Part shown: one piece after another, positions 1 to 64,000 of the stretch
Position numbering within the stretch: position 1 is the first letter of the stretch
Layout of the letters: each line of letters opens with the position of its first letter
The notes under the pieces: generated by a model
Database searches by the model: none
Told to the model about the DNA's origin: nothing
What the model saw: the letters and a program-made list of their open reading frames with translations, nothing else
Made by a program: the position numbers and the translations under genes
Assembly (NCBI RefSeq): GCF_900091315.1
Contig: NZ_FLSP01000005.1
Location: forward strand, 1 to 64,000
Source of the DNA: Streptomyces sp. DI166
GTDB lineage: Bacteria > Actinomycetota > Actinomycetes > Streptomycetales > Streptomycetaceae
DNA length: 64,000 bases
Reading direction: 5' to 3'

Positions 1-1
1 G

Positions 2-1141
2 GCCGTCGCCTGGCTGGTCGGCGGCGCGGCGGGAGTGGGTCTGCGCATCACCGCTGGCCCGCCGGTGTGGACCGGCGCGCCGCTGCTGGTGCTGGCGCTG
101 CTGGCGACGGCCCTGTCGGCTCGCTCGCTCTGGGTCGCGGCCGTACGGCAGTGGCGGTCCGACGCCTGCCTGGCGGAGGCCGCCGAGGCCGTGGAACGGC
201 TCGGTGACGTCCTCGACCAGGGCGTCCTGCAGCACTGGCTGCTGGCGGACGCCCGGGCCGGGGCGTCCGACCAGGCCAAGGCGCTGGCCCATCTGGTGCA
301 GTCGGTCTGCGACACCCTGGCGGAGTTCGCCGAGCAGCTCGGCCGCCGGGCCCGCCCGGCCTGGGACTCCGCCCAGCGCGGCAGCGGCCGTACCGGGCCC
401 TCCGGCGGGCGCGGCGGCAGTACGTTCGCCGTGGAGTACGTCGGCCAGGCCGGGGAGGCGCTGCGGACGACCCTCGCCGCAGACATCACCGATCTGGTGG
501 CCGAGGTGCTCGCCCCGTACTGGGAGGTCGTGCTGCGCGATCCGTCCAGCGCCGCGGCGCTGCCCGTGGTCTCCCGCACCGACGAGCTGATGAACGAGTA
601 CCAGCGGCAGCCGGCGCAGATGGGCACCACCCCTCCGCCCCCGTTTGCGTCGGCGTCGGCCGACCGGCCCGATCCGGCCACCCTCGTCGGGGTGGACCTG
701 CGCCGGATCGTCGACGTCCTGCTGCCCGACAGCCGCAACGAGGCGCTGCAGTTGTGCTCCCCCGACCAGCTGCGCATGCTCGACCGCGCACCGGGCGCCG
801 CGCGCAGCTTCGGTTTCGTACCGCACGCCATGCAGGGGGCCTTCTGGAAGGCCGTGGTGAGTTCCTCGGGCGCGGACAAGGGCACCGGCGGCCGGGGTGA
901 CGGCGGCTCCGAGGCCCCGGGCAGCCCCCGCTGGGCGGCGCGGGGCAGCTCACCGGACGGAGCGGGGATGCCGGAGATCGTCTGGACCGCCTCGGGCCGG
1001 TTCGCCGGGCTGCTGCGTCTGGTGCCCCTGTCGACGGGGGCGGTACGGCCCGTGTGGCCGGGCCCGGACGTGGACGGTGCCCCCGCCGGGGACCACTCGT
1101 CCTTCCCGTCGGCCTCGCACGCGTCGGGCGAGACAGGGTGA
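2..1141 (+). CDS. Hypothetical membrane-anchored protein, 5' partial
   Basis: The reading frame is open from the window edge, so the true start lies upstream. The visible part begins with a small-residue-rich hydrophobic stretch and then a second hydrophobic segment (LLVLALLATAL), giving a probable N-terminal hairpin of two membrane helices. A cytoplasmic, mostly helical region of about 300 residues follows. Its C-terminal 100 residues are Gly/Ser/Pro-rich and look disordered. I recognise no catalytic motif. It ends 52 bp before the pseudokinase gene, and the next three genes overlap or nearly touch, so it is probably part of the same operon as the GTPase and GAP1-like genes. A membrane anchor or sensor role for that system is inference from position only. 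Confidence 0.7.
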   Translation, partial: AVAWLVGGAAGVGLRITAGPPVWTGAPLLVLALLATALSARSLWVAAVRQWRSDACLAEAAEAVERLGDVLDQGVLQHWLLADARAGASDQAKALAHLVQSVCDTLAEFAEQLGRRARPAWDSAQRGSGRTGPSGGRGGSTFAVEYVGQAGEALRTTLAADITDLVAEVLAPYWEVVLRDPSSAAALPVVSRTDELMNEYQRQPAQMGTTPPPPFASASADRPDPATLVGVDLRRIVDVLLPDSRNEALQLCSPDQLRMLDRAPGAARSFGFVPHAMQGAFWKAVVSSSGADKGTGGRGDGGSEAPGSPRWAARGSSPDGAGMPEIVWTASGRFAGLLRLVPLSTGAVRPVWPGPDVDGAPAGDHSSFPSASHASGETG

Positions 1142-1193
1142 CGGGGAAGGACGCGGCACGATTGGTACGCGAGGAAGCCCGGAGCGTGACGGG

Positions 1194-2264
1194 ATGAACG
1201 AGAGCCTGTCCTTCGTCGACTCCTCCGGTATGCCCGAACGGGTCCGGGTGCTCGACTACGGCGTCGACGAACAGCCCGCCCCCGCCTCCGGTTTCCGTAC
1301 CCGGACCATCCGGCTGGAGGACGGGCGGCTGTTTCTGCAGCGGCGGCTGCTGCCCGCGTACACCACCCGCGCGGAGAGTGTGGACGCGCTGGAGGCCGAG
1401 ATCCGTGCCGGACTCACCCTGGTCCGCACCTTCATGGAGGTCAGCTATCCGCCCGAGTTCACCCGGCTGGCCGGGTACGGCATCGAGGTGGAGCAGCCGT
1501 TCCTGCTGCTCGACCTCCCGCGCGACGGGCGGACCCTGGCCGAACGGGCCGGTGCTCTGATGCTGTCGGCCGAGCAGAAGAAGTTCGAGTCCAGTCTGTT
1601 CCGTGCCCTGCGGCTGCTGCAGTGGGCGGGGCTGGTGCACCGGTCGATCAGCCCGGCGACGGTGCGCTGGGACGGCTCCCGGGTGCAGCTGACCAGTTTC
1701 GGCAGCGCCGACCGGGAGGGCCGTCCGCGGCAGCGGATGGGGTCCCTGCCGTGGGCGCCGCCCGAGCAGCGCGAGGGAGTCGGCACGAACGACCACCGCG
1801 ACGACATCTGGAGCGCCGGTCAGCTCGTGTACTTCGTCGCCCACGCCCGGGAACCGAGCGGCACCCGGATGCCACCAGTCGCCGGGCCCGTACGGGACGA
1901 ACTGCTCAAGGACGTGTTCGCCGAACGGGCCGAGCAGCGGCCGGACGCGCGGACGATGCTGCGCCGCATCGCCGCCCCGGACCCCTGGGATGACCTCGGC
2001 CGCCCCTCGGACCCTCTGTCGACGGGACGGGCCCGGTTCGCCGAACTCCTCGCCGACAAGGGGCCGTCGGCGTGGCCGGTGGCACCGGCGGGGGTGTGGG
2101 GCGAACCGGAACAGCCGGACCACGCGGCGCCCGAGCCGGATGTCCGGCCGGACGAACGGGGCGGCCCGTACGAGCAGTTGGGCAGTGGCTGGCCACGGCG
2201 CCGGGGGCGATCCGGGCCGGGGCGCAGGGGATTCGGTGGCCGTAGGGCGGGAGAAGGCGGATAG
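1194..2264 (+). CDS. Protein kinase-like protein, predicted pseudokinase
   Basis: A 356-residue protein; I chose the ATG at 1194 because the kinase-like fold begins there and the long upstream extension overlaps the previous gene. Kinase landmarks are recognisable but broken. The catalytic loop reads HRS (149-151) instead of HRD, the DFG motif reads SFG (168-170), and no Gly-rich loop is visible. The APE-like APPEQ (188-192) and DDIWSAG (203-209) segments are kept. The C-terminal 90 residues are Pro/Arg/Gly-rich and probably disordered. Loss of both catalytic Asp residues predicts a scaffold or ligand-binding pseudokinase. Its stop codon overlaps the GTG start of the GTPase gene by one base, so the two are translationally coupled. 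Confidence 0.8.
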   Translation: MNESLSFVDSSGMPERVRVLDYGVDEQPAPASGFRTRTIRLEDGRLFLQRRLLPAYTTRAESVDALEAEIRAGLTLVRTFMEVSYPPEFTRLAGYGIEVEQPFLLLDLPRDGRTLAERAGALMLSAEQKKFESSLFRALRLLQWAGLVHRSISPATVRWDGSRVQLTSFGSADREGRPRQRMGSLPWAPPEQREGVGTNDHRDDIWSAGQLVYFVAHAREPSGTRMPPVAGPVRDELLKDVFAERAEQRPDARTMLRRIAAPDPWDDLGRPSDPLSTGRARFAELLADKGPSAWPVAPAGVWGEPEQPDHAAPEPDVRPDERGGPYEQLGSGWPRRRGRSGPGRRGFGGRRAGEGG

Positions 2265-3412
2265 TGGATCAGGACATCCCCCAAGGGCAGCCGCAGCAGC
2301 CGGTGCACTGTCCCAGTTGCCTCCAGGAACTGCATCTGGACGAACGGCAGTTGTTCCTCTCCGATCCCGAGACGAACAACATGGTGCCGTGGGACCCGGG
2401 TTCGGAGCCCAACCAGATGCGGCGCCAGGACCAGCTGAACCGCGCCTTCCTCAAGTGCCCCAACGACCAGCCGGACCGGCACTTCCTGCCGGTGCCGTAC
2501 CTGATGTTCGGCAAGCCGATGACCATTGCCTTCGTCGGCCAGTCCGGCACCGGCAAGACCCATCTGCTGGCGGCGATCATGGCGGAGATCGGCCGGGGCG
2601 GCCTGGACTCCCTGGGGATCCGCTGCCGCTCGGTCAACACCTCCCAGCACCACGAGTTCCTGGCCCGTGCGGTCAACCAGCTGGAGGCGGGCCGGGTCCT
2701 GCCGGCCACCCGGCCCACGGACTTCGTGGAGTTCACCGACGCCCTGCTGATCACGGTCAACGGCCAGACCAGGCCGGTGGCCTTCTTCGACATCGCCGGG
2801 GAGTCGCTCCATCTGCCGGGCAAGGCCACCGAGTTCCTGCTCGGCGTGGACGCGCTGGTGTTCGTCGTCGACGCGCTCAGGGCGCTGCGGCTGAAGCAGC
2901 TGTCACTGGCCCGCGAGGTCGCCGGGGTGCAGCCGCACACGGCGGGCCTGGCCGACCCCACCTTCTCGGCCGTACTGGACCGGCTGCCGCGCGACGGCGG
3001 GCTGTGCGACGTACCGACGGTGATCGTGCTGAACAAGTGCGACGTGCTGCGCTTCGAACCGCCGATCGACCAGTGGCTGCGCGAGGACGGCCGCCCCAAG
3101 AGCGCCCCGGACCCGAATGAGGTGTACCGGGAGAGCCAGGACGTCTTCGCGTTTCTGACGCACCATCAGGCCACGCCTTGGCTGCGGCCTTTCATGGAGT
3201 GCCGCCGCTGCACCCTGCACTTCGTGTCGGCGACCGGCATGTCCCCGGCGGTGGCGCCCGCGGTCAACGGCGGCTCCCCGGCGTCCGGTTCCCCCACCGC
3301 CTTCGTCGGCGGGATCCGGCCCCGCCGGGTGCTGGGGCCGCTGCTGTCCGTGTTCCAGATGTGGGGTCTGCTGGACACACCGGTGTCCGCGCCGCGGCTG
3401 CGGGAGGTGTGA
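2264..3412 (+). CDS. P-loop GTPase with N-terminal Cys-pair module (DO-GTPase2-like)
   Basis: A 382-residue soluble protein. A CPSC pair (Cys16, Cys19) and Cys65 near the N-terminus suggest a small zinc-binding module. The GTPase core has Walker A/G1 GQSGTGKT (92-99), G3 DIAG (176-179) and G4 NKCD (257-260), so guanine specificity and catalysis look intact. The order of a Cys-containing head followed by a TRAFAC-like GTPase, with a GAP1-like gene next door, matches my memory of the DO-GTPase2/GAP1 pairs described for NTP-dependent bacterial conflict systems. The GTG start overlaps the pseudokinase stop, and the downstream gene starts 4 bp after this stop. The exact family name is inference; that it is a GTPase is well supported. 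Confidence 0.8.
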   Translation: MDQDIPQGQPQQPVHCPSCLQELHLDERQLFLSDPETNNMVPWDPGSEPNQMRRQDQLNRAFLKCPNDQPDRHFLPVPYLMFGKPMTIAFVGQSGTGKTHLLAAIMAEIGRGGLDSLGIRCRSVNTSQHHEFLARAVNQLEAGRVLPATRPTDFVEFTDALLITVNGQTRPVAFFDIAGESLHLPGKATEFLLGVDALVFVVDALRALRLKQLSLAREVAGVQPHTAGLADPTFSAVLDRLPRDGGLCDVPTVIVLNKCDVLRFEPPIDQWLREDGRPKSAPDPNEVYRESQDVFAFLTHHQATPWLRPFMECRRCTLHFVSATGMSPAVAPAVNGGSPASGSPTAFVGGIRPRRVLGPLLSVFQMWGLLDTPVSAPRLREV

Positions 3413-3416
3413 CGAC

Positions 3417-5273
3417 GTGACCGTCTCGAACGCCGGGATTCACCAGGTGGTGTGCGCCTACCAACCCGACAATCCCTCCCACAACAAGGGGTTCGGCCCG
3501 GTGGCGTCGTCCCTGGCCATGGCGCAGGAAGTGAGCCTCTTCCAGCTCGCGAGTGCCGTTCTGCGTCCTCCCGGCGACGCCGTCGGGAACTCGATCGCCT
3601 ACGATCGGCTCTCCTCCCGGCAGGACGTCATCGTGCGGCGGGTCATGACGATCGACCACCTGCAGCGGGAGAACCTCCTCAGCCACGCCCTCGTCGCCGA
3701 GCCCGGCCGGTTCACCGCGGAATGGGCCTTGGGCCTGGAGGAGTCCGACTGGCCGCTCGGGGACGACTTCGCTCGTGTCGAACTGGGCCAGCGTCTTGAC
3801 CGGCCCGACCCGACCGAGCTGGAACGCCGGTGCCGGGAGGGCGCGGACCGGCTCCGGGAGACCGGTCGAGGGTCGGCCCTCACCGAGGGGCTGTGCTATC
3901 TGACGACGTGGCTGCTGTCCCGTCCCAGGGGCAGGTTCTCCATCGACTCGTCCCTCGTCGCCGGGGCACCACGCGCCGCACTGCTCGCCCTCGTGGACAT
4001 GCTCTCCCCGGTGCTGCCCGGCCGTTGGACGTTCTCCACCTTGGAATCCGTCGAATCCGATGCCTACCGCCTGATCGTGATGCCCAAGTGGCCCCTCCCC
4101 GGCAGTCGCGAGTACGGCCGACTGCGCCTCGGGGGCCGGCTCGCGCCCGACGGTCCGGCGCACGAAGCCGCGTCGCTGCTGGTGATGCGCTACCAGACCC
4201 ATGGGTTGCCGGGGCTGGACCTCCTGCGCGCCCAGCCGGGCTGGGACGGGATGACCGCGGCAGGCCGTGCCGAGAGGCTGCGCGACCTCCTGGCCCGCCA
4301 CGCCGGAACCGCACCCCACCGCGCACTGCCCGCGGGGCCGGCCCCGGATCCATCGGAGACGACGGAGGACACGCGCGAAACGCAAGAGACGCAAGAGACG
4401 CCGCAAGCAGCGGAAGAGGGCTCCGAGGAGCATGACGAACACCCCGCACCCGCCGAGCAGGAGAGGGACCCGGACTTCGAGCGTGCGGAAGAGCCGGACC
4501 CCGTGGAGCCACATCGCTCGGCGGCGCTCGATCCGCCACCGGCGGAATTCGTACTCTCCCCGAGCGGCGAGGATTTCTTCGCCGACGCGGACGCCGAGCG
4601 GCGCGACCGGGAGGCCGCAGCGCTCGTCGAGAGGCTGCTCCGGGCGCACAGCGACGAGGAGGGGATGGAACTGCTGCGAGAGGTGTCGAGCCGGGCCCCG
4701 CTGTGGAACGGGTCGCAGACTGTGATCGCGTGTCTTACCGCGATCCGCTACCGGCTCGGACTGCGCGGAACCGGGCGCCGCCCGGAGTTCCGGTACAACC
4801 CGCAGCACCTGTTCGACCTGCTGATCCGCCCCGCCCTGCGCCAGGAGAAGGCGGCTCGCGACTGGGCCTGGTTCGTCCGTCAGCAGCACACCGTCTTCTC
4901 CACCGACCCGCTGCGTTCGGTAATGCGGCAGATGCTCGACCAGGCGGAGCGTGGGGAACTCGACGTTCACCACTCCTTCTTCGACGTGCTGGGTCCCTGG
5001 GCCGCTCGCATCGCCCTGCGCCTGGGGCCTTTGACGAAGGTGCCTCCCCTTCCCGACAGACCGCCGGAGATCCCTCCTCGACCCAGGCCCGGGTTGCTGC
5101 GCGGCAGGCGGGACAGGAAGGCTCAACGGCCCCGTCATGCGGGGGGGCCGGCACCGGCGGAGTCGAAGGGGAACACCGATGACTTCGTGCTCCTCGGCAA
5201 GATTCTGGTCTTCTTCGTCTGCTTCGTGCTCGCGGTCGTGATCTCCGGCGCGTTGCTGGACGTCCTGCCCTGA
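3417..5273 (+). CDS. GAP1-like GTPase-associated protein with C-terminal membrane anchor
   Basis: A 618-residue protein with a GTG start and a strong GGGAGG site 9 bp upstream, 4 bp after the GTPase stop. The N-terminal half is a compact alpha/beta region beginning with a HQVVCAYQ segment. Residues about 315-370 form a Glu/Asp/Pro-rich linker, and a second helical region follows. The last 30 residues hold one hydrophobic helix (VFFVCFVLAVVISGALL) with almost no residues after it, a tail anchor. I recall GAP1-type partners encoded beside conflict-system GTPases, and this fits by position, size and architecture, but I cannot verify the domain by search. Likely role: membrane-tethered partner of the GTPase. 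Confidence 0.6.
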   Translation: MTVSNAGIHQVVCAYQPDNPSHNKGFGPVASSLAMAQEVSLFQLASAVLRPPGDAVGNSIAYDRLSSRQDVIVRRVMTIDHLQRENLLSHALVAEPGRFTAEWALGLEESDWPLGDDFARVELGQRLDRPDPTELERRCREGADRLRETGRGSALTEGLCYLTTWLLSRPRGRFSIDSSLVAGAPRAALLALVDMLSPVLPGRWTFSTLESVESDAYRLIVMPKWPLPGSREYGRLRLGGRLAPDGPAHEAASLLVMRYQTHGLPGLDLLRAQPGWDGMTAAGRAERLRDLLARHAGTAPHRALPAGPAPDPSETTEDTRETQETQETPQAAEEGSEEHDEHPAPAEQERDPDFERAEEPDPVEPHRSAALDPPPAEFVLSPSGEDFFADADAERRDREAAALVERLLRAHSDEEGMELLREVSSRAPLWNGSQTVIACLTAIRYRLGLRGTGRRPEFRYNPQHLFDLLIRPALRQEKAARDWAWFVRQQHTVFSTDPLRSVMRQMLDQAERGELDVHHSFFDVLGPWAARIALRLGPLTKVPPLPDRPPEIPPRPRPGLLRGRRDRKAQRPRHAGGPAPAESKGNTDDFVLLGKILVFFVCFVLAVVISGALLDVLP

Positions 5274-5303
5274 CCGTCCCGCCGAGCGGGCCGGTCAGGG
5301 CAG
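5265..5303. terminator. Bidirectional terminator between convergent operons
   Basis: Perfect 12-bp arms CTGCCCTGACCG (5265-5276) and CGGTCAGGGCAG (5292-5303) enclose a second 5-bp stem (CCCGC/GCGGG, 5278-5290), giving one long hairpin. The left arm contains the stop codon of the GAP1-like gene. The right arm lies 31 bp from the stop of the convergent STAND gene, so it can end transcription from both sides. Confidence 0.8.
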
Positions 5304-5334
5304 GCCGGTGGGGGCGGGCCGTTCCCGTAAGGCG

Positions 5335-8300
5335 TCAGAGCACCCCGATGCCGAAGGTCTCGTCCTCGGGGATGTGGGTCAGCAGCCGGATGCGCGGCAC
5401 CCGCCACCCCCCGTCCCCCGGACGCGTGGCGAAGTTCTGCAGCCGCTCGGCGATCTGGTGTGCGGTTCGGCCGAAGGCGACGGCATGGTCGAGAGCCGCA
5501 CGGCGCCAACTGCCGTCCGGATCGGAGTCGACGGGCCCGGCGGCGAGCACGGCCGGAACATAGCCGAGCAGGTGCAACTGGAAGGCGAACAGGTCACGCA
5601 ATTGCGCGTCCGAGCCCTCCGAGGTGTCCTGCGGCAGCGCGTCCAGCACCACCAGGGGAGGCGGCTGCCTCCGTTCGGCGCACAGCATCCGTACGGCGCG
5701 GTCCACGTCCTCCGGGCGGATGGACCGGGCGCTGCCCGGCAGGCGCAGCGCCGCCCCCTGGTCGAACGGGCGCATCTCGCCGTGCAGGAGGAGCACGTCC
5801 ACGGGCCTGTCGTCCGCGATGTCGAGGGGCTCCCGGGAGAGCAGGAAGTCCTCCGTCGCCCGCCACACCAGGGCACCACCGGTCTCGTCCGAACGGGGTG
5901 CCGAGGGCTCGGGACCAGGACCGGGCGGGCTGCCCACGGCGTTGCCCCGGACGTCCACCTCGATCTGGGTGACCGGGCGTTCCTCGGCCGCGGCCCGTAC
6001 CGCCCGCCGCAGCCGGGCGGGTACTTCTCCGCGGGCCTCGCGTTGGTAGGCCGCCCACGCCCTGCGCCAGGACTCGTCCATCTTGCCGGTGGGCGGGTCC
6101 TGTCCCTCGTACCGGCCGAGCCGGCGCAGCGCGAACTGCAGGTTGCGGCAGCGGGCCTCCTCCAGCAGGGGGGTCTCCAGCAGTTCCGCCAGTGCGTCGG
6201 CCGGGACGCCGACATCGCCGCCGTCGCGGGCGGCGAGCAGGTGCCATACGGTGGGCACGTCGCTCTCCCTGGTGAGGCGGAGGAGTTCGGCGGCCTCCTC
6301 CACCGCCCTGCGCCGCTGACGGCCCCTGGTGTGCCTGCCCCGGGCGATCAGGTCGGCCGCGCGCAGCGTCAGCCGCTGCGAGGGTTCGTGGGCCTCCGCC
6401 ACGGGCAGGGGGTCCGGCGTCACCTCCGCCGGCAGCAGGCGGTGCAGGCGCAGCCAGGTTGCGTGCACCTGCCGGTTGTCCTTGCCGAGCCGGGCGGCGG
6501 CGGTGCGCATCGCGGTGATCGCCTGGGGGCTGCCGCCGAGCAGGAGTGTGCGCAGTTCCGCCGTCCACAGGGCGTGCAGGCCGACCGCCCGGTCGGTCTC
6601 GCCGGGTTCGGTCCGGCGCTGGTGCAACAGTCGTTGGACAGCGGCGACGCGGGTCCTGTCCGTGAGCACGGGCTGCTCGGCGACGGTCGCGTACAGCCTC
6701 ACCTGCTCCGCGAGCAGCATCAGACGCCGGTTCGTGCCGGGGACGGACCGCCCCGCCGTGGTGATGGTCGCGACGTGGTCCCTGATCTCGTGCACGGGGG
6801 CGCACACGAGCGCGTGTAGGCCGTAGCACAGCCATTCGGCCGCGGTGGGCGGGGTGCCGAGACGTCCTGGTGCGTCGCGCCGCGAGCGCAACTGGTCCGA
6901 CCAGCGGCGCAGTACCTCCTCGGCCTCCTCGCGGCGGCCCCGGCGGTACAGCAGCGCGCACTCGGCGCCGTTCATGTACGAGCCGGCCGGACCGCGCGCA
7001 TCCTCCCGCAGCGGCCGGGAGCGCGAGATCCACTGGTGCGCCCGTCCCAGGTCGCCGGCGGCGGACAGCGCCGTGGTGACGCGGAGCACCATCACCGACA
7101 GGCGCTGTTCGTCGTCGCAGGCCCGGCCCATGGCCATACCGGCGTTGGTCTCGGCCTGTTCGAGTTCGAGCATCTGGGCGCAGGCGCGGGCCAGCACCAT
7201 CAAGGTCTCGAAGGCCAGCTCGGGCTCCATCTGTCCCGACACCGCGGGCAGGGTGACCTCGCGCAGTAGCTGCTCGGCCTCCTCCGCCTCGCCGACGAGC
7301 AGTTGTGACCTCGCCTGGAGCAGATCCGCCCGTAGCGCGTCCCGGCCGAAACCGGAACGGGTGGGCAGTTGAGCCGTCACCGGGAGCCCGGAGCGCAGCT
7401 CCGCCTCGGCCGCCATCAGACGCGTCCAGTCCTCCGCGGGGCCTGACGTCGTCTCCAGCCGACGCCGCCAGGCCCGTACCAGATCGGGCCGGTCCACCAG
7501 GTCCCAGTCCTGCATGGCGTAGCGGGCCACGAGCCCGGCCTGGGGGGCCTCGCGCGCGACGGCGGCTTCGAATACGTCGGTGAAGGCGCGGTCGGCCGCC
7601 GCATGGCTGTCGTGGGCGTGCTCCTTGGTGCGGCCGATCCTGACCCGGCAACTCGCCATCAGCAGCCGGGCGTCGGCGGTCCACAGGTGTTCCAGGGGGC
7701 CGACGGGACGGTCCGGGTCACGGTGCTGTGCACTGTCCAGCACGGCTTGAAGCAGGCCCTCGGCCTCATGCACCGGGGCCGGGCCCTCACGCAGTCCGGC
7801 GTGCAGTCGCAGGGCGGCGGTGATGATGTCCGCCCGTAGCTGGTCCGTGACAGGCCGCCGGTTCCCGTCGGTCATCCCGGCGCGGAGCCGCACCAGCTTC
7901 AGACAGCGCTCCACGTCGAACCAGCCGGGCCTGCCCCCGTACAGCACGGCGTGCAGTTCGCCGTAGGCGCGTTCCAACGCGATGTCGTACCAGAGCTGCA
8001 ACGGCATCACGCGCGGATCGGGCCGGCCCCGGCGCCCGCGGTCGTTGTCGGGGCACTCCAGGTCGGCGCTGAGCAGCCGGTCGGCGAGATCGATCACGGT
8101 CGCGAAGTCGCCTCGCTGCCAGGCCAGTGTGACCTGGCGGTGCCAGGTCCGCGCGACCTCTTCGAGGAAGTCCTCACGGTCGTCCCGCCGGTCCACGGCG
8201 GAGTGCAGCTGGTGGTAGACCTGCTCGGCGACCCACCCCGCCGTCTCCTTGGGGCTTCCCGCCCGACGGGCGAGACCGGCACAGCTCCGGGACGCGGACC

Positions 8301-10149
8301 GGTGGAACTCGCGCCAGGCGGGCTCCTCCTCGGAGCGCAGCCGCCGGGCCAGTTCCCGTCGCACGTTGATGTGGACGTCGAGCCGGGTGTCCGTGGCCCT
8401 GATCCACGCCGAGCGCTTGGCGTAGCCGATCAGCTGGTCCCACAGGGTTCTGGGATCCTCCAGCCCGCCCTCCCCGGCCTGCTCGCTGTGCGCGGACAGC
8501 AGGGGCACCAGCACGTTCAGGAAGTACTCGTAGGTGGGATGGCGGGCGACCGCGCAGTACTTGAGGGCGTGGCGGGCGACCTTGTCGTTGATGTAGTTCA
8601 GCTCGCGGTCGACGACGAACAGATAGAGCGACTTGCCCTCCGTCGGCAGCTCGTCGTCCGGGGAGCTGGCGAACAGGGCCAGGACGAGCGGGTTGAAGCC
8701 CGGGGAGCCCTCGATGTCCTGCTCGCAGGCCTCGACTATCGCCTGTGCCCGCCCGTCGGCCACACCGCGCAGCTTGAGGTAGCTGCGCGCCTCGTCGGCG
8801 GTGAAGGGCTGGAGGGCGAGCGCCCGCCACGGTACGCCCGAGAAGGCCTTGCGGAAGACGTCCAGTTCGGTGACGTCCGCCCGGCCGGAGAGCACCACCC
8901 GCAGCCAGGGCACCTCGCGGACCAGCTTGCTCAACATCTCCAGCAGGGGCGCCAGTTCCTCTTCCGGGGCCTGGAGGAGTTCGTCGGTGGCGTCCAGACA
9001 GAACAGGATCGGGGCGTCCGGGGCGATGTCGTTCAGAGCGTCGGCGAAGTCCTGGACCAGGGAAGCGGGCAGGGCAACGCCGTTCCACCGCCGCAAGGGG
9101 GTGTTGCCCGGCGGTTCGAACTCGCGGTCCAGTTCCCGTCGGCGGTGCCGGTGCCGGTTGAGGAACAGGCGCATGCGTCGGCACCGGCCCTCCCGGTCGA
9201 GTACCTCCGCCTGCTCCAGGAACCGCTCGGCGGCCTTGACCAGCAGGAGTCCCGGTAAGCCGAGCAGGCGCTCGGACACCATGGGCTGCGCGTCGAGGAC
9301 GGCGGAGAGTACCGGCGGGGACTGCTGGACACCGAACCGGGCGACCAGCCAGGCGAGTTGCGTGCTCTTTCCCATGCCACCACTTGCGTGCAGGTGGATG
9401 ACACGGGGCGGCCCAGGAGGGATTCCGTCCGCACCGGGCTGCGGTGGTGGCGTGCCCAGGACCGCCGATTCCAGCAGGCCCTCCACCTCGCGGCGCGCGA
9501 CGTAGTACCGGGTCTGTGCGAAGTACCCGTGCAGGCCTCGGCTCATCTCCAGTCGGTGTTCCGCCCGTTCACGGCGCTCCACCAGACCGGAGTGGAGCGC
9601 GTCCGCGGCGAAACTGCGCAGGTCGTCCGGCGCGACGGCCTGCGCGAGTTTGCGGCACACCTCGAAATCGGCGACGTTCTCGAACGCCGGATACCACTTG
9701 TCGAACACCTCGCCGGCTTCCCGGTGCCTGCCCGCGAGTACCAGGAGCCGCAGCCGCTCGACCATGGCGGTGTTTCCGTCGGCACCGGTCAGATGGGACG
9801 CCAGCCGGTCCGCCGTCTCGGTCATCGCGGCGGGCAGTCCCGCTTCCGTGGAGGACGCGCCGTCGTCCTTCCACCAGGCCGCCCAGGCGCCCTTGCGGAT
9901 CATGCCGTTGAGCTGGTACCACCCGGTCTCGGCGGGATACGCGGCAAGGACCCGCCGCAGGTCCTCGAACGAGTACTCCAGCCCGTCGGTGGCGACGGCG
10001 AAGGCGGGCTCGCTCAGGCAAGTCATCAGGCTGCACCGCTTGAGCGCCTCGTAACGCACCGGTTTGCTGTCCCGCGAGTCGCGGAAGTGTCGGAACGCCG
10101 TCTCGTATTCGTCGTCCCCGGCGGCGGTCACCCGTCCAGTCCGTTCCAT
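5335..10149 (-). CDS. Large STAND-type NTPase with helical repeats and degenerate CHAT-like C-terminus
   Basis: A 1,604-residue protein. I start it at the ATG at 10149 because a strong GGGGGGAGGG site precedes it; the frame stays open upstream but only over the previous gene. Residues 1-230 form a helical N-terminal module. The NTPase has canonical Walker A GGMGKST (257-263) and Walker B ILFCLDATDE (381-390), followed by a VVLSGR sensor strand, as in STAND ATPases. About 1,000 residues of helical, TPR-like repeats follow. The last 160 residues resemble a CHAT fold, with a VLLLHGEM strand and a VVLDALPQD strand where the catalytic Cys would be, but Cys is missing. It is the last gene of the four-gene operon and the only one with a textbook ATP site. 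Predicted role: ATP-driven sensor or assembly hub. Confidence 0.8.
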   Translation of the reverse strand: MERTGRVTAAGDDEYETAFRHFRDSRDSKPVRYEALKRCSLMTCLSEPAFAVATDGLEYSFEDLRRVLAAYPAETGWYQLNGMIRKGAWAAWWKDDGASSTEAGLPAAMTETADRLASHLTGADGNTAMVERLRLLVLAGRHREAGEVFDKWYPAFENVADFEVCRKLAQAVAPDDLRSFAADALHSGLVERRERAEHRLEMSRGLHGYFAQTRYYVARREVEGLLESAVLGTPPPQPGADGIPPGPPRVIHLHASGGMGKSTQLAWLVARFGVQQSPPVLSAVLDAQPMVSERLLGLPGLLLVKAAERFLEQAEVLDREGRCRRMRLFLNRHRHRRRELDREFEPPGNTPLRRWNGVALPASLVQDFADALNDIAPDAPILFCLDATDELLQAPEEELAPLLEMLSKLVREVPWLRVVLSGRADVTELDVFRKAFSGVPWRALALQPFTADEARSYLKLRGVADGRAQAIVEACEQDIEGSPGFNPLVLALFASSPDDELPTEGKSLYLFVVDRELNYINDKVARHALKYCAVARHPTYEYFLNVLVPLLSAHSEQAGEGGLEDPRTLWDQLIGYAKRSAWIRATDTRLDVHINVRRELARRLRSEEEPAWREFHRSASRSCAGLARRAGSPKETAGWVAEQVYHQLHSAVDRRDDREDFLEEVARTWHRQVTLAWQRGDFATVIDLADRLLSADLECPDNDRGRRGRPDPRVMPLQLWYDIALERAYGELHAVLYGGRPGWFDVERCLKLVRLRAGMTDGNRRPVTDQLRADIITAALRLHAGLREGPAPVHEAEGLLQAVLDSAQHRDPDRPVGPLEHLWTADARLLMASCRVRIGRTKEHAHDSHAAADRAFTDVFEAAVAREAPQAGLVARYAMQDWDLVDRPDLVRAWRRRLETTSGPAEDWTRLMAAEAELRSGLPVTAQLPTRSGFGRDALRADLLQARSQLLVGEAEEAEQLLREVTLPAVSGQMEPELAFETLMVLARACAQMLELEQAETNAGMAMGRACDDEQRLSVMVLRVTTALSAAGDLGRAHQWISRSRPLREDARGPAGSYMNGAECALLYRRGRREEAEEVLRRWSDQLRSRRDAPGRLGTPPTAAEWLCYGLHALVCAPVHEIRDHVATITTAGRSVPGTNRRLMLLAEQVRLYATVAEQPVLTDRTRVAAVQRLLHQRRTEPGETDRAVGLHALWTAELRTLLLGGSPQAITAMRTAAARLGKDNRQVHATWLRLHRLLPAEVTPDPLPVAEAHEPSQRLTLRAADLIARGRHTRGRQRRRAVEEAAELLRLTRESDVPTVWHLLAARDGGDVGVPADALAELLETPLLEEARCRNLQFALRRLGRYEGQDPPTGKMDESWRRAWAAYQREARGEVPARLRRAVRAAAEERPVTQIEVDVRGNAVGSPPGPGPEPSAPRSDETGGALVWRATEDFLLSREPLDIADDRPVDVLLLHGEMRPFDQGAALRLPGSARSIRPEDVDRAVRMLCAERRQPPPLVVLDALPQDTSEGSDAQLRDLFAFQLHLLGYVPAVLAAGPVDSDPDGSWRRAALDHAVAFGRTAHQIAERLQNFATRPGDGGWRVPRIRLLTHIPEDETFGIGVL

Positions 10150-10174
10150 GCGCCCTCCCCCCTGATTCCCCGGT

Positions 10175-12034
10175 TCAGCCGATCCTGGCGAGCGCGGTGT
10201 CGCACACGTCCTGCAGGAGTTGCGGGCCGAAGTCTTCCCCAAGCGTGTCGAGTTTCTCTCGCACCAGTGCGCGCCACTCCGGCGAGTCATGCCAGTCGTA
10301 ACCCATTCGTGTACCCAATTCCCGCAAGAGCGGCCCACCGTGGTGCGCCGGCCATCGCTGCAGCGTGATGTGATGACGTTCGGCGAAGAACCCCGCCAGC
10401 CGGTCCTCGGTCCGGTCGTGGTGGGGGTGTTTGGCGGTCGCCATGACGGTGATGGCGCCGTGGCTGTGCAGTGCGGCCTTGAACAGATGACTCACCAGGT
10501 ACCTGGCCTCGTCGTCGCTCAGCTTGTCGCTCTCCACGAAGTGGTCGAGAGCCAGTACGAGGTGGGTGCCCGGCGGAGCGGCCTTGACGATCAGTTCGAC
10601 CGCGGCCTCGACCAGTTCGTCCCGAATCGGACTGACCCCCATGTGAATGCCGCCGTCGCGCGGCTCGCGGGCGACCAGCTCCTCGACGGCGGCGAGTTCG
10701 CCGTCCAGGTCCCAGCCACCGTGGCGGCCGCTGTGCGTGCGTACGCTCTCGGCGATCCTGGCGACCGTGTCCAGCAGGAAGTCGTCGGGCTTGGGCATCT
10801 CGTCGGCCACCCTGAGGGGTTTGGTGCTGGGGCGGCTGGCGAAGTCCAGGTAGAGGGCGCGGGCGCCCGGCCGTTCCTCCCAGACGCGTAACGTCGACAG
10901 CAGGAACCAGGTGGTGCCGATCCTGTCGTCCGGCTCACCACCGGTCAGCACGATCAACTGCCGGACACCGGCGCCCTCCTCCAGTTGTTCCAGGGCCGTT
11001 CTGCGCTGCCCCACGCGGTCGGTGGCGCGCTCCAGGTTCCCGTACAGCGCGGGGAGCGACGGGCGCGCAGGCGCCGAAGGCTTCGGCAGTACGAGGTCGG
11101 GCCGGCAGTTGACCGTCAGGGCCGCGGAGCACTCGACCTTGGCCTCCGCCTCCGCGTCGGCCGACAGGTCGGCGGCGGTGGCGGACCGGACTGCCGCGTC
11201 GAGGCTCTCTCCGGCGATCAGCGCGCGGTAGAACGCGGTCAGCGACGCGCACAGATCATGGTGGGCGTCCGGTTCCGGTCCGGGCGTCAGGGACACCACG
11301 GCGCGGACCGGCATGACGGCGTCCGCTTGTGCAAAGGGTTGCAGCAGTTCGTGTGCCTCGACCTGGGCCCCGTCGCTGCTGGAGACCACCAGCCGGACGG
11401 AGGAGAGGTTGACACCGCCGGGCACCCCCTGGTCGAAGAGGGTACGCGCGGTGTCTCCCGCCAGATGGAGCACGTGCGGCTTGCTGGCCTTCACGGTCCG
11501 GGCGAGCGCACCGTGACTCACTGGGCCTGGGAGCACCTCGACCTCCCAACGATCGGCGTGCGCGTGCACCGCGGCATGAACCGCGACGTCCTCGTGCCAC
11601 GGAGGATCGTCAACCGTTCCTCGTTCCAGGTGCGAATCCACCCCCACGACCAATACCCGTACCGGGAGATCCCCGAACGGCAGCCGCTCGTCCGGTTGGA
11701 ACGCGCGGGGGCCGACAGCGGTGCGCACCACGCTGGGCGCCGTCCGGCCCTCCCCGAGCGCCGTCTGTCGCGCCATCCCCTCCCAGTCCAACCGGCGCAG
11801 CTCCGGTTCGTGGAGCCGCAGCACCAACAGTCCTGCCTCGTCCTCGACCAGTCCCCGCACCTGTTCCCACAAGGCCTGAGGACCACCCGGGTCGGTCAGC
11901 GCCAGTGGCGGTTCAATCTCCACCGGCGTCCTGTGTTCCACACCGCTCTCCCGGATCAACGCCGTCTCGACGGCATAGGCCGCCCCGGACGGCATTCCGG
12001 CAGCCTTGATCCTCAGGTGGACGACGTGCGTCAT
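10175..12034 (-). CDS. Pseudo-CHAT / degenerate P-loop NTPase protein
   Basis: A 619-residue protein. Residues 1-310 read as a CHAT domain, with the strand PHVLHLAGD (186-194), a RLVVSSSDG strand and a C-terminal FYRALIAGESLDAAV helix. The position of the catalytic His is Asp194 and the Cys strand has Ser/Asp, so no protease activity is expected. Residues 355-619 are NTPase-like. The P-loop strand reads IVLTGGEPDDRIGTTW (361-376), without the Lys of GK[ST], while the Walker B LVLALDHF (492-499) and a sensor strand ITVMATAK are kept. Its stop lies 25 bp before the start of the large STAND gene and its start 40 bp after the preceding gene, so all are co-transcribed. Likely a structural subunit or bait paralogue. 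Confidence 0.75.
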   Translation of the reverse strand: MTHVVHLRIKAAGMPSGAAYAVETALIRESGVEHRTPVEIEPPLALTDPGGPQALWEQVRGLVEDEAGLLVLRLHEPELRRLDWEGMARQTALGEGRTAPSVVRTAVGPRAFQPDERLPFGDLPVRVLVVGVDSHLERGTVDDPPWHEDVAVHAAVHAHADRWEVEVLPGPVSHGALARTVKASKPHVLHLAGDTARTLFDQGVPGGVNLSSVRLVVSSSDGAQVEAHELLQPFAQADAVMPVRAVVSLTPGPEPDAHHDLCASLTAFYRALIAGESLDAAVRSATAADLSADAEAEAKVECSAALTVNCRPDLVLPKPSAPARPSLPALYGNLERATDRVGQRRTALEQLEEGAGVRQLIVLTGGEPDDRIGTTWFLLSTLRVWEERPGARALYLDFASRPSTKPLRVADEMPKPDDFLLDTVARIAESVRTHSGRHGGWDLDGELAAVEELVAREPRDGGIHMGVSPIRDELVEAAVELIVKAAPPGTHLVLALDHFVESDKLSDDEARYLVSHLFKAALHSHGAITVMATAKHPHHDRTEDRLAGFFAERHHITLQRWPAHHGGPLLRELGTRMGYDWHDSPEWRALVREKLDTLGEDFGPQLLQDVCDTALARIG

Positions 12035-12074
12035 TCACCCACCCCCCATAGTTCGTGCACTGTGTCGGCGGAGC

Positions 12075-15000
12075 CTACGAATCCCCCCGCAGGTCCCCGA
12101 ACCCCCGCTCCACCTCGCTGTCAGCGGCGAGTTTGCGCAGCAGGCCCCGTGGGTCCAGCGCCCCGGGCACCGGCGCCCCTCCTCTCCCCGAAAGGTCTTC
12201 CTGGACGCGTCCGCACAGCTCGTCCACGGTCGCCGGGAGCACCCCCCGCTCCGAACGGCTCCGCTGCCACCGCGCACGGTCCGAGTCACGCTCCGCCAGG
12301 ATGTGCGCTCCGGTGAGCCGGCCCACCAGGGTCGCGTACATGTGGTGTGCGTGCGTACTGCGCAGCAAACTCTCGTGCTCGCAGGCGAGTTGGTCGTCGC
12401 CGATACGCCGGTGGCAGGCACCGATGTCCATCGGTGTGCCCTGGGCGTAGAGCAGTCTCAGTGCTTTCAGTTCGTAGTCCCTCGCTGTCTTCATGGCGCC
12501 GTGTCCCGCCAGGCGGCCGTTCGCCTCGGTCAGTTGGGTGGCCTGCTGCCGTTTGATGCGGGCGCGGGCCACATCGGTCATGGCTTGGACGATGACGTCC
12601 CCGGAGTGTTCGACCGCGCTGAGGCAGCCGACCAGTTCGCCGTCGCACTCCTCCAGCACGTGCCAGTTGCCGTTCTCCAGGCGTGGGTCCAGTCCGAGCA
12701 GACAGCCCTCCACGGCGTGCAGATGGCCCTCGATCGGGTCGGGGCCCACCAAGTCCAGGTACTGCCCCAGCCGTTCGTGGTCCGCCCGGGCCAGCTCCAG
12801 ATGGCGGGCGCGGTCGGCGGAGCCCTTGGGCGCGGCGTCGGCGAGGAGGACGTGGGTGTCGCGTCTTATGGTGAACAGCTTGCGGCGGAGTATCTCCCCG
12901 CCGGCCCAGCGGTGGTGGACCGCGTCGCGGAAGCGGACATCGGCGAGTGTCTCGAAGGCGGTCTCCATGCGGTGCAGCGCGTCGGGCAGCTCGCCCCTGT
13001 CGACCATCACTCGCAGCAGTTCCACCTCGACCGCGTCGGCCACCAGGGGGGTCGTGCCGTCCGCGTCGCAGAACCGCAGGTAGTCCTCGGCCACTTCCCG
13101 GGCGTCGGTCAGTCTTCCGGTGTCCCTGAGTCCGCTGAGGATTCCGGCGCTCATGGCCATGGCCAGCGGCGAGTTGTCCACGACGGGGTCGCCCGGCCCC
13201 TTTCCGAGGAGGGCGGACAGGCCGGGTCGTCTGTTCTCGTCGATGGCCTTGAACACACTGCTGAGGCGTTGGGCCATCTTGAACTGGTCGGAGTTCTTGT
13301 CCCTTATGTCGACGGTCACTCTCTCCAGTTTGCGCAGGGTGTCGCCGAGGCCGTCGCGGCCCCGGCGCGAGCGGGTCATCCGGACGGCGACGAAGTGCAG
13401 CCATGTCTCCCAGTCACTGGCGCGCTCCAGATAGGGCATCGCCTCGGGTATGAGCCGGTGGGCGTCCGCCGTTCTGCCGTGCGTCCGGTGCCGCAGGGCC
13501 GTCTTGACCCGGCCGGCCGTGTGGCGGATCGCGATCCGGTCCACCTCGGCGCGGAGCGAGCCGTCCAGGTCGAGCCAGGCCGCCTGGACGCGCCGTACCG
13601 CCTCGGCGACCGCGGGATGCATCCGTATCCTCATGTGCGTGCCGTTCGCGGGCAGGTCGATCAGGCAGAGACCGGCCAAGGACTCCAGCAGGAAGCGGAG
13701 TTCGTCCTCCTCCCCACGCGTCGACGCAACCTTGTCCGTGCCGCGCTCCGGGTGCGGTGACGGGCCGGCGAAGCTCTTGCAGCGGATGCGCAGCCCCGCC
13801 CATACCTCCGCCAGCAGGCCCGGCGCGAAGACATCGTCCGGGTGCAGCACCCGGTGCCGGGGGCTGAGCAAGGACAGTGCGAAAAGCAGCAGTTGGCGTG
13901 CATCGGTGCGGGGAACGCAGTTCAGCGCCTCCGCGGTCCACTCCTCGATCAGCCGCCAGTCCTCCGGAATGGGCTCGGTGTGGTCCTGCCCCAACTGGTC
14001 GCCGTCCACGGTCGCGAGATGCTGCAACCGCCGGGTTCCGTCCGGCTCCGCCGCCACGCCGTCGGCGAAGCGCAGCAGTCCGGGGTGCCCGTCGGCGCGT
14101 GCGAGCACGTTGTGCACCAGCCTGCGCTGCTCCTCCCCGGCCATGTCGCGGGCGGCGGTGGTGATGATCCGCCCGAGGTGCGGAAGGCTCTGGGCGTGCA
14201 GGAACGCCTCGGCGGGTGCCAGGAGGGGGACCTGGATGTCCGGCAGCCGACGCTGGTCGAGGTGGAGCGGCAGCGGGCTGGTGATCAGCAGCCGGAAGCC
14301 GGGCGCGGGGCTCTGTGTCATCGCGTCGATCAAGCGTGCCCAGCGCGGATCGAGCCAGGGGCCGGGCGACTGGGGACCGTGGCCGTCGGTGTCCGCCGTC
14401 CTCGCATCCCGGGGGCTGCGCGCGATCAGGTGTCCCACGTCGCGCAGGAAGACCAGGAAGTACTCGGTGTCGCTGTTGGTCAGGCGTTCCTCGACGTCGT
14501 TGCAGAACCGCTCGAAGGCGGTGTCGTCGGCCAGGAAGTCGTCCAGTTGCTCCTGGGCCGGCACGGGCTCCCCGCGGATCTCGAACGCCTGGCGGATCGC
14601 GGACTGCTCCAGCAGCAGGGCGACGAAGCCACGCAGGGCACCCCATGGGGTGGGCTCCGCCGGTCTGCCCTTGAGCGGGTACCACACGACATGCCGGTAG
14701 CGGTGGGCGCCGTACTGGCTGATCAGCTCGCGTGCGCAGGCCTCCTTGCCGACGCCCGTCATGCCGTGCAGGACGGCGCCGTTGGCCTCGCCGCCGGTGA
14801 GCCGGGCGAAGATCTCGCTGGCCCGCCACATCGGGTCATGGTGGCCGATGAGGCTGGACGGCCGGTGACCCATGGTCGGCGGATCGGGCCTGAGGAGCGG
14901 CGGAGGCTCCACAACCAGACCGCAGGCGTCGGCGCCGTAGAGAACGGGTGCGGCGAGATCGAGTGTCTTCGGTGTCAGGCACTCCCTGAGTGCCGCGCCC

Positions 15001-16136
15001 ACCGCCCGGGGCAGCGTCCAGCCCTGCGCGAGCAGGTTCTCGTACACCTTGGTGAGGAAGGCGACCGCGGCCTGGTCGCCGATCCGGTGCCGGAAGGCGA
15101 GCACGGGGCAGCCCAGGTGCCGGGCCAGTTCGACTGCGAGCCCGTCGCCGGTCGGGGCGGGTGTCGTCGTCGGGGATTCCGGCGTGCGGTGCGAGGGGAT
15201 GCGGAACATCTCCAACTGGTCCGCGATGGAGGGGCTGCTGGCCGGTCTCGTGGTGATGACGGTGAGCCGAAGACGCTGGTCGTTGTCGCCGGTCGCCAGC
15301 ATCCCCACCAGTTCGTCCGCGGTCAGGGGTGGCTTCGCGGTGGCGTCCCCTGTCTCGGAGGCCGACGACCATGCGCCGGGTGCTCCGCGGTCGGCCAGGT
15401 GCAGGATCATCTGCCAGCGGCCCGCGTCCCGCCGGTTGCCGGAGCGCTTGGCGCTCTGTACCTGCTCCTTCAGCTGATCGTGTGTCACGTGGTAGGAGAG
15501 CGTGCGTGTCGTGATGTCCAGGCCACCCCCGTCGGCGGCGATGTGGCGCACCTTGGCGAACACCTGTAACTGTTCGGCGTGCAGGTCCAGCGGTTCACCG
15601 GCCTTGGTGCGGTTGAAGACCCCCACGAGATGCAGCGGGAGGCCGGCCCCTGCCCGGCGGGCGCGGCCGTCCTGGGCCGGGTGTCCCGCCTCCACGTCGT
15701 GGACGAAGGTGAGTTCGCGTGCCGCGAGGGTGATGCCCTGCTCGTCCGCCGCGAGGAGCAGGGGGTAGCGGAGCACTTCGCGTTCCGGGCCGTCCGGGTT
15801 CAGCCGGATCAGCACGGTCGATGGGCGGTTCAGGGGCAGCCTGTCCCAGACCTCCTGGGTGAGCACCGAGGTGCGCAGCCACTGTCCCAGCCGACGCAGC
15901 TGGTTGGCCTCCCCGACCTCGTCCAGCCTGGTACGGCGGATGAATCCGTGCGGGTCCGTGAGGAAGCCGTAGGTGCCGGACTGACTGTCCGCGCTCGCTC
16001 CAGCGGCCGGATCGACCGGGAACTCACCGGGCGCCCCCGCCCCGTCCCCACTGCTGATCCGCCACCGCCAGCTCGGACCGCCCCTGCCCCTGCTGAAGTC
16101 CAGAATCTCCAGTAGGGCGTCGTAATCCCCCGACAC
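12075..16136 (-). CDS. Pseudo-CHAT / STAND-like NTPase with long helical C-terminus
   Basis: About 1,353 residues from a GTG at 16136 that has an AGGGGGA site upstream. An ATG at 16166 is the main alternative, and the frame is open to 16274. Residues 90-400 align in order with the CHAT domain of the neighbouring gene, but the catalytic His position is Arg (HLADRG, 246-251) and no Cys sits in the LTVITTRPAS strand. The NTPase at 455-700 has Walker A GMTGVGKEA (458-466), where Lys is kept but Ser/Thr is Glu. It also has a Walker B-like YFLVFLRDV strand and a RLLITS sensor strand. The rest is alpha-helical repeat. It is 168 bp downstream of the active CHAT gene in the same orientation. Inference: a regulatory paralogue in a hetero-oligomer. 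Confidence 0.75.
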   Translation of the reverse strand: MSGDYDALLEILDFSRGRGGPSWRWRISSGDGAGAPGEFPVDPAAGASADSQSGTYGFLTDPHGFIRRTRLDEVGEANQLRRLGQWLRTSVLTQEVWDRLPLNRPSTVLIRLNPDGPEREVLRYPLLLAADEQGITLAARELTFVHDVEAGHPAQDGRARRAGAGLPLHLVGVFNRTKAGEPLDLHAEQLQVFAKVRHIAADGGGLDITTRTLSYHVTHDQLKEQVQSAKRSGNRRDAGRWQMILHLADRGAPGAWSSASETGDATAKPPLTADELVGMLATGDNDQRLRLTVITTRPASSPSIADQLEMFRIPSHRTPESPTTTPAPTGDGLAVELARHLGCPVLAFRHRIGDQAAVAFLTKVYENLLAQGWTLPRAVGAALRECLTPKTLDLAAPVLYGADACGLVVEPPPLLRPDPPTMGHRPSSLIGHHDPMWRASEIFARLTGGEANGAVLHGMTGVGKEACARELISQYGAHRYRHVVWYPLKGRPAEPTPWGALRGFVALLLEQSAIRQAFEIRGEPVPAQEQLDDFLADDTAFERFCNDVEERLTNSDTEYFLVFLRDVGHLIARSPRDARTADTDGHGPQSPGPWLDPRWARLIDAMTQSPAPGFRLLITSPLPLHLDQRRLPDIQVPLLAPAEAFLHAQSLPHLGRIITTAARDMAGEEQRRLVHNVLARADGHPGLLRFADGVAAEPDGTRRLQHLATVDGDQLGQDHTEPIPEDWRLIEEWTAEALNCVPRTDARQLLLFALSLLSPRHRVLHPDDVFAPGLLAEVWAGLRIRCKSFAGPSPHPERGTDKVASTRGEEDELRFLLESLAGLCLIDLPANGTHMRIRMHPAVAEAVRRVQAAWLDLDGSLRAEVDRIAIRHTAGRVKTALRHRTHGRTADAHRLIPEAMPYLERASDWETWLHFVAVRMTRSRRGRDGLGDTLRKLERVTVDIRDKNSDQFKMAQRLSSVFKAIDENRRPGLSALLGKGPGDPVVDNSPLAMAMSAGILSGLRDTGRLTDAREVAEDYLRFCDADGTTPLVADAVEVELLRVMVDRGELPDALHRMETAFETLADVRFRDAVHHRWAGGEILRRKLFTIRRDTHVLLADAAPKGSADRARHLELARADHERLGQYLDLVGPDPIEGHLHAVEGCLLGLDPRLENGNWHVLEECDGELVGCLSAVEHSGDVIVQAMTDVARARIKRQQATQLTEANGRLAGHGAMKTARDYELKALRLLYAQGTPMDIGACHRRIGDDQLACEHESLLRSTHAHHMYATLVGRLTGAHILAERDSDRARWQRSRSERGVLPATVDELCGRVQEDLSGRGGAPVPGALDPRGLLRKLAADSEVERGFGDLRGDS

Positions 16137-16304
16137 GTTCTCAGTCCCCCTAAGAACCCCACGCATATGCCAGTGCAGAGCAGAGTAGACCCATGCCGCC
16201 GCACGCGCCCTGTATCGGCGGAGAATTTCCCTCCCTTTTGACGACGTTCTTTCGAAGACGATCGCAGGGCACAACCGATCGAATAAGAATGCGAATTCTT
16301 TTTA

Positions 16305-18209
16305 TCAGTGTTCGCGGATCCAGTTCTCCAACTCCCGGACCGTCCCGGCATTGCTCTCCGCGTCCATCAGCAGGCCCGGCCGGCCGTGCGTACGGCGCAG
16401 CACCTTGTCCATCAGCACCCTGTTGCGCCGAGACCGCGCCAGCGCCCCGAGCCGGGGCAGGGTGTGGATGATCTGCGTCAGATCACGGACGTCCAGCGCC
16501 CGCAACTCCATGCGGGGCAGCGCGGCGGCGACGCCGGGCAACTCCGACCGGGAGGTCAGCAGAATTCTGCTCGGACCGTCCGCTCCGGCGAATTGCTCGA
16601 TCAAGTCGGCAAAACGGGGTTCCAGGCCGATCGCGCGGTCTGCGGCGTCGAGCACGAGGAGGAGGCGGAGACGGTGCCTCATCGATTTGTCGATCAATTC
16701 CTTCCAATGCGGCAGCGGAGACGGGACGCCGATCCCGGGCATCTGAACGGTCAAATTCGTCAGCAGATCTTCGAAGGGGTCCGCCCCAGGCCGACCGGCG
16801 GCCTCGCGCGGGGTGGGCCTCGGATGCCAGAGGATGACGTCGAACGCCTCGCGGTGATCGTGCGCGAGCAGCGACGCGCAGGTGGTCGCCCCCATGCCCT
16901 CCGGCCCATGCACCACCGCGCCGGTCAGTCCGCTCCCCGGGGCGAGCGCCGCGCTCGCCGCGGTCATTTCCCGCAGCCGCCCGACGAACGAACGCGGCCG
17001 TTCCGGAAGCCCGCCGACGGCGCGTACGGGCACACCTCGCAGGGGACCACGCGTCATCGGGCGACCGGGCAACCGAAGGGTCCGGGCGGCGGCACCGAAG
17101 AGCATGGGGGTCGCCGCGGCGAACAGGGGTGTCCGGCGTTCGGCGAGCCGGGCATCGGTGACCGAGTCGACCACGGCGTTGTTCAGGGCCTGCGGGAGTT
17201 CGTGGCCGAGGCGCAGCAGGTACCTGTACATGCGTACGGCTACGGCGCGGGCGAAGTCAGTGCTGACCGGGAACCGCATGGCGACAACGGCGCAGCCGAG
17301 ACGTTCGGCGACGGAGGCGGCGAGGGAGGTGAGGGCGGCGTCCTGCCCCGACGTGTCGCCGTTGTCCTCGTCGGCCACCCGGCTCCCCGACCAGCAGGCG
17401 GAGAGGAACAGCAGCCGGGTACGCCCCCGTGCCGGGGCCAGCAGGCGGAGAAGGTCGCGCGTGCCGACCTCGTCGGCCGTACCGTCGGCGTGTTCCAGGG
17501 CCAGGCTGCCCGGTAGGCCGTGCGCCACGACATGGATGACGTCCCAGCCGCCCGGCTCCCGCAGCATGCCGCTCAGAGTCCCGCGGCTCACCCCGAACTG
17601 CCTCGTGCGCAGTTCCATCGGGACGGAGCCCTCGCGTCCGCCGGCGGCCAGATCGAGCAACTCGGCGCGCAGGACGGTCCGGTGCGCGCCGAGGTCCACC
17701 GGTCGCTTGGTCCGCGGCAGGCTGAAGAGGGCGAGCACACGCAGGTGCGGCGGCGGGGGCGCCTCGTCGGCCCGCGAGGCATCCAGCCGCACACCCCGGA
17801 CGAACACCACCTGGTGCAAGGACAGCGGAAGACCGTCGACAAGCCCCAACTCCCACGGAAACATTTCTAAGTCACGTAATTCATCGGGCAGTTGAAACTC
17901 CACTACCACCGGCGCCAGCACTTGGAGGCGGTGCGCGATCCCGCGCAGGCCGGTTCGGGTGATCCAGTCGGCACAGGCGCGGACCGTCTCCTCCAGGGCC
18001 GCGCTGTCGGCCCCCGTCCGGCGTAACTCAGCGATCCGGGCAGGCAACTCGTACAGCGGCGTCAGCTCACCCGACGTGGCCGGCCGCACCTCGAAGAATT
18101 CGGCGCCCAAGCCCTCCGGGGGCGTCAGTGACCAGACCCAGTAGTCCGGACGGCCGTTCGCCGGGGCGAGATGGTAGTGCCGGATGGCGAGCACGGCGGA
18201 TCGTTTCAT
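16305..18209 (-). CDS. CHAT-domain cysteine protease fused to Walker A-defective NTPase
   Basis: A 634-residue protein, first gene of the minus-strand operon. The CHAT domain is complete. It has FPWELG (about 117-122), the catalytic His in HVVAHG (His230), the catalytic Cys in LFLSACWSG (Cys272) and the typical GCAVVAMRFPV and MYRYLLRLG segments. After a FVGRLREM linker comes a P-loop NTPase. Its Walker A reads GPEGMGATT, with Ala at about 441 replacing the essential Lys, while the Walker B LRLLLVLDAAD, the sensor RILLTSR and a GRPGLL motif are kept. So it is an intact protease with an ATPase that probably cannot hydrolyse. Leucine codons 111 and 114 are both TTA, which predicts dependence on the bldA tRNA. 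The ribosome site before the ATG is weak. Confidence 0.85.
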   Translation of the reverse strand: MKRSAVLAIRHYHLAPANGRPDYWVWSLTPPEGLGAEFFEVRPATSGELTPLYELPARIAELRRTGADSAALEETVRACADWITRTGLRGIAHRLQVLAPVVVEFQLPDELRDLEMFPWELGLVDGLPLSLHQVVFVRGVRLDASRADEAPPPPHLRVLALFSLPRTKRPVDLGAHRTVLRAELLDLAAGGREGSVPMELRTRQFGVSRGTLSGMLREPGGWDVIHVVAHGLPGSLALEHADGTADEVGTRDLLRLLAPARGRTRLLFLSACWSGSRVADEDNGDTSGQDAALTSLAASVAERLGCAVVAMRFPVSTDFARAVAVRMYRYLLRLGHELPQALNNAVVDSVTDARLAERRTPLFAAATPMLFGAAARTLRLPGRPMTRGPLRGVPVRAVGGLPERPRSFVGRLREMTAASAALAPGSGLTGAVVHGPEGMGATTCASLLAHDHREAFDVILWHPRPTPREAAGRPGADPFEDLLTNLTVQMPGIGVPSPLPHWKELIDKSMRHRLRLLLVLDAADRAIGLEPRFADLIEQFAGADGPSRILLTSRSELPGVAAALPRMELRALDVRDLTQIIHTLPRLGALARSRRNRVLMDKVLRRTHGRPGLLMDAESNAGTVRELENWIREH

Positions 18210-18254
18210 ACCTGAACATGTTCCCTTTCATGCGAATCCGGTCTCTTTCAACTC

Positions 18255-18268
18255 ACTTATGAATAAGT
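18255..18268. promoter_or_regulatory. AT-rich palindrome in the divergent CHAT/effector promoter region
   Basis: The perfect palindrome ACTTAT-GA-ATAAGT lies in the 137-bp region between the two divergent genes. This stretch is strikingly AT-rich against its surroundings. A minus-strand TTGACA-N16-TATTCA (from about 18290) overlaps the palindrome and could be the promoter of the CHAT operon. The palindrome is a candidate operator controlling one or both directions. Confidence 0.45.
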
Positions 18269-18346
18269 ACCATTGATTCAGTGTCAATCCGCATACGTTA
18301 GGGCATCCGCTCTTCGGAGGCGGTACCGCAGTGGAGGGGGACCACG

Positions 18347-19129
18347 ATGTCCGACAGCCGATACCAGAAGTACATCGAGCACGTCCGGGGCGATCTGGCC
18401 ATGGAGCCCTCATGGCCGCCGTCCGCCGTGCGGGAACTCGGTGATGTGGGGGTCTTCCGGAAGGGGCACTTCGAACGCAAGGGCACGCTCAAGACGCTGT
18501 TCGGCCTGACCGTCAAACCCCGGCCGGTCCGGCGGAGCACCACGGTCTTCCACGGCGATTCCAAGGGCACGGTGCGCGTCCACCACAACTCGGCCATCGG
18601 CGCCGGGGCCGCGCTGGTCACCGCCGAGGGCTCGCTCGTCCTGGAGTTCGGCAAGGCGGACTCGGTGCTGTTCCACGCGACGGGATGCCGGACCAGGGAG
18701 ATCGACGGGATCGAGGACGTCGAGCGGCTGATGATGGAACTGCACGACAGGGGCGAATGGCCGCGCCGGCAGGTCGTGATCACCGAGGTCACGCATGCCG
18801 AGCGAACCACCGCCGTCATGAGCAGCAAGCGCAATGACCGCATGGCGCTGCGCGCCGCGGCGGATCCCATGGTCACCGGCCTCGATCTGCTCACCGCGTC
18901 CGGTGGTCTGCAGTGGGCGGGCGGCTCGGCGGCCAGCCTCCAGGTCCTGTCGGAGGGCCGGCTCACGCCTCTCTACCGGGCACGCGGTGTGGTCCGGCAT
19001 CTGTTCCGGGCCGACGAAGTCGGTTACCTGGACGACGGGGACGAGGGCGAGCCCGGGGGCGACGAGGCGGAGTGCTACGTGGACGAGGTGAGCTGTCTGG
19101 ACTTCGACGACCTCGACGACCTTCCCTGA
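18347..19129 (+). CDS. Unknown 260-residue protein with acidic tail, candidate effector (gasdermin-like?)
   Basis: The ATG start has a strong GGAGGGGG site. There is no signal peptide or transmembrane helix. The body (residues 25-222) is beta-rich, with an LGDVGVF...F-x-R-x-G-x-L segment (31-49) and alternating Gly/hydrophobic strands. A helix at about 121-135 is followed by a RQVVITEV strand (141-148) and a TPLYRARG segment (207-214). The last 40 residues are very acidic (Asp/Glu about half) and look like a detachable or inhibitory tail. The order of strands, helix, strand pair and short tail, next to an intact CHAT protease, recalls bacterial gasdermins, but the N-terminal Cys expected of many of them is absent. 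I do not claim the function. It is divergent from the CHAT operon and stops 23 bp from a convergent reductase gene. Confidence 0.7.
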   Translation: MSDSRYQKYIEHVRGDLAMEPSWPPSAVRELGDVGVFRKGHFERKGTLKTLFGLTVKPRPVRRSTTVFHGDSKGTVRVHHNSAIGAGAALVTAEGSLVLEFGKADSVLFHATGCRTREIDGIEDVERLMMELHDRGEWPRRQVVITEVTHAERTTAVMSSKRNDRMALRAAADPMVTGLDLLTASGGLQWAGGSAASLQVLSEGRLTPLYRARGVVRHLFRADEVGYLDDGDEGEPGGDEAECYVDEVSCLDFDDLDDLP

Positions 19130-19152
19130 GCGGCGGGGCCCGGTCTCAGGCC

Positions 19153-19779
19153 TCAGGCGTTCTCGGGAAGCTCGTACGTGCCGTACTCCGGCTTCCCCGC
19201 GAGGTCGTACGACTGGATGGAGACGCCCTTGGAGGTGATGCTGCCCCAGGTGTGACGGAAGGCGGTCGGGGTGCTGCCCTCGGGGAAGAGCCGGAAGCCC
19301 GTGCCCACGACGACCGGGAAGCTCAGGATGTGCAGGGTGTCCAGCAGGCCGGTGCCCAGGAGGGAGTGGACCAGGGCGCCGCTGCCGTGAATCTGGAGCT
19401 CGCCGTCGGTACGGGCCTTGAGGGACCGGACCTCCTCGGTCAGGTCGCCGCCGAGGACCGTCGTGCCCGCCCACTCCGGGTCGGTGAGGGTGGTGGAGGC
19501 GACGTACTTCGGCTTGCTGTTCAGGGGACCGGCCACCGGGTCGTTCGGGTCGGTGACCTTCGGCCAGTAGGAGCTGAAGATGTCGTAGGTGCGGCGGCCG
19601 AGCAGGAACGCGCCGACGCGGCCGAAGACACCGGTGATGAACTCGCCGAAGTCGTCGTCGGCGTACGGGAAGCTCCAGCCGCCGTGCGCGAAGCCGTTGC
19701 GGGTGTCCTCCTCGCGGCCGCCGGGGGCCTGGTAGACGCCGTCGAGGGTGACGAAGATCGTGGAGACGAGCTTGCCCAT
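19153..19779 (-). CDS. Dihydrofolate reductase family protein (RibD C-terminal type)
   Basis: A 208-residue cytoplasmic protein of the RibD_C/DHFR-like fold. The ATG at 19779 is preceded by GAAAGGAC; the upstream open frame is spurious. The start MGKLVSTIFVTLDGVYQAPG is the family's first strand and loop. LLGRRTYDIFSSYWP, KYVASTTL, LQIHGSGALVHSLLG and FPVVVGTGFRLFPEG are the conserved nucleotide- and substrate-side segments. These proteins are NADPH-dependent reductases of mostly unknown substrate. It is divergent from an SDR gene with about 100 bp between, so the two may share a regulatory region. It shows no link with the CHAT system other than convergence. Confidence 0.9.
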   Translation of the reverse strand: MGKLVSTIFVTLDGVYQAPGGREEDTRNGFAHGGWSFPYADDDFGEFITGVFGRVGAFLLGRRTYDIFSSYWPKVTDPNDPVAGPLNSKPKYVASTTLTDPEWAGTTVLGGDLTEEVRSLKARTDGELQIHGSGALVHSLLGTGLLDTLHILSFPVVVGTGFRLFPEGSTPTAFRHTWGSITSKGVSIQSYDLAGKPEYGTYELPENA

Positions 19780-19880
19780 GACGGGCCGTCCTTTCGGAGT
19801 GCGGTGCCGGTGATCTCCATCGTCACGTTGGTGTCCGTTGGCCGCCAGCGTGCGGGGGCGCCGGGCGCTGTGATGGACGC

Positions 19881-20654
19881 ATGACTTCTTACGCAACTTC
19901 TGACGTGACTTCTGGCAGTGGAACTCTCGACGGCAAGGTCGCACTGGTGACCGGGGGCAGTCGGGGTATCGGTGCGGCGACCGCTGTGCGGCTGGCCCGG
20001 GCCGGGGCGGATGTGGCGGTGACCTACCTCAACGGCAAGGACGCGGCCGAGGACGTGGTGCGGGCGGTCACCGCGCTGGGGCGGCGGGCTGTCGCGCTGC
20101 GCGCGGACGCCGCGGACGCCGGGGAGGCGGTGGGGGCCGTCACTCGTACGGTGGAGGCGTTGGGCCGGCTGGATGTGCTGGTCAACAACGTGGGGGTGGG
20201 GGTGCTCGGGCCGCTCGCCTCGCTGTCGCCGGGGGATGTCGACCGGGTGCTCGCCGTGAATGTGCGGGGGGTGTTTCTGGCGTCTCAGGCGGCGGCCGCG
20301 GTGATGCCGGACGGGGGTGGGCGCATCGTCACCATCGGGTCGTGCATGACGCAGCGGGTGCCGGGGGGTGGGGGGACGCTGTACACCATGAGCAAGTCGG
20401 CGCTGGTCGGGCTGACGAAGGCGTTGGCTCGGGAGTTGGGGGGTCGGGGTATTACGGCGAATGTGGTGCATCCCGGGCCGATCGATACGGATATGAATCC
20501 GGCGGATGGGCCGTATGCGGCGGGGCAGGCGGCTGGGACTGCGTTGGGGCGGTTCGGGGCGGTGGGGGAGGTGGCGGAGACCGTGGTGCATTTGGCGGGG
20601 GCGGCGTATGTGACGGGGGCGGAGTTCTCGGTGGACGGGGGGCATGCGGCGTAG
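19881..20654 (+). CDS. SDR-family NAD(P)-dependent oxidoreductase
   Basis: A 257-residue classical short-chain dehydrogenase. It has the cofactor motif TGGSRGIG (about 25-32), NNVG at the end of strand 4, the catalytic Ser in VTIGSCMT and a YTMSK Tyr-x-x-x-Lys. The C-terminus HPGPIDTDMNP and AYVTGAEFSVDGG is typical of 3-oxoacyl-ACP reductase-like SDRs. The substrate cannot be told from sequence. The third base of codons shifts to unusually frequent G in the second half (GGG, GTG, GCG runs), which continues into the G-rich spacer downstream. Only a weak ribosome site (GGAC) precedes the ATG. Confidence 0.92.
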   Translation: MTSYATSDVTSGSGTLDGKVALVTGGSRGIGAATAVRLARAGADVAVTYLNGKDAAEDVVRAVTALGRRAVALRADAADAGEAVGAVTRTVEALGRLDVLVNNVGVGVLGPLASLSPGDVDRVLAVNVRGVFLASQAAAAVMPDGGGRIVTIGSCMTQRVPGGGGTLYTMSKSALVGLTKALARELGGRGITANVVHPGPIDTDMNPADGPYAAGQAAGTALGRFGAVGEVAETVVHLAGAAYVTGAEFSVDGGHAA

Positions 20655-20769
20655 CCGTCCCCGTCCGTCGGGGGTTTCCTCGCCCCCGCCGCCCCTACCC
20701 GTCCCATCCTCCAGGGGCTCCGCCCCTTCGACCCCGGTGGCCTGTTTTTCGGCTGCGGGTGGGTGGGGG

Positions 20770-20792
20770 CTGGTCGCGCAGTTCCCCGCGCC
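20770..20792 (+). repeat. Dispersed 23-bp intergenic repeat, copy 1
   Basis: The segment starting GGTCGCGCAGTTCCCCGCGC is identical to 60541-60563. Both copies sit just downstream of a + strand gene, in non-coding DNA. Confidence 0.85.
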
Positions 20793-20825
20793 CCTGAAAT
20801 GCGGGGGCTGCGCCCCTCGCATTTC
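20792..20825. terminator. Hairpin between convergent SDR and alc genes
   Basis: Arms CTGAAATGCG (20792-20801) and CGCATTTCAG (20816-20825) are perfectly complementary. The stem continues with GGGG/CCCC around a 5-base loop with one bulged T. Its position between convergent genes suggests a terminator working in both directions. Confidence 0.65.
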
Positions 20826-20961
20826 AGCCCGTCCGGCGTTTGAGGACGAGGCCCGGTTAGGGCCGACAGCGGGGGGCTAGGGGCGGTAGCCCCCAGGGGA
20901 CGGTGGGGCCCCCTCTGGGGGAGGGTAGGGGCGGCGGGGGCGGGATCCCCCTGGGGGGTGG

Positions 20962-22077
20962 TTAGGCGCCGAGTTCCTGGTGGCGGGAGTCCAGGGACCT
21001 CGACCCCGCCTCCGTCAGTGAACCGAACAGGCGGAGGCGGGAGATGCCGCCGTCGGGGTAGATGTCCACCCGCGCGTGCGTGCCCACCGCCGGGGACGGC
21101 AGGAGGAAGCGGTGGTTCGTGTCGGGCTGGAGGCGGGTGCGGGGAAGGACCTCCCGCCAGTCCGAGGACTCGCCGTCCCTCACCGACACCGACGCCCACC
21201 CCGCGCTGTTCCCCTTCAGATACGCCGTGTCGATCTCGATCGCGCGGATCTGGGACTGCGAGACCAGCCGGTACTCGATCCAGTCGTTCCCCCGGTCCCG
21301 GCGCCGGCGCGTCTCCCAGCCGTCGTCCATCTTGCGGGACCGCCCGGGCTGGATGGTGTTGGTCGCCGGGGAGTAGAAGAGGTTGGAGGCGTCGAGCACG
21401 CTGCCGCCGTTCTCCAGCGCCACCACGTCGAAGGTGCCCAGCGCGGAGAGCCACGCGGGATCGGGCACGACCTCGCCGTAGACGCGCAGGCGCGCGATGC
21501 CGCCGTCGGGGTGCTGGTTGACGCGCAGGTGTGTGAAGCGCTGTTCGACGGCGACGGCGAAGCCGTTGGCGGCGTGGCCGCCGACCGGCGTCCGGGGCAC
21601 GAGCGTCGTCCACTTCACGTCGTCCGACAGCAGCTCCTCCGGCGACGGCGACCCCGCCACCGACGTGGCCTCGACCGACACCGCCTGCGGGTAGTTGCCC
21701 CGGAAGTGCGCGGTGTCGACGACGATGCCCCGGATCACGCCCGGCGCGCCGAGGCGTACCAGCGCCCAGTCGTGGTCCTCGGGCGTCGGCCACGGGTGGT
21801 CGGCGGACGCGCCGCGCCGGCGCCGCGTCTCCCAGCCGTCCATGATCTTGCCCTTGTGCCCGAAGTGCTCGGGGTCGAACTCGGCCCGCTCCGGCACGAG
21901 CAGGTTCTCGCGCTGGGCGAAGAACTCGTCGTTGGCGGCGATGACTCCGGCCCCCAGCTGCCGGTCGGCGAGGTTGGCGTACTGGGTGAAGGGGAACTCG
22001 GCGGTGCGGTAGTCCGCGTAGGGGTCACCGCCCCCGTACGGGTTCGCGTCGCCGGTGAAACTCACAATCGCCGTCAC
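20962..22077 (-). CDS. alc: Allantoicase
   Basis: A 371-residue enzyme that cleaves allantoate to ureidoglycolate and urea. The protein is two tandem jelly-roll repeats, as the family requires. Each repeat has a G-K/R-x-M-x-D-GWETRRRR motif (KIMDGWETRRRR near 77-88, KMDDGWETRRRR near 249-260) and ends with a HPDGGIARLRVYG or YPDGGISRLRLFG strand. The GTG start has GAAAGG upstream. It lies 46 bp downstream of allantoinase in the same orientation, so allB and alc form an operon that turns allantoin into ureidoglycolate. The length is normal for the family. Confidence 0.96.
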   Translation of the reverse strand: MTAIVSFTGDANPYGGGDPYADYRTAEFPFTQYANLADRQLGAGVIAANDEFFAQRENLLVPERAEFDPEHFGHKGKIMDGWETRRRRGASADHPWPTPEDHDWALVRLGAPGVIRGIVVDTAHFRGNYPQAVSVEATSVAGSPSPEELLSDDVKWTTLVPRTPVGGHAANGFAVAVEQRFTHLRVNQHPDGGIARLRVYGEVVPDPAWLSALGTFDVVALENGGSVLDASNLFYSPATNTIQPGRSRKMDDGWETRRRRDRGNDWIEYRLVSQSQIRAIEIDTAYLKGNSAGWASVSVRDGESSDWREVLPRTRLQPDTNHRFLLPSPAVGTHARVDIYPDGGISRLRLFGSLTEAGSRSLDSRHQELGA

Positions 22078-22123
22078 TGCTCATGCCTTTCGGTGGTCTG
22101 GGCGGGGGTGGAAGGAGGCGCGC

Positions 22124-23461
22124 TCACTGCGGTCGGGCCAGCAGCGCCCCCCTCGGCTCGGTGAACGCCCCGTCCGCCACCACGCGTTCGCCCCTCAGCC
22201 AGGTGGACCGGACCACGCCGTACAGGGTCCTGCCCGCGTACGCCGTCACACGGTTGCGGTGCTGGAGGGCCGCCGGGTCCACGGTGAACGTCTCGTCGGG
22301 TGCGAGGACCGTGAAGTCGGCGTCGCGGCCCGCCTCGATGGCGCCCTTGCGGTCGGACAGGCCGACCAACTCGGCCGTGCGGGAGGACATCCAGCGCACC
22401 ACGTCCTCCAGGGTGTGGCCGCGCCTGCGGGCCTCGGTCCAGACCGCGGAGAGGCTGAGCTGGAGGCCGGAGATACCGCCCCAGGCGGTGGCGAAGTCGT
22501 CGGTCTTCAGGTCGGCCGTGGACGGGGAGTGGTCGGTGACCACGCAGTCGATCGTGCCGTCGGCGAGGGCCTGCCAGAGCAGGTCCTGGTTGGCGGACTC
22601 GCGGATCGGCGGGCAGCACTTGAACTCGCTGGCCCCGTCGGGGACTTCCTCGGCCGTGAGGGTGAGGTAGTGCGGGCAGGTCTCGACCGTCACGCGCACT
22701 CCGTCCGCCTTGGCTGCCGCGATCAGCGGGAGCGCGTCGGAGGAGGACAGGTGCAGTACGTGCACGCGCGCGTCCAGCCGCTTGGCCTGCGCGATGAGTT
22801 GGGCGATCGCGGTGTCCTCGGCGTCACGCGGGCGCGAGGCGAGGAAGTCGGCGTACTTGGGTCCACCCTGCTGGGGCGCCGCCTCCAGGTGCCGCGGGTC
22901 CTCGGCGTGCACGATCAGCAGGCCGTCGAAGGAGGCGATCTCGGCCAGCGAGCGGGCGAGTTGGTCCTGGTCGAGGTGCGGGAACTCGTCCACGCCGGAC
23001 GGGGAGAGGAACGCCTTGAAGCCGAAGACCCCGGCCTCGTGCAGCGGGCGCAGGTCCTTGACGTTGTCGGGCAGCGCGCCGCCCCAGAAGCCGACGTCGA
23101 TGTGTGCCTTGTCGGCGGCCACCTGCTGCTTGATCCGCAGGTGCTCGACCGTGGTGGTCGGAGGGAGGGAGTTCAGCGGCATGTCGACGAGCGTGGTGAT
23201 GCCACCGGCCGCCGCGGCGCGGGTGGCGGTCCAGAAGCCCTCCCACTCGGTGCGGCCGGGGTCGTTGACGTGGACGTGGGTGTCGACCAGGCCGGGCAGC
23301 AGGACGTCGTCGCCGAGGTCCTCGACGCGGCCGGCGGCGACGGGTGCGTCGTACGGCAGTACGGCGGTGATCTTCCCGGCGGTGACGGCGACCGCTGCGG
23401 GCCGGGTCCCCTCCGGGGTGACGACGCGCGTCGAGCGCAGCACCAGTTCTACGTCGGCCAC
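22124..23461 (-). CDS. allB: Allantoinase
   Basis: A 445-residue amidohydrolase that opens allantoin to allantoate. The metal-binding motif is [10 protein letters not shown] (HxH near residue 60). The carbamylated Lys lies in [10 protein letters not shown], further ligands in IVHAEDPRH and LHLSSSDAL, and the final Asp in VVTDHSPST. The GTG start (VADVELVL) has GAGGGG upstream. A long leader of about 150 bp carries an inverted repeat (23498-23514), and further upstream lie a TTGACT-N17-TACGTT promoter and the tandem TTCC-N7-GGAA sites. It is transcribed first in the allB-alc operon and is divergent from its probable regulator AllR. Confidence 0.97.
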
Positions 23462-23497
23462 CCGAACCCCTCTCTCCGCGCCTCTCCGAGCACGGAA

Positions 23498-23514
23498 TTC
23501 AACGTTCTGTTGAA
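23498..23514. promoter_or_regulatory. Inverted repeat TTCAAC-N5-GTTGAA in the allB leader
   Basis: A perfect 6-bp inverted repeat with a 5-bp spacer, 37 bp before the allB start codon. Similar sequences occur at 26306-26322 (aceB), 44505-44521 (uraD) and 47135-47151 (katA). It is a candidate binding site for a purine- or glyoxylate-responsive regulator. Confidence 0.5.
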
Positions 23515-23590
23515 GGAGTCTTCACTCCCGCCCCGACGCCGTCAAGGGCACACTGCTGCTCTACGCCTTTTACGGCGACACTCTGGACGT

Positions 23591-23626
23591 TTCCACAAAG
23601 CGGAAATAGAATTCCAGTACGCAGAA
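23591..23626. promoter_or_regulatory. Tandem AllR-type operator pair between allB and allR
   Basis: Two 15-bp sites, TTCCACAAAGCGGAA (23591-23605) and TTCCAGTACGCAGAA (23612-23626), start 21 bp apart, two helical turns. The second overlaps the -10 of the minus-strand allB promoter and is identical to the first site at hyi (45243-45257). The placement predicts repression. Confidence 0.65.
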
Positions 23627-23653
23627 CGTAGCTATGCACAAGCGTGGAGTCAA
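23625..23653 (-). promoter_or_regulatory. allB promoter (housekeeping type)
   Basis: Reading on the minus strand, TTGACT (23653-23648), a 17-bp spacer and TACGTT (23630-23625). The same TTGACT-N17-TAC-TT layout is seen at gcl. Confidence 0.55.
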
Positions 23654-23706
23654 CTGCCTGCCGGGTAGGCTGCTGCCCTTCCCGCCAGTCCCGAAAGGAA
23701 CGCGCC

Positions 23707-24504
23707 GTGCCGACGTCCAGCGCCAGCACCACCGACTCCGCCAAGTCCGCCAGCGGTGGCGTCCAGTCCCTTGAGCGCGCCTTCGACCTGCTGGAGCGGA
23801 TGGCGGACGCCGGCGGCGAGGTGGGTCTGAGCGAGCTGTCCGCGAGCAGCGGGCTGCCGCTGCCGACCATCCACCGTCTGATGCGCACCCTGGTGGCCTG
23901 CGGGTACGTCCGTCAGCAGCCCAACCGGCGGTACGCGCTGGGCCCCCGCCTGATCCGGCTCGGCGAGTCCGCCTCCCGGCTGCTCGGCACCTGGGCGCGC
24001 CCCTACCTCGCCCGCCTGGTCGAGGAGACCGGCGAGACGGCGAACATGGCCCTGCTGGACGGCGACGAGATCGTCTACGTCGCCCAGGTGCCCTCCAAGC
24101 ACTCGATGCGCATGTTCACCGAGGTGGGCCGGCGCGTCCTGCCGCACTCCACCGGCGTCGGCAAGGCCCTGCTGGCCAACACCCCGGACGCCGAGGTGCG
24201 TGCGCTCCTGACCCGTACGGGCATGCCGGCCGCGACGGAGAAGACGATCACCACCCCGGAGGGCTTCCTCGCGGCCCTGGAGGACGTACGCCGCGCCGGG
24301 TACGCCGTGGACGACAACGAGCAGGAGATCGGGGTCCGCTGCCTCGCGGTGTCGGTGCCGGACTCCCCCACCGCCGCCGCCATCTCCATCTCGGGCCCCG
24401 CGGGGCGCGTCACGGAGGAGGCCACCGAGCGGATCGTGCCGGTCCTCCAGCAGATCGCCCAGGAACTCTCCGAGGCCCTGACGACCGCCCAGAACCCCGC
24501 ATGA
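23707..24504 (+). CDS. allR: IclR-family regulator, AllR-like
   Basis: A 265-residue protein from a GTG at 23707 with GAAAGGAA upstream; the ORF is open earlier but without a site. The winged helix-turn-helix is at about 20-75 (VGLSELSASSGLPLPTIHRLMRTL). The IclR effector domain follows, with ETANMALLDGDEIVYVAQV, HSTGVGKALLA, AGYAVDDNEQEIGVRCLAVSV and ISISGPAGRV. It is divergent from allB with the operator pair between them. In actinomycetes and enterics AllR represses allantoin genes and is released by allantoin-pathway intermediates. That it binds the TTCC-N7-GGAA sites here is inference. Its stop overlaps the next start (ATGA). Confidence 0.88.
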   Translation: MPTSSASTTDSAKSASGGVQSLERAFDLLERMADAGGEVGLSELSASSGLPLPTIHRLMRTLVACGYVRQQPNRRYALGPRLIRLGESASRLLGTWARPYLARLVEETGETANMALLDGDEIVYVAQVPSKHSMRMFTEVGRRVLPHSTGVGKALLANTPDAEVRALLTRTGMPAATEKTITTPEGFLAALEDVRRAGYAVDDNEQEIGVRCLAVSVPDSPTAAAISISGPAGRVTEEATERIVPVLQQIAQELSEALTTAQNPA

Positions 24505-25160
24505 CCGGCTTAACGCGGTGGCCCGGCCGGTACACCGACCGGCACGGCTCGCAGGAGATCGTCTTCGAGTCGGACGGCCGCGAACTGATCCGTACGACGA
24601 TCAGGGGCGTCCGCTTCGAGGGCGACGCCATGGACGGGCTCGGCGCGGTGGGCGGGGAGCCGCCCGAGCCGATGCTGGTACTGCGCGACGGGGACCTGTG
24701 GTCGTGTCTGCTGGAGTGGGAGCTGCCCCTGCCCGTGGATGTCGCCGGGCGGGGCGAGCGGACGGCGTCCCTGCACTGCGCCCTGAACCTCTGGTACCCC
24801 GAGGAGTCGGAGCATCTGACCCTCACCCTGCGCCTCGGCGGACACGAACTGAGCGCCACCCACCCCGACTTCGAGACCGCGCTGCGCGAGATCGCGGCCG
24901 CGCTGCCGGACGGCACCCGCCTCAGGGCGTGCGTCTCGTGCGCCTGGTCCGACTACCACCCGGCAGGCAACGGCATGATGGCGGGGCTGGCCTGCTTCCG
25001 CGATGTGAAGGACCTCTACCGGCGGTGCGACGGCAAACACGGGCGGCACGGCATCTTCACGTACTGGCCCCTGCGCACCGGGTTCGTCCAGGAGACCCAC
25101 CTGTGCGACGAGTTCGAGCACCGCGCCCCGGACCACGGCTACCGCGGCGGGTTCCCCTGA
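24501..25160 (+). CDS. Conserved hypothetical protein with an early TTA codon
   Basis: A 219-residue soluble protein whose ATG overlaps the allR stop by 4 bp, so it is translationally coupled to the regulator. I recognise no catalytic motif. The sequence has regular strands (LVLRDGDLWSCLLEWELPL, HLTLTLRLGGHEL) and a His/Cys/Asp-rich C-terminus (FRDVKDLYRRCDGKHGRHG). Codon 4 (24510-24512) is TTA, the rare leucine codon read by the bldA tRNA in Streptomyces, so its translation may be developmentally limited. The last 22 bp overlap the convergent gene. The function is unknown. Confidence 0.8.
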   Translation: MTGLTRWPGRYTDRHGSQEIVFESDGRELIRTTIRGVRFEGDAMDGLGAVGGEPPEPMLVLRDGDLWSCLLEWELPLPVDVAGRGERTASLHCALNLWYPEESEHLTLTLRLGGHELSATHPDFETALREIAAALPDGTRLRACVSCAWSDYHPAGNGMMAGLACFRDVKDLYRRCDGKHGRHGIFTYWPLRTGFVQETHLCDEFEHRAPDHGYRGGFP

Positions 25161-25468
25161 CCCCGCTGGTCCCCGAACAGTTCCACCGCGTTGCGTACGT
25201 CGCTCAGCCCCCGCGACAGAGCGCTCACCGAGCCGATCGCGCCCGCGATCAGCAGTAACGAGCGTTGCAGGCGCGGGATTTCGGGCGCTCCGGTGACCGT
25301 CATCGCGGCCAGGCTGGCGAGTTCGTCCTCCGCGATCGCCTTGTCCGGGAACTCGGCCGGGAGCGCGGCGAGTTGGCGGCGCAGCCGGGACACCGCGGTC
25401 CGCAGTTCCGCCACTCTCGGATCCTCACCGCTGCCGGTCACCGGCCTCTGCCCCAAGCTCCGCAACAC
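25139..25468 (-). CDS. Small conserved hypothetical protein (DUF5955-like)
   Basis: A 109-residue protein from a GTG at 25468 with GGGGGGAGAG just upstream; earlier in-frame sequence is Arg/Pro-rich and unlikely to be translated. It is an amphipathic helix pair (RVAELRTAVSRLRRQLAALPAEFPD, AEDELASLAAM) followed by a hydrophobic helix LLLIAGAIGSVSALSRGL. I remember such short proteins as a Streptomyces-specific family. It converges on and overlaps the preceding hypothetical gene by 22 bp. The role is unknown. Confidence 0.65.
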   Translation of the reverse strand: MLRSLGQRPVTGSGEDPRVAELRTAVSRLRRQLAALPAEFPDKAIAEDELASLAAMTVTGAPEIPRLQRSLLLIAGAIGSVSALSRGLSDVRNAVELFGDQRGQGNPPR

Positions 25469-25657
25469 CGCTCTCCCCCCGCGCACGCCGTTGTGCGCGT
25501 CCACGTAGTGGCCCGCCCGAGCGCCCCCTGGGCACCACCGAGCGCCCGTGGGACGCGGGTCAGTAAACGCCACCGGCGCGCGGCGCGCCACCGCGCGGAC
25601 CGAAATTCAGCCCTCGGAAACCGGGCCTTGTTCGCGGTGTACCGGTATGCAGGAGAC

Positions 25658-26257
25658 ATGACGGACAACGAACAGCAGGTCGCCGGGCTGATCCTCGCCG
25701 CGGGCGGGGGCCGGCGTCTGGGCGGGCGCCCCAAAGCCCTGCTCGAACATCACGGACATCCACTCGTCGAACACGCGGTCGGAGTGCTGCGCGCGGCGGG
25801 TTGTACGCGGGTCCATGTGGTGCTGGGGGCGAGCGCCGCCGCCGTACGGGAGCGGGCGCGGCTCGACGACTGCGTACTGGTGGACAACCCGGAGTGGGAG
25901 CAGGGGATGGGGACCTCGCTGCGGGCGGGGCTCGGTTCGCTGGCCGGGACTGGGGTGCGGGCCGCGCTGGTGTCGCTCGTCGACCAGCCGGGGATCGGGG
26001 CGGAGGCGGTGGCCCGGGTGCTGGGCGCGTACGACGGGGAGTCGGCGCTGGTCTCGGCCGCCTACGACGGCGTACGGGGGCATCCGGTGCTGTTCGGGGC
26101 CGCGCACTGGGCGGGGATCGCCGAGACCGCGACCGGGGATCAAGGGGCGCGTGGGTACCTGAAGGAGCACGCGTCCGCGGTGCGGCTCGTGGAGTGCGGG
26201 GACGTGGCCCGGCCGTACGACATCGACACCGAGGCGGACCTGGTCCACCTTGAGTGA
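25658..26257 (+). CDS. MobA-like nucleotidyltransferase
   Basis: A 199-residue protein; the ATG at 25658 with AGGAG begins the fold, while the longer upstream frame is not credible. The nucleotide-binding start LILAAGGGRRLGGRPKALL (residues 11-29) is the GT-A/MobA signature. LVSLVDQPGIG supplies the metal-binding Asp, GVRGHPVLFG is the substrate loop, and DIDTEADL is the C-terminal motif of molybdenum cofactor cytidylyl- or guanylyltransferases. Xanthine-oxidising enzymes need such a cofactor, so a place beside purine catabolism is sensible, although no xanthine dehydrogenase is in the window. It is probably cytidylyltransferase type, but this is not certain. Confidence 0.85.
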   Translation: MTDNEQQVAGLILAAGGGRRLGGRPKALLEHHGHPLVEHAVGVLRAAGCTRVHVVLGASAAAVRERARLDDCVLVDNPEWEQGMGTSLRAGLGSLAGTGVRAALVSLVDQPGIGAEAVARVLGAYDGESALVSAAYDGVRGHPVLFGAAHWAGIAETATGDQGARGYLKEHASAVRLVECGDVARPYDIDTEADLVHLE

Positions 26258-26305
26258 GCGGGGTGGCACTGGGCGACACCTTGCCTCGACCCGGAGAATC
26301 TCGAC

Positions 26306-26322
26306 ATCAACAAACCATTGAA
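26306..26322. promoter_or_regulatory. Inverted repeat ATCAACAAACCATTGAA upstream of aceB
   Basis: An imperfect version of the TTCAAC-N5-GTTGAA element. Its right half contributes the TTGAAG -35 hexamer of the aceB promoter, so a protein bound here would contact or block polymerase. Confidence 0.45.
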
Positions 26323-26346
26323 GTTCCACGATAAGGAAACTACTAT
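26318..26346 (+). promoter_or_regulatory. aceB promoter
   Basis: TTGAAG (26318-26323), a 17-bp spacer, then TACTAT (26341-26346). The spacer is almost entirely occupied by the TTCCACGATAAGGAA operator. Confidence 0.65.
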
Positions 26347-26359
26347 CCACTGCTCAGAA
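26324..26359. promoter_or_regulatory. AllR-type operator with second half-conserved site 21 bp on
   Basis: TTCCACGATAAGGAA (26324-26338) lies inside the promoter spacer. ATCCACTGCTCAGAA (26345-26359) starts exactly 21 bp later and keeps most of the motif. Binding here would block polymerase. Confidence 0.6.
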
Positions 26360-26440
26360 GCACCCGACCGCACAGAGGGCGCTCCTCGACCCCTGCGTGC
26401 CGCTGGCACCCGGTGCCACCGCTGAAGGAAGTGACAGCTC

Positions 26441-28063
26441 ATGTCCGCACCAGCGCCGTCCCCGCTGGCCATCGTCGACGCCGAGCCCCTGCCCCGGCAG
26501 GAGGAGGTCCTCACCGACGCGGCCCTGGCCTTCGTGGCCGAGCTGCACCGTCGGTTCACGCCCCGCCGTGATGAACTCCTCGCCCGCCGGGCCGAGCGCC
26601 GCGCCGAGATCGCCCGCACCTCCGCCCTCGACTTCCTCCCCGAGACGGCCGCGATCCGCGCGGACGACTCCTGGCGCGTCGCCGAGTGCCCGCCCGCCCT
26701 CCTGGACCGCCGGGTCGAGATCACCGGCCCCACCGACCGCAAGATGACCATCAACGCCCTCAACTCGGGCGCCAGGGTCTGGCTCGCGGACTTCGAGGAC
26801 GCCTCCGCACCGACCTGGGAGAACGTCGTCCTCGGTCAGCTCAACCTGATCGACGCCTACACCCGGAACATCGACTTCACCGACCCCAGGTCCGGCAAGT
26901 CCTACGCCCTGAAGGCCCCGGAGGAGCTGGCCACGGTCGTGATGCGCCCGCGCGGCTGGCACCTCAACGAGCGGCACATCGAGGTCGACGGCCAGAAGGT
27001 GCCCGGCGCCTTCGTCGACTTCGGGCTGTACTTCTTCCACAACGCCCAGCGCCTGCTGGACCTCGGCAAGGGCCCGTACTTCTACCTGCCGAAGACCGAG
27101 TCGCACCTGGAGGCCCGCCTCTGGAACGACGTGTTCGTCTTCGCGCAGGACTACGTCGGCATCCCGCAGGGCACCGTCCGCGCCACCGTCCTCATCGAGA
27201 CCATCACGGCCGCGTACGAGATGGAGGAGATCCTCTACGAACTGCGCGACCACGCCTCCGGGTTGAACGCGGGCCGCTGGGACTACCTGTTCTCCATCGT
27301 CAAGAACTTCCGTGACGGCGGACCGAAGTTCGTGCTGCCGGACCGCAACGCGGTCACCATGACCGCCCCGTTCATGCGCGCGTACACCGAACTGCTCGTC
27401 CGCACCTGCCACAAGCGCGGCGCGCACGCCATCGGCGGTATGGCCGCGTTCATCCCGTCCCGCCGGGACGAGGAGGTCAACAAGGTCGCCTTCGAGAAGG
27501 TCAAGGCCGACAAGGACCGCGAGGCCAACGACGGTTTCGACGGCTCCTGGGTCGCCCACCCGGACCTGGTGCCGATCGCCATGGAGTCCTTCGACAAGGT
27601 GCTCGGTGACAAGCCCAACCAGAAGGACCGGCTGCGCGAGGACGTCCACGTCAAGGCCGAGGACCTGATCGCCGTCGACTCCCTCGACGCCAAGCCGACG
27701 TACGCGGGGCTGGTCAACGCCGTGCAGGTGGGCATCCGTTACATCGAGGCCTGGCTGCGCGGGCTGGGCGCGGTCGCCATCTTCAACCTGATGGAGGACG
27801 CGGCCACCGCCGAGATCTCCCGCTCGCAGATCTGGCAGTGGATCAACGCGGGCGTCGAGTTCGAGAACGGCGAGAAGGCCACCCCCGAGCTGGCCCGCAA
27901 GGTCGCCGCCGAGGAACTGGTGAACATCCGGGCCGAACTCGGCGACGAGGCCTTCGCGGCGGGCCACTGGCAGCAGGCGCACGACCTGCTGCTGGAGGTG
28001 GCGCTGGACGAGGACTACGCGGACTTCCTGACCCTGCCCGCGTACGAACAGCTCAAGGGCTGA
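26441..28063 (+). CDS. aceB: Malate synthase A
   Basis: A 540-residue cytoplasmic enzyme that condenses glyoxylate with acetyl-CoA to malate. The ATG follows a GAAGGAAG site. Family segments are all present: [28 protein letters not shown] with the catalytic Arg, [16 protein letters not shown]-type [14 protein letters not shown], and the C-terminal [17 protein letters not shown] with the catalytic Asp. The length fits isoform A. Its promoter carries the same operator type as allantoinase and gcl, so it probably serves to use glyoxylate made from purines rather than, or besides, the acetate glyoxylate shunt. No isocitrate lyase is present nearby, which supports that reading. Confidence 0.97.
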
Positions 28064-28078
28064 CGCGCCGCGCGTCAG
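28060..28078. terminator. Short hairpin between aceB and the Rdx gene
   Basis: CTGACGCG-CCG-CGCGTCAG, 8-bp arms and a 3-base loop. It contains the stop codons of both convergent genes. Confidence 0.45.
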
Positions 28079-28353
28079 GTCGCGGACTTCTCCGAGTGGC
28101 CCAGGGACTTCCCCGGGGCCACTCGGTCGCGTACGGCCTGCTTGACCGCCGTGGGCTCCGGGAACCCTTGCTCACGCCGGTCCCAGACCACCTCGTCGTC
28201 GACGCTGACGACGAAGACACCGCCGGTTCCCGGCTTCAGGGCCAGTTCGGACAGCTCCGTCTCGAAGGTGGTGAGCAGCTCCTGCGCCAGCCAGGCCGCG
28301 CGGGGCAGCCAGCGGCACTGGGTGCAGTACTCGATCCGGACCACATGACTCAT
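28075..28353 (-). CDS. SelT/SelW/SelH (Rdx) family thioredoxin-fold protein
   Basis: A 92-residue protein starting MSHVVRIEYCTQC. The CxxC motif (Cys10, Cys13) sits on the first strand-loop, as in Rdx selenoprotein homologues with Cys in place of Sec. A helix WLAQELLTTFETEL and the paired strands GVFVVSVDDEVVWDRRE complete the fold, and the end FPEPTAVKQAVRDRV is typical. The ATG overlaps the stop of the upstream HipA-like gene by 4 bp, so they are co-translated. Probable redox function; partner unknown. Confidence 0.88.
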   Translation of the reverse strand: MSHVVRIEYCTQCRWLPRAAWLAQELLTTFETELSELALKPGTGGVFVVSVDDEVVWDRREQGFPEPTAVKQAVRDRVAPGKSLGHSEKSAT

Positions 28354-29264
28354 CCCAGGTGCACCGACCAATCCTGTTCCGCCGTCGGCTTGCCGTGCAG
28401 GTCGGGGACCCGCTTGAGCCAGTCCGGACGGCCCTGCTGTGTGCGTGCCGCGCGACGGGCGTCCTCGGCGGCGATCTCCTCCCGGGTGGGGAAGTCGGAG
28501 GGCAGCCAGGACGCCGAGGCCCGCACGCGCGCGTGCAGATAGCCCACGTACGCCTCGCGGGCCTGCTCGGCGGTGGCGAAGCCGGGCTCGTCCAGCAGCC
28601 AGGCGTCCGGCACCTCGGCGGTGATCTCCCGCAGCAGTTCCTCGGTGACCTTCGGCGCCAGTTCGGCGTCGGCGGCGCGGGTGTCCGGGGCGGAGTGGCC
28701 GAGGGCGTGGTGGCGGAAGTCGTACGCCTTCGCGGGGTCGGAGGTGTCCCAGCGGTGGTGGAAGACCAGGGCGGCGCCGTGGTCGATCAGCCACAGGCGC
28801 GGGGGCGCGGTGCCGAAGGTCGGCCAGACCATCAGGTTGGAGCTGTGCACCGTGCGGTCGACGTTGACGGTGAGGGCGTCCAGCCACACGATCCGCCCCG
28901 CCTCCAGCGGATCGACGGTGAGGTGCCGGGCGATCTCCGGCGTGAAGTCCTTCGCGCCCGGCAGGTAGTCCATGCCGAGGTTGATCCCCGCGCTGGCGCT
29001 GTGCAGCTCCCGCACCTCCTGGTGCGGCTCGCCGTCCGCGATCGCCGGGTCGAAGTCCACGAGCACCAGTTCGGGGAAGCGCAGCCCGAGCGCCCGCGCC
29101 AGCTCCCCCACGATCACCTCGGCGACCAGCGCCTTGCGCCCCTGCGCCGAGCCCGTGAACTTCACGACGTAGGTCCCCAGGTCGTCCGCCTCGACGACCG
29201 CGGGCACGGAGCCGCCCGACCTCAGGGGGGTGACGTATCGGACGGCATTGACTTGGCGCAGCAC
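28350..29264 (-). CDS. HipA-like kinase family protein
   Basis: A 304-residue protein, GTG start. It has the HipA-type small lobe TYVVKFTGSAQG with the ATP-binding Lys, then DYLPGAKDF, a catalytic loop LTVNVDRTVHSSNLMVW (Asp then Asn) and the metal-binding LIDHGAALVFHH. This is a stand-alone member without a HipB antitoxin partner, a form frequent in Streptomyces and usually of unknown role. It is followed by the overlapping Rdx gene. I do not call it a toxin, because no antitoxin-like gene is adjacent. Confidence 0.85.
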   Translation of the reverse strand: MLRQVNAVRYVTPLRSGGSVPAVVEADDLGTYVVKFTGSAQGRKALVAEVIVGELARALGLRFPELVLVDFDPAIADGEPHQEVRELHSASAGINLGMDYLPGAKDFTPEIARHLTVDPLEAGRIVWLDALTVNVDRTVHSSNLMVWPTFGTAPPRLWLIDHGAALVFHHRWDTSDPAKAYDFRHHALGHSAPDTRAADAELAPKVTEELLREITAEVPDAWLLDEPGFATAEQAREAYVGYLHARVRASASWLPSDFPTREEIAAEDARRAARTQQGRPDWLKRVPDLHGKPTAEQDWSVHLG

Positions 29265-29278
29265 ACGGCCAGCCTAGA

Positions 29279-30787
29279 TCAGCACAGCGGGTTGGGCAGT
29301 TGCTTATAGCGGGCGGACGCCCCGTCCGCCTCCGTCCAGCGCAGGAGGAGGTTGGTCTTGCCCGGGAGGGTGGGGGTGGTGAGGAGGGTGGGGATCTCGG
29401 GGAGGTCGTGGGCGGCGAGGGCCCGGCGCACGGCCGGCCAGGGGTTCAGCCCGGCGTGGCGTTCGGACAGGGCGGCGCCCACCTCCCAGAGGTGGTTGAC
29501 CAGGAGGCAGTAGACCAGGCGCTCCCAGCCCGCCGCGCGGTCCACGTCGGTCAGGAGCTTCACGCCCTCGGCGTCGCGGAACAGGGCCTGGACGGGCAGG
29601 CCGGAGGCGTCGAAGGCGACCAGGGTGTTCTGGACATGGGCTTCGAGGACCACGCCGTGGTCCGCGAAGGCGGTGAGGACCGGGGGGACGACGGCAGCCA
29701 GATACGCCTCCCACCACGCCTCCGGGGTTTCGGTGCTGTCCAGAGGACTGCCCGGGAAACCCTCCGCCAGGGCGGCCGCGAGCAGCGGGGTCGCGCCGGG
29801 GCGGACGCGGTCGTGGAATCCGTCGCGGACCAGGACCGCCAGTTCCTCGAAGGCGAAGTCGGCGGTGCGGTAGCCGCGGTCGCTGAGCCAGGCGCCGGGG
29901 CCCGTGGCGAAGGCGCGGCACACGGCCTCGTCGGTGCGGCGCAGCTTCAGCAGGTCGTGACGCCACAGGCGGCGGATGTCGTTGGTGATGCGCACGTCCA
30001 GGCTGAACTTCAGGAACAGGTCCCGGTCGGAGGCGTAGACGGTGCGGATCGCGGCCGTGGGCCAGGCGTCGAAGCCCGTGGTGCCCAGGTGGATCAACCG
30101 GCCGTCGGTGAAGGCAGGGCGGAGGTCCAGCAGGTCGAGCTGCCAGGGGTGGGCGGGCAGCAGCCGGTAGCCGGGCGGGGCCGCGCCGAGGGCGTCCAGG
30201 GCGCCGGTGTCGCCCTCCTCCACCATCGCGTCCTCGCGCAGCCCGAGCAGCGCCAGCGGGAAGCGGGCGTACGCCTCGGGCGCGTACGGCAGCCAGGCGG
30301 CGGCCGGTGCGCCGCCGCGCGCCTTGGGCGCCGGGTGGTGCGGGTGCCCGGTCACCAGGGACTGCTCGGAGCGCAGGTACGGGTCGGCGGGCGGGGTCGC
30401 CGCGGCCCGGGCGGTGAGCAGCGCGGCGACCGCGTCCCGGCTGTCGACCATCTCGGCGGGCAGTTCGTGATTGTCCCGGCCGGTGTGGCGGCGCAGTTCC
30501 TCGGCGACGAGTTTCACCAGGTCGGCGTGGCGCACGGGGAGCCAGCGGTCACCCACCCGTACTTCGGGCGCGGCCGGGCGGCGCGCGCCGCGTACCCGCA
30601 GCAGTCTGCCGCTGGGCAGGCGGTGCGCGTACGGCTCCCCGGTCCCGGCGATCGGCTCGGCCACCTCCCGCAGCAGGCAGTTGAGCAGGGGCACCGCCGC
30701 GAGGGCGTCGGCGCGGTCCGCGACGTCGGCGCGCCGGGCGGCTGCGTCGGCGTCGGCGGGCGGGGGCATGAGTGTCACGCGCTTCAC
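29279..30787 (-). CDS. IucA/IucC-family siderophore synthetase (NIS)
   Basis: A 502-residue NRPS-independent siderophore synthetase that joins a carboxylate to an amine or alcohol through an acyl-adenylate. Conserved segments are LVTGHPHHPAPKARGG (ATP-binding), LLPAHPWQLDLLD, IRTVYASDRDLFLKFSLDVRITNDIRR with ligand residues, and VLEAHVQNTLVAFD...LFRDAEGVKL. It ends LPNPLC. A GTG start at 30787 is used; ribosome site recognition is weak. It is divergent from a second synthetase by 93 bp. No decarboxylase, monooxygenase or transporter of a siderophore pathway lies beside it. Confidence 0.9.
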   Translation of the reverse strand: MKRVTLMPPPADADAAARRADVADRADALAAVPLLNCLLREVAEPIAGTGEPYAHRLPSGRLLRVRGARRPAAPEVRVGDRWLPVRHADLVKLVAEELRRHTGRDNHELPAEMVDSRDAVAALLTARAAATPPADPYLRSEQSLVTGHPHHPAPKARGGAPAAAWLPYAPEAYARFPLALLGLREDAMVEEGDTGALDALGAAPPGYRLLPAHPWQLDLLDLRPAFTDGRLIHLGTTGFDAWPTAAIRTVYASDRDLFLKFSLDVRITNDIRRLWRHDLLKLRRTDEAVCRAFATGPGAWLSDRGYRTADFAFEELAVLVRDGFHDRVRPGATPLLAAALAEGFPGSPLDSTETPEAWWEAYLAAVVPPVLTAFADHGVVLEAHVQNTLVAFDASGLPVQALFRDAEGVKLLTDVDRAAGWERLVYCLLVNHLWEVGAALSERHAGLNPWPAVRRALAAHDLPEIPTLLTTPTLPGKTNLLLRWTEADGASARYKQLPNPLC

Positions 30788-30880
30788 TCGTTCTCTACGG
30801 TCCGTTCGGGCGGTGAAGATCAGTATGTCTGCAAGTCACCGCCCGATCTGCCGCCCTACTCGTACCCGAGGAGCCCGCCT

Positions 30881-32377
30881 GTGCACCGTCCCCCCACCGC
30901 CGAGGCCGAGGTGGCGGCCGAGTTGGCCGACATCCGACCGGCCCTGGTCCCCCGTTACACGACCGAGCTTCCGGGCGCCCGCGCGGCCGTTCTGACCCGG
31001 CTGTGGCGGGCGCTGGCCCATGAGCCGCTGCCGTGGGTGACGGCCCGGGAGAGCAGCGGGGACGGCCTCGTCCTGCGCCTTTCCGACGGCCGCCGGCTCG
31101 CCGGGCCGAGTGCGGACCCGTACGCCACCGCCGCGTACGTCACCGAGGTGCGGCTGGAGGAGACGGGGTACGACGATCCGGCGCTGTTGATGACCGATCT
31201 GGGCGCAGCCCGGGGTACGCCCTTCGTGGGTGAACTCGCGCACAGCGTGGCCTCGTTGGCGCTGTCGAGGGCCGGTCGGCCGGGTCCCTCGAAAGAGTGG
31301 CCGGTGCACGACTGGGAGTGGGAGCAAAGGGTGGTCGACGGGCATCCGTACCACCCCAACTGCCGTTCCCGGCCCGGGTTCTCGGTGGCCGAGCAGCTCG
31401 CCTACGGTCCCGAGCACCGGCCGGTGGTGGAGCTGGGGCTGTGGCCGGTACCCGCGGAGGAGTGTCTGCTGTCCGGGGTCTGGCCGGACGAACTGCGCGA
31501 TGGGGAGCACCTGTTGATCCCGGTGCATCCCTGGCAGGCGGCGCATGTGCTCAAGCGGCCCTGCGAGCGGTCGATCGCGGGCGCGCGTCCGCTGATGTCG
31601 CTGCGCACGCTGGCGCTGCCGGACGGGCCGCATGTGAAGACCGCGCTGAGCGCCCGGCTGACCTCGTCGGTGCGGGACATCTCCGGGTACTCCATCGCGC
31701 TGTCGGCGACCCTGTCCGCGTTCGCGGAGTCCTTGGCCGAACGGACCGACGGGCTGCTGCACTTCACCCGCACCCTGGGCGCGGCCACCGCCGACTCCCC
31801 CGATCTGGCCGCCGTGCTGCGCGAGTCGCCGCAGGAGTACGCGGGTGCGGGCGAGCGGGTGGTGCCGGTGGCCGCGCTCGCCACCACCGGACTCCCCGCC
31901 CGCGAAGGCTGGACGGCCGCGTTCGCCCGGCTCGCCCTGACGGTCGGGCTGCGGCTGCTGGAGCTGGGGGTGGCGCTGGAGGCGCACGGGCAGAACCTGC
32001 TGGTCGTGCTGGACGCCGACAGCGCCCCGGTGCGACTGGTCTACCGCGACCTCGCCGACGTCCGGATCAGCCCGGCCCGGCTGGCCCGGCACGGCATCGC
32101 CGTGCCCGAGCTGACCGGACGCATCGTCACCGACGACGTAACGACCCTGCGCCGCAAGCTGTTCGGCTCCCTGGTGGCGGGCGCCCTCGCGGGCACCGCC
32201 GGCTCGGCGGCGGCCCTCGGCGCGGCCCTGGAGCGTGCCGTACCGGATCTGCCGCGCACCGCCGATCTCGCGGCCCTGTGCGAAGAACCGCTGCCCACCA
32301 AGGCGTTGACGCTGATGCGGCTGTCGCCGCGGACGCCCGGGGACCAGTGGACGCTGCTGCCCAACCCCTTGAGATGA
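30881..32377 (+). CDS. IucA/IucC-family siderophore synthetase (NIS), second copy
   Basis: A 498-residue paralogue of the divergent gene. I choose the GTG at 30881, preceded by GAGGAG; the very long upstream frame (to 29300) is antisense to the other synthetase and rejected. Conserved segments are DGHPYHPNCRSRPGFS, LIPVHPWQAAHVL, LRTLALPDGPHVKTALSARLTSSVRD and ALEAHGQNLLVVLD...LVYRDLADVRI. The end is TLLPNPLR. Having two enzymes suggests two successive condensations on one carboxylate such as citrate. Product unknown. Confidence 0.9.
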   Translation: MHRPPTAEAEVAAELADIRPALVPRYTTELPGARAAVLTRLWRALAHEPLPWVTARESSGDGLVLRLSDGRRLAGPSADPYATAAYVTEVRLEETGYDDPALLMTDLGAARGTPFVGELAHSVASLALSRAGRPGPSKEWPVHDWEWEQRVVDGHPYHPNCRSRPGFSVAEQLAYGPEHRPVVELGLWPVPAEECLLSGVWPDELRDGEHLLIPVHPWQAAHVLKRPCERSIAGARPLMSLRTLALPDGPHVKTALSARLTSSVRDISGYSIALSATLSAFAESLAERTDGLLHFTRTLGAATADSPDLAAVLRESPQEYAGAGERVVPVAALATTGLPAREGWTAAFARLALTVGLRLLELGVALEAHGQNLLVVLDADSAPVRLVYRDLADVRISPARLARHGIAVPELTGRIVTDDVTTLRRKLFGSLVAGALAGTAGSAAALGAALERAVPDLPRTADLAALCEEPLPTKALTLMRLSPRTPGDQWTLLPNPLR

Positions 32378-32422
32378 GGGGCCGTTTTGGAGCACGCCGC
32401 TCCGGATCAATAGGATCCGCCG

Positions 32423-33682
32423 ATGATCACAAGAACACGGCTGGCGTCGGGGGCCTGTGCCCTCCTCGCCGCGCTGACGGCGGGGCTGGCGTTCCCGGCC
32501 GGGGCGGCGGCCGGCGAACCCACCGGCGAGGACGCGCCGAAGGTGAACCTCGTCCTCGACGTCAGCGGCTCGATGCGGGCCAAGGACATCGACGGCCAGT
32601 CCCGGATGGCCGCCGCGAAGCAGGCGTTCAACGAGGTGCTGGATGCCACCCCCGAGGAGGTGGAGCTGGGCATCCGTACGCTCGGCGCCAACTACCCGGG
32701 CGACAACCGCAAGACGGGCTGCAAGGACACCGCGCAGCTCTACCCGGTCGGCCCGCTGGACCGCACCGAGGCCAAGGCGGCGGTGGCGACGCTCACGCCC
32801 ACCGGCTGGACCCCGATCGGCCCCGCGCTGCTGCAGGCCGCCGACGACCTCGACGGCGGCGACGGCTCCAAGCGCATCGTGCTGATCAGCGACGGCGAGG
32901 ACACCTGCGCCCCGCTCGACCCATGCGAGGTGGCCAGGGAGATAGCCGCCAAGGGCATCGGGCTGACCATCGACACCCTCGGCCTGGTCCCGAACACCAA
33001 GCTGCGCCAGCAGCTCAGCTGTATCGCGGAGGCCACCGGCGGCACGTACACCTCGGTGGAGCACACCGACGAACTGCGCGACCGCGTCAACCAGTTGGTG
33101 GACCGCGCGGCCGACCCGGTGGTCACCCCGGTGCCCGCCGAGGGCGCGGACCGCTGCCCCGACGCCCCCACCCTGAAGTCCGGTCTGTACACCGACCGCG
33201 AGGAGTTCGGGAAGCAGCGCTGGTACCGGGTGGACGTGGAGCCCGGGCAGGAGCTGCGCGCCTCGGTGAGCGTGGGCGCGGACCGGGCGGTGAACCCCTC
33301 CTACGGGGTGCTGCTGCGGGCGGTGACGGTGCACGGGCGCGAGATCGTGCGCGGTGAGGCGGCGGGCAACGGCCGTACCGACACCGTCTCCACGGGCGTG
33401 CGCTACCCGAAGGCTGACCGCGAGGACGACCCGACCGAGACCGTGTGCCTCCAGGTCACGCACTCCTTCTCGGCGGCCTCCGGCGTGAAGACCACGCCGG
33501 GTCTGCCGCTGGAGCTGACCGTGGACGTGGTCGACGGCCCGTCCGACTCCGACGACGTGGCCTCCTTCGGCCTCGGGCGCGGCTGGTGGCTGCTGGGCGT
33601 GCTGATCCTGACCGGCTTCCTCGCCGGGCTCGTCTGGGGCTGGCTGTCGCGCTGGCGCGTCTCGGTCTGGAGGACCAACTGA
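32423..33682 (+). CDS. Secreted or anchored VWA-domain protein
   Basis: A 419-residue protein with an N-terminal signal peptide (positively charged MITRTR, then hydrophobic to about residue 30). Next is a von Willebrand A domain with MIDAS motif DVSGSMR (about 46-52), a T-P-T-G-W-T-P loop and VLISDGEDTC. A beta-rich region follows (from about 235), and a C-terminal transmembrane helix WWLLGVLILTGFLAGLVWGWL ends in a short basic tail. So it is an extracellular, membrane-anchored metal-dependent adhesion-type protein. Its stop overlaps the start of the next gene by one base (TGATG). No relation to the siderophore synthetases is visible. Confidence 0.87.
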   Translation: MITRTRLASGACALLAALTAGLAFPAGAAAGEPTGEDAPKVNLVLDVSGSMRAKDIDGQSRMAAAKQAFNEVLDATPEEVELGIRTLGANYPGDNRKTGCKDTAQLYPVGPLDRTEAKAAVATLTPTGWTPIGPALLQAADDLDGGDGSKRIVLISDGEDTCAPLDPCEVAREIAAKGIGLTIDTLGLVPNTKLRQQLSCIAEATGGTYTSVEHTDELRDRVNQLVDRAADPVVTPVPAEGADRCPDAPTLKSGLYTDREEFGKQRWYRVDVEPGQELRASVSVGADRAVNPSYGVLLRAVTVHGREIVRGEAAGNGRTDTVSTGVRYPKADREDDPTETVCLQVTHSFSAASGVKTTPGLPLELTVDVVDGPSDSDDVASFGLGRGWWLLGVLILTGFLAGLVWGWLSRWRVSVWRTN

Positions 33683-34449
33683 TGCGGATCACACGTACGC
33701 TGACCGCCGCCCTGCTGATGCTGGGCCTGGCCGCCGCCCCCGCGCTGGCGGAGGACGAGGAGCCGAAGGACGGCGCGCCCACCGAGGCGGGCACCTCCTT
33801 CCGTACGGCGACGGAGATCGAGCAGGGCCAGGACGCCACCGCGTCCGGGTCGGCGGGTGACTACCTGTACTGGTCCTTCCCGGCGGACACCGGTCAGCGG
33901 CCCACCGTGAAGGCGACGGTGAAACTGCCCGAGACGCATGCCGCGCAGACCTGGCAGGTCGATGTGTACGACGGGCTGCGGCGCCGCCAGTCCTGCCAGT
34001 ACGGCGCGCAGACGCGCACCGCGGCGGCGGACGCCCCCTCGGTGGAAGTGGCCTGTGTGCTGCGCACGGTGCGGTCCTGGTCGGAGCCGTGGGCCAACGA
34101 CCCGCTGCCCGGCACCTACTACATCCGCCTGACGGTGACGAACCTGTCCACCGGCGACCTGGGCCTGCCGGTGGACGCCTCGGTGCGGGTGGACTCCAAG
34201 GACATCGGCGGCGCGGCGGCCGTGGACGGTTCGCTGGGCGAGCCGCTGGTGCCGGGTGTGGCGGTGAAGTCCGAGGCGGAGGACGAGGATTCGGCGGTGC
34301 TGTCGAGCATCGACCCGGACGACGGCTGGTCCTCGGGCTGGTGGTCCGACCGCTGGGTGTGGACCGCGGTGGGCGGCCTCCTGGCGGCACTGGCGGGCAT
34401 CGGCGGGTACGCGCTGACGCGTGGTTCTGGGCGGCCCACCAGGGCCTGA
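33682..34449 (+). CDS. Secreted membrane-anchored protein of unknown function, VWA partner
   Basis: A 255-residue protein; the ATG at 33682 overlaps the VWA stop. It has a signal peptide with AxA cleavage (LAAAPALAEDEEP) and an extracytoplasmic beta-rich domain (DYLYWSFPADTGQRPTVKA, TYYIRLTVTNLSTGDLG) like the C-terminal part of the preceding VWA protein. A Trp-rich stretch follows, then one transmembrane helix WVWTAVGGLLAALAGIGGYAL and a short basic tail. The pair probably acts together at the cell surface. The stop codon lies inside a tandem repeat. Confidence 0.82.
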   Translation: MRITRTLTAALLMLGLAAAPALAEDEEPKDGAPTEAGTSFRTATEIEQGQDATASGSAGDYLYWSFPADTGQRPTVKATVKLPETHAAQTWQVDVYDGLRRRQSCQYGAQTRTAAADAPSVEVACVLRTVRSWSEPWANDPLPGTYYIRLTVTNLSTGDLGLPVDASVRVDSKDIGGAAAVDGSLGEPLVPGVAVKSEAEDEDSAVLSSIDPDDGWSSGWWSDRWVWTAVGGLLAALAGIGGYALTRGSGRPTRA

Positions 34450-34477
34450 CGCGCGGTTCCGGACAGCCCACCAGGGC
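34414..34477 (+). repeat. 32-bp tandem duplication across a stop codon
   Basis: Two imperfect 32-bp units (34414-34445 and 34446-34477), both beginning CTGACGCG and ending CCCACCAGGGC. The TGA at 34447-34449 sits at the junction. The second copy is therefore just outside the reading frame. Confidence 0.8.
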
Positions 34478-34533
34478 CTGACGCCTTCTATGGATGGGCC
34501 CGTCGCACTCCGGTGCGGCGGGCCCATCGGCGT

Positions 34534-35160
34534 CTATCCCTCGCGCAGTGCCTTGGCGAGCGTGCCGTCGCCGGTCACGGTGATCCGGCCGTCGCGCACC
34601 GCGTCGGGCACGCTCAACTCGCCGCGCGCCACGGCCGTACAGGTGGCGGTGTCGAGGGCGAGCCTGGCGTCGGGTTCGGCCGGGGCGGGGCCGTCGCCGT
34701 ACACCGGACCGTCCTCGGCGCCGGCGTACACATGGAACCGTCCCTCCTCCAGGGCGACTTCGACCAGCCCCTCCCCCTCCAGCTCCCTCAGCAGCGGCAG
34801 CGCGAACCAGTGGGCGCGCACCGCGTCCGTCGGCCTGCGCTCACCCAGCTCCGCGCGCCCCCACTCCCCCAGCGTCTGGAGGACGGGCAGCAACTGACGC
34901 CCGCGCGGGGTGAGTTCGTACACGTAGGCGGCGCCGGGCGGGGGCAGGCGGCGCCGGGTGGTCAGGCCGTCGCGTTCCATGTCCTTCAGCCGGGAGGCCA
35001 GTACGTCGGTGCTCACGCCGGGCAGGTCCGCGTGCAGGTCGGTGTAGCGGCGCGGTCCGGCCAGCAGTTCCCGGACGATCAGCAGGGTCCAGCGGTCGCC
35101 CACGACGTCGAGCGCGCGGGCAGCGGAACAGTACTGGTCGTAGCTTCGGCGTGGTGACAT
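34534..35160 (-). CDS. HxlR-family transcriptional regulator
   Basis: A 208-residue protein. The winged helix (residues 1-100) has the HxlR pattern QYCSAARALDVVGDRWTLLIVRELLAGPRRYTDL, then GVSTDVLASRLKDMERDGL and the wing RRLPPPGAAYVYELTPRG. The C-terminal half is an extra domain resembling SCP2-type sterol-carrier folds seen in longer HxlR members. Starts at 35160 or 35178 are both possible. It is divergent from the aminotransferase gene, with 81 bp containing both promoters, so it may control that gene. The inducer is unknown. Confidence 0.87.
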   Translation of the reverse strand: MSPRRSYDQYCSAARALDVVGDRWTLLIVRELLAGPRRYTDLHADLPGVSTDVLASRLKDMERDGLTTRRRLPPPGAAYVYELTPRGRQLLPVLQTLGEWGRAELGERRPTDAVRAHWFALPLLRELEGEGLVEVALEEGRFHVYAGAEDGPVYGDGPAPAEPDARLALDTATCTAVARGELSVPDAVRDGRITVTGDGTLAKALREG

Positions 35161-35241
35161 GGCACGCAGTCTAGACATGTCATTGGACTTTCCAAGCACC
35201 CACTTGGTAAAACCAAGCAACACCAGATCCTGGAGGGGCGC

Positions 35242-36450
35242 ATGGAGTTCCGGCAGTCGAACAAGCTCAGCGATGTCTGCTACGAGATCCGCGGCCCGGT
35301 GATCGAACACGCCGACGCGCTGGAGAAGGCGGGCCACAGCGTGCTGCGCCTGAACACCGGCAACCCCGCGCTCTTCGGCTTCGAGGCGCCGGAGGAGATC
35401 CTCCAGGACATGATCCGGATGCTGCCCCAGGCACACGGCTACACCGACTCCAAGGGCGTCCTCTCCGCGCGCCGGGCCGTCGCCGGGCGCTACCAGAACC
35501 TGGGTCTTGAAGTGGACGTCGACGACGTCTTCCTCGGCAACGGCATCTCCGAGCTGATCTCCATGGCGGTGACCGCGCTGGTGGAGGACGGCGACGAAAT
35601 CCTCATCCCGGCCCCCGACTTCCCCCTCTGGACGGCCGTCACCACGCTCGCGGGCGGCAAGCCCGTGCACTACCTCTGCGACGAACAGGCCGACTGGTAC
35701 CCGGATCTGGACGACATGGCCGCGAAGATCACGGACCGCACCAAGGCCGTGGTCATCATCAACCCCAACAACCCCACCGGTGCGGTCTACCCCAAGGAGG
35801 TCATCGAGGGCATCCTCGACCTCGCCCGCCGCCACGGCCTGATGGTCTTCGCGGACGAGATCTACGACCAGATCCTCTACGACGACGCCGTCCACCACTC
35901 GGCCGCCGCCCTCGCCCCCGACCTGGTCGTGCTGACCTTCTGCGGCCTGTCCAAGACGTACCGGGTGGCGGGCTTCCGCTCGGGCTGGCTGGTCGTCACC
36001 GGGCCCAAGCAGCACGCCCGCAACTACCTGGAGGGCCTGACCATGCTGGCCTCCATGCGGCTGTGCGCCAACGCGCCCGCGCAGTACGCCATCCAGGCCG
36101 CGCTCGGCGGGCGGCAGTCCATCCAGGAGCTGACGGCTCCCGGTGGGCGGCTGCGTCAGCAGCGGGACGTGGCCTGGGAGAAGCTGAACGAGATCCCCGG
36201 GGTGTCGTGCGTGAAGCCCAAGGGCTCGCTGTACGCCTTCCCACGCCTCGACCCCAAGGTGCACAGGATCCACGACGACGAGAAGTTCGTGCTGGACCTG
36301 CTGCTGCGCGAGAAGATCCAGGTCGTCCAGGGCACCGGCTTCAACTGGCCCACCCCGGACCACTTCCGCATCCTCACCCTCCCGCACGCCGACGACCTGG
36401 AGGCCGCGATCGGCCGGATCGGACGCTTCCTGAGCGGGTACCGCCAGTAG
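35242..36450 (+). CDS. PLP-dependent aminotransferase, alanine/glutamate type
   Basis: A 402-residue fold-type I aminotransferase with a GGAGGGGC site before the ATG. NTGNPALFGF is the substrate loop, IINPNNPTGAVYP holds the PLP-contact Asn, and DEIYDQILYD holds the conserved Asp-Glu. The Schiff-base Lys is in GLSKTYRVAGFRSGW. The sequence is of the AlaA/AlaC kind that makes alanine from pyruvate and glutamate. The last codons and the stop fall in a 16-bp tandem repeat. Confidence 0.93.
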   Translation: MEFRQSNKLSDVCYEIRGPVIEHADALEKAGHSVLRLNTGNPALFGFEAPEEILQDMIRMLPQAHGYTDSKGVLSARRAVAGRYQNLGLEVDVDDVFLGNGISELISMAVTALVEDGDEILIPAPDFPLWTAVTTLAGGKPVHYLCDEQADWYPDLDDMAAKITDRTKAVVIINPNNPTGAVYPKEVIEGILDLARRHGLMVFADEIYDQILYDDAVHHSAAALAPDLVVLTFCGLSKTYRVAGFRSGWLVVTGPKQHARNYLEGLTMLASMRLCANAPAQYAIQAALGGRQSIQELTAPGGRLRQQRDVAWEKLNEIPGVSCVKPKGSLYAFPRLDPKVHRIHDDEKFVLDLLLREKIQVVQGTGFNWPTPDHFRILTLPHADDLEAAIGRIGRFLSGYRQ

Positions 36451-36496
36451 CGGGTACCGCCAGTAGCGGGTACCGCCAGTAGCGGGTACCGCCAGT
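36433..36496 (+). repeat. Four tandem 16-bp repeats spanning the aminotransferase stop
   Basis: Unit AGCGGGTACCGCCAGT is repeated four times exactly, with a partial fifth (AGCGGATACCGG). The stop TAG (36448-36450) is formed at the first junction. The unit length is not a multiple of three, so copies can change without extending the protein. Confidence 0.92.
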
Positions 36497-36535
36497 AGCG
36501 GATACCGGCGGTGGCGCGCGGGTAAATCGTCGGCC

Positions 36536-37072
36536 ATGAGCGACCGCCCGCTGCTCCTCCTTGATGTCGACGGCCCCCTGAACCCCTTCCGGGCCGTCTT
36601 CGCCCGCCACCGCGGCTACGTCACCCGCAGGGTCCACCCACCGAGCTGGGCGACCCGCCAGCCCCCGGGCTCCCGGCGGCTGCGCCGGGGCCTGCGGGTG
36701 CGCCTGCACCCGGGCCACGGGGCACGGCTCCAGTCCCTGCCCTACGAACTGACCTGGGCGACCACCTGGATGCACGAGGCCAACGAGTACGTCGCCCCGG
36801 TGATCGGGCTCCCCGACGACCTGCCCGTCATCGAGTTCACGGACCTGTTCGTCCCGGACCCCGAGGGCCTGTACTGGAAGACCCGCCAGGTGGTGGCCTG
36901 GGCCGCGGGACGGCCGTTCGTCTGGGTGGACGACATGGTGACCGACCTGGACGTGCGGCACGTGGAGGAGTCCCACGCCGGTCCCGCCCTGCTGCTGCGG
37001 ATAGACCCGCGCCGGGGGCTCGGGGAGCCGGAGTTCGCGCGGCTGGAGCAGTGGGCCCGCGAGCTGTCGTGA
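36536..37072 (+). CDS. HAD-like hydrolase family protein
   Basis: A 178-residue protein with the HAD motif I DVDGPLNP (residues 10-17), where the second Asp is retained. LTWATTWMHEAN is motif II-like, and FVWVDD (about 124-129) is motif III/IV. A Pro/Arg-rich insertion lies between motifs I and II. It is probably a phosphatase-fold protein of unknown substrate, commonly listed as secreted-independent HAD in actinomycetes. It starts 86 bp after the aminotransferase stop, just past the tandem repeat. Confidence 0.8.
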   Translation: MSDRPLLLLDVDGPLNPFRAVFARHRGYVTRRVHPPSWATRQPPGSRRLRRGLRVRLHPGHGARLQSLPYELTWATTWMHEANEYVAPVIGLPDDLPVIEFTDLFVPDPEGLYWKTRQVVAWAAGRPFVWVDDMVTDLDVRHVEESHAGPALLLRIDPRRGLGEPEFARLEQWARELS

Positions 37073-37102
37073 CATCGTCCGCCGACACCTAGCCTGTGAG
37101 GC

Positions 37103-37702
37103 ATGAGTGATCTTCTGCTGGTGCGGCACGGGGAGACCGAGTGGTCGCGGTCGGGGCGGCACACCGGGACGACGGACGTTCCGCTGACCGAGCACGGGCG
37201 GGAGGAGGCGCGGCGGCTGGTGCCGCTGATCCGCTCGCACCGGATCGGGGCGGCCTTCGTCAGCCCGCTGCAACGGGCCCGGGAGACCGCCGAGCTGATC
37301 GGGCTGACCTCGATGCGGATCGAGCCGGACCTGCGGGAGTGGGACTACGGCGCCTACGAGGGCGTCACCACGGTCGAGATCCAGCGTGAGCGGCCCGGCT
37401 GGTTCCTGTTCACGGACGGGGTCGCGCCGGGGCCGCCCGAGCACCCCGGGGAGAGCGTGGAGGAGGTCGGCAGGCGGGCGGACCGGGTGCTGGCCGAGGT
37501 GGACGCGGCGCACGCCAACACCGAGGGCGTGGTGGTGCTGGTGGCGCACGGGCACTTCCTGCGCGTCCTCACGGCACGGCGGCTGGGGCTGCCGCCCTCG
37601 GACGGGGCGCTGTTCCAGCTCGCCACCGGGACCGTGTGCCGGCTGAGCACCGAGCACGGGCGGCCGGTGATCGCGGGGTGGAATGTCAGACCCTCGCCGT
37701 AG
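37103..37702 (+). CDS. Histidine phosphatase family (phosphoglycerate mutase-like)
   Basis: A 199-residue enzyme with the catalytic motif LLVRHGETEWSRSGRHTGTTDVPLT (RHG at about 8-10). Arg in SPLQRARETAELIG, Glu in LREWDYGAYEG and the second His in VVLVAHGHFLRVL complete the active site. These features are shared by broad-specificity phosphatases and phosphoglycerate mutases. The short length and GAYEG loop favour a phosphatase. It follows the HAD gene by 30 bp, so they may be co-transcribed. Confidence 0.93.
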   Translation: MSDLLLVRHGETEWSRSGRHTGTTDVPLTEHGREEARRLVPLIRSHRIGAAFVSPLQRARETAELIGLTSMRIEPDLREWDYGAYEGVTTVEIQRERPGWFLFTDGVAPGPPEHPGESVEEVGRRADRVLAEVDAAHANTEGVVVLVAHGHFLRVLTARRLGLPPSDGALFQLATGTVCRLSTEHGRPVIAGWNVRPSP

Positions 37703-37750
37703 CCTTCGAAACAGGCACGAGTGTCGCCGCACCGTGGGAGGGAGCACGCC

Positions 37751-38383
37751 GTGACCAGACCGCCGACCGCCGCGCAGCGGCGTGTGATCGACGCCGCCGA
37801 CCCGGTCACCGGGCGGCTGAGCGGTACGGAGGCGCAGCTCGCGGCGCTGGTCAGACGCGGGCTCGCGTTCCGTCATCCGCGGCCGCCGCACGCCCACTTC
37901 CTGACTCCGGCAGGTCATCGCATACGGGAGTCGGCGGGCGAGGAGCCTCAGGCCGCGCCGGAGCCCGCCGCCGCGACGGCCGGGGTGTTCACGGCGCGCA
38001 CCGGCGGCGAGGAGGAGCCGCCCCCGGCCGGTCCGGCCCGCCTGCGCGAGGTGCGCAGTGCCTGGGAGGGGCTGCTGGAGCTGCGCCGGATGACCAACGC
38101 GGACGGGGCCACGGACCGGCCGTGCGGCTGGGAGCGCTCGCATCTGGTGCAGGCGGCGGCGCTGGCCCTGGAGGCGGCCGGGCATCCGCCCGCCGGTCCG
38201 GACGGTGACGGCTACCGGGTGCGCGCGACCCCGCAGCCCGAGGCGGTGGCCGTGCACGGGCCGGGCGGGGAGGAGCTGCACGCCTGCGCGGTGACACTGG
38301 AGAAGGCGGGCTGGCAGGTCGGCGAGCACACCGAGCCCCGGTCCCGCGAGCGCTATCTGCTGGCCTCGCCCAGACGGATGTAG
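37751..38383 (+). CDS. Hypothetical protein
   Basis: A 210-residue protein from a GTG at 37751 with GGGAGG upstream. The N-terminal 60 residues look like a small winged-helix or repeat element (TAAQRRVIDAADPVTGRLSGTEAQLAALVRRGLA). An Ala/Pro/Glu-rich linker follows, then a second alpha/beta domain ending in a HACAVTLEKAGWQVGEHTEPRSRERYL strand set. I recognise no family. It lies in a run of co-oriented small genes (36.5-39.5 kb), each with its own ribosome site. Confidence 0.65.
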   Translation: MTRPPTAAQRRVIDAADPVTGRLSGTEAQLAALVRRGLAFRHPRPPHAHFLTPAGHRIRESAGEEPQAAPEPAAATAGVFTARTGGEEEPPPAGPARLREVRSAWEGLLELRRMTNADGATDRPCGWERSHLVQAAALALEAAGHPPAGPDGDGYRVRATPQPEAVAVHGPGGEELHACAVTLEKAGWQVGEHTEPRSRERYLLASPRRM

Positions 38384-38446
38384 AGGCCACGTGTCAGGAT
38401 CAGGCGTTCGAGAGACCCGAGCAGCAAGGCAGGGGAAAGGGAAGTC

Positions 38447-38869
38447 GTGACCGAGCCGTTTTCCGTTCCGGTGACCGTCCGTGGCTACGAGACGGACGTC
38501 CAGGGACACCTCAACCAGGCCGTGTACCTGCAGTACGCGGAGCACGCCCGCTGGTCCCTGCTGCACGCGGCCGGGATCACCCAGTCCGCGCTGCAGGCCA
38601 AGGGTGTCGGACCGGTCGCCCTGGAGACGACCGTCCGCTACCGGCGTGAGCTGCTCGCCGGGGACGAGACCGAGGTGACCTGCGCGTTCCTCTGGGGTGA
38701 GGGCAAGACCTTCCGCATCGAGCAGACCATCCGCAAGACCGACGGCACGGTGGCCGCCGAGATCACGGCGGTCGGCGGTCTGATGGACCTCACGGCCCGC
38801 AAACTGCTCGCCGACCCGCGCGCCTACTTCAAGGAACTGGCCGCCGAACCGGCCCTGTTCGGACTCTGA
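38447..38869 (+). CDS. Acyl-CoA thioesterase, hotdog fold (4HBT type)
   Basis: A 140-residue single-domain hotdog protein, GTG start. The family active-site region is ETDVQGHLNQAVYLQYAEHARW (Asp then HLNQAVY), followed by a central helix. The strands VALETTVRYRRELLAGDETEVTC and FRIEQTIRKTDGTVAAEITAVGGLMDL complete the fold. It resembles YbgC/4-hydroxybenzoyl-CoA thioesterases. The substrate acyl group is unknown. Confidence 0.92.
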   Translation: MTEPFSVPVTVRGYETDVQGHLNQAVYLQYAEHARWSLLHAAGITQSALQAKGVGPVALETTVRYRRELLAGDETEVTCAFLWGEGKTFRIEQTIRKTDGTVAAEITAVGGLMDLTARKLLADPRAYFKELAAEPALFGL

Positions 38870-38934
38870 GCCACGCTCCGGCACCCCGAAAACCGTGTGC
38901 GGCCGGCCTCCTCGACCTGCGAGGCTGACCGCCC

Positions 38935-39540
38935 ATGGCGCCACGACGTGTAAAACCCAGCCTGTACATCTCCGTGGACATCGAGGCCGACGGCCCGATC
39001 CCAGGGCCGTACTCCATGCTCAGCATCGGCGCGGCGGTCGCCGGGACGCAGGACGCGGACGGGTTCGTGGCGGCCGATCCCGAGGCGCGGACCTTCTACC
39101 GGGAACTGAGGCCCATCCGCGACGACTTCGTGCCGGAGGCGCTCGCGGTCAGCGGTCTCGACCGGGAGCGCCTCGGCACGGAGGGGTACGATCCGGCGCT
39201 CGCGATGGCGCAGTTCAGCCGGTGGGTGCGGGACGTGTCCGAGGGCGCGCAGCCCGTGATGTGCGGGTACCCGGCCTCGTACGACTGGACGTTTCTCTAC
39301 TGGTACCTGATCCGGTTCGCCGGTTCGAGTCCCTTCGGGCACTCGGGGTGCCTGGACATGAAGACCCTCTACGCCACCAAGGCACACCTGCCGCTGCGGG
39401 CCGTCGCCAAGGGCACGATGCCGCGCGAGCTGCTGTCGCGGCGCCGGCACACGCATCACGCCCTGGACGACGCGATCGAGCAGGCGGAGCTGTTCGCGAA
39501 CCTCATGGCGTGGCCGGGGCGGGGTGGGGAGAGCCGCTGA
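38935..39540 (+). CDS. DEDD-family 3'-5' exonuclease
   Basis: A 201-residue RNase T/DnaQ-like nuclease. Exo I SVDIEADGPIPG (Asp and Glu near residues 15-17), Exo II YDWTFLYWYL and Exo III HHALDDAIEQAE provide the four acidic metal ligands plus His, a DEDDh site. It is a stand-alone exonuclease, as seen in many actinobacteria, acting on RNA or DNA 3' ends. It overlaps the end of the convergent permease gene by 38 bp. Confidence 0.9.
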   Translation: MAPRRVKPSLYISVDIEADGPIPGPYSMLSIGAAVAGTQDADGFVAADPEARTFYRELRPIRDDFVPEALAVSGLDRERLGTEGYDPALAMAQFSRWVRDVSEGAQPVMCGYPASYDWTFLYWYLIRFAGSSPFGHSGCLDMKTLYATKAHLPLRAVAKGTMPRELLSRRRHTHHALDDAIEQAELFANLMAWPGRGGESR

Positions 39541-40891
39541 GCTCCTCCCCCGCCTCCATGGGGTGCGTCACGTCCTGCGCGTCGCGCTGCCTGCCCAGGT
39601 GGTTGAAGACCAGGTTCAGTACGACCGCCACCACACAGCCGGTGGAGATACCGGAGTCCAGGACGATCCGGGCGGTCTCCGGGAAGGCGTGGTAGAACTC
39701 CGGCGCGGAGATCGGGATGATGCCGATCGCGAGGGAGACGGCGACGATGAGGACGTTGTTGTCCTTCTCCAGTCCGGCGCGGACCAGGGTCTGGATGCCG
39801 CTGGCCGCGACCGAGCCGAACAGCACCACGCCCGCGCCGCCGAGCACCGGGCGCGGTACGACCGCGATCAGCGAGGCGGCCATCGGGCACAGGCCCATCA
39901 GCACCAGGAAGCCGCCGCCCGCGGCGACGACGTAGCGGCTGCGGATCCTCGTCATCGCGACCAGGCCGATGTTCTGGGCGAAGGCGCTGCACATGAAGCC
40001 GTTGAAGACGGGGCTGAGGGCCGAGCCCAGGGTGTCGGCGCGCAGTCCGGCCGCAATGGTCTTCTCGTCGGCGGGGCGGTCGACGATCTCGCCCAGGGCG
40101 AGCATGTCGGCGGTGGACTCCGTCATCGAGACCACCATCACCACGCACATGGAGACGATCGCGGCGATCTGGAACTGCGGGGCACCGAAGTGGAACGGTG
40201 TCGGGAAGCCGACCACAGCCGCGTCCGTGACCGGGCCGAAGTCGGTGACACCGAACGGGACGGCGATCAGGGTGCCGCCGACCAGGCCGAGCAGGACGGC
40301 GATCTGCTTGACGAACCCGCGGGTGAACCGGCGCAGCAGCAGGACCAGCAGCAGCGTCACCGCGGCCAGAGTCAGGTAGGTGCTCGAACCGTAGTCGTCC
40401 GCCGCGGGGTTGGGGCCCTGGGCCCAGCCGAAGGCGACCGGGAGCAGGGAGACACCGATCAGGGTGATGACCGTGCCGGTGACCACGGGCGGGAAGAAGC
40501 GGACCATCTTGCTGAAGAACGGGGCCGCTATGAAGCCCAGCAGTCCGGCGACGATGACCGCCCCGAAGATGATCGGCAGCGCGTCGGACTTGTCGTCCGT
40601 GGCGGCGACGACGGCGGTCATGGGGGCGACACCGGCGAAGGTGACGCCGTTGACGAAGGGGAGCCGGGCACCGATCTTCCAGATGCCGAGGGTCTGGAGG
40701 AAGGTCGCGAGGCCCGCCGTGAAGAGGCAGGCGCCGGTGAGGAAGGTCAGTTCGGTGCCGGAAAGGCCGATGGCCGCGCCGACGATCAGGGGTGGGGCGA
40801 CGACGCCCGCGTACATGGCGGCCACGTGCTGCAGGCCGGTGGTCGCCATTCTCAGGGCGGGGAGTTTCTCGTCGACGGGGTGGGCGGACAC
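39503..40891 (-). CDS. NCS2 nucleobase permease (uracil/xanthine type)
   Basis: A 462-residue integral membrane protein with about 12-14 hydrophobic segments. It imports purines with protons. The NAT signature FAQNIGLVAMTRI and the SxTEST-like VVSMTESTADMLALG are present, and the N-terminal half has LPFVNGVTFAGVAPM. Substrate residues suggest xanthine or urate rather than uracil. It lies downstream of 8-oxoguanine deaminase in the same orientation, separated by a 12-bp-arm hairpin. Its probable role here is to feed external xanthine or urate to the degradation genes. Confidence 0.94.
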   Translation of the reverse strand: MSAHPVDEKLPALRMATTGLQHVAAMYAGVVAPPLIVGAAIGLSGTELTFLTGACLFTAGLATFLQTLGIWKIGARLPFVNGVTFAGVAPMTAVVAATDDKSDALPIIFGAVIVAGLLGFIAAPFFSKMVRFFPPVVTGTVITLIGVSLLPVAFGWAQGPNPAADDYGSSTYLTLAAVTLLLVLLLRRFTRGFVKQIAVLLGLVGGTLIAVPFGVTDFGPVTDAAVVGFPTPFHFGAPQFQIAAIVSMCVVMVVSMTESTADMLALGEIVDRPADEKTIAAGLRADTLGSALSPVFNGFMCSAFAQNIGLVAMTRIRSRYVVAAGGGFLVLMGLCPMAASLIAVVPRPVLGGAGVVLFGSVAASGIQTLVRAGLEKDNNVLIVAVSLAIGIIPISAPEFYHAFPETARIVLDSGISTGCVVAVVLNLVFNHLGRQRDAQDVTHPMEAGEELSGSPHPAPATP

Positions 40892-40994
40892 GGGCGGCTC
40901 CTCCGGTCGGTTGACAGCACGTCGGCTCTGACGTGGGTTTCAAGGAGGTGGTGCGCGGTCGTGCGGGACCGGTACAGAGGGGACGGTGACCGTT

Positions 40995-41024
40995 CCGGGG
41001 CGCGCACGTCCATGCGCGCCCCGG
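40995..41024 (-). terminator. Hairpin downstream of 8-oxoguanine deaminase
   Basis: Perfect 12-bp arms CCGGGGCGCGCA (40995-41006) and TGCGCGCCCCGG (41013-41024) with a 6-base loop, between the deaminase stop and the permease. Reads as a terminator that lets the permease be controlled apart. Confidence 0.65.
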
Positions 41025-41103
41025 ACACGGCCGCCATGGACCCCGCTGGGGTCCACGGCCACCGGCCGAGAGCCGTCCCTCTCAGCCGGGGGTCTTCACC
41101 TGC

Positions 41104-42483
41104 TCATCCCTGCGCGGCGATCCGCGCCAGCCGCTGCGCCTGCTCCCGGGTGGAGCGGGCGACGGCGTCCTCGTCGACGGTGAGCAGCCGGTTGTCGGCC
41201 ACGATCTGCCGGCCGTTCACGAAGGACGCGGTGACCGGGGCCGCCGCCCCGAAGACCAGCGCGGTGACCGGGTCGGCGATGGAGGCGTGGGCCAGGGTGT
41301 CCATCTTCCAGAGCACCAGGTCGGCGAGCTTGCCGGGCTCCAGCGAGCCGATCTCGGCGGCGCGGCCGAGGACCTGGGCGCCGCCGTGCGTACCGAGGCG
41401 CAGCGCCTGGCGGGCGTTGAGGGCGGCCTCGCGGTGGGCGCCGAGGCGGTTGATGAGCAGGGCGTTGCGCAGCTCGGTGTGGAGTTCGCCGGACTCGTTG
41501 GAGGCGGTGCCGTCCACACCGAGGCCGACCGGGACTCCGGCGGCGAGCATGTCGGGCACGCGGGCGATACCGGCGGCGAGGCGGGCGTTGGAGGAGGGGC
41601 AGTGGGCGACACCGGTCTTCGTACGGGCGAAGGCGGCGATGTCGGAGTCGTTCATGTGGACGCAGTGCGCCATCCACACGTCCTCACCGAGCCAGCCGGT
41701 GGACTCGAAGTAGTCGGTCGGGCCCATGCCGAACAGTTCGTGGCAGAACTTCTCCTCCTCCACGGTCTCCGAGCCGTGGGTGTGCAGCCGCACCCCGAGG
41801 CGGCGGGCCAACTCGGCTCCCTGCTTGAGCAGTTCGGTGGAGACGGAGAAGGGCGAGCAGGGGGCGACGGCGACCTGGGTCATGGCGTCGAAGGAGGCGT
41901 CGTGGTGCTCCTCGACGGTGGCCTCGGTGGCGGCGAGGGCGCCCTCCAGGGTCTCCACGGCGAAGTCCGGGGGCAGTCCGCCGTCCTTCTCGCTGCGGTC
42001 CATCGAGCCGCGGGCGAGGGTGAAGCGGACGCCCATTTCGCGGGCGGCGCGGATGATGGAGCCGGACAGGTCGCCGGAGCCGTGCGGGAAGACGTAGTGG
42101 TGGTCCATGGCGGTGGTGACGCCGCCGCGGGCCATCATGGCGAGCGAGCCCTGGGCCGCCGAGTAGGTCATCTCCTCGTCGATACGGGCCCAGGTCGGGT
42201 AGAGGGCGACCAGCCAGTTGAAGAGGTTGTGGTCGGTGGCCAGGCCCCGGGTGATCCACTGGTAGAAGTGGTGGTGGGTGTTGACCAGACCGGGGGTCAC
42301 GAGATGGCCGGTGGCGTCGATGCGCCGTACGACGTTCTCCAGGCCCTCGGGTGCCCGGCCGGCGCCGAGCGACTCGATGCGGTTGCCGTTGATGACGACG
42401 TAACCGGAGGCGTATTCGGTGTCGTTGGCGTCGACGGTGGCGATCGCACAGTTCTCGATGACGATGCGCTGGTCTGCTGCCAT
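41104..42483 (-). CDS. 8-oxoguanine deaminase (amidohydrolase)
   Basis: A 459-residue amidohydrolase, from the ATG at 42483 with AAAGGACG. Metal ligands are in NTHHHFYQWITRG, HTHGSETVEEE, AHCVHM and GLGVDGTASNESGEL. The sequence class is that of 8-oxoguanine or related purine deaminases (hydroxydechloroatrazine ethylaminohydrolase branch). The reaction, 8-oxoguanine to urate, would deliver oxidised guanine to uricase encoded just upstream. Exact substrate is inference. A strong hairpin separates it from the uricase gene. Confidence 0.88.
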   Translation of the reverse strand: MAADQRIVIENCAIATVDANDTEYASGYVVINGNRIESLGAGRAPEGLENVVRRIDATGHLVTPGLVNTHHHFYQWITRGLATDHNLFNWLVALYPTWARIDEEMTYSAAQGSLAMMARGGVTTAMDHHYVFPHGSGDLSGSIIRAAREMGVRFTLARGSMDRSEKDGGLPPDFAVETLEGALAATEATVEEHHDASFDAMTQVAVAPCSPFSVSTELLKQGAELARRLGVRLHTHGSETVEEEKFCHELFGMGPTDYFESTGWLGEDVWMAHCVHMNDSDIAAFARTKTGVAHCPSSNARLAAGIARVPDMLAAGVPVGLGVDGTASNESGELHTELRNALLINRLGAHREAALNARQALRLGTHGGAQVLGRAAEIGSLEPGKLADLVLWKMDTLAHASIADPVTALVFGAAAPVTASFVNGRQIVADNRLLTVDEDAVARSTREQAQRLARIAAQG

Positions 42484-42540
42484 GGTTCGTCCTTTGCGCT
42501 TTTGTGGAGAGGGCACGGCAGGACCCTGGAGATTTGAGTG

Positions 42541-42572
42541 CCGCGGCCGGGTTCCGTACGACCCGGCCGCGG
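42541..42572 (-). terminator. Hairpin downstream of the uricase operon
   Basis: Perfect 12-bp arms CCGCGGCCGGGT (42541-42552) and ACCCGGCCGCGG (42561-42572) with an 8-base loop, 31 bp past the uricase stop. Confidence 0.7.
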
Positions 42573-42603
42573 GTGCCGAGATGGAGTTGAGGGCTACAAC
42601 TGC

Positions 42604-43527
42604 CTACAGGTTGGTCAGATCCACCGGGATCCGCGCCTCGCAGCCGTCCCGCAGGACGGTGGCCTCGATCAGGCCGTAGGGGCGGTCGGCGGCGAAGTAG
42701 ACCTCGTTGTCGTTCTTCAGCCCGAACGGCTCCAGGTCCACCAGGAAGTGGTGCTTGTTCGGGAGCGAGAAGCGGACCTCGTCGATCTCGCTGCGGTTGT
42801 TGATGATGCGCGCGCCCATCTGGTACAGCGTCTGCTGCAGGGAGAGCGAGTAGGTCTCGGCGAAGGCCTGGAGCATGTGCTTCTTCACCTGCTCGTAGGA
42901 CTTCTCCCAGTTGGGCATCTTCTGCTCGTCGTCGGTCCAGTTGAACCGCCAGCGGCTCGCCACCTGGGTGGCGAGGATGCGGTCGTACGCCTCCTTGAGG
43001 GTGGTGTACTTGTCCTTGACGTAGCCCCAGAACTCGGAGTTGGTCGAGTTCATCACGACCAGGTCCTTCAGGCCCGAGATCACCTCCCAGTTCTCCCCGT
43101 CGAAGGTGATCTGGGTGAGGCGGGTCTCCTGGCCCTTGCGGACGAAGGAGTGCTTGACCTCGTCGGCGCCGATGAACCTGGAGTTGGCGTCGGAGGTCTC
43201 GATCCGCTCCCAGGCGTACTCCTCGATGCGGATACGGGCCCGGTGGATCGGCTCCTGGCTGGTGACGAAGTGGCGGGCGAGGTGGATGCCGAACTGCTCG
43301 GCCGACTCGATGCCGTACTCCTTGGCGAACGCGTACACCGTGTTCTTGGTGGTGTCGGTCGGCAGGACATGGGCGTTGGAGCCGGAGTAGTGGACCTCGT
43401 CCATGTCGCCGCTGAGGGCGACGGACACATTGAGGTCCTTGATGTGGTGGGTGGCGCCGTCCCGCGTGATCTTGACGACTCGGTTCTCGGCCTTGCCGTA
43501 CTGGTTCTGTCCCAGAATGGTGGGCAT
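42604..43527 (-). CDS. pucL: Urate oxidase (factor-independent urate hydroxylase)
   Basis: A 307-residue T-fold enzyme that oxidises urate to 5-hydroxyisourate with production of H2O2. Typical segments are KAENRVVKITRD, HHIKDLNVSVAL, LPTDTTKNTVYAFAKEY (with the catalytic Thr), FVTSQEPIHRARIRIEEY, HSFVR, VVMNSTNSEFWGY and TLYQMGARIINNRSEIDEV. It ends with a short extension DLTNL without the peroxisomal signal, as expected in bacteria. The start is 4 bp from the HIU hydrolase stop, so it is in the uraD-uraH-uricase operon. The H2O2 product makes the nearby catalase meaningful. Confidence 0.97.
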   Translation of the reverse strand: MPTILGQNQYGKAENRVVKITRDGATHHIKDLNVSVALSGDMDEVHYSGSNAHVLPTDTTKNTVYAFAKEYGIESAEQFGIHLARHFVTSQEPIHRARIRIEEYAWERIETSDANSRFIGADEVKHSFVRKGQETRLTQITFDGENWEVISGLKDLVVMNSTNSEFWGYVKDKYTTLKEAYDRILATQVASRWRFNWTDDEQKMPNWEKSYEQVKKHMLQAFAETYSLSLQQTLYQMGARIINNRSEIDEVRFSLPNKHHFLVDLEPFGLKNDNEVYFAADRPYGLIEATVLRDGCEARIPVDLTNL

Positions 43528-43531
43528 CTAG

Positions 43532-43927
43532 CTAGCTCCCTCGGTATACGGAGTAGCCGAACGGGTTGAGCAGCAGCGGTACGTGGTAGTGCTCGCCCGG
43601 CACGACGGCGAACGTGATCGCCACCTCCGGGAAGAACACCGCGCTTCCGCTGTCCCGATTCGCGGGGGCGTCCTGCTGCGCATCGGCTTGCTTCTTCTCG
43701 AAGTACGGCTCCACCGCGAAGTCGAGCCGTACATGGGTGGTCCCCTCCGGCAGGGCGGGGAGGTCCTTGCACCGGCCGTCCGCGTCGGTCGCGGAGCCGC
43801 CGAGCGCCTGCCAGTCGGCGTCACGCCCGGCGCGGGCGGCCAACCGGACGGCGACGCCCTCGGCGGGGCGGCCGACGGAGGTGTCCAGAATGTGGGTGGA
43901 CACGGAGGCGGTGGTGCTGGTGCTCAT
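43532..43927 (-). CDS. uraH: 5-hydroxyisourate hydrolase (transthyretin-like)
   Basis: A 131-residue protein from the ATG at 43927. It hydrolyses 5-hydroxyisourate to OHCU. It has the family N-motif VSTHILDTSVGRPAEGVAVRL with the catalytic His, the central RLDFAVEPYF and the C-terminal signature YHVPLLLNPFGYSVYRGS. It lies between uraD and uricase with 4-bp gaps on both sides. The loop before the C-motif contains an extra KKQADAQQDAPANRDSG stretch, a modest insertion. Confidence 0.95.
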   Translation of the reverse strand: MSTSTTASVSTHILDTSVGRPAEGVAVRLAARAGRDADWQALGGSATDADGRCKDLPALPEGTTHVRLDFAVEPYFEKKQADAQQDAPANRDSGSAVFFPEVAITFAVVPGEHYHVPLLLNPFGYSVYRGS

Positions 43928-43931
43928 GGGG

Positions 43932-44441
43932 TCAGGCTTCCTCTTCGACGAGCCGGGCCAGGCGGATGCGATTGATCTTGCCCAGCTCGGTGCGGACGAT
44001 CTCGCGTTCCTGCTCCGGCGCGTTGCCGATCCGTTCCTTGACCGCGTCGCGCATCTGCTCCCCGGTGCGCCCGGTGGCGCAGATGAGGAAGACATGGCCG
44101 AACTTCTCCTGGTAGGCCAGGTTGAGTTCGAGCATCTCGGCCTTGAGCTCCTCGGAGGCGCCGGCCATGCCGCGCTGCTCGCGGGCCGAGGTGGGGTCGC
44201 CGGGCTTGGGGCGGCCGATCGGCGGGTGGCCGGCCATCGCCTCCTGCAGGTCCGCCGCGGTCAGTTCGGCCATGGCGGCGTCGCTGGCGGCGTAGAGCTC
44301 CTCGGCGGAGGCGTACGGGCGGGCGGCGAGCAGCCGCTCGGCCCAGGTCCGGGAGGCGCACGCCTCGTGCAGTTCGGCGAGGGCCTCTTGCTGCTCCAGG
44401 GCGTTGAACCGGATCAGGCCCGGCGTGGATGTGGACGTCAC
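43932..44441 (-). CDS. uraD: OHCU decarboxylase
   Basis: A 169-residue enzyme, GTG start preceded by GGAGG, that decarboxylates 2-oxo-4-hydroxy-4-carboxy-5-ureidoimidazoline to S-allantoin. Catalytic His lies in AGHPPIGRPK, and the C-terminal helix holds SAREQRGM. Early LAARPYASAEELYAASDAAM is also typical. It is the first gene of the uraD-uraH-pucL operon. A TTGACT-N18-TTAGCT promoter overlapping an inverted repeat lies 40-70 bp upstream. Confidence 0.94.
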   Translation of the reverse strand: MTSTSTPGLIRFNALEQQEALAELHEACASRTWAERLLAARPYASAEELYAASDAAMAELTAADLQEAMAGHPPIGRPKPGDPTSAREQRGMAGASEELKAEMLELNLAYQEKFGHVFLICATGRTGEQMRDAVKERIGNAPEQEREIVRTELGKINRIRLARLVEEEA

Positions 44442-44478
44442 GGGAGCCTCCGTGGCCTTGTGCTGAACGGGCTGCCGA

Positions 44479-44509
44479 TAGCTAACGCCCTGCGCGACAC
44501 CCCAGTCAA
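44479..44509 (-). promoter_or_regulatory. uraD operon promoter
   Basis: On the minus strand TTGACT (44509-44504), an 18-bp spacer, and TTAGCT (44485-44480). The -35 lies within the inverted repeat at 44505-44521, so a bound regulator would compete with polymerase. Confidence 0.5.
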
Positions 44510-44521
44510 CACTTTGTTGAA
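44505..44521. promoter_or_regulatory. Inverted repeat GTCAAC-N5-GTTGAA at uraD
   Basis: Read on the minus strand it is TTCAACAAAGTGTTGAC, differing at only two positions from 47135-47151 upstream of katA. Candidate shared operator. Confidence 0.5.
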
Positions 44522-44560
44522 AATTCCGGGTGACAAAACCCGGCGGCCCCCGAGTGCGCC

Positions 44561-44920
44561 TCAGCCCTCCTTCTCCCGGTTCAGGTAGTTGTAGACGGTG
44601 AACCGGCTGACGCCGAGGGCACCGGCCACGGTCTCCACGCCGTGCCGTACGGAGAAGGCGCCGCGCGCCTCAAGTATCCGTACGACCTCCTGCTTGGCCT
44701 TGCGGTCGAGGTCGGCGAGGGGCTTGCCCTTCTTGCGCTCCATGGCGGCCAGGATGTGGTCCAGGGAGTCCGCGAGCTGCGGCAGCCGTACGGCGACCAC
44801 GTCGGCGCCCTCCCAGGAGAGCACGACGTCGTCCGGGCCCGCCTCGTCCGGCGGGAGCATCTCCCCGCCCATGGCGTCGACCAGCGGTTTCACGGCCGTG
44901 ATGAAGGGCTCGTCGTTCAT
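44561..44920 (-). CDS. Small helix-turn-helix protein near uricase operon
   Basis: A 119-residue protein. Residues 1-60 are acidic and contain a DSLDHILAAME helix. Residues 65-119 form a DNA-binding part, VETVAGALGVSRFTVYNYLNRE (about 95-116), of the short Fis-like or PucR-type HTH class. The mid-basic region ERKKGKPLADLDRKAK may contact DNA. It is 119 bp upstream of uraD in the same direction, and its ATG overlaps the stop of the preceding small gene (ATGA). It is a candidate local regulator of the urate genes. A small hairpin (CCGGG/CCCGG at about 44526-44543) follows its stop. Confidence 0.75.
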   Translation of the reverse strand: MNDEPFITAVKPLVDAMGGEMLPPDEAGPDDVVLSWEGADVVAVRLPQLADSLDHILAAMERKKGKPLADLDRKAKQEVVRILEARGAFSVRHGVETVAGALGVSRFTVYNYLNREKEG

Positions 44921-45171
44921 CGCCCACCCTCCTCGTCGACCACGTTGACCTGGAGGGAGACACGGGTGGCGCCGGACTCCAGGGTCTGCCGCAGCAGCGC
45001 GTCCACGGCCGTGAGCACGGCGTCGGCGCTGCCCTCCGCCGTGTTCCCGAACGGGCCGACGTCCACCGCGTCCAGCTCGGCCGACTCGATCACCCGGCGG
45101 GCGACGACCGCGTGCGCGGGCGCCTCGTCGAGGTCGAAGGGCTCGGTCGTGAATTCCACTCTCAGTCGCAC
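44917..45171 (-). CDS. Small protein resembling thiamine-binding MTH1187/YqgV family
   Basis: An 84-residue protein, GTG start. Its ferredoxin-like segment VDVGPFGNTAEGSADAVLTAVDALLRQTLESGATRVSLQVNVV matches the pattern of MTH1187/UPF0045 proteins, in which a P-x-G-T-x-x-E-G loop precedes the helix and final strand. Members of that family bind thiamine or related ligands. Coupling with the HTH gene by overlap hints that the small protein may sense a ligand for it. It is divergent from hyi, with the hyi promoter between. Confidence 0.6.
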   Translation of the reverse strand: MRLRVEFTTEPFDLDEAPAHAVVARRVIESAELDAVDVGPFGNTAEGSADAVLTAVDALLRQTLESGATRVSLQVNVVDEEGGR

Positions 45172-45213
45172 GCGCTCAACCTAACGCGCGCCACCCCATT
45201 ACGCCGAGCCCTC

Positions 45214-45243
45214 TTGACAAGCCCGGACACCGGCCTGCAATCT
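45214..45243 (+). promoter_or_regulatory. hyi promoter
   Basis: TTGACA (45214-45219), an 18-bp spacer and CAATCT (45238-45243), directly before the operator pair. Confidence 0.5.
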
Positions 45244-45278
45244 TCCAGTACGCAGAAACTAACTTCCGCAATACGGAA
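45243..45278. promoter_or_regulatory. Tandem AllR-type operator pair upstream of hyi
   Basis: TTCCAGTACGCAGAA (45243-45257) and TTCCGCAATACGGAA (45264-45278) start 21 bp apart. The first is identical to the site at 23612. The second is a perfect TTCCG-N5-CGGAA palindrome. Confidence 0.68.
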
Positions 45279-45305
45279 TCTCGACAACGGAAGGGAGCGC
45301 CGGCG

Positions 45306-46127
45306 ATGGGATTCGCAGAGCAGCGCTTCAACGTCAACCTGTCGATCCTCTTCACGGAACTCCCGCTCCTGGAGCGCCCCGCGGCCGCCGCGGCGGCCGG
45401 CTTCACCGCGGTCGAGCTGTGGTGGCCCTGGATCGACACCCCCACCCCCGAGCGGTCCGAGCTGGACGCCCTGAGGAAGGCCGTCGAGGACGCCGGGGTC
45501 CAGCTCACGGGTCTGAACTTCTACGCCGGGCAGCTCCCCGGCCCCGACCGCGGCGCCCTGTCGCTGCCGGGCGAGGAGTCGGAGCGGTTCCGCGCGAACA
45601 TCGACGTGGCCGCCGGCCTCGCCGAGTCGCTGGGCTGCAAGGCGCTCAACGCCCTGTACGGCAACCGCGTCGAGGGCGTGGACCCGGCCGAGCAGGACGC
45701 GCTGGCACTGGAGAACCTGGTCCTGGCCGCGCGCGCCGCCGACCGGATCGGCGCGGTCCTGCTGATCGAGGCGCTGAACAAGCCGGAGTCGCCGCTGTAC
45801 CCGCTGGTCAGCGCGGCCGCCGCGGTGGGCATCGTGGACAAGGTCAACCAGGCCACCGGGCTGGACAACGCCCGCTTCCTGATGGACCTCTACCACCTGT
45901 CCATGAACGGCGAGGACCTCCCGGCGGTGATCGAGCAGTACGCGGCGAGGACCGGGCACGTCCAGATCGCCGACAACCCCGGCCGGGGCGCCCCGGGCAC
46001 CGGTGCGCTGCCCCTCGAAGACCTCCTCGACCAGCTCGCGAAGGCGGGTTACGACGGCTGGGTCGGACTTGAGTACAAGCCGGGCGACCGCCCGAGCGCC
46101 GAGTCCTTCGACTGGCTGCGCCGCTGA
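45306..46127 (+). CDS. hyi: Hydroxypyruvate isomerase
   Basis: A 273-residue TIM-barrel enzyme that interconverts hydroxypyruvate and tartronate semialdehyde. The start FNVNLSILFTELPLLERPAAAAAAGFTAVELWWPW is characteristic. Metal and catalytic Glu residues are in LLIEALNK and FVGLEYKPGDRPSAESFDWL-type C-terminus, with Asp/His in FLMDLYHLSMNGED. The ribosome site AAGGGAG lies 9 bp upstream. It is followed by tartronate semialdehyde reductase after 28 bp, so the two form an operon of the glycerate pathway. Confidence 0.95.
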   Translation: MGFAEQRFNVNLSILFTELPLLERPAAAAAAGFTAVELWWPWIDTPTPERSELDALRKAVEDAGVQLTGLNFYAGQLPGPDRGALSLPGEESERFRANIDVAAGLAESLGCKALNALYGNRVEGVDPAEQDALALENLVLAARAADRIGAVLLIEALNKPESPLYPLVSAAAAVGIVDKVNQATGLDNARFLMDLYHLSMNGEDLPAVIEQYAARTGHVQIADNPGRGAPGTGALPLEDLLDQLAKAGYDGWVGLEYKPGDRPSAESFDWLRR

Positions 46128-46155
46128 CCGCCCCTACCGAAAGGCACACACCCTC

Positions 46156-47049
46156 ATGAGCAGCACCCTTCCCAAGATCGCCTGGATAGGTCTCGGGATC
46201 ATGGGCTCCCCCATGTCCGAGAACCTGATCAAGGCGGGTTACGACGTCACCGGCTTCACGCTGGAGCAGGAGAAGCTGGACCGGCTGACCAGGGCCGGCG
46301 GCACGGCGGCGTCCTCGATCGCCGAGGCCGTCAAGGACGCCGACGTCGTCATCACCATGGTCCCCGCCTCCCCGCAGGTCGAGGCCATCGCCTACGGCCC
46401 CGACGGCATCCTCGCCCACGCCCGCCCCGGCGCGCTGCTGATCGACATGTCCTCGATCACCCCGCAGACCTCCGTCGACCTGGCCAAGGCCGCCAAGGAC
46501 AAGGGCATCCGCGTGCTGGACGCCCCCGTGTCCGGCGGTGAGGCAGGGGCGATCGAGGCCGTACTGTCGATCATGGTCGGTGGTGAGCAGGCCGACTTCG
46601 ACGAGGCGCTGCCCATCTTCGAGGCACTCGGCAAGACCATCGTGCTGTGCGGTCCGCACGGCTCCGGTCAGACCGTGAAGGCCGCCAACCAGCTCATCGT
46701 CGCCGTCAACATCCAGGCGTGCGCCGAGGCCGTGGTCTTCCTGGAGAAGTCCGGCGTGGACCTCAAGGCCGCGCTCGACGTGCTGAACGGCGGCCTCGCG
46801 GGCTCGACCGTGCTGACGCGCAAGAAGGACAACTTCCTCCAGCGCGACTTCAAGCCGGGCTTCCGGATCGACCTGCACCACAAGGACATGGGCATCGTGA
46901 CCGACGCCGCCCGCAATGTCGGCGCCGCCCTGCCCGTCGGTGCCGTGGTCGCCCAGCTGGTCGCCTCGCTGCGCGCCCAGGGCGACGGCGGCCTGGACCA
47001 CTCCGCGCTGCTGCGCGCGGTCGAGCGCCTCTCCGGCGCGCGGGTCTGA
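46156..47049 (+). CDS. glxR: 2-hydroxy-3-oxopropionate (tartronate semialdehyde) reductase
   Basis: A 297-residue beta-hydroxyacid dehydrogenase. It has NAD(P)-binding IGLGIMGSPMSENLIKAGYDV (residues 9-29), substrate loop DAPVSGGEAGAIEAVLSIMVGG, catalytic Lys in GQTVKAANQLIVA, and C-terminal KDMGIVTDAARN. It reduces tartronate semialdehyde, made by Gcl, to D-glycerate. It is co-transcribed with hyi. Start chosen as the ATG after AGGCACAC. Confidence 0.95.
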   Translation: MSSTLPKIAWIGLGIMGSPMSENLIKAGYDVTGFTLEQEKLDRLTRAGGTAASSIAEAVKDADVVITMVPASPQVEAIAYGPDGILAHARPGALLIDMSSITPQTSVDLAKAAKDKGIRVLDAPVSGGEAGAIEAVLSIMVGGEQADFDEALPIFEALGKTIVLCGPHGSGQTVKAANQLIVAVNIQACAEAVVFLEKSGVDLKAALDVLNGGLAGSTVLTRKKDNFLQRDFKPGFRIDLHHKDMGIVTDAARNVGAALPVGAVVAQLVASLRAQGDGGLDHSALLRAVERLSGARV

Positions 47050-47134
47050 CGGCCGCAACTCCCAGACCTCCGGGCGGCGTCGCCGCTGACATCTGTCCTG
47101 TCGCGCCCAGGCGGCGGCGCCGCCCGGAATCCAC

Positions 47135-47151
47135 TTCAACAAACTGTTGAC
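47135..47151. promoter_or_regulatory. Inverted repeat TTCAACAAACTGTTGAC upstream of katA
   Basis: Near-perfect palindrome whose right half gives the katA -35. It matches the uraD element at 15 of 17 positions when that one is read on the minus strand. Confidence 0.5.
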
Positions 47152-47176
47152 GTTCGGATTGCCCCAAACCTAGGCT
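47147..47176 (+). promoter_or_regulatory. katA promoter
   Basis: TTGACG (47147-47152), an 18-bp spacer and TAGGCT (47171-47176), about 50 bp before the ATG. Confidence 0.5.
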
Positions 47177-47210
47177 CCATCAAGCGGAAAAGGTTTTCCG
47201 CTGACTCCCG
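47175..47210. promoter_or_regulatory. AllR-type operator upstream of katA, with half-site 21 bp on
   Basis: CTCCATCAAGCGGAA (47175-47189) overlaps the -10. A TTCC half-site begins exactly 21 bp later (47196). Weaker than the other pairs. Confidence 0.45.
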
Positions 47211-47225
47211 CATGGAAGGTCCCCG

Positions 47226-48683
47226 ATGTCGAAGCGCGTGCTCACGACCGAGTCCGGCGCCCCGGTCGCCGACAACCAGAACTCCGCCTCCGCCGGCGTC
47301 GGCGGTCCGCTCCTGCTCCAGGACCAGCACCTCCTGGAGAAGCTCGCCCGGTTCAACCGTGAGCGCATCCCGGAGCGCGTGGTGCACGCCCGCGGCAGCG
47401 GCGCCTACGGCCACTTCGAGGTCACCGACGACGTCACCGGCTTCACCCACGCCGACTTCCTCGACACCGTCGGCAAGCGCACCGAGGTGTTCGTGCGCTT
47501 CTCCACCGTGGCCGACAGCCTCGGCGGCGCGGACGCGGTCCGCGACCCGCGCGGCTTCGCCGTCAAGTTCTACACGGCGGAAGGCAATTACGACCTGGTC
47601 GGGAACAACACCCCGGTGTTCTTCATCAAGGACCCGATCAAGTTCCCCGACTTCATCCACTCGCAGAAGCGCGACCCCTTCACGGGCCGTCAGGAGCCGG
47701 ACAACGTCTGGGACTTCTGGGCGCACGCCCCCGAGGCCACGCACCAAGTGACCTGGCTGATGGGCGACCGCGGCATCCCGGCCTCGTACCGGCACATGAA
47801 CGGCTACGGCTCGCACACCTACCAGTGGACGAACGCCGAGGGCGAGGCCTTCTTCGTCAAGTACCACTTCAAGACCAACCAGGGCATCCGCTGCCTGAGC
47901 AGCGAGCAGGCCGCCGAGGTCGCGGGCCAGGACCCGGCCTCGCACCAGACAGACCTGCTCCAGGCCATCGAGCGCGGCGTGCACCCGTCCTGGACGCTGT
48001 ACGTGCAGGTGATGCCGGCGGCCGAGGCGGCGGACTACCGCTTCAACCCCTTCGACCTGACCAAGGTGTGGCCGCACAAGGACTACCCGCTCCAGCGCGT
48101 GGGCCGGCTGGTGCTGGACCGCAACCCGGACAACGTCTTCGCCGAGGTCGAGCAGGCCGCGTTCTCCCCGAACAACTTCGTCCCCGGCATCGGCCCCTCC
48201 CCCGACAAGATGCTCCAGGGCCGCCTGTTCGCCTACGCCGACGCGCACCGCTACCGCCTGGGCGTCAACCACACCCAGCTCGCGGTGAACGCCCCGAGGG
48301 CGACCACCGCGCAGAACTACGGCCGGGACGGCTTCATGGCGTCCAACTCCCAGGGCCGCTACGCCAAGAACTACGAGCCGAACTCCTACGACGGCCCCGT
48401 CGAGACCGGCCGCCCGCTGTCCGCCCCGCTCGCCGTGTCCGGCTGGACCGGCACGCACGAGGCCCCGCAGCACACCAAGGACGACGACTTCTACCAGGCC
48501 GGTGAGCTGTACCGGCTGATGTCGGCCGAGGAGAGGTCGCGACTGGTCGCCAACATCGCCGGAAGCCTGTCCCAGGTCTCCCGCGACGACGTGATCGAGA
48601 AGAACCTGGCCCACTTCCACGCCGCCGACCCGGAGTACGGCAAGCGCGTGGAGGAGGCGGTCCGCGCCCTGCGCGAGGACTGA
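47226..48683 (+). CDS. katA: Catalase (monofunctional heme, small subunit)
   Basis: A 485-residue clade 3-type catalase. It has the distal His in [17 protein letters not shown], the distal Asn in [49 protein letters not shown], and the heme-ligand Tyr in [25 protein letters not shown]-binding length and lack of C-terminal flavodoxin domain mark it as small-subunit. It removes H2O2, a product of uricase encoded 4 kb away. Ribosome site GGAAGG. A perfect 18-bp hairpin with T-rich tail follows the gene. Confidence 0.97.
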
Positions 48684-48985
48684 GAGGCTCCCTGACCGCG
48701 TCCGCAGCGGCCGTGAGACCCGGATGAGGGGTGGTCGAGCGGCGGACGGGCGCGGGGCAGGGTGAGGACCGCGGCGGCAGGCGAGCCAGTGCGGTGGTGA
48801 AGGACCGGGTACCGCTCTCGACCAGAGGGAGGGGTGCCTCCGGCTCCGTCGCCGCCGCCGCGGTCCCGAAACACCGAGCAGCGCCGGACACGGACGGTCC
48901 CGTGTCCGGCGCTGCTCCCTTTTCCGCCCGTGCCTTCCCGTGTCCCCGGGGTGCGCGCCGCCGCCGTGCGCAGGAGCCTGGAGAC
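48684..48985. other. 302-bp gene-free stretch after katA
   Basis: It holds the katA terminator and the upstream part of the next small gene. I see no other signal. Confidence 0.6.
48876..48917 (+). terminator. Strong rho-independent terminator of katA
   Basis: 18-bp perfect arms GAGCAGCGCCGGACACGG (48876-48893) and CCGTGTCCGGCGCTGCTC (48900-48917), loop of 6, followed by CCTTTT. Confidence 0.88.
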
Positions 48986-49231
48986 ATGGCACAACCGACG
49001 CGGCATCCGCACATCGTGGTCCACTCCCCCGCCCTGGACGGCTCCCGCCGGGTCACCGCGGGGGACGAGACCCTGGGCGTCGCCACGCACGCCGACGACG
49101 TGGCCGAGTTCCTGCGACTGGCCGACCTGTACGTCACCGACGTCGCGGAGAGCGACCTGATCGAATGGCAGGGCGGCGGCCCCGACGACTGGCCGGGCCT
49201 CTCGGAGCACCACGAGTCCCCCGGCCCGTGA
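48986..49231 (+). CDS. Small hypothetical protein
   Basis: An 81-residue soluble, acidic protein starting MAQPTRHPHIVVHSPALDGSRRV, with a VATHADDVAEFLRLADL helix and a YVTDVAESDLIEWQGGGPDDW segment. No family is recognised. It has its own GGAG site and stands alone after the katA terminator, so probably has its own promoter. A perfect 11-bp-arm hairpin (49288-49324) lies downstream. Confidence 0.65.
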   Translation: MAQPTRHPHIVVHSPALDGSRRVTAGDETLGVATHADDVAEFLRLADLYVTDVAESDLIEWQGGGPDDWPGLSEHHESPGP

Positions 49232-49287
49232 CCCGCGTACACCGCCGTCCGTACTTCTTCTACGCAACCCTCAAATCAACCTCTGAA

Positions 49288-49324
49288 CCCGCGCCCGGAG
49301 GCTTCAACTGCCCCCGGGCGCGGG
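49288..49324 (+). terminator. Hairpin after the small hypothetical gene
   Basis: Arms CCCGCGCCCGG (49288-49298) and CCGGGCGCGGG (49314-49324), 11 bp each, 15-base loop. Confidence 0.6.
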
Positions 49325-49511
49325 CACATTCTCGTCATCGGAGGCCCGCCGGCACGGGGGCGGCGGGCCTCGGGAGCCCACCCGGTCAGGGGTGTCCGGG
49401 GCGGGCCGAGCACGACGGGGGCGACCCGAGATCCGCCGGACGGGGGTGTGCGGCGGGTCTCGGGCCGAACAGGGGCCGCGGCTGCGGGGCCGGGCCCCAC
49501 GCACGACGAGG

Positions 49512-49544
49512 AGGGGCAGCTCACCCCCCGGATGAGCTGCCCCT
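49512..49544 (-). terminator. Terminator of gcl
   Basis: Arms AGGGGCAGCTCA (49512-49523) and TGAGCTGCCCCT (49533-49544), perfect over 12 bp, 9-base loop, 36 bp past the gcl stop. Confidence 0.75.
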
Positions 49545-49579
49545 GCGTGTCCCCGCGTGCTGTGCGCGGCCCCTCGGGA

Positions 49580-51364
49580 TCAGGCCTTCAGCGCCCTGAC
49601 CGCCGTCGGCGCGTGCGCCGGTTCCGTCGCCAGTTCCTCGAACTCCACGACATTGCTGATGTCGTTGGTCGTCGACATCGCGATGTTGGTGACGCGCTCC
49701 AGGATCGCCTCGACGACGACCGGCACCTGGAACTGCGCGGCGAGCTTCTTGGCCTCCTCGAAGGCGGCGCCGAGTTCGGCCGGGTCGGTCACCCGGATCG
49801 CCTTGCAGCCGAGGCCCTCGGCGACCTTGACGTGGTCCACGCCGTAGACGCCCAGCTCGGGCGAGTTGATGTTCTCGAACTCCAGCTTGACCTGGAAGTC
49901 GATGTCAAAGGCCCGCTGCGCCTGGCGGATCAGGCCGAGGTAGGAGTTGTTGACCAGGACATGGACGTACGGGATCTTGTGCTGGGCGCCGACCGCCAGC
50001 TCCTCGATCATGAACTGGAAGTCGTAGTCCCCGGACAGGGCGACGACCTGCGCCTCCGGGTCGGCCTTGGCGACGCCCAGCGCGGCCGGGACGGTCCAGC
50101 CGAGCGGGCCCGCCTGGCCGCAGTTGATCCAGTGCCGGGGCCGGTAGACGTGCAGCATCTGGGCGCCGGCGATCTGCGAGAGGCCGATGGTGGAAACGTA
50201 CCGGGTCTCCGGGCCGAAGGCCTTGTTCATCTCCTCGTAGACGCGCTGCGGCTTGATGGGGATGTTGTCGAAGTGCGTACGGCGCTGGAGGGTTTCCTTG
50301 CGCTCCTGCGCCGACGCGGCCCAGGCGGAGCGGTCGGGGAGTTTCCCGGCCGCCTTCAGCTCCTTGGCCACCTCGACGAAGAGTTCCAGGGCCGCCTTGG
50401 CGTCGGAGGCGATGCCGTAGTCGGGGGCGAAGATCTTGCCGATCTGGGTGGGCTCGATGTCGACGTGGACGAACTTCCGGCCCGCCGTGTAGACGTCCAG
50501 CTTGCCGGTGTGGCGGTTGGCCCAGCGGTTGCCGATGCCGAGGACGAAGTCGGACTCCAGGAAGGTGGCGTTGCCGTAGCGGTGCGAGGTCTGCAGGCCC
50601 ACCATGCCGGCGTTCAGCTCGTGGTCGTCGGGCAGCAGGCCCCAGCCCATCAGCGTCGGGACGACCGGAGTGCCGGTCAACTCGGCGAACTCGACGAGCA
50701 GTTCGGCGGCGTCGGCGTTGATGATGCCGCCGCCCGCGACGATCAGCGGGCGCTCGGCGGCGTTCAGCATGCCGATCGCCTTCTCGATCTGGGCGCGGGT
50801 CGCGGCGGGCTTGTAGGCCGGGAGCGGCTCGTAGGTCTCCGGGTCGAACTCGATCTCGGTGAGCTGGACGTCGATCGGCAGGTCGATCAGGACCGGGCCG
50901 GGGCGGCCGGAGCGCATCAGGTGGAAGGCCTGCTGGAAGACGCCGGGGACCTGCGCGGCCTCCAGGACGGTCACCGCCATCTTGGTGACCGGCTTGGCGA
51001 TCGAGGCGATGTCGACGGCCTGGAAGTCCTCCTTGTGGATCACGGCGGTCGGCGCCTGGCCGGTGATGCACAGGATCGGGATGGAGTCGCCGGTCGCGGA
51101 GTACAGGCCGGTGATCATGTCGGTGCCGGCCGGGCCCGAGGTGCCGATGCACACGCCGATGTTGCCCGGGTGGGTGCGGGTGTAGCCCTCGGCCATGTGC
51201 GAGGCGCCCTCGACGTGCCGGGCGAGGGTGTGCTGGATGCCGCCGGACGCCTTGAGCGCGGCGTAGAAGGGGTTGATCGCCGCGCCGGGCACGCCGAACG
51301 CGTTGCTGACGCCCTCGCGCTTGAGGATCTCAACTGCCGCGCGGGCAGCGGTCATTCGAGCCAT
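49580..51364 (-). CDS. gcl: Glyoxylate carboligase
   Basis: A 594-residue ThDP enzyme that joins two glyoxylates to tartronate semialdehyde and CO2. It has the family N-terminus [32 protein letters not shown], and [19 protein letters not shown] in the middle domain. The ThDP motif is [19 protein letters not shown]...[10 protein letters not shown]. As in other Gcl enzymes the usual ThDP-activating Glu region (GVPGA) differs from acetolactate synthase. It is transcribed alone, convergent to the small gene, from a promoter carrying the operator pair. Confidence 0.97.
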
Positions 51365-51426
51365 GTCGAGTACTCCTGCTTCGGCTGTCGGATTCGCACT
51401 CCCGTCGCGCCCCGTCGGTTGAGCTC

Positions 51427-51462
51427 TTCCGTATAGCGGAAATTAGTTTCTACTATTTGGAA
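51427..51462. promoter_or_regulatory. Tandem AllR-type operator pair upstream of gcl
   Basis: TTCCGTATAGCGGAA (51427-51441) and TTCTACTATTTGGAA (51448-51462), start-to-start 21 bp. The pair lies just downstream of the -10, around the expected transcription start. Confidence 0.65.
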
Positions 51463-51464
51463 GC

Positions 51465-51493
51465 AATGTAGGCGGCGGTACGAAGGCAGTCAA
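51465..51493 (-). promoter_or_regulatory. gcl promoter
   Basis: On the minus strand TTGACT (51493-51488), 17-bp spacer, TACATT (51470-51465). Confidence 0.65.
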
Positions 51494-51525
51494 GAGACGG
51501 ACAAGCGGGGGACGCCTGCGGAACC

Positions 51526-52224
51526 ATGGGGGGCATGCCCGAGAGCGTGGCGGTGTGCTGCCCGGCCTGCGGACGTGAGCATCAGTACGCGGCGCCGTCG
51601 TATCCGTGCGCCTGCGGCGCCCCCGTCACCCCGCCGCTGGACCACCACGGGACACCGACGGCCGTGGTCCACCGGGCGTGGGCGGAGGAGTGGGTGACGG
51701 TGCCCTGCGCCGCCTGCGGACGGCGGGGCCAGTGGCCGTACCCGGAGCTGGGCTGCCCCTGCGGGACGGTGGTCCGTATCCCCGTGGCGGGCGCGCGGTC
51801 CGAACCGGGCGGGGCCGAGCCGCCGGCCTCCCCGTCCCGTCGCCGCCGCGTCTTCCAGCCGGTCACCATCCGCACGGCACGCGACGCGGTCACCGCGGCC
51901 GCCCTGTACCTGCGCTGGCTCGGCTACCGCGACATCCGCCGCGCCGACCAGCGTCCGCCCTCCGGCATCGGACTGGCCGCGCGCGGTCTGCTGGCCCAGG
52001 TGGACCCCACTGTCCGCCCGGCCGCGGTACGGGACGTGGAGTGCCTGTGGCTGACGGCCATGACGGAGTCGGCCGGCTGCGCCTACTTCTCCCTCGCCGG
52101 GTTCTCCCCGGAGGCCCGCGCCCGCGCCGACGCCCTGGGCGTCCCGCTCTTCGTCCTGGACCTCACGGGCACACCCCAGCCGGTCAACAGCCACGCGGAC
52201 GCCCTGGACGCCACGGCGGACTGA
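51526..52224 (+). CDS. Double zinc-ribbon protein with degenerate Mrr-like endonuclease domain
   Basis: A 232-residue protein; ATG 51526 or 51535. Two zinc-ribbon units, CCPACG...CACG (about 11-31) and CAACG...CPCG (about 61-79), are followed by an Arg-rich linker. A C-terminal alpha/beta domain (115-225) follows the Mrr order: AALYLRWLGYRDIRR, then GIGLAARGLLAQVD, then CAYFSLAGFSPEARARADALGVPLFVLDLTG. In Mrr nucleases the second segment reads GIDV...QVK; here the Asp is Gly and the Lys is Asp, so cleavage is unlikely. It may bind DNA without cutting. A strong 15-bp-arm hairpin (52240-52277) follows. Confidence 0.65.
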   Translation: MGGMPESVAVCCPACGREHQYAAPSYPCACGAPVTPPLDHHGTPTAVVHRAWAEEWVTVPCAACGRRGQWPYPELGCPCGTVVRIPVAGARSEPGGAEPPASPSRRRRVFQPVTIRTARDAVTAAALYLRWLGYRDIRRADQRPPSGIGLAARGLLAQVDPTVRPAAVRDVECLWLTAMTESAGCAYFSLAGFSPEARARADALGVPLFVLDLTGTPQPVNSHADALDATAD

Positions 52225-52239
52225 CCCCGGCCCACACAC

Positions 52240-52277
52240 GGCCGCGCCGACCCCTCTCCACGGGGGTCGGCGCGGCC
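52240..52277 (+). terminator. Terminator after zinc-ribbon gene
   Basis: Arms GGCCGCGCCGACCCC (52240-52254) and GGGGTCGGCGCGGCC (52263-52277), perfect 15 bp, 8-base loop. Confidence 0.82.
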
Positions 52278-52380
52278 GGTGCTGTGTCAGCCGCCGGGGC
52301 TGGGTCGCGTCCGCAGAGTCGCGTCGTCCGTCCGGAGGGCGGGCCGAGCGGCGTCCGGGGCGTGCTCTCGGCGTGCCGGA

Positions 52381-52415
52381 CGGCCACCCGCGTACAGCCA
52401 GTACGCGGGTGGCCG
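52381..52415. terminator. Hairpin upstream of LPMO stop
   Basis: Arms CGGCCACCCGCGTAC and GTACGCGGGTGGCCG, 15 bp each, loop AGCCA. Between convergent genes. Confidence 0.65.
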
Positions 52416-52435
52416 GCCGGTGGGGCGAGTGGGGT

Positions 52436-52460
52436 CCCCCTGGCTCGAAGAGCCAGGGGG
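52436..52460 (-). terminator. Hairpin after LPMO gene
   Basis: Arms CCCCCTGGCTC (52436-52446) and GAGCCAGGGGG (52450-52460), 3-base loop, 46 bp past the LPMO stop. Confidence 0.7.
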
Positions 52461-52505
52461 AGCGTGCCGGGCGTCGGGCGGCAGGCGGGACGTCGCGGAC
52501 TCGGC

Positions 52506-53585
52506 CTAGGGGTTGACGCAGCCGATCGTGCCCACCGGGAAGTCGTTGCCGGTGGACGTGGCCGTGAAGCCGAAGGTCACGCTGCCGTCGGCGGGGACCG
52601 TGGCGTTGTAGTCGGCGTTGCGGACCGTGACCGTGCCGTCCGTGCCCGGACTCAGCCTGCCGTTCCAGACGCTGCTGATCGTCGTGCCGGTGCCGGGCTG
52701 CCAGCGGACCGCCCAGCCGTTGAGGGGCGCGGTGCCGTGGTTCATCACCTCGACCGAGCCCTGGAAACCGCCGTTCCAGGAGCTGGTCACCGAGTACACG
52801 GCCATGCACTCCCCGGTGTGCGGGTCGGTCGGGTCCGGGGTGGGTGTCGGGTCCGTGTCGCCGCCGTCGTCGCCGATGCCGGTCACCTCGCCGTTGCCGC
52901 CGTCGAAGACGATGTCGGAGCAGGAGAAGAAGTTCTCCGGGCTGTCCGAACGCACCCACTGGATGAACATCACCGCGTTCCCGGAGCGGCCCGAGGGCAG
53001 CCGCAGGTCCCAGTAGTAGTGGCCGGACTCGCTGCCCACCGAACCGGACTGCGGCGGGTTGGTCACCGTCTGGATCAACTCCAGGTCGTCCCAGCCCAGT
53101 TCGGTGGAGGGCGAGTAGCCGGGCTTGGAGACATAGACCCGGAAGTCACCCGGGTGCGCGGCCCAGTTGCTGTACTTGACCCGGATCGTGGCACCCGAGG
53201 TCAGATGGGTGCGGGGCCAGTCGGAGCGGGCGGCGTTGTAGCCGGTGAAGTTGTACGGGGACTTGTCCCCCGCGCTGCACAGCTTGCCGTCGGGTACGTA
53301 ACCGGCGCCCCGGCCCGCCGCGTTGGAGTCGAGCACGGCGAACCAGTTGTACAGCGCGGTCGCTCCGCTCTCCGCGAGCGCGGCCTTGCAGGCGGGGTTG
53401 CTCGGGTCGAGGGCGCCGTTCGTGGTCTTGGCGTCCAGATAGCAGAGGTAGGTCCGCGATCCGGGCATCATCGCCACGCCGTGCGCCTGGGCGCTGCCCT
53501 GCCCCAGCAGGGCCAGCCCCAGGCCGCCGAGCAGCGTGGCCAGGACCGCCGCCAAGGAGAGCAGGCGGTTTCTGCGTCGTGCCAT
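52506..53585 (-). CDS. Secreted AA10 lytic polysaccharide monooxygenase with CBM2
   Basis: A 359-residue copper enzyme that oxidatively cleaves cellulose (or chitin). A signal peptide ends SAQA, so the mature protein starts with His (HGVAMMPGSR), which forms the copper histidine brace with the second His in NWAAHPGDFRVYVSK. The remainder of the AA10 domain includes ELGWDDLELIQTV, FIQWVRSDSPENFFSCSDI. A Thr/Asp/Pro linker (PTPTPDPTDP) leads to a C-terminal CBM2 (about 258-359) with SSWNGGFQGSVEV and NGWAVRW aromatic binding residues. CBM2 and neighbour GH12 indicate cellulose. A hairpin separates it from the GH12 gene upstream. Confidence 0.96.
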   Translation of the reverse strand: MARRRNRLLSLAAVLATLLGGLGLALLGQGSAQAHGVAMMPGSRTYLCYLDAKTTNGALDPSNPACKAALAESGATALYNWFAVLDSNAAGRGAGYVPDGKLCSAGDKSPYNFTGYNAARSDWPRTHLTSGATIRVKYSNWAAHPGDFRVYVSKPGYSPSTELGWDDLELIQTVTNPPQSGSVGSESGHYYWDLRLPSGRSGNAVMFIQWVRSDSPENFFSCSDIVFDGGNGEVTGIGDDGGDTDPTPTPDPTDPHTGECMAVYSVTSSWNGGFQGSVEVMNHGTAPLNGWAVRWQPGTGTTISSVWNGRLSPGTDGTVTVRNADYNATVPADGSVTFGFTATSTGNDFPVGTIGCVNP

Positions 53586-53629
53586 GTGTCGTTCTCCTGT
53601 CGGTCGTCGAACTGTCCGCTGTGGAACCC

Positions 53630-53666
53630 CCGCCGGTCCGGGGCCGGCTGCGCGCCGGACCGGCGG
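53630..53666 (-). terminator. Hairpin between GH12 and LPMO genes
   Basis: Arms CCGCCGGTCCGG (53630-53641) and CCGGACCGGCGG (53655-53666), 12 bp, 13-base loop. It may partly separate the two genes, although no other promoter motif is obvious downstream. Confidence 0.6.
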
Positions 53667-53694
53667 AGGAGTGTGGGGGCGGGTGCCGTGCGAA

Positions 53695-54816
53695 TCAGGC
53701 GACGGTGCAGGCGCTGCCGTTCAGGGTGAAGGCGGACGGCTCGGCGAAGGAGCCGCTGTAGGTGCCCTGGAAGCCGAAGTTCTGGCTGCCACCCGCGGCG
53801 ATCTGCCCGTTGTGTGCGACGGGGCTCGCCACCACGGCACCGCTCGCGCCGGACAGGTTCGCGTTCCAGGAACCGGTGATCCGCTGACCGGAGGGCAGGG
53901 TGAAGCCGAGCTGCCAGCCGTCCACCGCGGTCGAACCGGTGTTGCGGATGGTGACGTTGGCGGTGAAGCCGCCCTGCCAGACGGTGGGCTCGTACGCCAC
54001 CTCGCAGCCGCCCTGCGGGTTCGTGGGGCCGCCACCGCCGGTGTTCACCGTGGAGGAGAAGGAGTTCACGGCGAGCCCGGCACCGTTCTGCCACGGCTCG
54101 AACCCGGCCTGAATGCTGGTCAGGTACCAGTTGGGCTGGGCGAGTCCGCGCGCGACGGCCTGGTCGACGAAGTCCATGACGTCGAAGCTCCAGCTGCTGA
54201 GCGCGGACGGCGCGACGAAGGAGATCACGTCGTTGGAGCCGTTGGACCCGGTCCACACCTCCCAGCCGCGTCCGCCGACGTTGGCGCTGCCGACCTGCGA
54301 GCCGATCGGCTGGATCGGGCCGACCCGGTTGAACCAGATCATGATCTCGGTCCGGTTGACCCCGTCGGTGCGCGGAGTCGGGTCCAGCCAGATGTCGTAC
54401 GAGGCGTTGAACACGGCGCCCGAGACGAAGCCGTAGGAGATGGAGCTGGGTGCGCTGGAGATGCCGCTGACCTGCGCGGGGAGGTTGGTGCCGGGTGAAC
54501 AGTTGGTGTAGTGGCAGCCGTTGAAGACCGACGGGTACGACTTGGGGGCGCCGTTGGTGGGGACCGAGCCGTCGGCCTGGGTGAGCCGGAAGCCGCTGTC
54601 GGTGGCGGTGACGCACTGCTGGGCGCTGGTGCCCCAGCGGTTGTTCTGGACGACGTAGCGTCCCTGGATCACCGTCGAGCCGTACTGCTCGCAGATCAGG
54701 GTGTCGGCCTGGGCCGGGGGAACCGCGGCGACGAGCGCCGCGAGCGTGGCCAGGGCGGTGAGCAGGGCGCCGAGCAGCGCGCGGGCGGTGCGGAGGCGGT
54801 GCGGTGAGGATCGCAT
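53695..54816 (-). CDS. celB: Secreted GH12 endoglucanase with CBM2
   Basis: A 373-residue endo-beta-1,4-glucanase. I use the ATG at 54816, where the twin-Arg-poor signal peptide begins (RTARALLGALLTALATLAALVAAVPPAQA). The GH12 domain follows: NNRWGTSAQQCVT, nucleophile Glu in NRTEIMIWFN, SVDGVN-type QPIGSQVG loop, and the acid/base Glu in SIQAGFEPWQNG. A Gly-rich linker leads to CBM2 with VWQGGFTANVTI and VDGWQLGF. Three CebR-type boxes lie upstream. The neighbouring LPMO makes a natural cellulose-degrading pair. Confidence 0.95.
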   Translation of the reverse strand: MRSSPHRLRTARALLGALLTALATLAALVAAVPPAQADTLICEQYGSTVIQGRYVVQNNRWGTSAQQCVTATDSGFRLTQADGSVPTNGAPKSYPSVFNGCHYTNCSPGTNLPAQVSGISSAPSSISYGFVSGAVFNASYDIWLDPTPRTDGVNRTEIMIWFNRVGPIQPIGSQVGSANVGGRGWEVWTGSNGSNDVISFVAPSALSSWSFDVMDFVDQAVARGLAQPNWYLTSIQAGFEPWQNGAGLAVNSFSSTVNTGGGGPTNPQGGCEVAYEPTVWQGGFTANVTIRNTGSTAVDGWQLGFTLPSGQRITGSWNANLSGASGAVVASPVAHNGQIAAGGSQNFGFQGTYSGSFAEPSAFTLNGSACTVA

Positions 54817-54871
54817 GCGGGGGCCTCTCTGCGGGAACCGGATTCGACAGGGGGAAGTACTGCTGGGACTT

Positions 54872-54885
54872 CGGGAGCGCTCCCA
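54872..54885. promoter_or_regulatory. CebR-type operator 1
   Basis: CGGGAGCGCTCCCA, one mismatch to the palindrome TGGGAGCGCTCCCA known for CebR in Streptomyces. It is 56 bp before the GH12 start. Confidence 0.8.
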
Positions 54886-54897
54886 CTTGCCCACGTA

Positions 54898-54911
54898 TGG
54901 GAGCGCTCCCA
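54898..54911. promoter_or_regulatory. CebR-type operator 2 (perfect)
   Basis: TGGGAGCGCTCCCA exactly. Start-to-start 26 bp from box 1. Confidence 0.85.
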
Positions 54912-55043
54912 TCCCACCGGTTTCGGTGGCGACTGTAGGAGTGCCACATGTCCCTGACAACCCTGCGCGCGTCAATCCGTCGAAGGGATTTCGAAGGCGC
55001 AGGTCACGACTTGATCGTCAACGCCCTTATGGTGGAGGGGAGT

Positions 55044-55057
55044 TGGGAGCGCTCCCG
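55044..55057. promoter_or_regulatory. CebR-type operator 3
   Basis: TGGGAGCGCTCCCG, one mismatch, 146 bp from box 2 and 25 bp past the LacI gene stop. A distal box that could form a loop with the proximal pair, or serve an unseen promoter. Confidence 0.7.
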
Positions 55058-55082
55058 ATCTAGGACGGTCAAGACCCCCGCC

Positions 55083-56117
55083 TCAGGCCGACTCCCGCAC
55101 CACCAACCGCGTCCGCAGCACCACATGGCGCCAGGCCACCTCCGGCTGCCCGGACCCGGTGAGTTCGTCCAGCAGCAACCGGACCATCGTGCGGCCGAGT
55201 TCCTCCAGCGGCTGGCGGACGGTGGTCAGCGGCGGGTCGGTGTGCTGGGCGAGCTGGAAGTCGTCGAAGCCGATGACCGCCACGTCCTCGGGCACCCGGC
55301 GCCCGGCGGCGCGCAGCACCGCCAGCGCCCCGGCGGCCATGGTGTCGGAGGCGGCGAACACCGCGTCCAACGCCGGGTGCCGCAGCAGGAGTTCGCTCGT
55401 CGCGCGCCGTCCGCTCGCCTCGGAGAAGTCCCCCTCGACGGTCAGCGACGGCTCGTCCGGCAGCCCCGCCTCGGCCAGTGCCTGCCGGTAGCCGCGCAGC
55501 CGGCACCGGGCGACGTACATGTCGAGCGGTCCGGTGATGGCGGCGATCGCGCGCCGGCCGCCGCGCACCAGGTGACCGACGGCCTCCCGGGCGCCGCCCG
55601 CGTTGTCCGCGTCCACGTAGGTGACCCGTTCGTCGCCGGAGCGGCGGCCCAGCAGCACGGTGGGCAGACCGGCGTCGGCGAGCATGTCCGGCAGCCGGTC
55701 GTCGGCGCGCACCGACATCAGCAGCACCCCGTCGACCCGGCCGCCGCGCGCGTACTCCACGAAACGCTGCCGCTCGGCGTCGGTGCGCACGAGCGTGAGC
55801 AGCAGTTGGACGTCGGTGTCGCTGAGGGCGTCGGAGACGGCGGTGACCGTCTCCGAGAAGAACGGCTCGCCGAACAGCCGCCAGTCCCGCTCGGTCATCA
55901 CCAGCGCCACGGCGTCCGCGCGCCGTCCGGCGAGGGTGCGGGCCGCCAGGTTGGGCACGTAGCCGAGTTCGGCCACCGCCTTCCGCACGGCGCGGCGGGT
56001 CGACTCCTTCACGCCCGGCTCGTTGTTGATGACGCGGGAGACGGTGCCCCTGCCGACCCCGGCGAGCGCCGCCACCTGCTCCAGCGTGGGCGCCGGACCG
56101 GGCCGCCGTTTCGCCAT
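55083..56117 (-). CDS. LacI-family regulator, probable CebR-like repressor
   Basis: A 344-residue protein from the ATG at 56117 (MAKRRPGPAPTLEQVA). Helix-turn-helix at residues 10-30 (LEQVAALAGVGRGTVSRVIN) and hinge helix PNLAARTLAG, then the periplasmic-binding-like sensor with GVLLMSVRADD, LPTVLLGRR, VTYVDADNAGGAREAVGHLV and VIGFDDFQLAQHTDPPLTTVRQP. Its position directly beyond the cellulase boxes suggests it binds them and responds to a cello-oligosaccharide. But the classical cebR sits with the ceb transporter, not seen here, so it may be a paralogue. Confidence 0.88.
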   Translation of the reverse strand: MAKRRPGPAPTLEQVAALAGVGRGTVSRVINNEPGVKESTRRAVRKAVAELGYVPNLAARTLAGRRADAVALVMTERDWRLFGEPFFSETVTAVSDALSDTDVQLLLTLVRTDAERQRFVEYARGGRVDGVLLMSVRADDRLPDMLADAGLPTVLLGRRSGDERVTYVDADNAGGAREAVGHLVRGGRRAIAAITGPLDMYVARCRLRGYRQALAEAGLPDEPSLTVEGDFSEASGRRATSELLLRHPALDAVFAASDTMAAGALAVLRAAGRRVPEDVAVIGFDDFQLAQHTDPPLTTVRQPLEELGRTMVRLLLDELTGSGQPEVAWRHVVLRTRLVVRESA

Positions 56118-56193
56118 GTTCACCCCCCAAGGGCGTCCGATCATACGGGGAGGTCCCGCCCCGTGTTTCCCCGGACCGGACGCCCTCGGCGGG

Positions 56194-57783
56194 TCAACCC
56201 CCGTACCGGGAACGCAGTTCCACCTTGCGCACCTTTCCGGACACCGTCATCGGGAAGGCGTCGAGGAGTTGGAGGCGGGTGGGGATCTTGTAGTGGGCGA
56301 GCCTGCCGTCGCAGAAGGCGCGCAGCTCCTCCAGGGTGAGCGGGTCGGCGCCGTCGCGCGGGATGACACAGGCGAGCACTTCCTCGCCGTACCGCTCGTG
56401 CGGGACGCCGACGACCTGGACGTCGGCGATCTTCGGGTGGGCGTAGAGGAACTCCTCGATCTCGCGCGGGTAGATGTTCTCGCCGCCCCGGATGATCATG
56501 TCCTTGATCCGGCCGACGATCTCGACGTACCCGTCCTCGCGCATCACCGCCAGGTCGCCGGTGTGCATCCAGCGGGCGGGGTCGACGGACTCGGCGGTCT
56601 TCTCCGGCTCGTCCCAGTAGCCGAGCATCACGCTGTACCCGCGTGTGCACAACTCCCCCGCCGTGCCGCGCGGTTGGGTGACGCCGGTGACCGGGTCGAC
56701 GATCTTCACCTCGATGTGCGGCAGGACGCGGCCGACGGTGCCGGTGCGGTGTTCGAGGTCGTCGTCGCGCCGGGTCTGGGTGGAGACCGGCGAGGTCTCC
56801 GTCATGCCGTAGCAGATGGACACCTCGGCCATGTTCATCTCGCTGACCACCCGCTTCATCACCTCCACCGGGCAGGGTGAGCCCGCCATGATGCCGGTGC
56901 GCAGCGAGGAGAGGTCGTAGTCGGCGAAGCCGGGCAGGTTCAGCTCGGCGATGAACATGGTGGGCACGCCGTACAGCGAGGTGCAGCGCTCCTGCTGCAC
57001 CGCCTCCAGGGTGGCCCGGGGTTCGAAGGACGGGGCGGGGATGACAATGCAGGCACCATGGGACGTAGCTGCCAGATTCCCCATGACCATGCCGAAACAG
57101 TGATAGAACGGGACAGGCAGACAGACCCGGTCCTGCTCGCTGTACGCGATCAACTCCCCCACGAAGTAACCGTTGTTGAGGATGTTGTGGTGGGAGAGCG
57201 TGGCGCCCTTGGGGAAGCCGGTGGTGCCCGAGGTGTACTGGATGTTGACCGGGTCGTCGCAGGACAGGTCGTCGGGCAGGGCGGCGGGGACGGCGCGGGC
57301 GCGCAGCGCGTCCCAGCTCGGGTCGCCGAAGAACACCGCCTCGCGCAGCGCGGGGCAGTTGGGGCGGACCTCGTCCACCATGGCCCGGTAGTCACTGGTC
57401 TTGTGCCCGAGCGAGGCGAACAGCAGGGAGATCCCGGCCTGTTTGAGCACGTACTCGACCTCGTGGGTGCGGTACGCCGGGTTGATGTTCACCATGATCG
57501 CGCCGATCCGCGCGGTGGCGTACTGCACGAGCACCCACTCGGCGCAGTTGACCGCCCAGATCCCGACCCGGTCGCCCTTGGAGACCCCGGACGCGAGCAG
57601 CGCGTACGCCAGCTCGTCCACGTCGGCCAGGAGCCGCGCGTACGTCCAGCGCCGTCCGGTGGGCACGTCGACGAGGGCTTCCCGGTCGGGCCAAGTGGCG
57701 GCAGTGCGGGCGAGGTTGTCCCCGATCGTGTCGCCGAGGAGTGGGGTGTCGCCGGTTCCGTGCGCGTACGACAGTGCGGTCAC
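56194..57783 (-). CDS. Acyl-CoA synthetase (AMP-binding, long- or medium-chain)
   Basis: A 529-residue adenylate-forming enzyme. ATP motif [30 protein letters not shown], hinge [19 protein letters not shown] and the catalytic C-terminal Lys in [11 protein letters not shown]. It activates a carboxylic acid to acyl-AMP, then acyl-CoA. The start overlaps the stop of the upstream paralogue by 4 bp. The chain length preference cannot be told. Probably fatty-acid catabolism. Confidence 0.93.
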
Positions 57784-59447
57784 CGGAAGTCCTCCTCGCG
57801 GTACTCGGCGTCCGAGCCGGCCGCCGTGGCCTCACGCAGTTCGATCCGGCGGATCTTGCCGGAGACGGTCTTGGGCAGCGGCGCGAACTCCAGCCTGCGC
57901 ACGCGCTTGTAGGGGGCGAGGACCTGCCGGGAGTGCTCGAAGAGCACCTTCGCGGTGTCCGGTCCGGGCTCCCAGCCCTCGGCGAGCACGATGTACGCCT
58001 TGGGCACGGCGAGCCGCAGCTCGTCCGGTGCGGGCACGACGGCCGCCTCGGCGACCGCCTCGTGCTCCAGCAGGGCGCTCTCCAGCTCGAAGGGGCTGAT
58101 CTTGTAGTCGGAGGCCTTGAAGACGTCGTCGCTGCGGCCCACGTAGGTGAGGTAGCCGTCCTCGTCGCGGGAGGCGACGTCGCCGGTGCGGTAGTAGCCG
58201 CCCGCCATCGCCTCCGCCGTACGGTCGGCGTCGCCGTGGTAGCCGGTCATCAGGCCGACCGGGCGGGCCGACAGGTCGAGGGCGATCTCGCCCTCGGCGG
58301 CGCCGGGCGCGCCGCTGACCGGGTCCAGCAGTTCGACGCGGTAGCCGGGGCTGGGGCGGCCCATGGAGCCGGTCTTCAGCGGCTGGCCGGGGCTGTTGGA
58401 GACCTGGACGGCCGTCTCGGTCTGCCCGAAGCCGTCCCGGATGGTGACCCCCCAGGCCCGCCGTACCTGCTCGATGACCTCGGGGTTCAGCGGCTCGCCC
58501 GCCGCCACGGCCTCGCGCGGCGGGGTGCGCAGCGCGGACAGGTCGGCCTGGATGAGCATGCGCCACACGGTGGGCGGGGCGCAGAAGGTGGTGACGCCCG
58601 CCCGGTCCATCTCGGCCATGAGGCGGGCCGCGTCGAAGCGCGTGTAGTTGTGCAGGAAGACGGTGGCCTCGGCGTTCCACGGCGCGAACAGGTTCGACCA
58701 GGCGTGCTTGGCCCAGCCCGGGGAGGAGATGTTCAGGTGCACGTCGCCGGGCTTCAGACCGATCCAGTACATGGTGGCGAGATGGCCGACCGGGTACGAC
58801 AGGTGGGTGTGCTCGACCAGCTTGGGGCGGGCGGTGGTGCCGGAGGTGAAGTAGAGCATCAGCGGGTCGTCGGAGCGGGTCGGCCCGTCCGGGGTGAAGC
58901 CGGAGGGCGCCGTGTAGGCGTCCTCGTACGGCAGCCAGCCCTCCCGGGCGCCGCCGACCGCGACGCGCGTGTAGTCGCCGGGCACCTCGTCGAACTTCCC
59001 GGTGTCCTCGGACCGCACGATCACCTGCCGCACGCGTCCGCGCTCCACCCGGTCGCGCAGATCGGCGGGCCCGAGCAGCGGGGTGGCCGGGATGACGACC
59101 GCGCGCAGCTTCATCGCGGCCAGCGCGGTCTCCCACAGCTCGATCTGGTTGCCGAGCATCACCAGGATCCGGTGCTCGGCCTCCACTCCCCGCTCGCGCA
59201 GCCAGTTGGCGACCCTGTCGGAGCGCTCCGACAGCTCGGCGAAGGACAGCCGCCGCTCGCTGCCGTCCTCCTCGACGATGTGCAGGGCCGTGCGGTCGTT
59301 GCCCTCCGCGATCACGTCGAACCAGTCCAGGGCCCAGTTGAAGCGCTCGGGCCGGGGCCACTGGAACCCGTCGTAGGCCGTGGCGTAGTCCTCGCGGTGC
59401 TCCAGCAGGAAGTCCCGTGCCCTGCGGAAGTCCTCGGTGGCCGTCAT
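57780..59447 (-). CDS. Acyl-CoA synthetase (medium-chain/benzoate-like)
   Basis: A 555-residue second adenylate-forming enzyme. [55 protein letters not shown] and the Lys motif [12 protein letters not shown]. Similar to MACS-type enzymes. It starts the two-gene operon and is divergent from the GAF-LuxR gene. Its 204-bp upstream region has an imperfect C/G palindrome (about 59611-59625). Confidence 0.93.
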
Positions 59448-59651
59448 GTGTCCATACCTTTCTTCCTGGGTTCGTTCCGGTCATTCGTAAGATCGGGAAG
59501 CCCAGGGGTCCTGGGTGTGGCTGTCATGTGTCTGCCGTAGTCCTCCTTGGTCCCGGACCATTGCCCGGCGGCTCCCTGTCATCGTGTAATCCGTGATGCA
59601 GGTCTCACTACCCCCGAATGGGGGTGACGCCCCGGACGGGAAGGCAGGCAG

Positions 59652-60494
59652 GTGACGGCAGAGGGCGCCTCGACGGAGATCCGGGCCGCGCTGGCGCGGC
59701 TGCGGCGCACGACCGGGCTGCCGGTCGCGTTCGGCGGTCTGGTCGAGTACGCGCGCCCGCTCATGCTCATCAGCGAGCTCAACGGCACCGCCACGCGCTC
59801 CCTGAGCCGCCTCGCGGTCACCGCGGGTACCGGTCTCGGCGGGCGGGCGGTGGCCCTGGCCCGGCCGTGCGCGGTGACCGACTACTCCTCCTCCCGGCAG
59901 ATCAGCCACGAGTACGACTCCGCCGTCGAGGCGGAGGGCCTGCGCTCGGTCCTGGCCGTGCCGGTGGTGGTACGGCGCCGGGTCCGGGGTGTCCTCTACG
60001 GCGCCCTGCGCACCGCCCAGCCGCTGGGCGACCGCACGCTGTCCGCCGCCGTGGCCGCGGCGCGGGACGTGGAGCAGGCGCTGGTGGTGCGGGAGGCGGC
60101 CCGGGAGCTGCTGGAGGCGGCGCGGCCGGATCCCTCGCCCGATCCCTCGCCGGGAGCGGCGGGGGGTGCCGCCTGGGAACAGGTGCGGGAGGCTCATGCG
60201 GCGCTGCGGGCGCTGGCGCCGCGGGTGTCCGATCCGGGGCTCCGGGACGAGCTGATGTCGGTGTGCGGGATGCTCACCGGGGAGGGCGCGTCCTCGCCCG
60301 TTTCCCTGGCGCCCCGGGAAGTGGACGTGCTGGCCTGTGTGGCCGCCGGGGCCACCAACGCGGTGGCTGCCGAGCGGCTGGGGGTGCGGGTGGAGACGGT
60401 GAAGGGGTACCTGCGGTCGGCCATGCGGAAGCTGGGGGCGCATACCCGGGGCGAGGCGGTGGTCGCTGCGCGGCGGGCGGGGGTGTTGCCCTAG
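59652..60494 (+). CDS. GAF-domain LuxR-type transcriptional regulator
   Basis: A 280-residue protein, GTG start with GGCAGGCAG upstream. Residues 15-155 are a GAF-like domain (LSRLAVTAGTGLGGRAVALARPCAVTDYSS, LRSVLAVPVVVRRRVRGVLYGAL). A linker of Pro/Asp/Ser follows. The C-terminal LuxR HTH is LAPREVDVLACVAAGATNAVAAERLGVRVETVKGYLRSAMRKLG. It is divergent from the acyl-CoA synthetases and is the obvious candidate regulator; the GAF may sense an acyl or aromatic ligand. This is inference. Confidence 0.9.
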   Translation: MTAEGASTEIRAALARLRRTTGLPVAFGGLVEYARPLMLISELNGTATRSLSRLAVTAGTGLGGRAVALARPCAVTDYSSSRQISHEYDSAVEAEGLRSVLAVPVVVRRRVRGVLYGALRTAQPLGDRTLSAAVAAARDVEQALVVREAARELLEAARPDPSPDPSPGAAGGAAWEQVREAHAALRALAPRVSDPGLRDELMSVCGMLTGEGASSPVSLAPREVDVLACVAAGATNAVAAERLGVRVETVKGYLRSAMRKLGAHTRGEAVVAARRAGVLP

Positions 60495-60540
60495 GGGGCG
60501 CCCCCGGGGCTTGTTGGGCGGCTGCGGGCGCGTGGTGGCC

Positions 60541-60563
60541 GGTCGCGCAGTTCCCCGCGCCCC
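60541..60563 (+). repeat. Dispersed 23-bp intergenic repeat, copy 2
   Basis: Identical to 20770-20792, lying in the 196-bp spacer after the GAF-LuxR gene. Confidence 0.85.
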
Positions 60564-60690
60564 CAGGGGGAGTCGTCGTGCTCCGAATTGACATGCTCCG
60601 TGTCTGTAATTTGGCTCACTCGTCCGGCCCTCCGGAATTCAAAGAACCATTGCCTAATATTGGCCAGGACACGCCACACGGAGGGGAGCG

Positions 60691-63501
60691 GTGACCGTGC
60701 CACAGGACTTCAGGGAGCCTGCCAGATCCCGCTCCGACCTGGTCATCGGCAGGGACGAGCCGTTCGCCGCCGCGCGCGATCAGCTGTCCCGGGGCGGCAG
60801 TGTCCTGCTCCACGGGCCCGCCGGAATTGGAAAGTCCACCGTTCTGCGGGCATTGGCCGCCGAATACGGCACCGCGGTCCGGACCGTGTTGCGCTGCTCC
60901 GCCACCGAGTCCGAATCCCACCTTCCCTTCCTCGCCCTCGCCGACCTCCTCGGCCTGGTCCTGGACGAGGTCTGCGAGAAGCTGCCCGCCGCCCAGCGCA
61001 CCGCCCTGGAGTCGGCGCTCACCGGTCGCGGCGAGTCCACGCTCCAGCGCGACGGCCTCGCCCTGCGCCTCGCCGTCCTCTCCGCCCTGCGCGCCCTCGC
61101 CGCCGAGGGCCCCGTCCTGATCGTCGCCGACGACCTGCAGTGGCTGGATCCGGCCAGTGCCGAACTCCTCGGCTTCGCCGCCCGCCGCCTCGGTGACACC
61201 CCGGTGCGGATGCTGTGCGCGGCCCGCACCGAGGACGAGGAGTACGACCGCCATCTGCGCGCCTCCCCGCCGGACACCCTCGCTCTCCGGCTCGGCCCGC
61301 TCTCCCGTACCCAGGTCGCCGACCTGCTCGACCACCGCGGCTACTCCGGTCTGCCCCGCACCACCGTCCGCGAGATCCACCGCACCAGCGGCGGCAACCC
61401 GCTCTTCGCCCTGGAACTCGGCCGCGCGCTCGCCGAGAACCCCACCCCGCCCCGGCCCGGCGAACCACTGCCGGTGCCGACCTCGCTGCGCGCGCTGGTC
61501 CTCAGCCGGCTGGAGATGCTCTCCCCCGACGCCCGCCACACCCTCCTCGTGGCCAGCGCCGGCGCCCGGCCCACGCTGGCCACGCTGAGCGCGGCGGGGC
61601 GCGCCGACGCCGAGGCGGAGACCGCGCACGCGGCAGCGCTCGGGCTGCTGGCCACCGACTCGGAGGGCCCGGCCGTACGGTTCGCGCATCCGCTGATCTC
61701 GGCCGCGCTGTACGCGGAGGCGTCCGCGCAGGAGCGTCGGGCCGCCCACGCCGCGCTGTCCAAGGCGGCCTCCGACCCCATCGAACGGGCCCGGCACCTG
61801 GCGCTCGCCACCACCGGCACCGATCCGGAGGTGGCCGCCTCACTGGCGGAGGCCGCCGCCCTGGCCCGGGACCGGGGCGCGCCCTCGGTCGCCGCCTCGC
61901 TGGGCAGGCTGGCCGCCCGGCACACCCCGGCCGAGGACGGCCCGCACGCGGTGCTGCTGCAGGCCGCCGAGGACGCCATCACCGCCGGTGAGCTGGACCT
62001 CGCCCGGGACATCGCCCGCGAGGTGCTGGCCGGGTCGACGGTGCCCGCCGAGCGGGTGCGGGCCTGGATCGTGGTGATCGAGACCGCGGGACACGCCATG
62101 TCCGAGGTGGACGCGGTCTTCCCGCAGGCCCTCGCCGACGCGGGCAACGACCCGAGGCTGCTGGCCCGCATCCACTACCAGCTGGGCTGGCGGGCGCTGC
62201 TGGTGGACGGCGACTTCGACCCGGCCCGCGAGGAGACGGCGTACTCCGCGCAGCTCGCCGCGCGCGGCGGCGACCGGTACACCGAGCTGATGGCGCTCGC
62301 CTTCCAGGCGCAGATCGAGACCCTGATGGGCCACCCGGACGCGCCCGAGACCATCAAGCGGGCGCTGCGCGAGCCGCAGGACCCGCGGGTGGCCTGGCAC
62401 CACAACGGCGCCGGGTACGCGCGGTTCCGCTGGCTGATGATGAGCGACCAGCTCGCCGAGGCGCGGGCCACGGTGACCGGGCTGCTGCGCGAGGTACGGC
62501 GGCGCGGTTCGGTGGAGAGCGAGGTGCACTTCCTGCGCGGGCTCGCCGAGACCGAGCTGCGCACCGGGCACTGCGCCCGCGCCCTGGACCTGTCCCGGGA
62601 GAGCCTGCGGCTGGCCCGGGACACCGGGATCGGCGAGGTGGCCTCCGCCGTGCTCACCTCGTTCGCCGAGGCGGCGGGCGGTTCGCTGGACCGGGCGCTG
62701 GCGCTGGCCCGGGAGGCGCTGGACCACGCCGAGCAGGACGGCGACCAGATGTACGAGTCGCGTGCGCTGGCCGCGCTCGGGCACGCCCAGCTGGTGGCCG
62801 GTGACACGCCCGCCGCGGTGACCTCGCTGCGCCGGGTGCGCGAGCTGGAGCAGGGGCTCGGCATCACCGACCCGGCGCGCGGGCGCTGGCACGGCGATCT
62901 CGCCGAGGCACTGGTGCGGATCGGGGCGCTGGAGGAGGCGCAGGACGTCATCGACACGGCGCGGGCCCGTGCGCTGCGCCTGGGCCGGGAGTCGGTGCTG
63001 GCGGTACTGGACCGCGCCGAGGCGCTGGTGCGCGCGGCGCGGGGTGAACGGGAGCCCGCGCTGGACCGGTTGACATCGGTGCAGGACCGTTTGGCCAAGT
63101 TGGGCTACGGCCTGGAGGAGGCGCGCGCGGCGTTCGCGCTGGCGGCCCTGCGCACGCACCGGCCGGGGCCCACCTCGTACGACGAGGCGGCCCGGCTGTT
63201 CCGGCGGTGCCGGGCGCTGCCGTGGCTGGGCCAGGTCGAGGCGGCGGCCACCGCGCCCCCGGTCGAACCGGTGCGCGCCGAGGCCCCGGCCGCGACGCTG
63301 GACGCGCTGGACTCACTGGCCGCGATGGAGCGTCAGGTCGCGGCGCTGGTCATGGAGGGCGCCACCAACCGGGAGATAGCGGGGCGGCTGTTCATCAGCG
63401 TCAAGACGGTCGAGGCGACGCTGACCCGGGTCTACCGCAAGCTCGGGATCCGTTCGCGCGTCGACATCGTCAGACTGGCGGCGGGCCGTCCGGCCAACTG
63501 A
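60691..63501 (+). CDS. LAL-family LuxR regulator (large ATP-binding)
   Basis: A 936-residue regulator, start with GGAGGGGAGCG. Residues 18-30 lead to Walker A GPAGIGKST (about 46-54) and Walker B VLIVADDLQWLD of an AAA/STAND ATPase. A long TPR-rich helical region is followed by a C-terminal LuxR HTH (LAAMERQVAALVMEGATNREIAGRLFISVKTVEATLTRVYRKLG). LALs are ATP-dependent activators common in Streptomyces. Target unknown. Its stop is inside a 21-bp direct repeat, followed after 301 bp by a secreted protease gene. Confidence 0.94.
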   Translation: MTVPQDFREPARSRSDLVIGRDEPFAAARDQLSRGGSVLLHGPAGIGKSTVLRALAAEYGTAVRTVLRCSATESESHLPFLALADLLGLVLDEVCEKLPAAQRTALESALTGRGESTLQRDGLALRLAVLSALRALAAEGPVLIVADDLQWLDPASAELLGFAARRLGDTPVRMLCAARTEDEEYDRHLRASPPDTLALRLGPLSRTQVADLLDHRGYSGLPRTTVREIHRTSGGNPLFALELGRALAENPTPPRPGEPLPVPTSLRALVLSRLEMLSPDARHTLLVASAGARPTLATLSAAGRADAEAETAHAAALGLLATDSEGPAVRFAHPLISAALYAEASAQERRAAHAALSKAASDPIERARHLALATTGTDPEVAASLAEAAALARDRGAPSVAASLGRLAARHTPAEDGPHAVLLQAAEDAITAGELDLARDIAREVLAGSTVPAERVRAWIVVIETAGHAMSEVDAVFPQALADAGNDPRLLARIHYQLGWRALLVDGDFDPAREETAYSAQLAARGGDRYTELMALAFQAQIETLMGHPDAPETIKRALREPQDPRVAWHHNGAGYARFRWLMMSDQLAEARATVTGLLREVRRRGSVESEVHFLRGLAETELRTGHCARALDLSRESLRLARDTGIGEVASAVLTSFAEAAGGSLDRALALAREALDHAEQDGDQMYESRALAALGHAQLVAGDTPAAVTSLRRVRELEQGLGITDPARGRWHGDLAEALVRIGALEEAQDVIDTARARALRLGRESVLAVLDRAEALVRAARGEREPALDRLTSVQDRLAKLGYGLEEARAAFALAALRTHRPGPTSYDEAARLFRRCRALPWLGQVEAAATAPPVEPVRAEAPAATLDALDSLAAMERQVAALVMEGATNREIAGRLFISVKTVEATLTRVYRKLGIRSRVDIVRLAAGRPAN

Positions 63502-63548
63502 GGCGCCGTCGGCCTACCGGCTGTCCCGCCAACTGAGGCGCCGTCGGC
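63493..63548 (+). repeat. 21-bp direct repeat across the LAL stop codon
   Basis: GCCAACTGAGGCGCCGTCGG(C) occurs at 63493-63513 and 63528-63548, 35 bp apart. The first copy contains the TGA stop (63499-63501). Confidence 0.85.
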
Positions 63549-63802
63549 TCGGCGGGCCGGCTCACCGGCTGTTCGGCAAGCGCGGAACCGCGGATTCACC
63601 GGCACCGGGGGTTTGGCCGGGCCGACCGAGGGTTTTCCCTGCCCAACTCCCTTAGGGGGTTCCCCTCTTGGGAAGGGGTCCGGTCCGGTTCTAGCGTATG
63701 CCTCGTGCCGCTCGCCGGGCATACGGGGGTCGGTCCCGCGACCCCCGTGCAAGACCCCCCACCTCCCGTGCGACCCCCCACCGGCAATTCCCCAGGAGAC
63801 TC
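63502..63802. other. 301-bp gene-free upstream region of the protease gene
   Basis: Holds the second repeat copy and a weak promoter candidate TTGGGA-N18-TAGCGT (63668-63697). No supported ORF in it. Confidence 0.5.
63668..63697 (+). promoter_or_regulatory. Possible promoter of trypsin-like protease gene
   Basis: TTGGGA (63668-63673), an 18-bp spacer and TAGCGT (63692-63697). Weak match to consensus. Confidence 0.35.
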
Positions 63803-64000
63803 ATGTTCGGGCTCACCCGTGCCAGGAAGGCCGCGACCGTGCTCGCGGTCGGCGCAGCCGCCGCGGCCACCGCGCTGATCGGCCCCGCCCCCGCCGCCGT
63901 CGCGGCTCCTCAGCCCATCGTGGGCGGTTCGACGACCACGACCTCCGCGTACCCGTTCATGATGCAGATCACCGACTCCGGGCAGAACCAGTTCTGCGGC
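63803..64000 (+). CDS. Secreted trypsin-like serine protease (3' partial)
   Basis: The first 66 residues are visible; the window ends in the gene. AGGAG lies before the ATG. A signal peptide (LTRARKAATVLAVGAAAAATALIGPAPAAVAAPQP) is followed directly by the mature trypsin N-terminus IVGG (residues 39-42) and the S1A strand AYPFMMQITDSG, then QFCG, part of the first disulfide. The short pro-segment suggests near-direct activation. Catalytic His, Asp and Ser lie beyond the window. Confidence 0.88.
   Translation, partial: MFGLTRARKAATVLAVGAAAAATALIGPAPAAVAAPQPIVGGSTTTTSAYPFMMQITDSGQNQFCG

What the first reader, a model, noticed from the sequence alone, without database searches (positions are those of the whole stretch)
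5335..18209. Four CHAT-NTPase paralogues with complementary loss of active sites
In one minus-strand operon the protein at 16305-18209 has an intact CHAT dyad (His230, Cys272) but Ala for Lys in Walker A. The one at 5335-10149 has a perfect GGMGKST Walker A but a CHAT-like C-terminus without Cys. The two middle proteins have a CHAT His replaced by Arg or Asp and P-loops that lack Lys (10175-12034) or Ser/Thr (12075-16136). Such complementary decay suggests one hetero-oligomer in which ATP-driven sensing and proteolysis are separate subunits, an unusual design for a defence or cell-death system.
Basis: partly seen in the sequence, partly recalled or inferred. Interest (0 to 1): 0.88.

Follow-up and report, generated by a model that had tools for sequence, protein, structure and literature searches.

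The report
Split protease-ATPase cell-death gene cassette
A Streptomyces gene set splits the jobs of protein cutter and ATP-powered sensor between neighbouring proteins, next to a gasdermin-like gene, so it may be a bacterial version of the machinery that makes infected animal cells burst.

Summary
The split of active sites is real and mostly conserved, but not quite as first described. Strong orthologues of C occur in 4 of 392 Streptomyces genomes (window included), each with the whole cassette. In all four, A keeps its CHAT His/Cys dyad but has Ala for the Walker-A Lys; B is a pseudo-CHAT; C has lost both the CHAT dyad and the Walker-A Lys; D keeps intact NTPase motifs. Two corrections: B's damaged P-loop is private to the window (GVGKTT in 3 of 3 orthologues), and D's claimed CHAT-like C-terminus is unsupported. 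Dead and live domains show similar dN/dS (0.23-0.42, one pairwise comparison), so the dead ones look maintained.

Two neighbours were missed. Divergent gene z is a probable gasdermin: its family profile ranks solved bacterial gasdermin 7n50 first in the PDB (E=0.014, weak), and outside the cassette a CHAT gene adjoins 7 of 9 intact homologues. The operon also abuts a tubulin / pseudokinase / double-GTPase operon.

Best reading: an inflammasome-like conflict system in which D senses, B and C scaffold, A cuts and z makes pores. Assembly, trigger and cleavage are inferred. New variant of a known kind.

The parts
18347..19129 (+). z, 260 aa, probable gasdermin (pore-forming effector) with an acidic C-terminal tail; divergent from A, 137 bp apart
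   Evidence: Conserved in 4 of 4 cassettes; family profile ranks PDB 7n50 Gasdermin first (E=0.014); CHAT gene adjoins 7 of 9 intact homologues outside the cassette
16305..18209 (-). A, CHAT protease with conserved His230/Cys272 and an NTPase domain with Ala for the Walker-A Lys
   Evidence: Pfam CHAT 1e-12, above cut-off; motifs in orthologues
12075..16136 (-). B, pseudo-CHAT + STAND-like NTPase + about 650 aa C-terminal region; Walker A damaged only in the window
   Evidence: Paralogue of A; motifs and codons
10175..12034 (-). C, pseudo-CHAT and pseudo-NTPase
   Evidence: CHAT relation through intermediate L027 and broad profile; residues 321-619 align to AAA+/STAND chains
5335..10149 (-). 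D, NACHT/STAND-type NTPase with all motifs intact, a long middle region (weak TPR hits) and a conserved C-terminus of unknown fold
   Evidence: Sub-threshold NACHT match in 4 of 4 members; motifs
3417..5273 (+). x, protein downstream of the double-GTPase with a hydrophobic C-terminus; GAP1 by position only
   Evidence: Similar protein in 18 of 20 other double-GTPase loci; no Pfam GAP1 match
2264..3412 (+). Double-GTPase (DO-GTPase2)
   Evidence: Pfam PF19993 30.9 bits, cut-off 27
1194..2264 (+). Kinase-like protein, probably inactive (HRS, SFG)
   Evidence: Sub-threshold Pkinase; motifs
1..1141 (+). y, C-terminal part only (contig starts inside it); tubulin-like gene lies on contig C127 of the same genome
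   Evidence: Matches the C-terminal part of a longer protein in L035; tubulin 92% identical on C127

Best explanation
An inflammasome-like conflict (abortive-infection) cassette. SHOWN from sequence: A keeps a CHAT dyad while its Walker A is dead; D keeps all NTPase motifs tested; B and C are pseudo-enzymes kept under purifying selection; a gasdermin-like gene z is divergently linked; and the set abuts a tubulin / kinase-like / double-GTPase operon. INFERRED: D, sensing a trigger, binds ATP and assembles with B and C into a hetero-oligomer that docks A through its dead NTPase domain; this switches on A's CHAT dyad; A cuts the acidic C-terminal tail of z; the freed core forms membrane pores and kills the cell. 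The tubulin/double-GTPase core may set the threshold or the place of action. My odds for single steps: conserved split 0.95, z a gasdermin 0.75, A cuts z 0.65, one hetero-oligomer 0.5.
For: Same active-site pattern in four cassettes, with B's Walker A as the one exception. dN/dS window versus L031 0.31-0.42 in A, B, C domains and 0.23-0.37 in D. z: 7n50 Gasdermin top PDB hit with 6, 9 and 12 homologues. CHAT gene next to 7 of 9 intact z homologues outside the cassette, within about 2.5 kb in an eighth, in different gene orders. Literature passages: bacterial gasdermins are often encoded next to caspase-like proteases and freed by cutting a short C-terminal peptide. Co-occurrence: double-GTPase of at least 79% identity over nearly the whole query in exactly the 4 of 392 genomes with strong C.
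Against: No structure of z. Gasdermin E-values are weak, absent with one sequence or the four orthologues (where an unrelated capsid chain led at 0.01). z has no Cys near its N-terminus, the usual palmitoylation site. No interaction or cleavage data. Only four cassettes. B's P-loop is altered in the window itself, so this copy could be weakened. A-D and z are absent from 20 of 20 other double-GTPase loci examined, so the core does not need them.
Confidence: 0.5

Rival explanations
1. z is not a gasdermin but another CHAT partner (inhibitor, adaptor or other substrate). The cassette is then a CHAT system with a split sensor that is not pyroptosis-like.
For: Weak E-values; no gasdermin hit with z alone or its 4 orthologues; no Pfam, NCBIfam or PADLOC family (one sub-threshold beta-propeller match at 0.028).
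Against: 7n50 is the top hit in three successive, partly overlapping profile searches, colinear over about 150 residues; length and CHAT linkage fit.
Confidence: 0.22
2. A, B, C and D do not form one machine: A with z is a complete protease-effector pair, while B, C and D are a separate sensor or regulator that merely shares the operon.
For: z-CHAT pairs exist elsewhere without B-D-like genes noted next to them (not searched systematically).
Against: Order A-B-C-D kept in 4 of 4 cassettes with A and B paralogous; A's own NTPase is dead, so it presumably needs another energy source.
Confidence: 0.2
3. The lost residues are drift in decaying duplicate genes, without a division of labour.
For: B's P-loop is damaged only in the window; replacements at C's CHAT positions vary.
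Against: Open frames in all four cassettes (in one genome D is split only by a contig end); dN/dS 0.23-0.42 for live and dead domains alike, one pair tested; the A, C and B-CHAT losses are shared at 49-70% identity.
Confidence: 0.06

Closest known systems
Bacterial gasdermin systems, including CARD-NLR systems first described in Lysobacter enzymogenes (seen through passages of PMC13236601, PMC9079055, PMC9612521; the primary papers were seen only as references)
   Same: Caspase-like or trypsin-like protease beside a gasdermin; NLR-like ATPase in the same system; in the Lysobacter system the peptidase also carries an ATPase domain
   Different: Here the protease is a CHAT protein with a dead NTPase, accompanied by two pseudo-CHAT proteins; no CARD was sought; z is far from solved gasdermins; a tubulin/double-GTPase operon is linked
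GAP1-N2 double-GTPase systems, actinobacterial tubulin theme (Kaur 2020, PMC7159879; passages and section 29 read)
   Same: DO-GTPase2 above Pfam cut-off, Tubulin_2 gene in the operon, conserved core with variable partners
   Different: x matches no Pfam GAP1 model; FNIII not seen in y; the word CHAT has 0 occurrences in that text, which speaks of caspase-like peptidases
CHAT-gasdermin gene pairs (fungal HET-Q type pairs and bacterial pairs; PMC10989679 passages)
   Same: A CHAT protease gene next to a gasdermin gene; found here for z homologues in Embleya, S. avidinii and others
   Different: The window has three further CHAT/STAND-related genes with partitioned active sites
Apaf-1/caspase and inflammasome complexes (recalled)
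   Same: STAND ATPase separate from the caspase-type protease; gasdermin output in inflammasomes
   Different: Here the protease itself carries a dead STAND-like domain; homology of the whole is not shown

Membership tests
CHAT protease (PF12770) | Profile match of A | tested here: met
   1e-12, 48.5 bits versus cut-off 24
CHAT protease (PF12770) | His/Cys dyad in A | tested here: met
   5 of 5 sequences
CHAT protease (PF12770) | His/Cys dyad in B and C | tested here: not met
   Lost in 4 of 4 each; both are CHAT-related pseudo-enzymes
CHAT protease (PF12770) | CHAT fold in D's C-terminus | tested here: inconclusive
   11 of 100 shuffles reach its score; low-confidence model, best Z 3.3 to unrelated chains
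STAND/NACHT NTPase | Walker A, Walker B, sensor-1 Arg and GxP in D | tested here: met
   4 of 4; Pfam NACHT is sub-threshold, 0.0007
STAND/NACHT NTPase | Complete motif set in A, B, C | tested here: not met
   A lacks Walker-A Lys, B lacks first Walker-B Asp and sensor Arg, C lacks Walker-A Lys
Bacterial gasdermin (z) | Sequence relation to solved gasdermins | tested here: inconclusive
   7n50 top PDB hit, E=0.014; none with z alone or orthologues only
Bacterial gasdermin (z) | Neighbouring protease gene | tested here: met
   A in 4 of 4 cassettes; CHAT adjacent to 7 of 9 intact homologues elsewhere
Bacterial gasdermin (z) | N-terminal palmitoylated Cys (most, not all members) | tested here: not met
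   No Cys in the first 100 residues of z (translation)
Bacterial gasdermin (z) | Fold, cleavage and pore formation | not testable with these tools
GAP1-N2 double-GTPase system, tubulin theme | Double-GTPase | tested here: met
   PF19993 30.9 bits, cut-off 27
GAP1-N2 double-GTPase system, tubulin theme | Tubulin gene in the operon | tested here: met
   Tubulin_2 3.8e-71 in L035; also L037 and L124; own genome on another contig
GAP1-N2 double-GTPase system, tubulin theme | GAP1 protein | tested here: inconclusive
   x is in the right place but no Pfam match for x, its L035 orthologue or two more distant relatives
CARD-NLR gasdermin system | CARD domain | not tested
   No CARD-specific search was made

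The most novel reading that the evidence does not exclude
A bacterial inflammasome-like machine in which a CHAT-STAND protein was duplicated and the copies specialised into one protease subunit (dead ATPase) and pseudo-enzyme scaffolds, driven by a separate intact NACHT-type ATPase, firing an unrecognised gasdermin family and wired to a tubulin/double-GTPase switch.
Probability: 0.38. Interest if true: 0.87.

Novelty: new variant of a known kind. Interest (0 to 1): 0.72.

Why it matters
If right, it is a natural case where protease, ATPase and scaffold of a cell-death complex are separated onto neighbouring, partly paralogous subunits, so each function can be removed by one mutation without touching the others. 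It would extend gasdermins to a divergent family, found here in Streptomycetaceae, a Mesorhizobium and a Gemmatirosa, that the profile libraries used here do not name, and it would link two groups of predicted conflict systems (tubulin/double-GTPase and CHAT/gasdermin).

Tried and rejected
D's C-terminus as CHAT: Pfam on the C-terminal piece and whole protein, profile comparison, model and fold comparison (best Z 3.3, ribosomal chain) gave no support. Direct hhalign of the shallow alignments found no C-A, C-B, A-D, B-D or C-D relation. With the first CHAT profile of 30 sequences C scored only 23.3 (hhalign probability 2.1%) against 17.1 reversed; the broader profile gave 45.1 (probability 83%), and that profile included A's sequences, so the A and B controls are partly circular. 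C itself was not in it.

Wider search for C: 396 phylum genomes gave the own genome only; 293 order genomes gave own and G291 as strong matches. Weak C hits G398, G327, G574 and G472 translated as low-complexity frames and were dropped; G073 is the CHAT-like L027. P0001 found nothing in genome contigs.

Of 25 non-own genomes with a double-GTPase match, flanks of 20 were fetched; G087, G167, G001 and the weak partial hits G109 and G026 were left out. For z, the fragment in G040, the weak matches G013 and G456 and all matches weaker than G040 were not counted. The Gemmatirosa surroundings were tested only with my own CHAT HMM, which also missed the Pfam-confirmed CHAT genes of G352 and Mesorhizobium, so that absence is weak. 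A Ruegeria CHAT/ATPase neighbour is not z-like. PDB profile searches with A, B and D gave no match at their limits. No z relative in the phage collection (one query). No tRNA or consensus promoter signal. Paper searches listed no description of this cassette that I recognised; only listings were seen apart from the six papers whose passages were opened.
Full report
What was checked. The window is from a Streptomyces genome (relatives named; own genome G000, contig 5). Four minus-strand genes lie close together: A 16305-18209, B 12075-16136, C 10175-12034, D 5335-10149, with gaps of 168, 40 and 25 bp. Pfam finds CHAT in A above its cut-off, sub-threshold AAA_16 in B and sub-threshold NACHT in D; C matches nothing.

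Orthologues. In 392 Streptomyces genomes C has strong matches in 4, the window's included (G000, G406, G291, G245), and weak ones in 3 more. All three relatives carry A-B-C-D in the same order plus the divergent gene z. In G245 a contig ends inside D, and another contig starts with the rest of D followed by the convergent operon. Of nine window genes beyond z (19153-36537) none has an orthologue in the stretches fetched beside the other cassettes; the one match was a 35% IclR relative. So the cassette appears to sit at different chromosomal places.

Active sites (codons; C alignment). A: CHAT His and Cys in 5 of 5; Walker A has Ala for Lys in 4 of 4; Walker-B Asp and sensor Arg kept. B: His->Arg and Cys->Arg in 4 of 4; Walker A GVGKTT in the 3 orthologues but GVGKEA in the window; first Walker-B Asp and sensor Arg lost in 4 of 4. 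C: His position D, S, E, D; aligned Cys position D, H, A, E (L031 has a Cys one place earlier); no Walker-A Lys in 4 of 4; Walker-B Asp kept. D: GGMGKST, LDxxDE and SGR in 4 of 4. The division 'A cuts, D hydrolyses' is therefore conserved, B's P-loop loss is private to the window strain, and C lacks both.

Are they CHAT and NTPase? A and B align over about 600 columns (hhalign E 2.7e-38). C is linked to CHAT in two ways. A CHAT-like domain at the chromosome ends of G073 (L027) hits both Pfam-recognised CHAT proteins and C itself (E 2.2e-4). A broad CHAT profile scores C at 45.1, with 0 of 100 column shuffles reaching it; a narrower profile gave only 23.3 against 17.1 reversed. The AlphaFold model of C is poor (pLDDT 48.7), yet residues 321-619 align best to AAA+/STAND chains (ORC2 Z 12.6, Apaf-1 Z 11.9). 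D's C-terminal 200 residues are well conserved (76% to L031), but neither profile (11 of 100 shuffles reach its score) nor model (pLDDT 41, best Z 3.3) supports CHAT.

Not decay. Nei-Gojobori dN/dS between the window and L031, the only pair computed, is 0.31-0.42 for the domains of A, B and C and 0.23-0.37 for D; A's dead NTPase has 0.42 against 0.31 for its CHAT domain, and C's two dead domains 0.31-0.33.

The neighbour z. This 260-residue protein with an acidic C-terminal tail matches no Pfam, NCBIfam or PADLOC family above cut-off. I guessed a gasdermin from its look and position before the PDB searches; the guess is written down only afterwards. One sequence or the 4 orthologues did not show it (the latter's best hit was a capsid chain at 0.01). 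Adding divergent homologues did: 7n50 (Gasdermin) was the only hit at E=0.62 with 6 sequences, top at 0.017 with 9 (next 1.2) and top at 0.014 with 12 (next 1.1), colinear over about 150 residues. Of 9 intact homologues outside the cassette, 7 have a CHAT gene next door (G001, G018, G438, G435, G352, Embleya, S. avidinii), Mesorhizobium has one about 2.5 kb and three genes away, and Gemmatirosa has none found by my HMM. Gene orders differ (CHAT before z, z before CHAT, divergent), so the pairing is not one inherited arrangement. Reviews describe such neighbours and activation by removal of a short C-terminal peptide (PMC9612521, PMC10989679, PMC9079055: passages).

The convergent operon. Orthologous loci show tubulin, y, kinase-like, double-GTPase and x in that order. 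In the window the contig starts inside y; the tubulin gene is on contig C127, 1.3 kb from its end. This corresponds to the actinobacterial tubulin theme of GAP1-N2 double-GTPase systems (PMC7159879: passages and section 29), though x matches no Pfam GAP1 model. In 20 other Streptomyces double-GTPase loci (of 25 non-own matches; stretches of 12-20 kb), kinase-like and y are present in 20, tubulin in 19, x in 18, and A-D or z in 0. A double-GTPase of at least 79% identity over nearly its whole length occurs in exactly the 4 of 392 genomes that have strong C; other matches are at 50% or less, apart from one of 63% over 65 residues. The kinase-like protein lacks HRD and DFG in the window.

Mechanism. 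The simplest reading is a cell-death system in which D is the ATP-driven sensor, B and C are scaffold pseudo-enzymes, A is the protease held through its dead NTPase, and z is the pore-forming effector released by cleavage. The parts list is shown; assembly, trigger, cleavage and pores are inferred. The nearest known systems are bacterial gasdermin operons with NLR-like ATPases (CARD-NLR; PMC13236601 passages), where the peptidase also carries an ATPase domain. What differs is the CHAT-related set with partitioned active sites and the tubulin/double-GTPase link. I rate it a new variant of a known kind.

Limits. Only four cassettes; z's assignment rests on a weak but specific profile match plus gene linkage, with no structure; no interaction data. 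In the window strain B's altered P-loop could mean a weakened copy.

Noticed in passing
window 12075-16136 (-), B residues 464-466: The window's B reads KEA where three orthologues read KTT in Walker A (codons GAG GCC against ACC ACC), a strain-specific change in an otherwise conserved P-loop.
   Followed up: partly
window 1194-2264 (+): The kinase-like protein has HRS and SFG for HRD and DFG; of 20 relatives in other double-GTPase loci only one (L065) reads HRD, so a pseudokinase seems usual here.
   Followed up: partly
L027 and L028 (G073): A CHAT-like domain at the C-terminus of a long open frame lies near both ends of one linear chromosome (terminal repeat), with the catalytic His and Cys positions changed.
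   Followed up: partly
L174 (Ruegeria pomeroyi megaplasmid): CHAT protein gene followed by an AAA family ATPase and a hypothetical protein with a weak sub-threshold HNH match; the last is not z-like.
   Followed up: partly
L161 (Mesorhizobium sp. AR10 plasmid): The z homologue and CHAT gene lie near a formylglycine-generating-enzyme-like (SUMF1) gene, a neighbour that a review lists for gasdermin loci.
   Followed up: no
window 16137-16180 (-): Residues just upstream of the chosen B start (HWHMRGVLRGTEN) are nearly identical in L032, so B may start further upstream (ORF).
   Followed up: no
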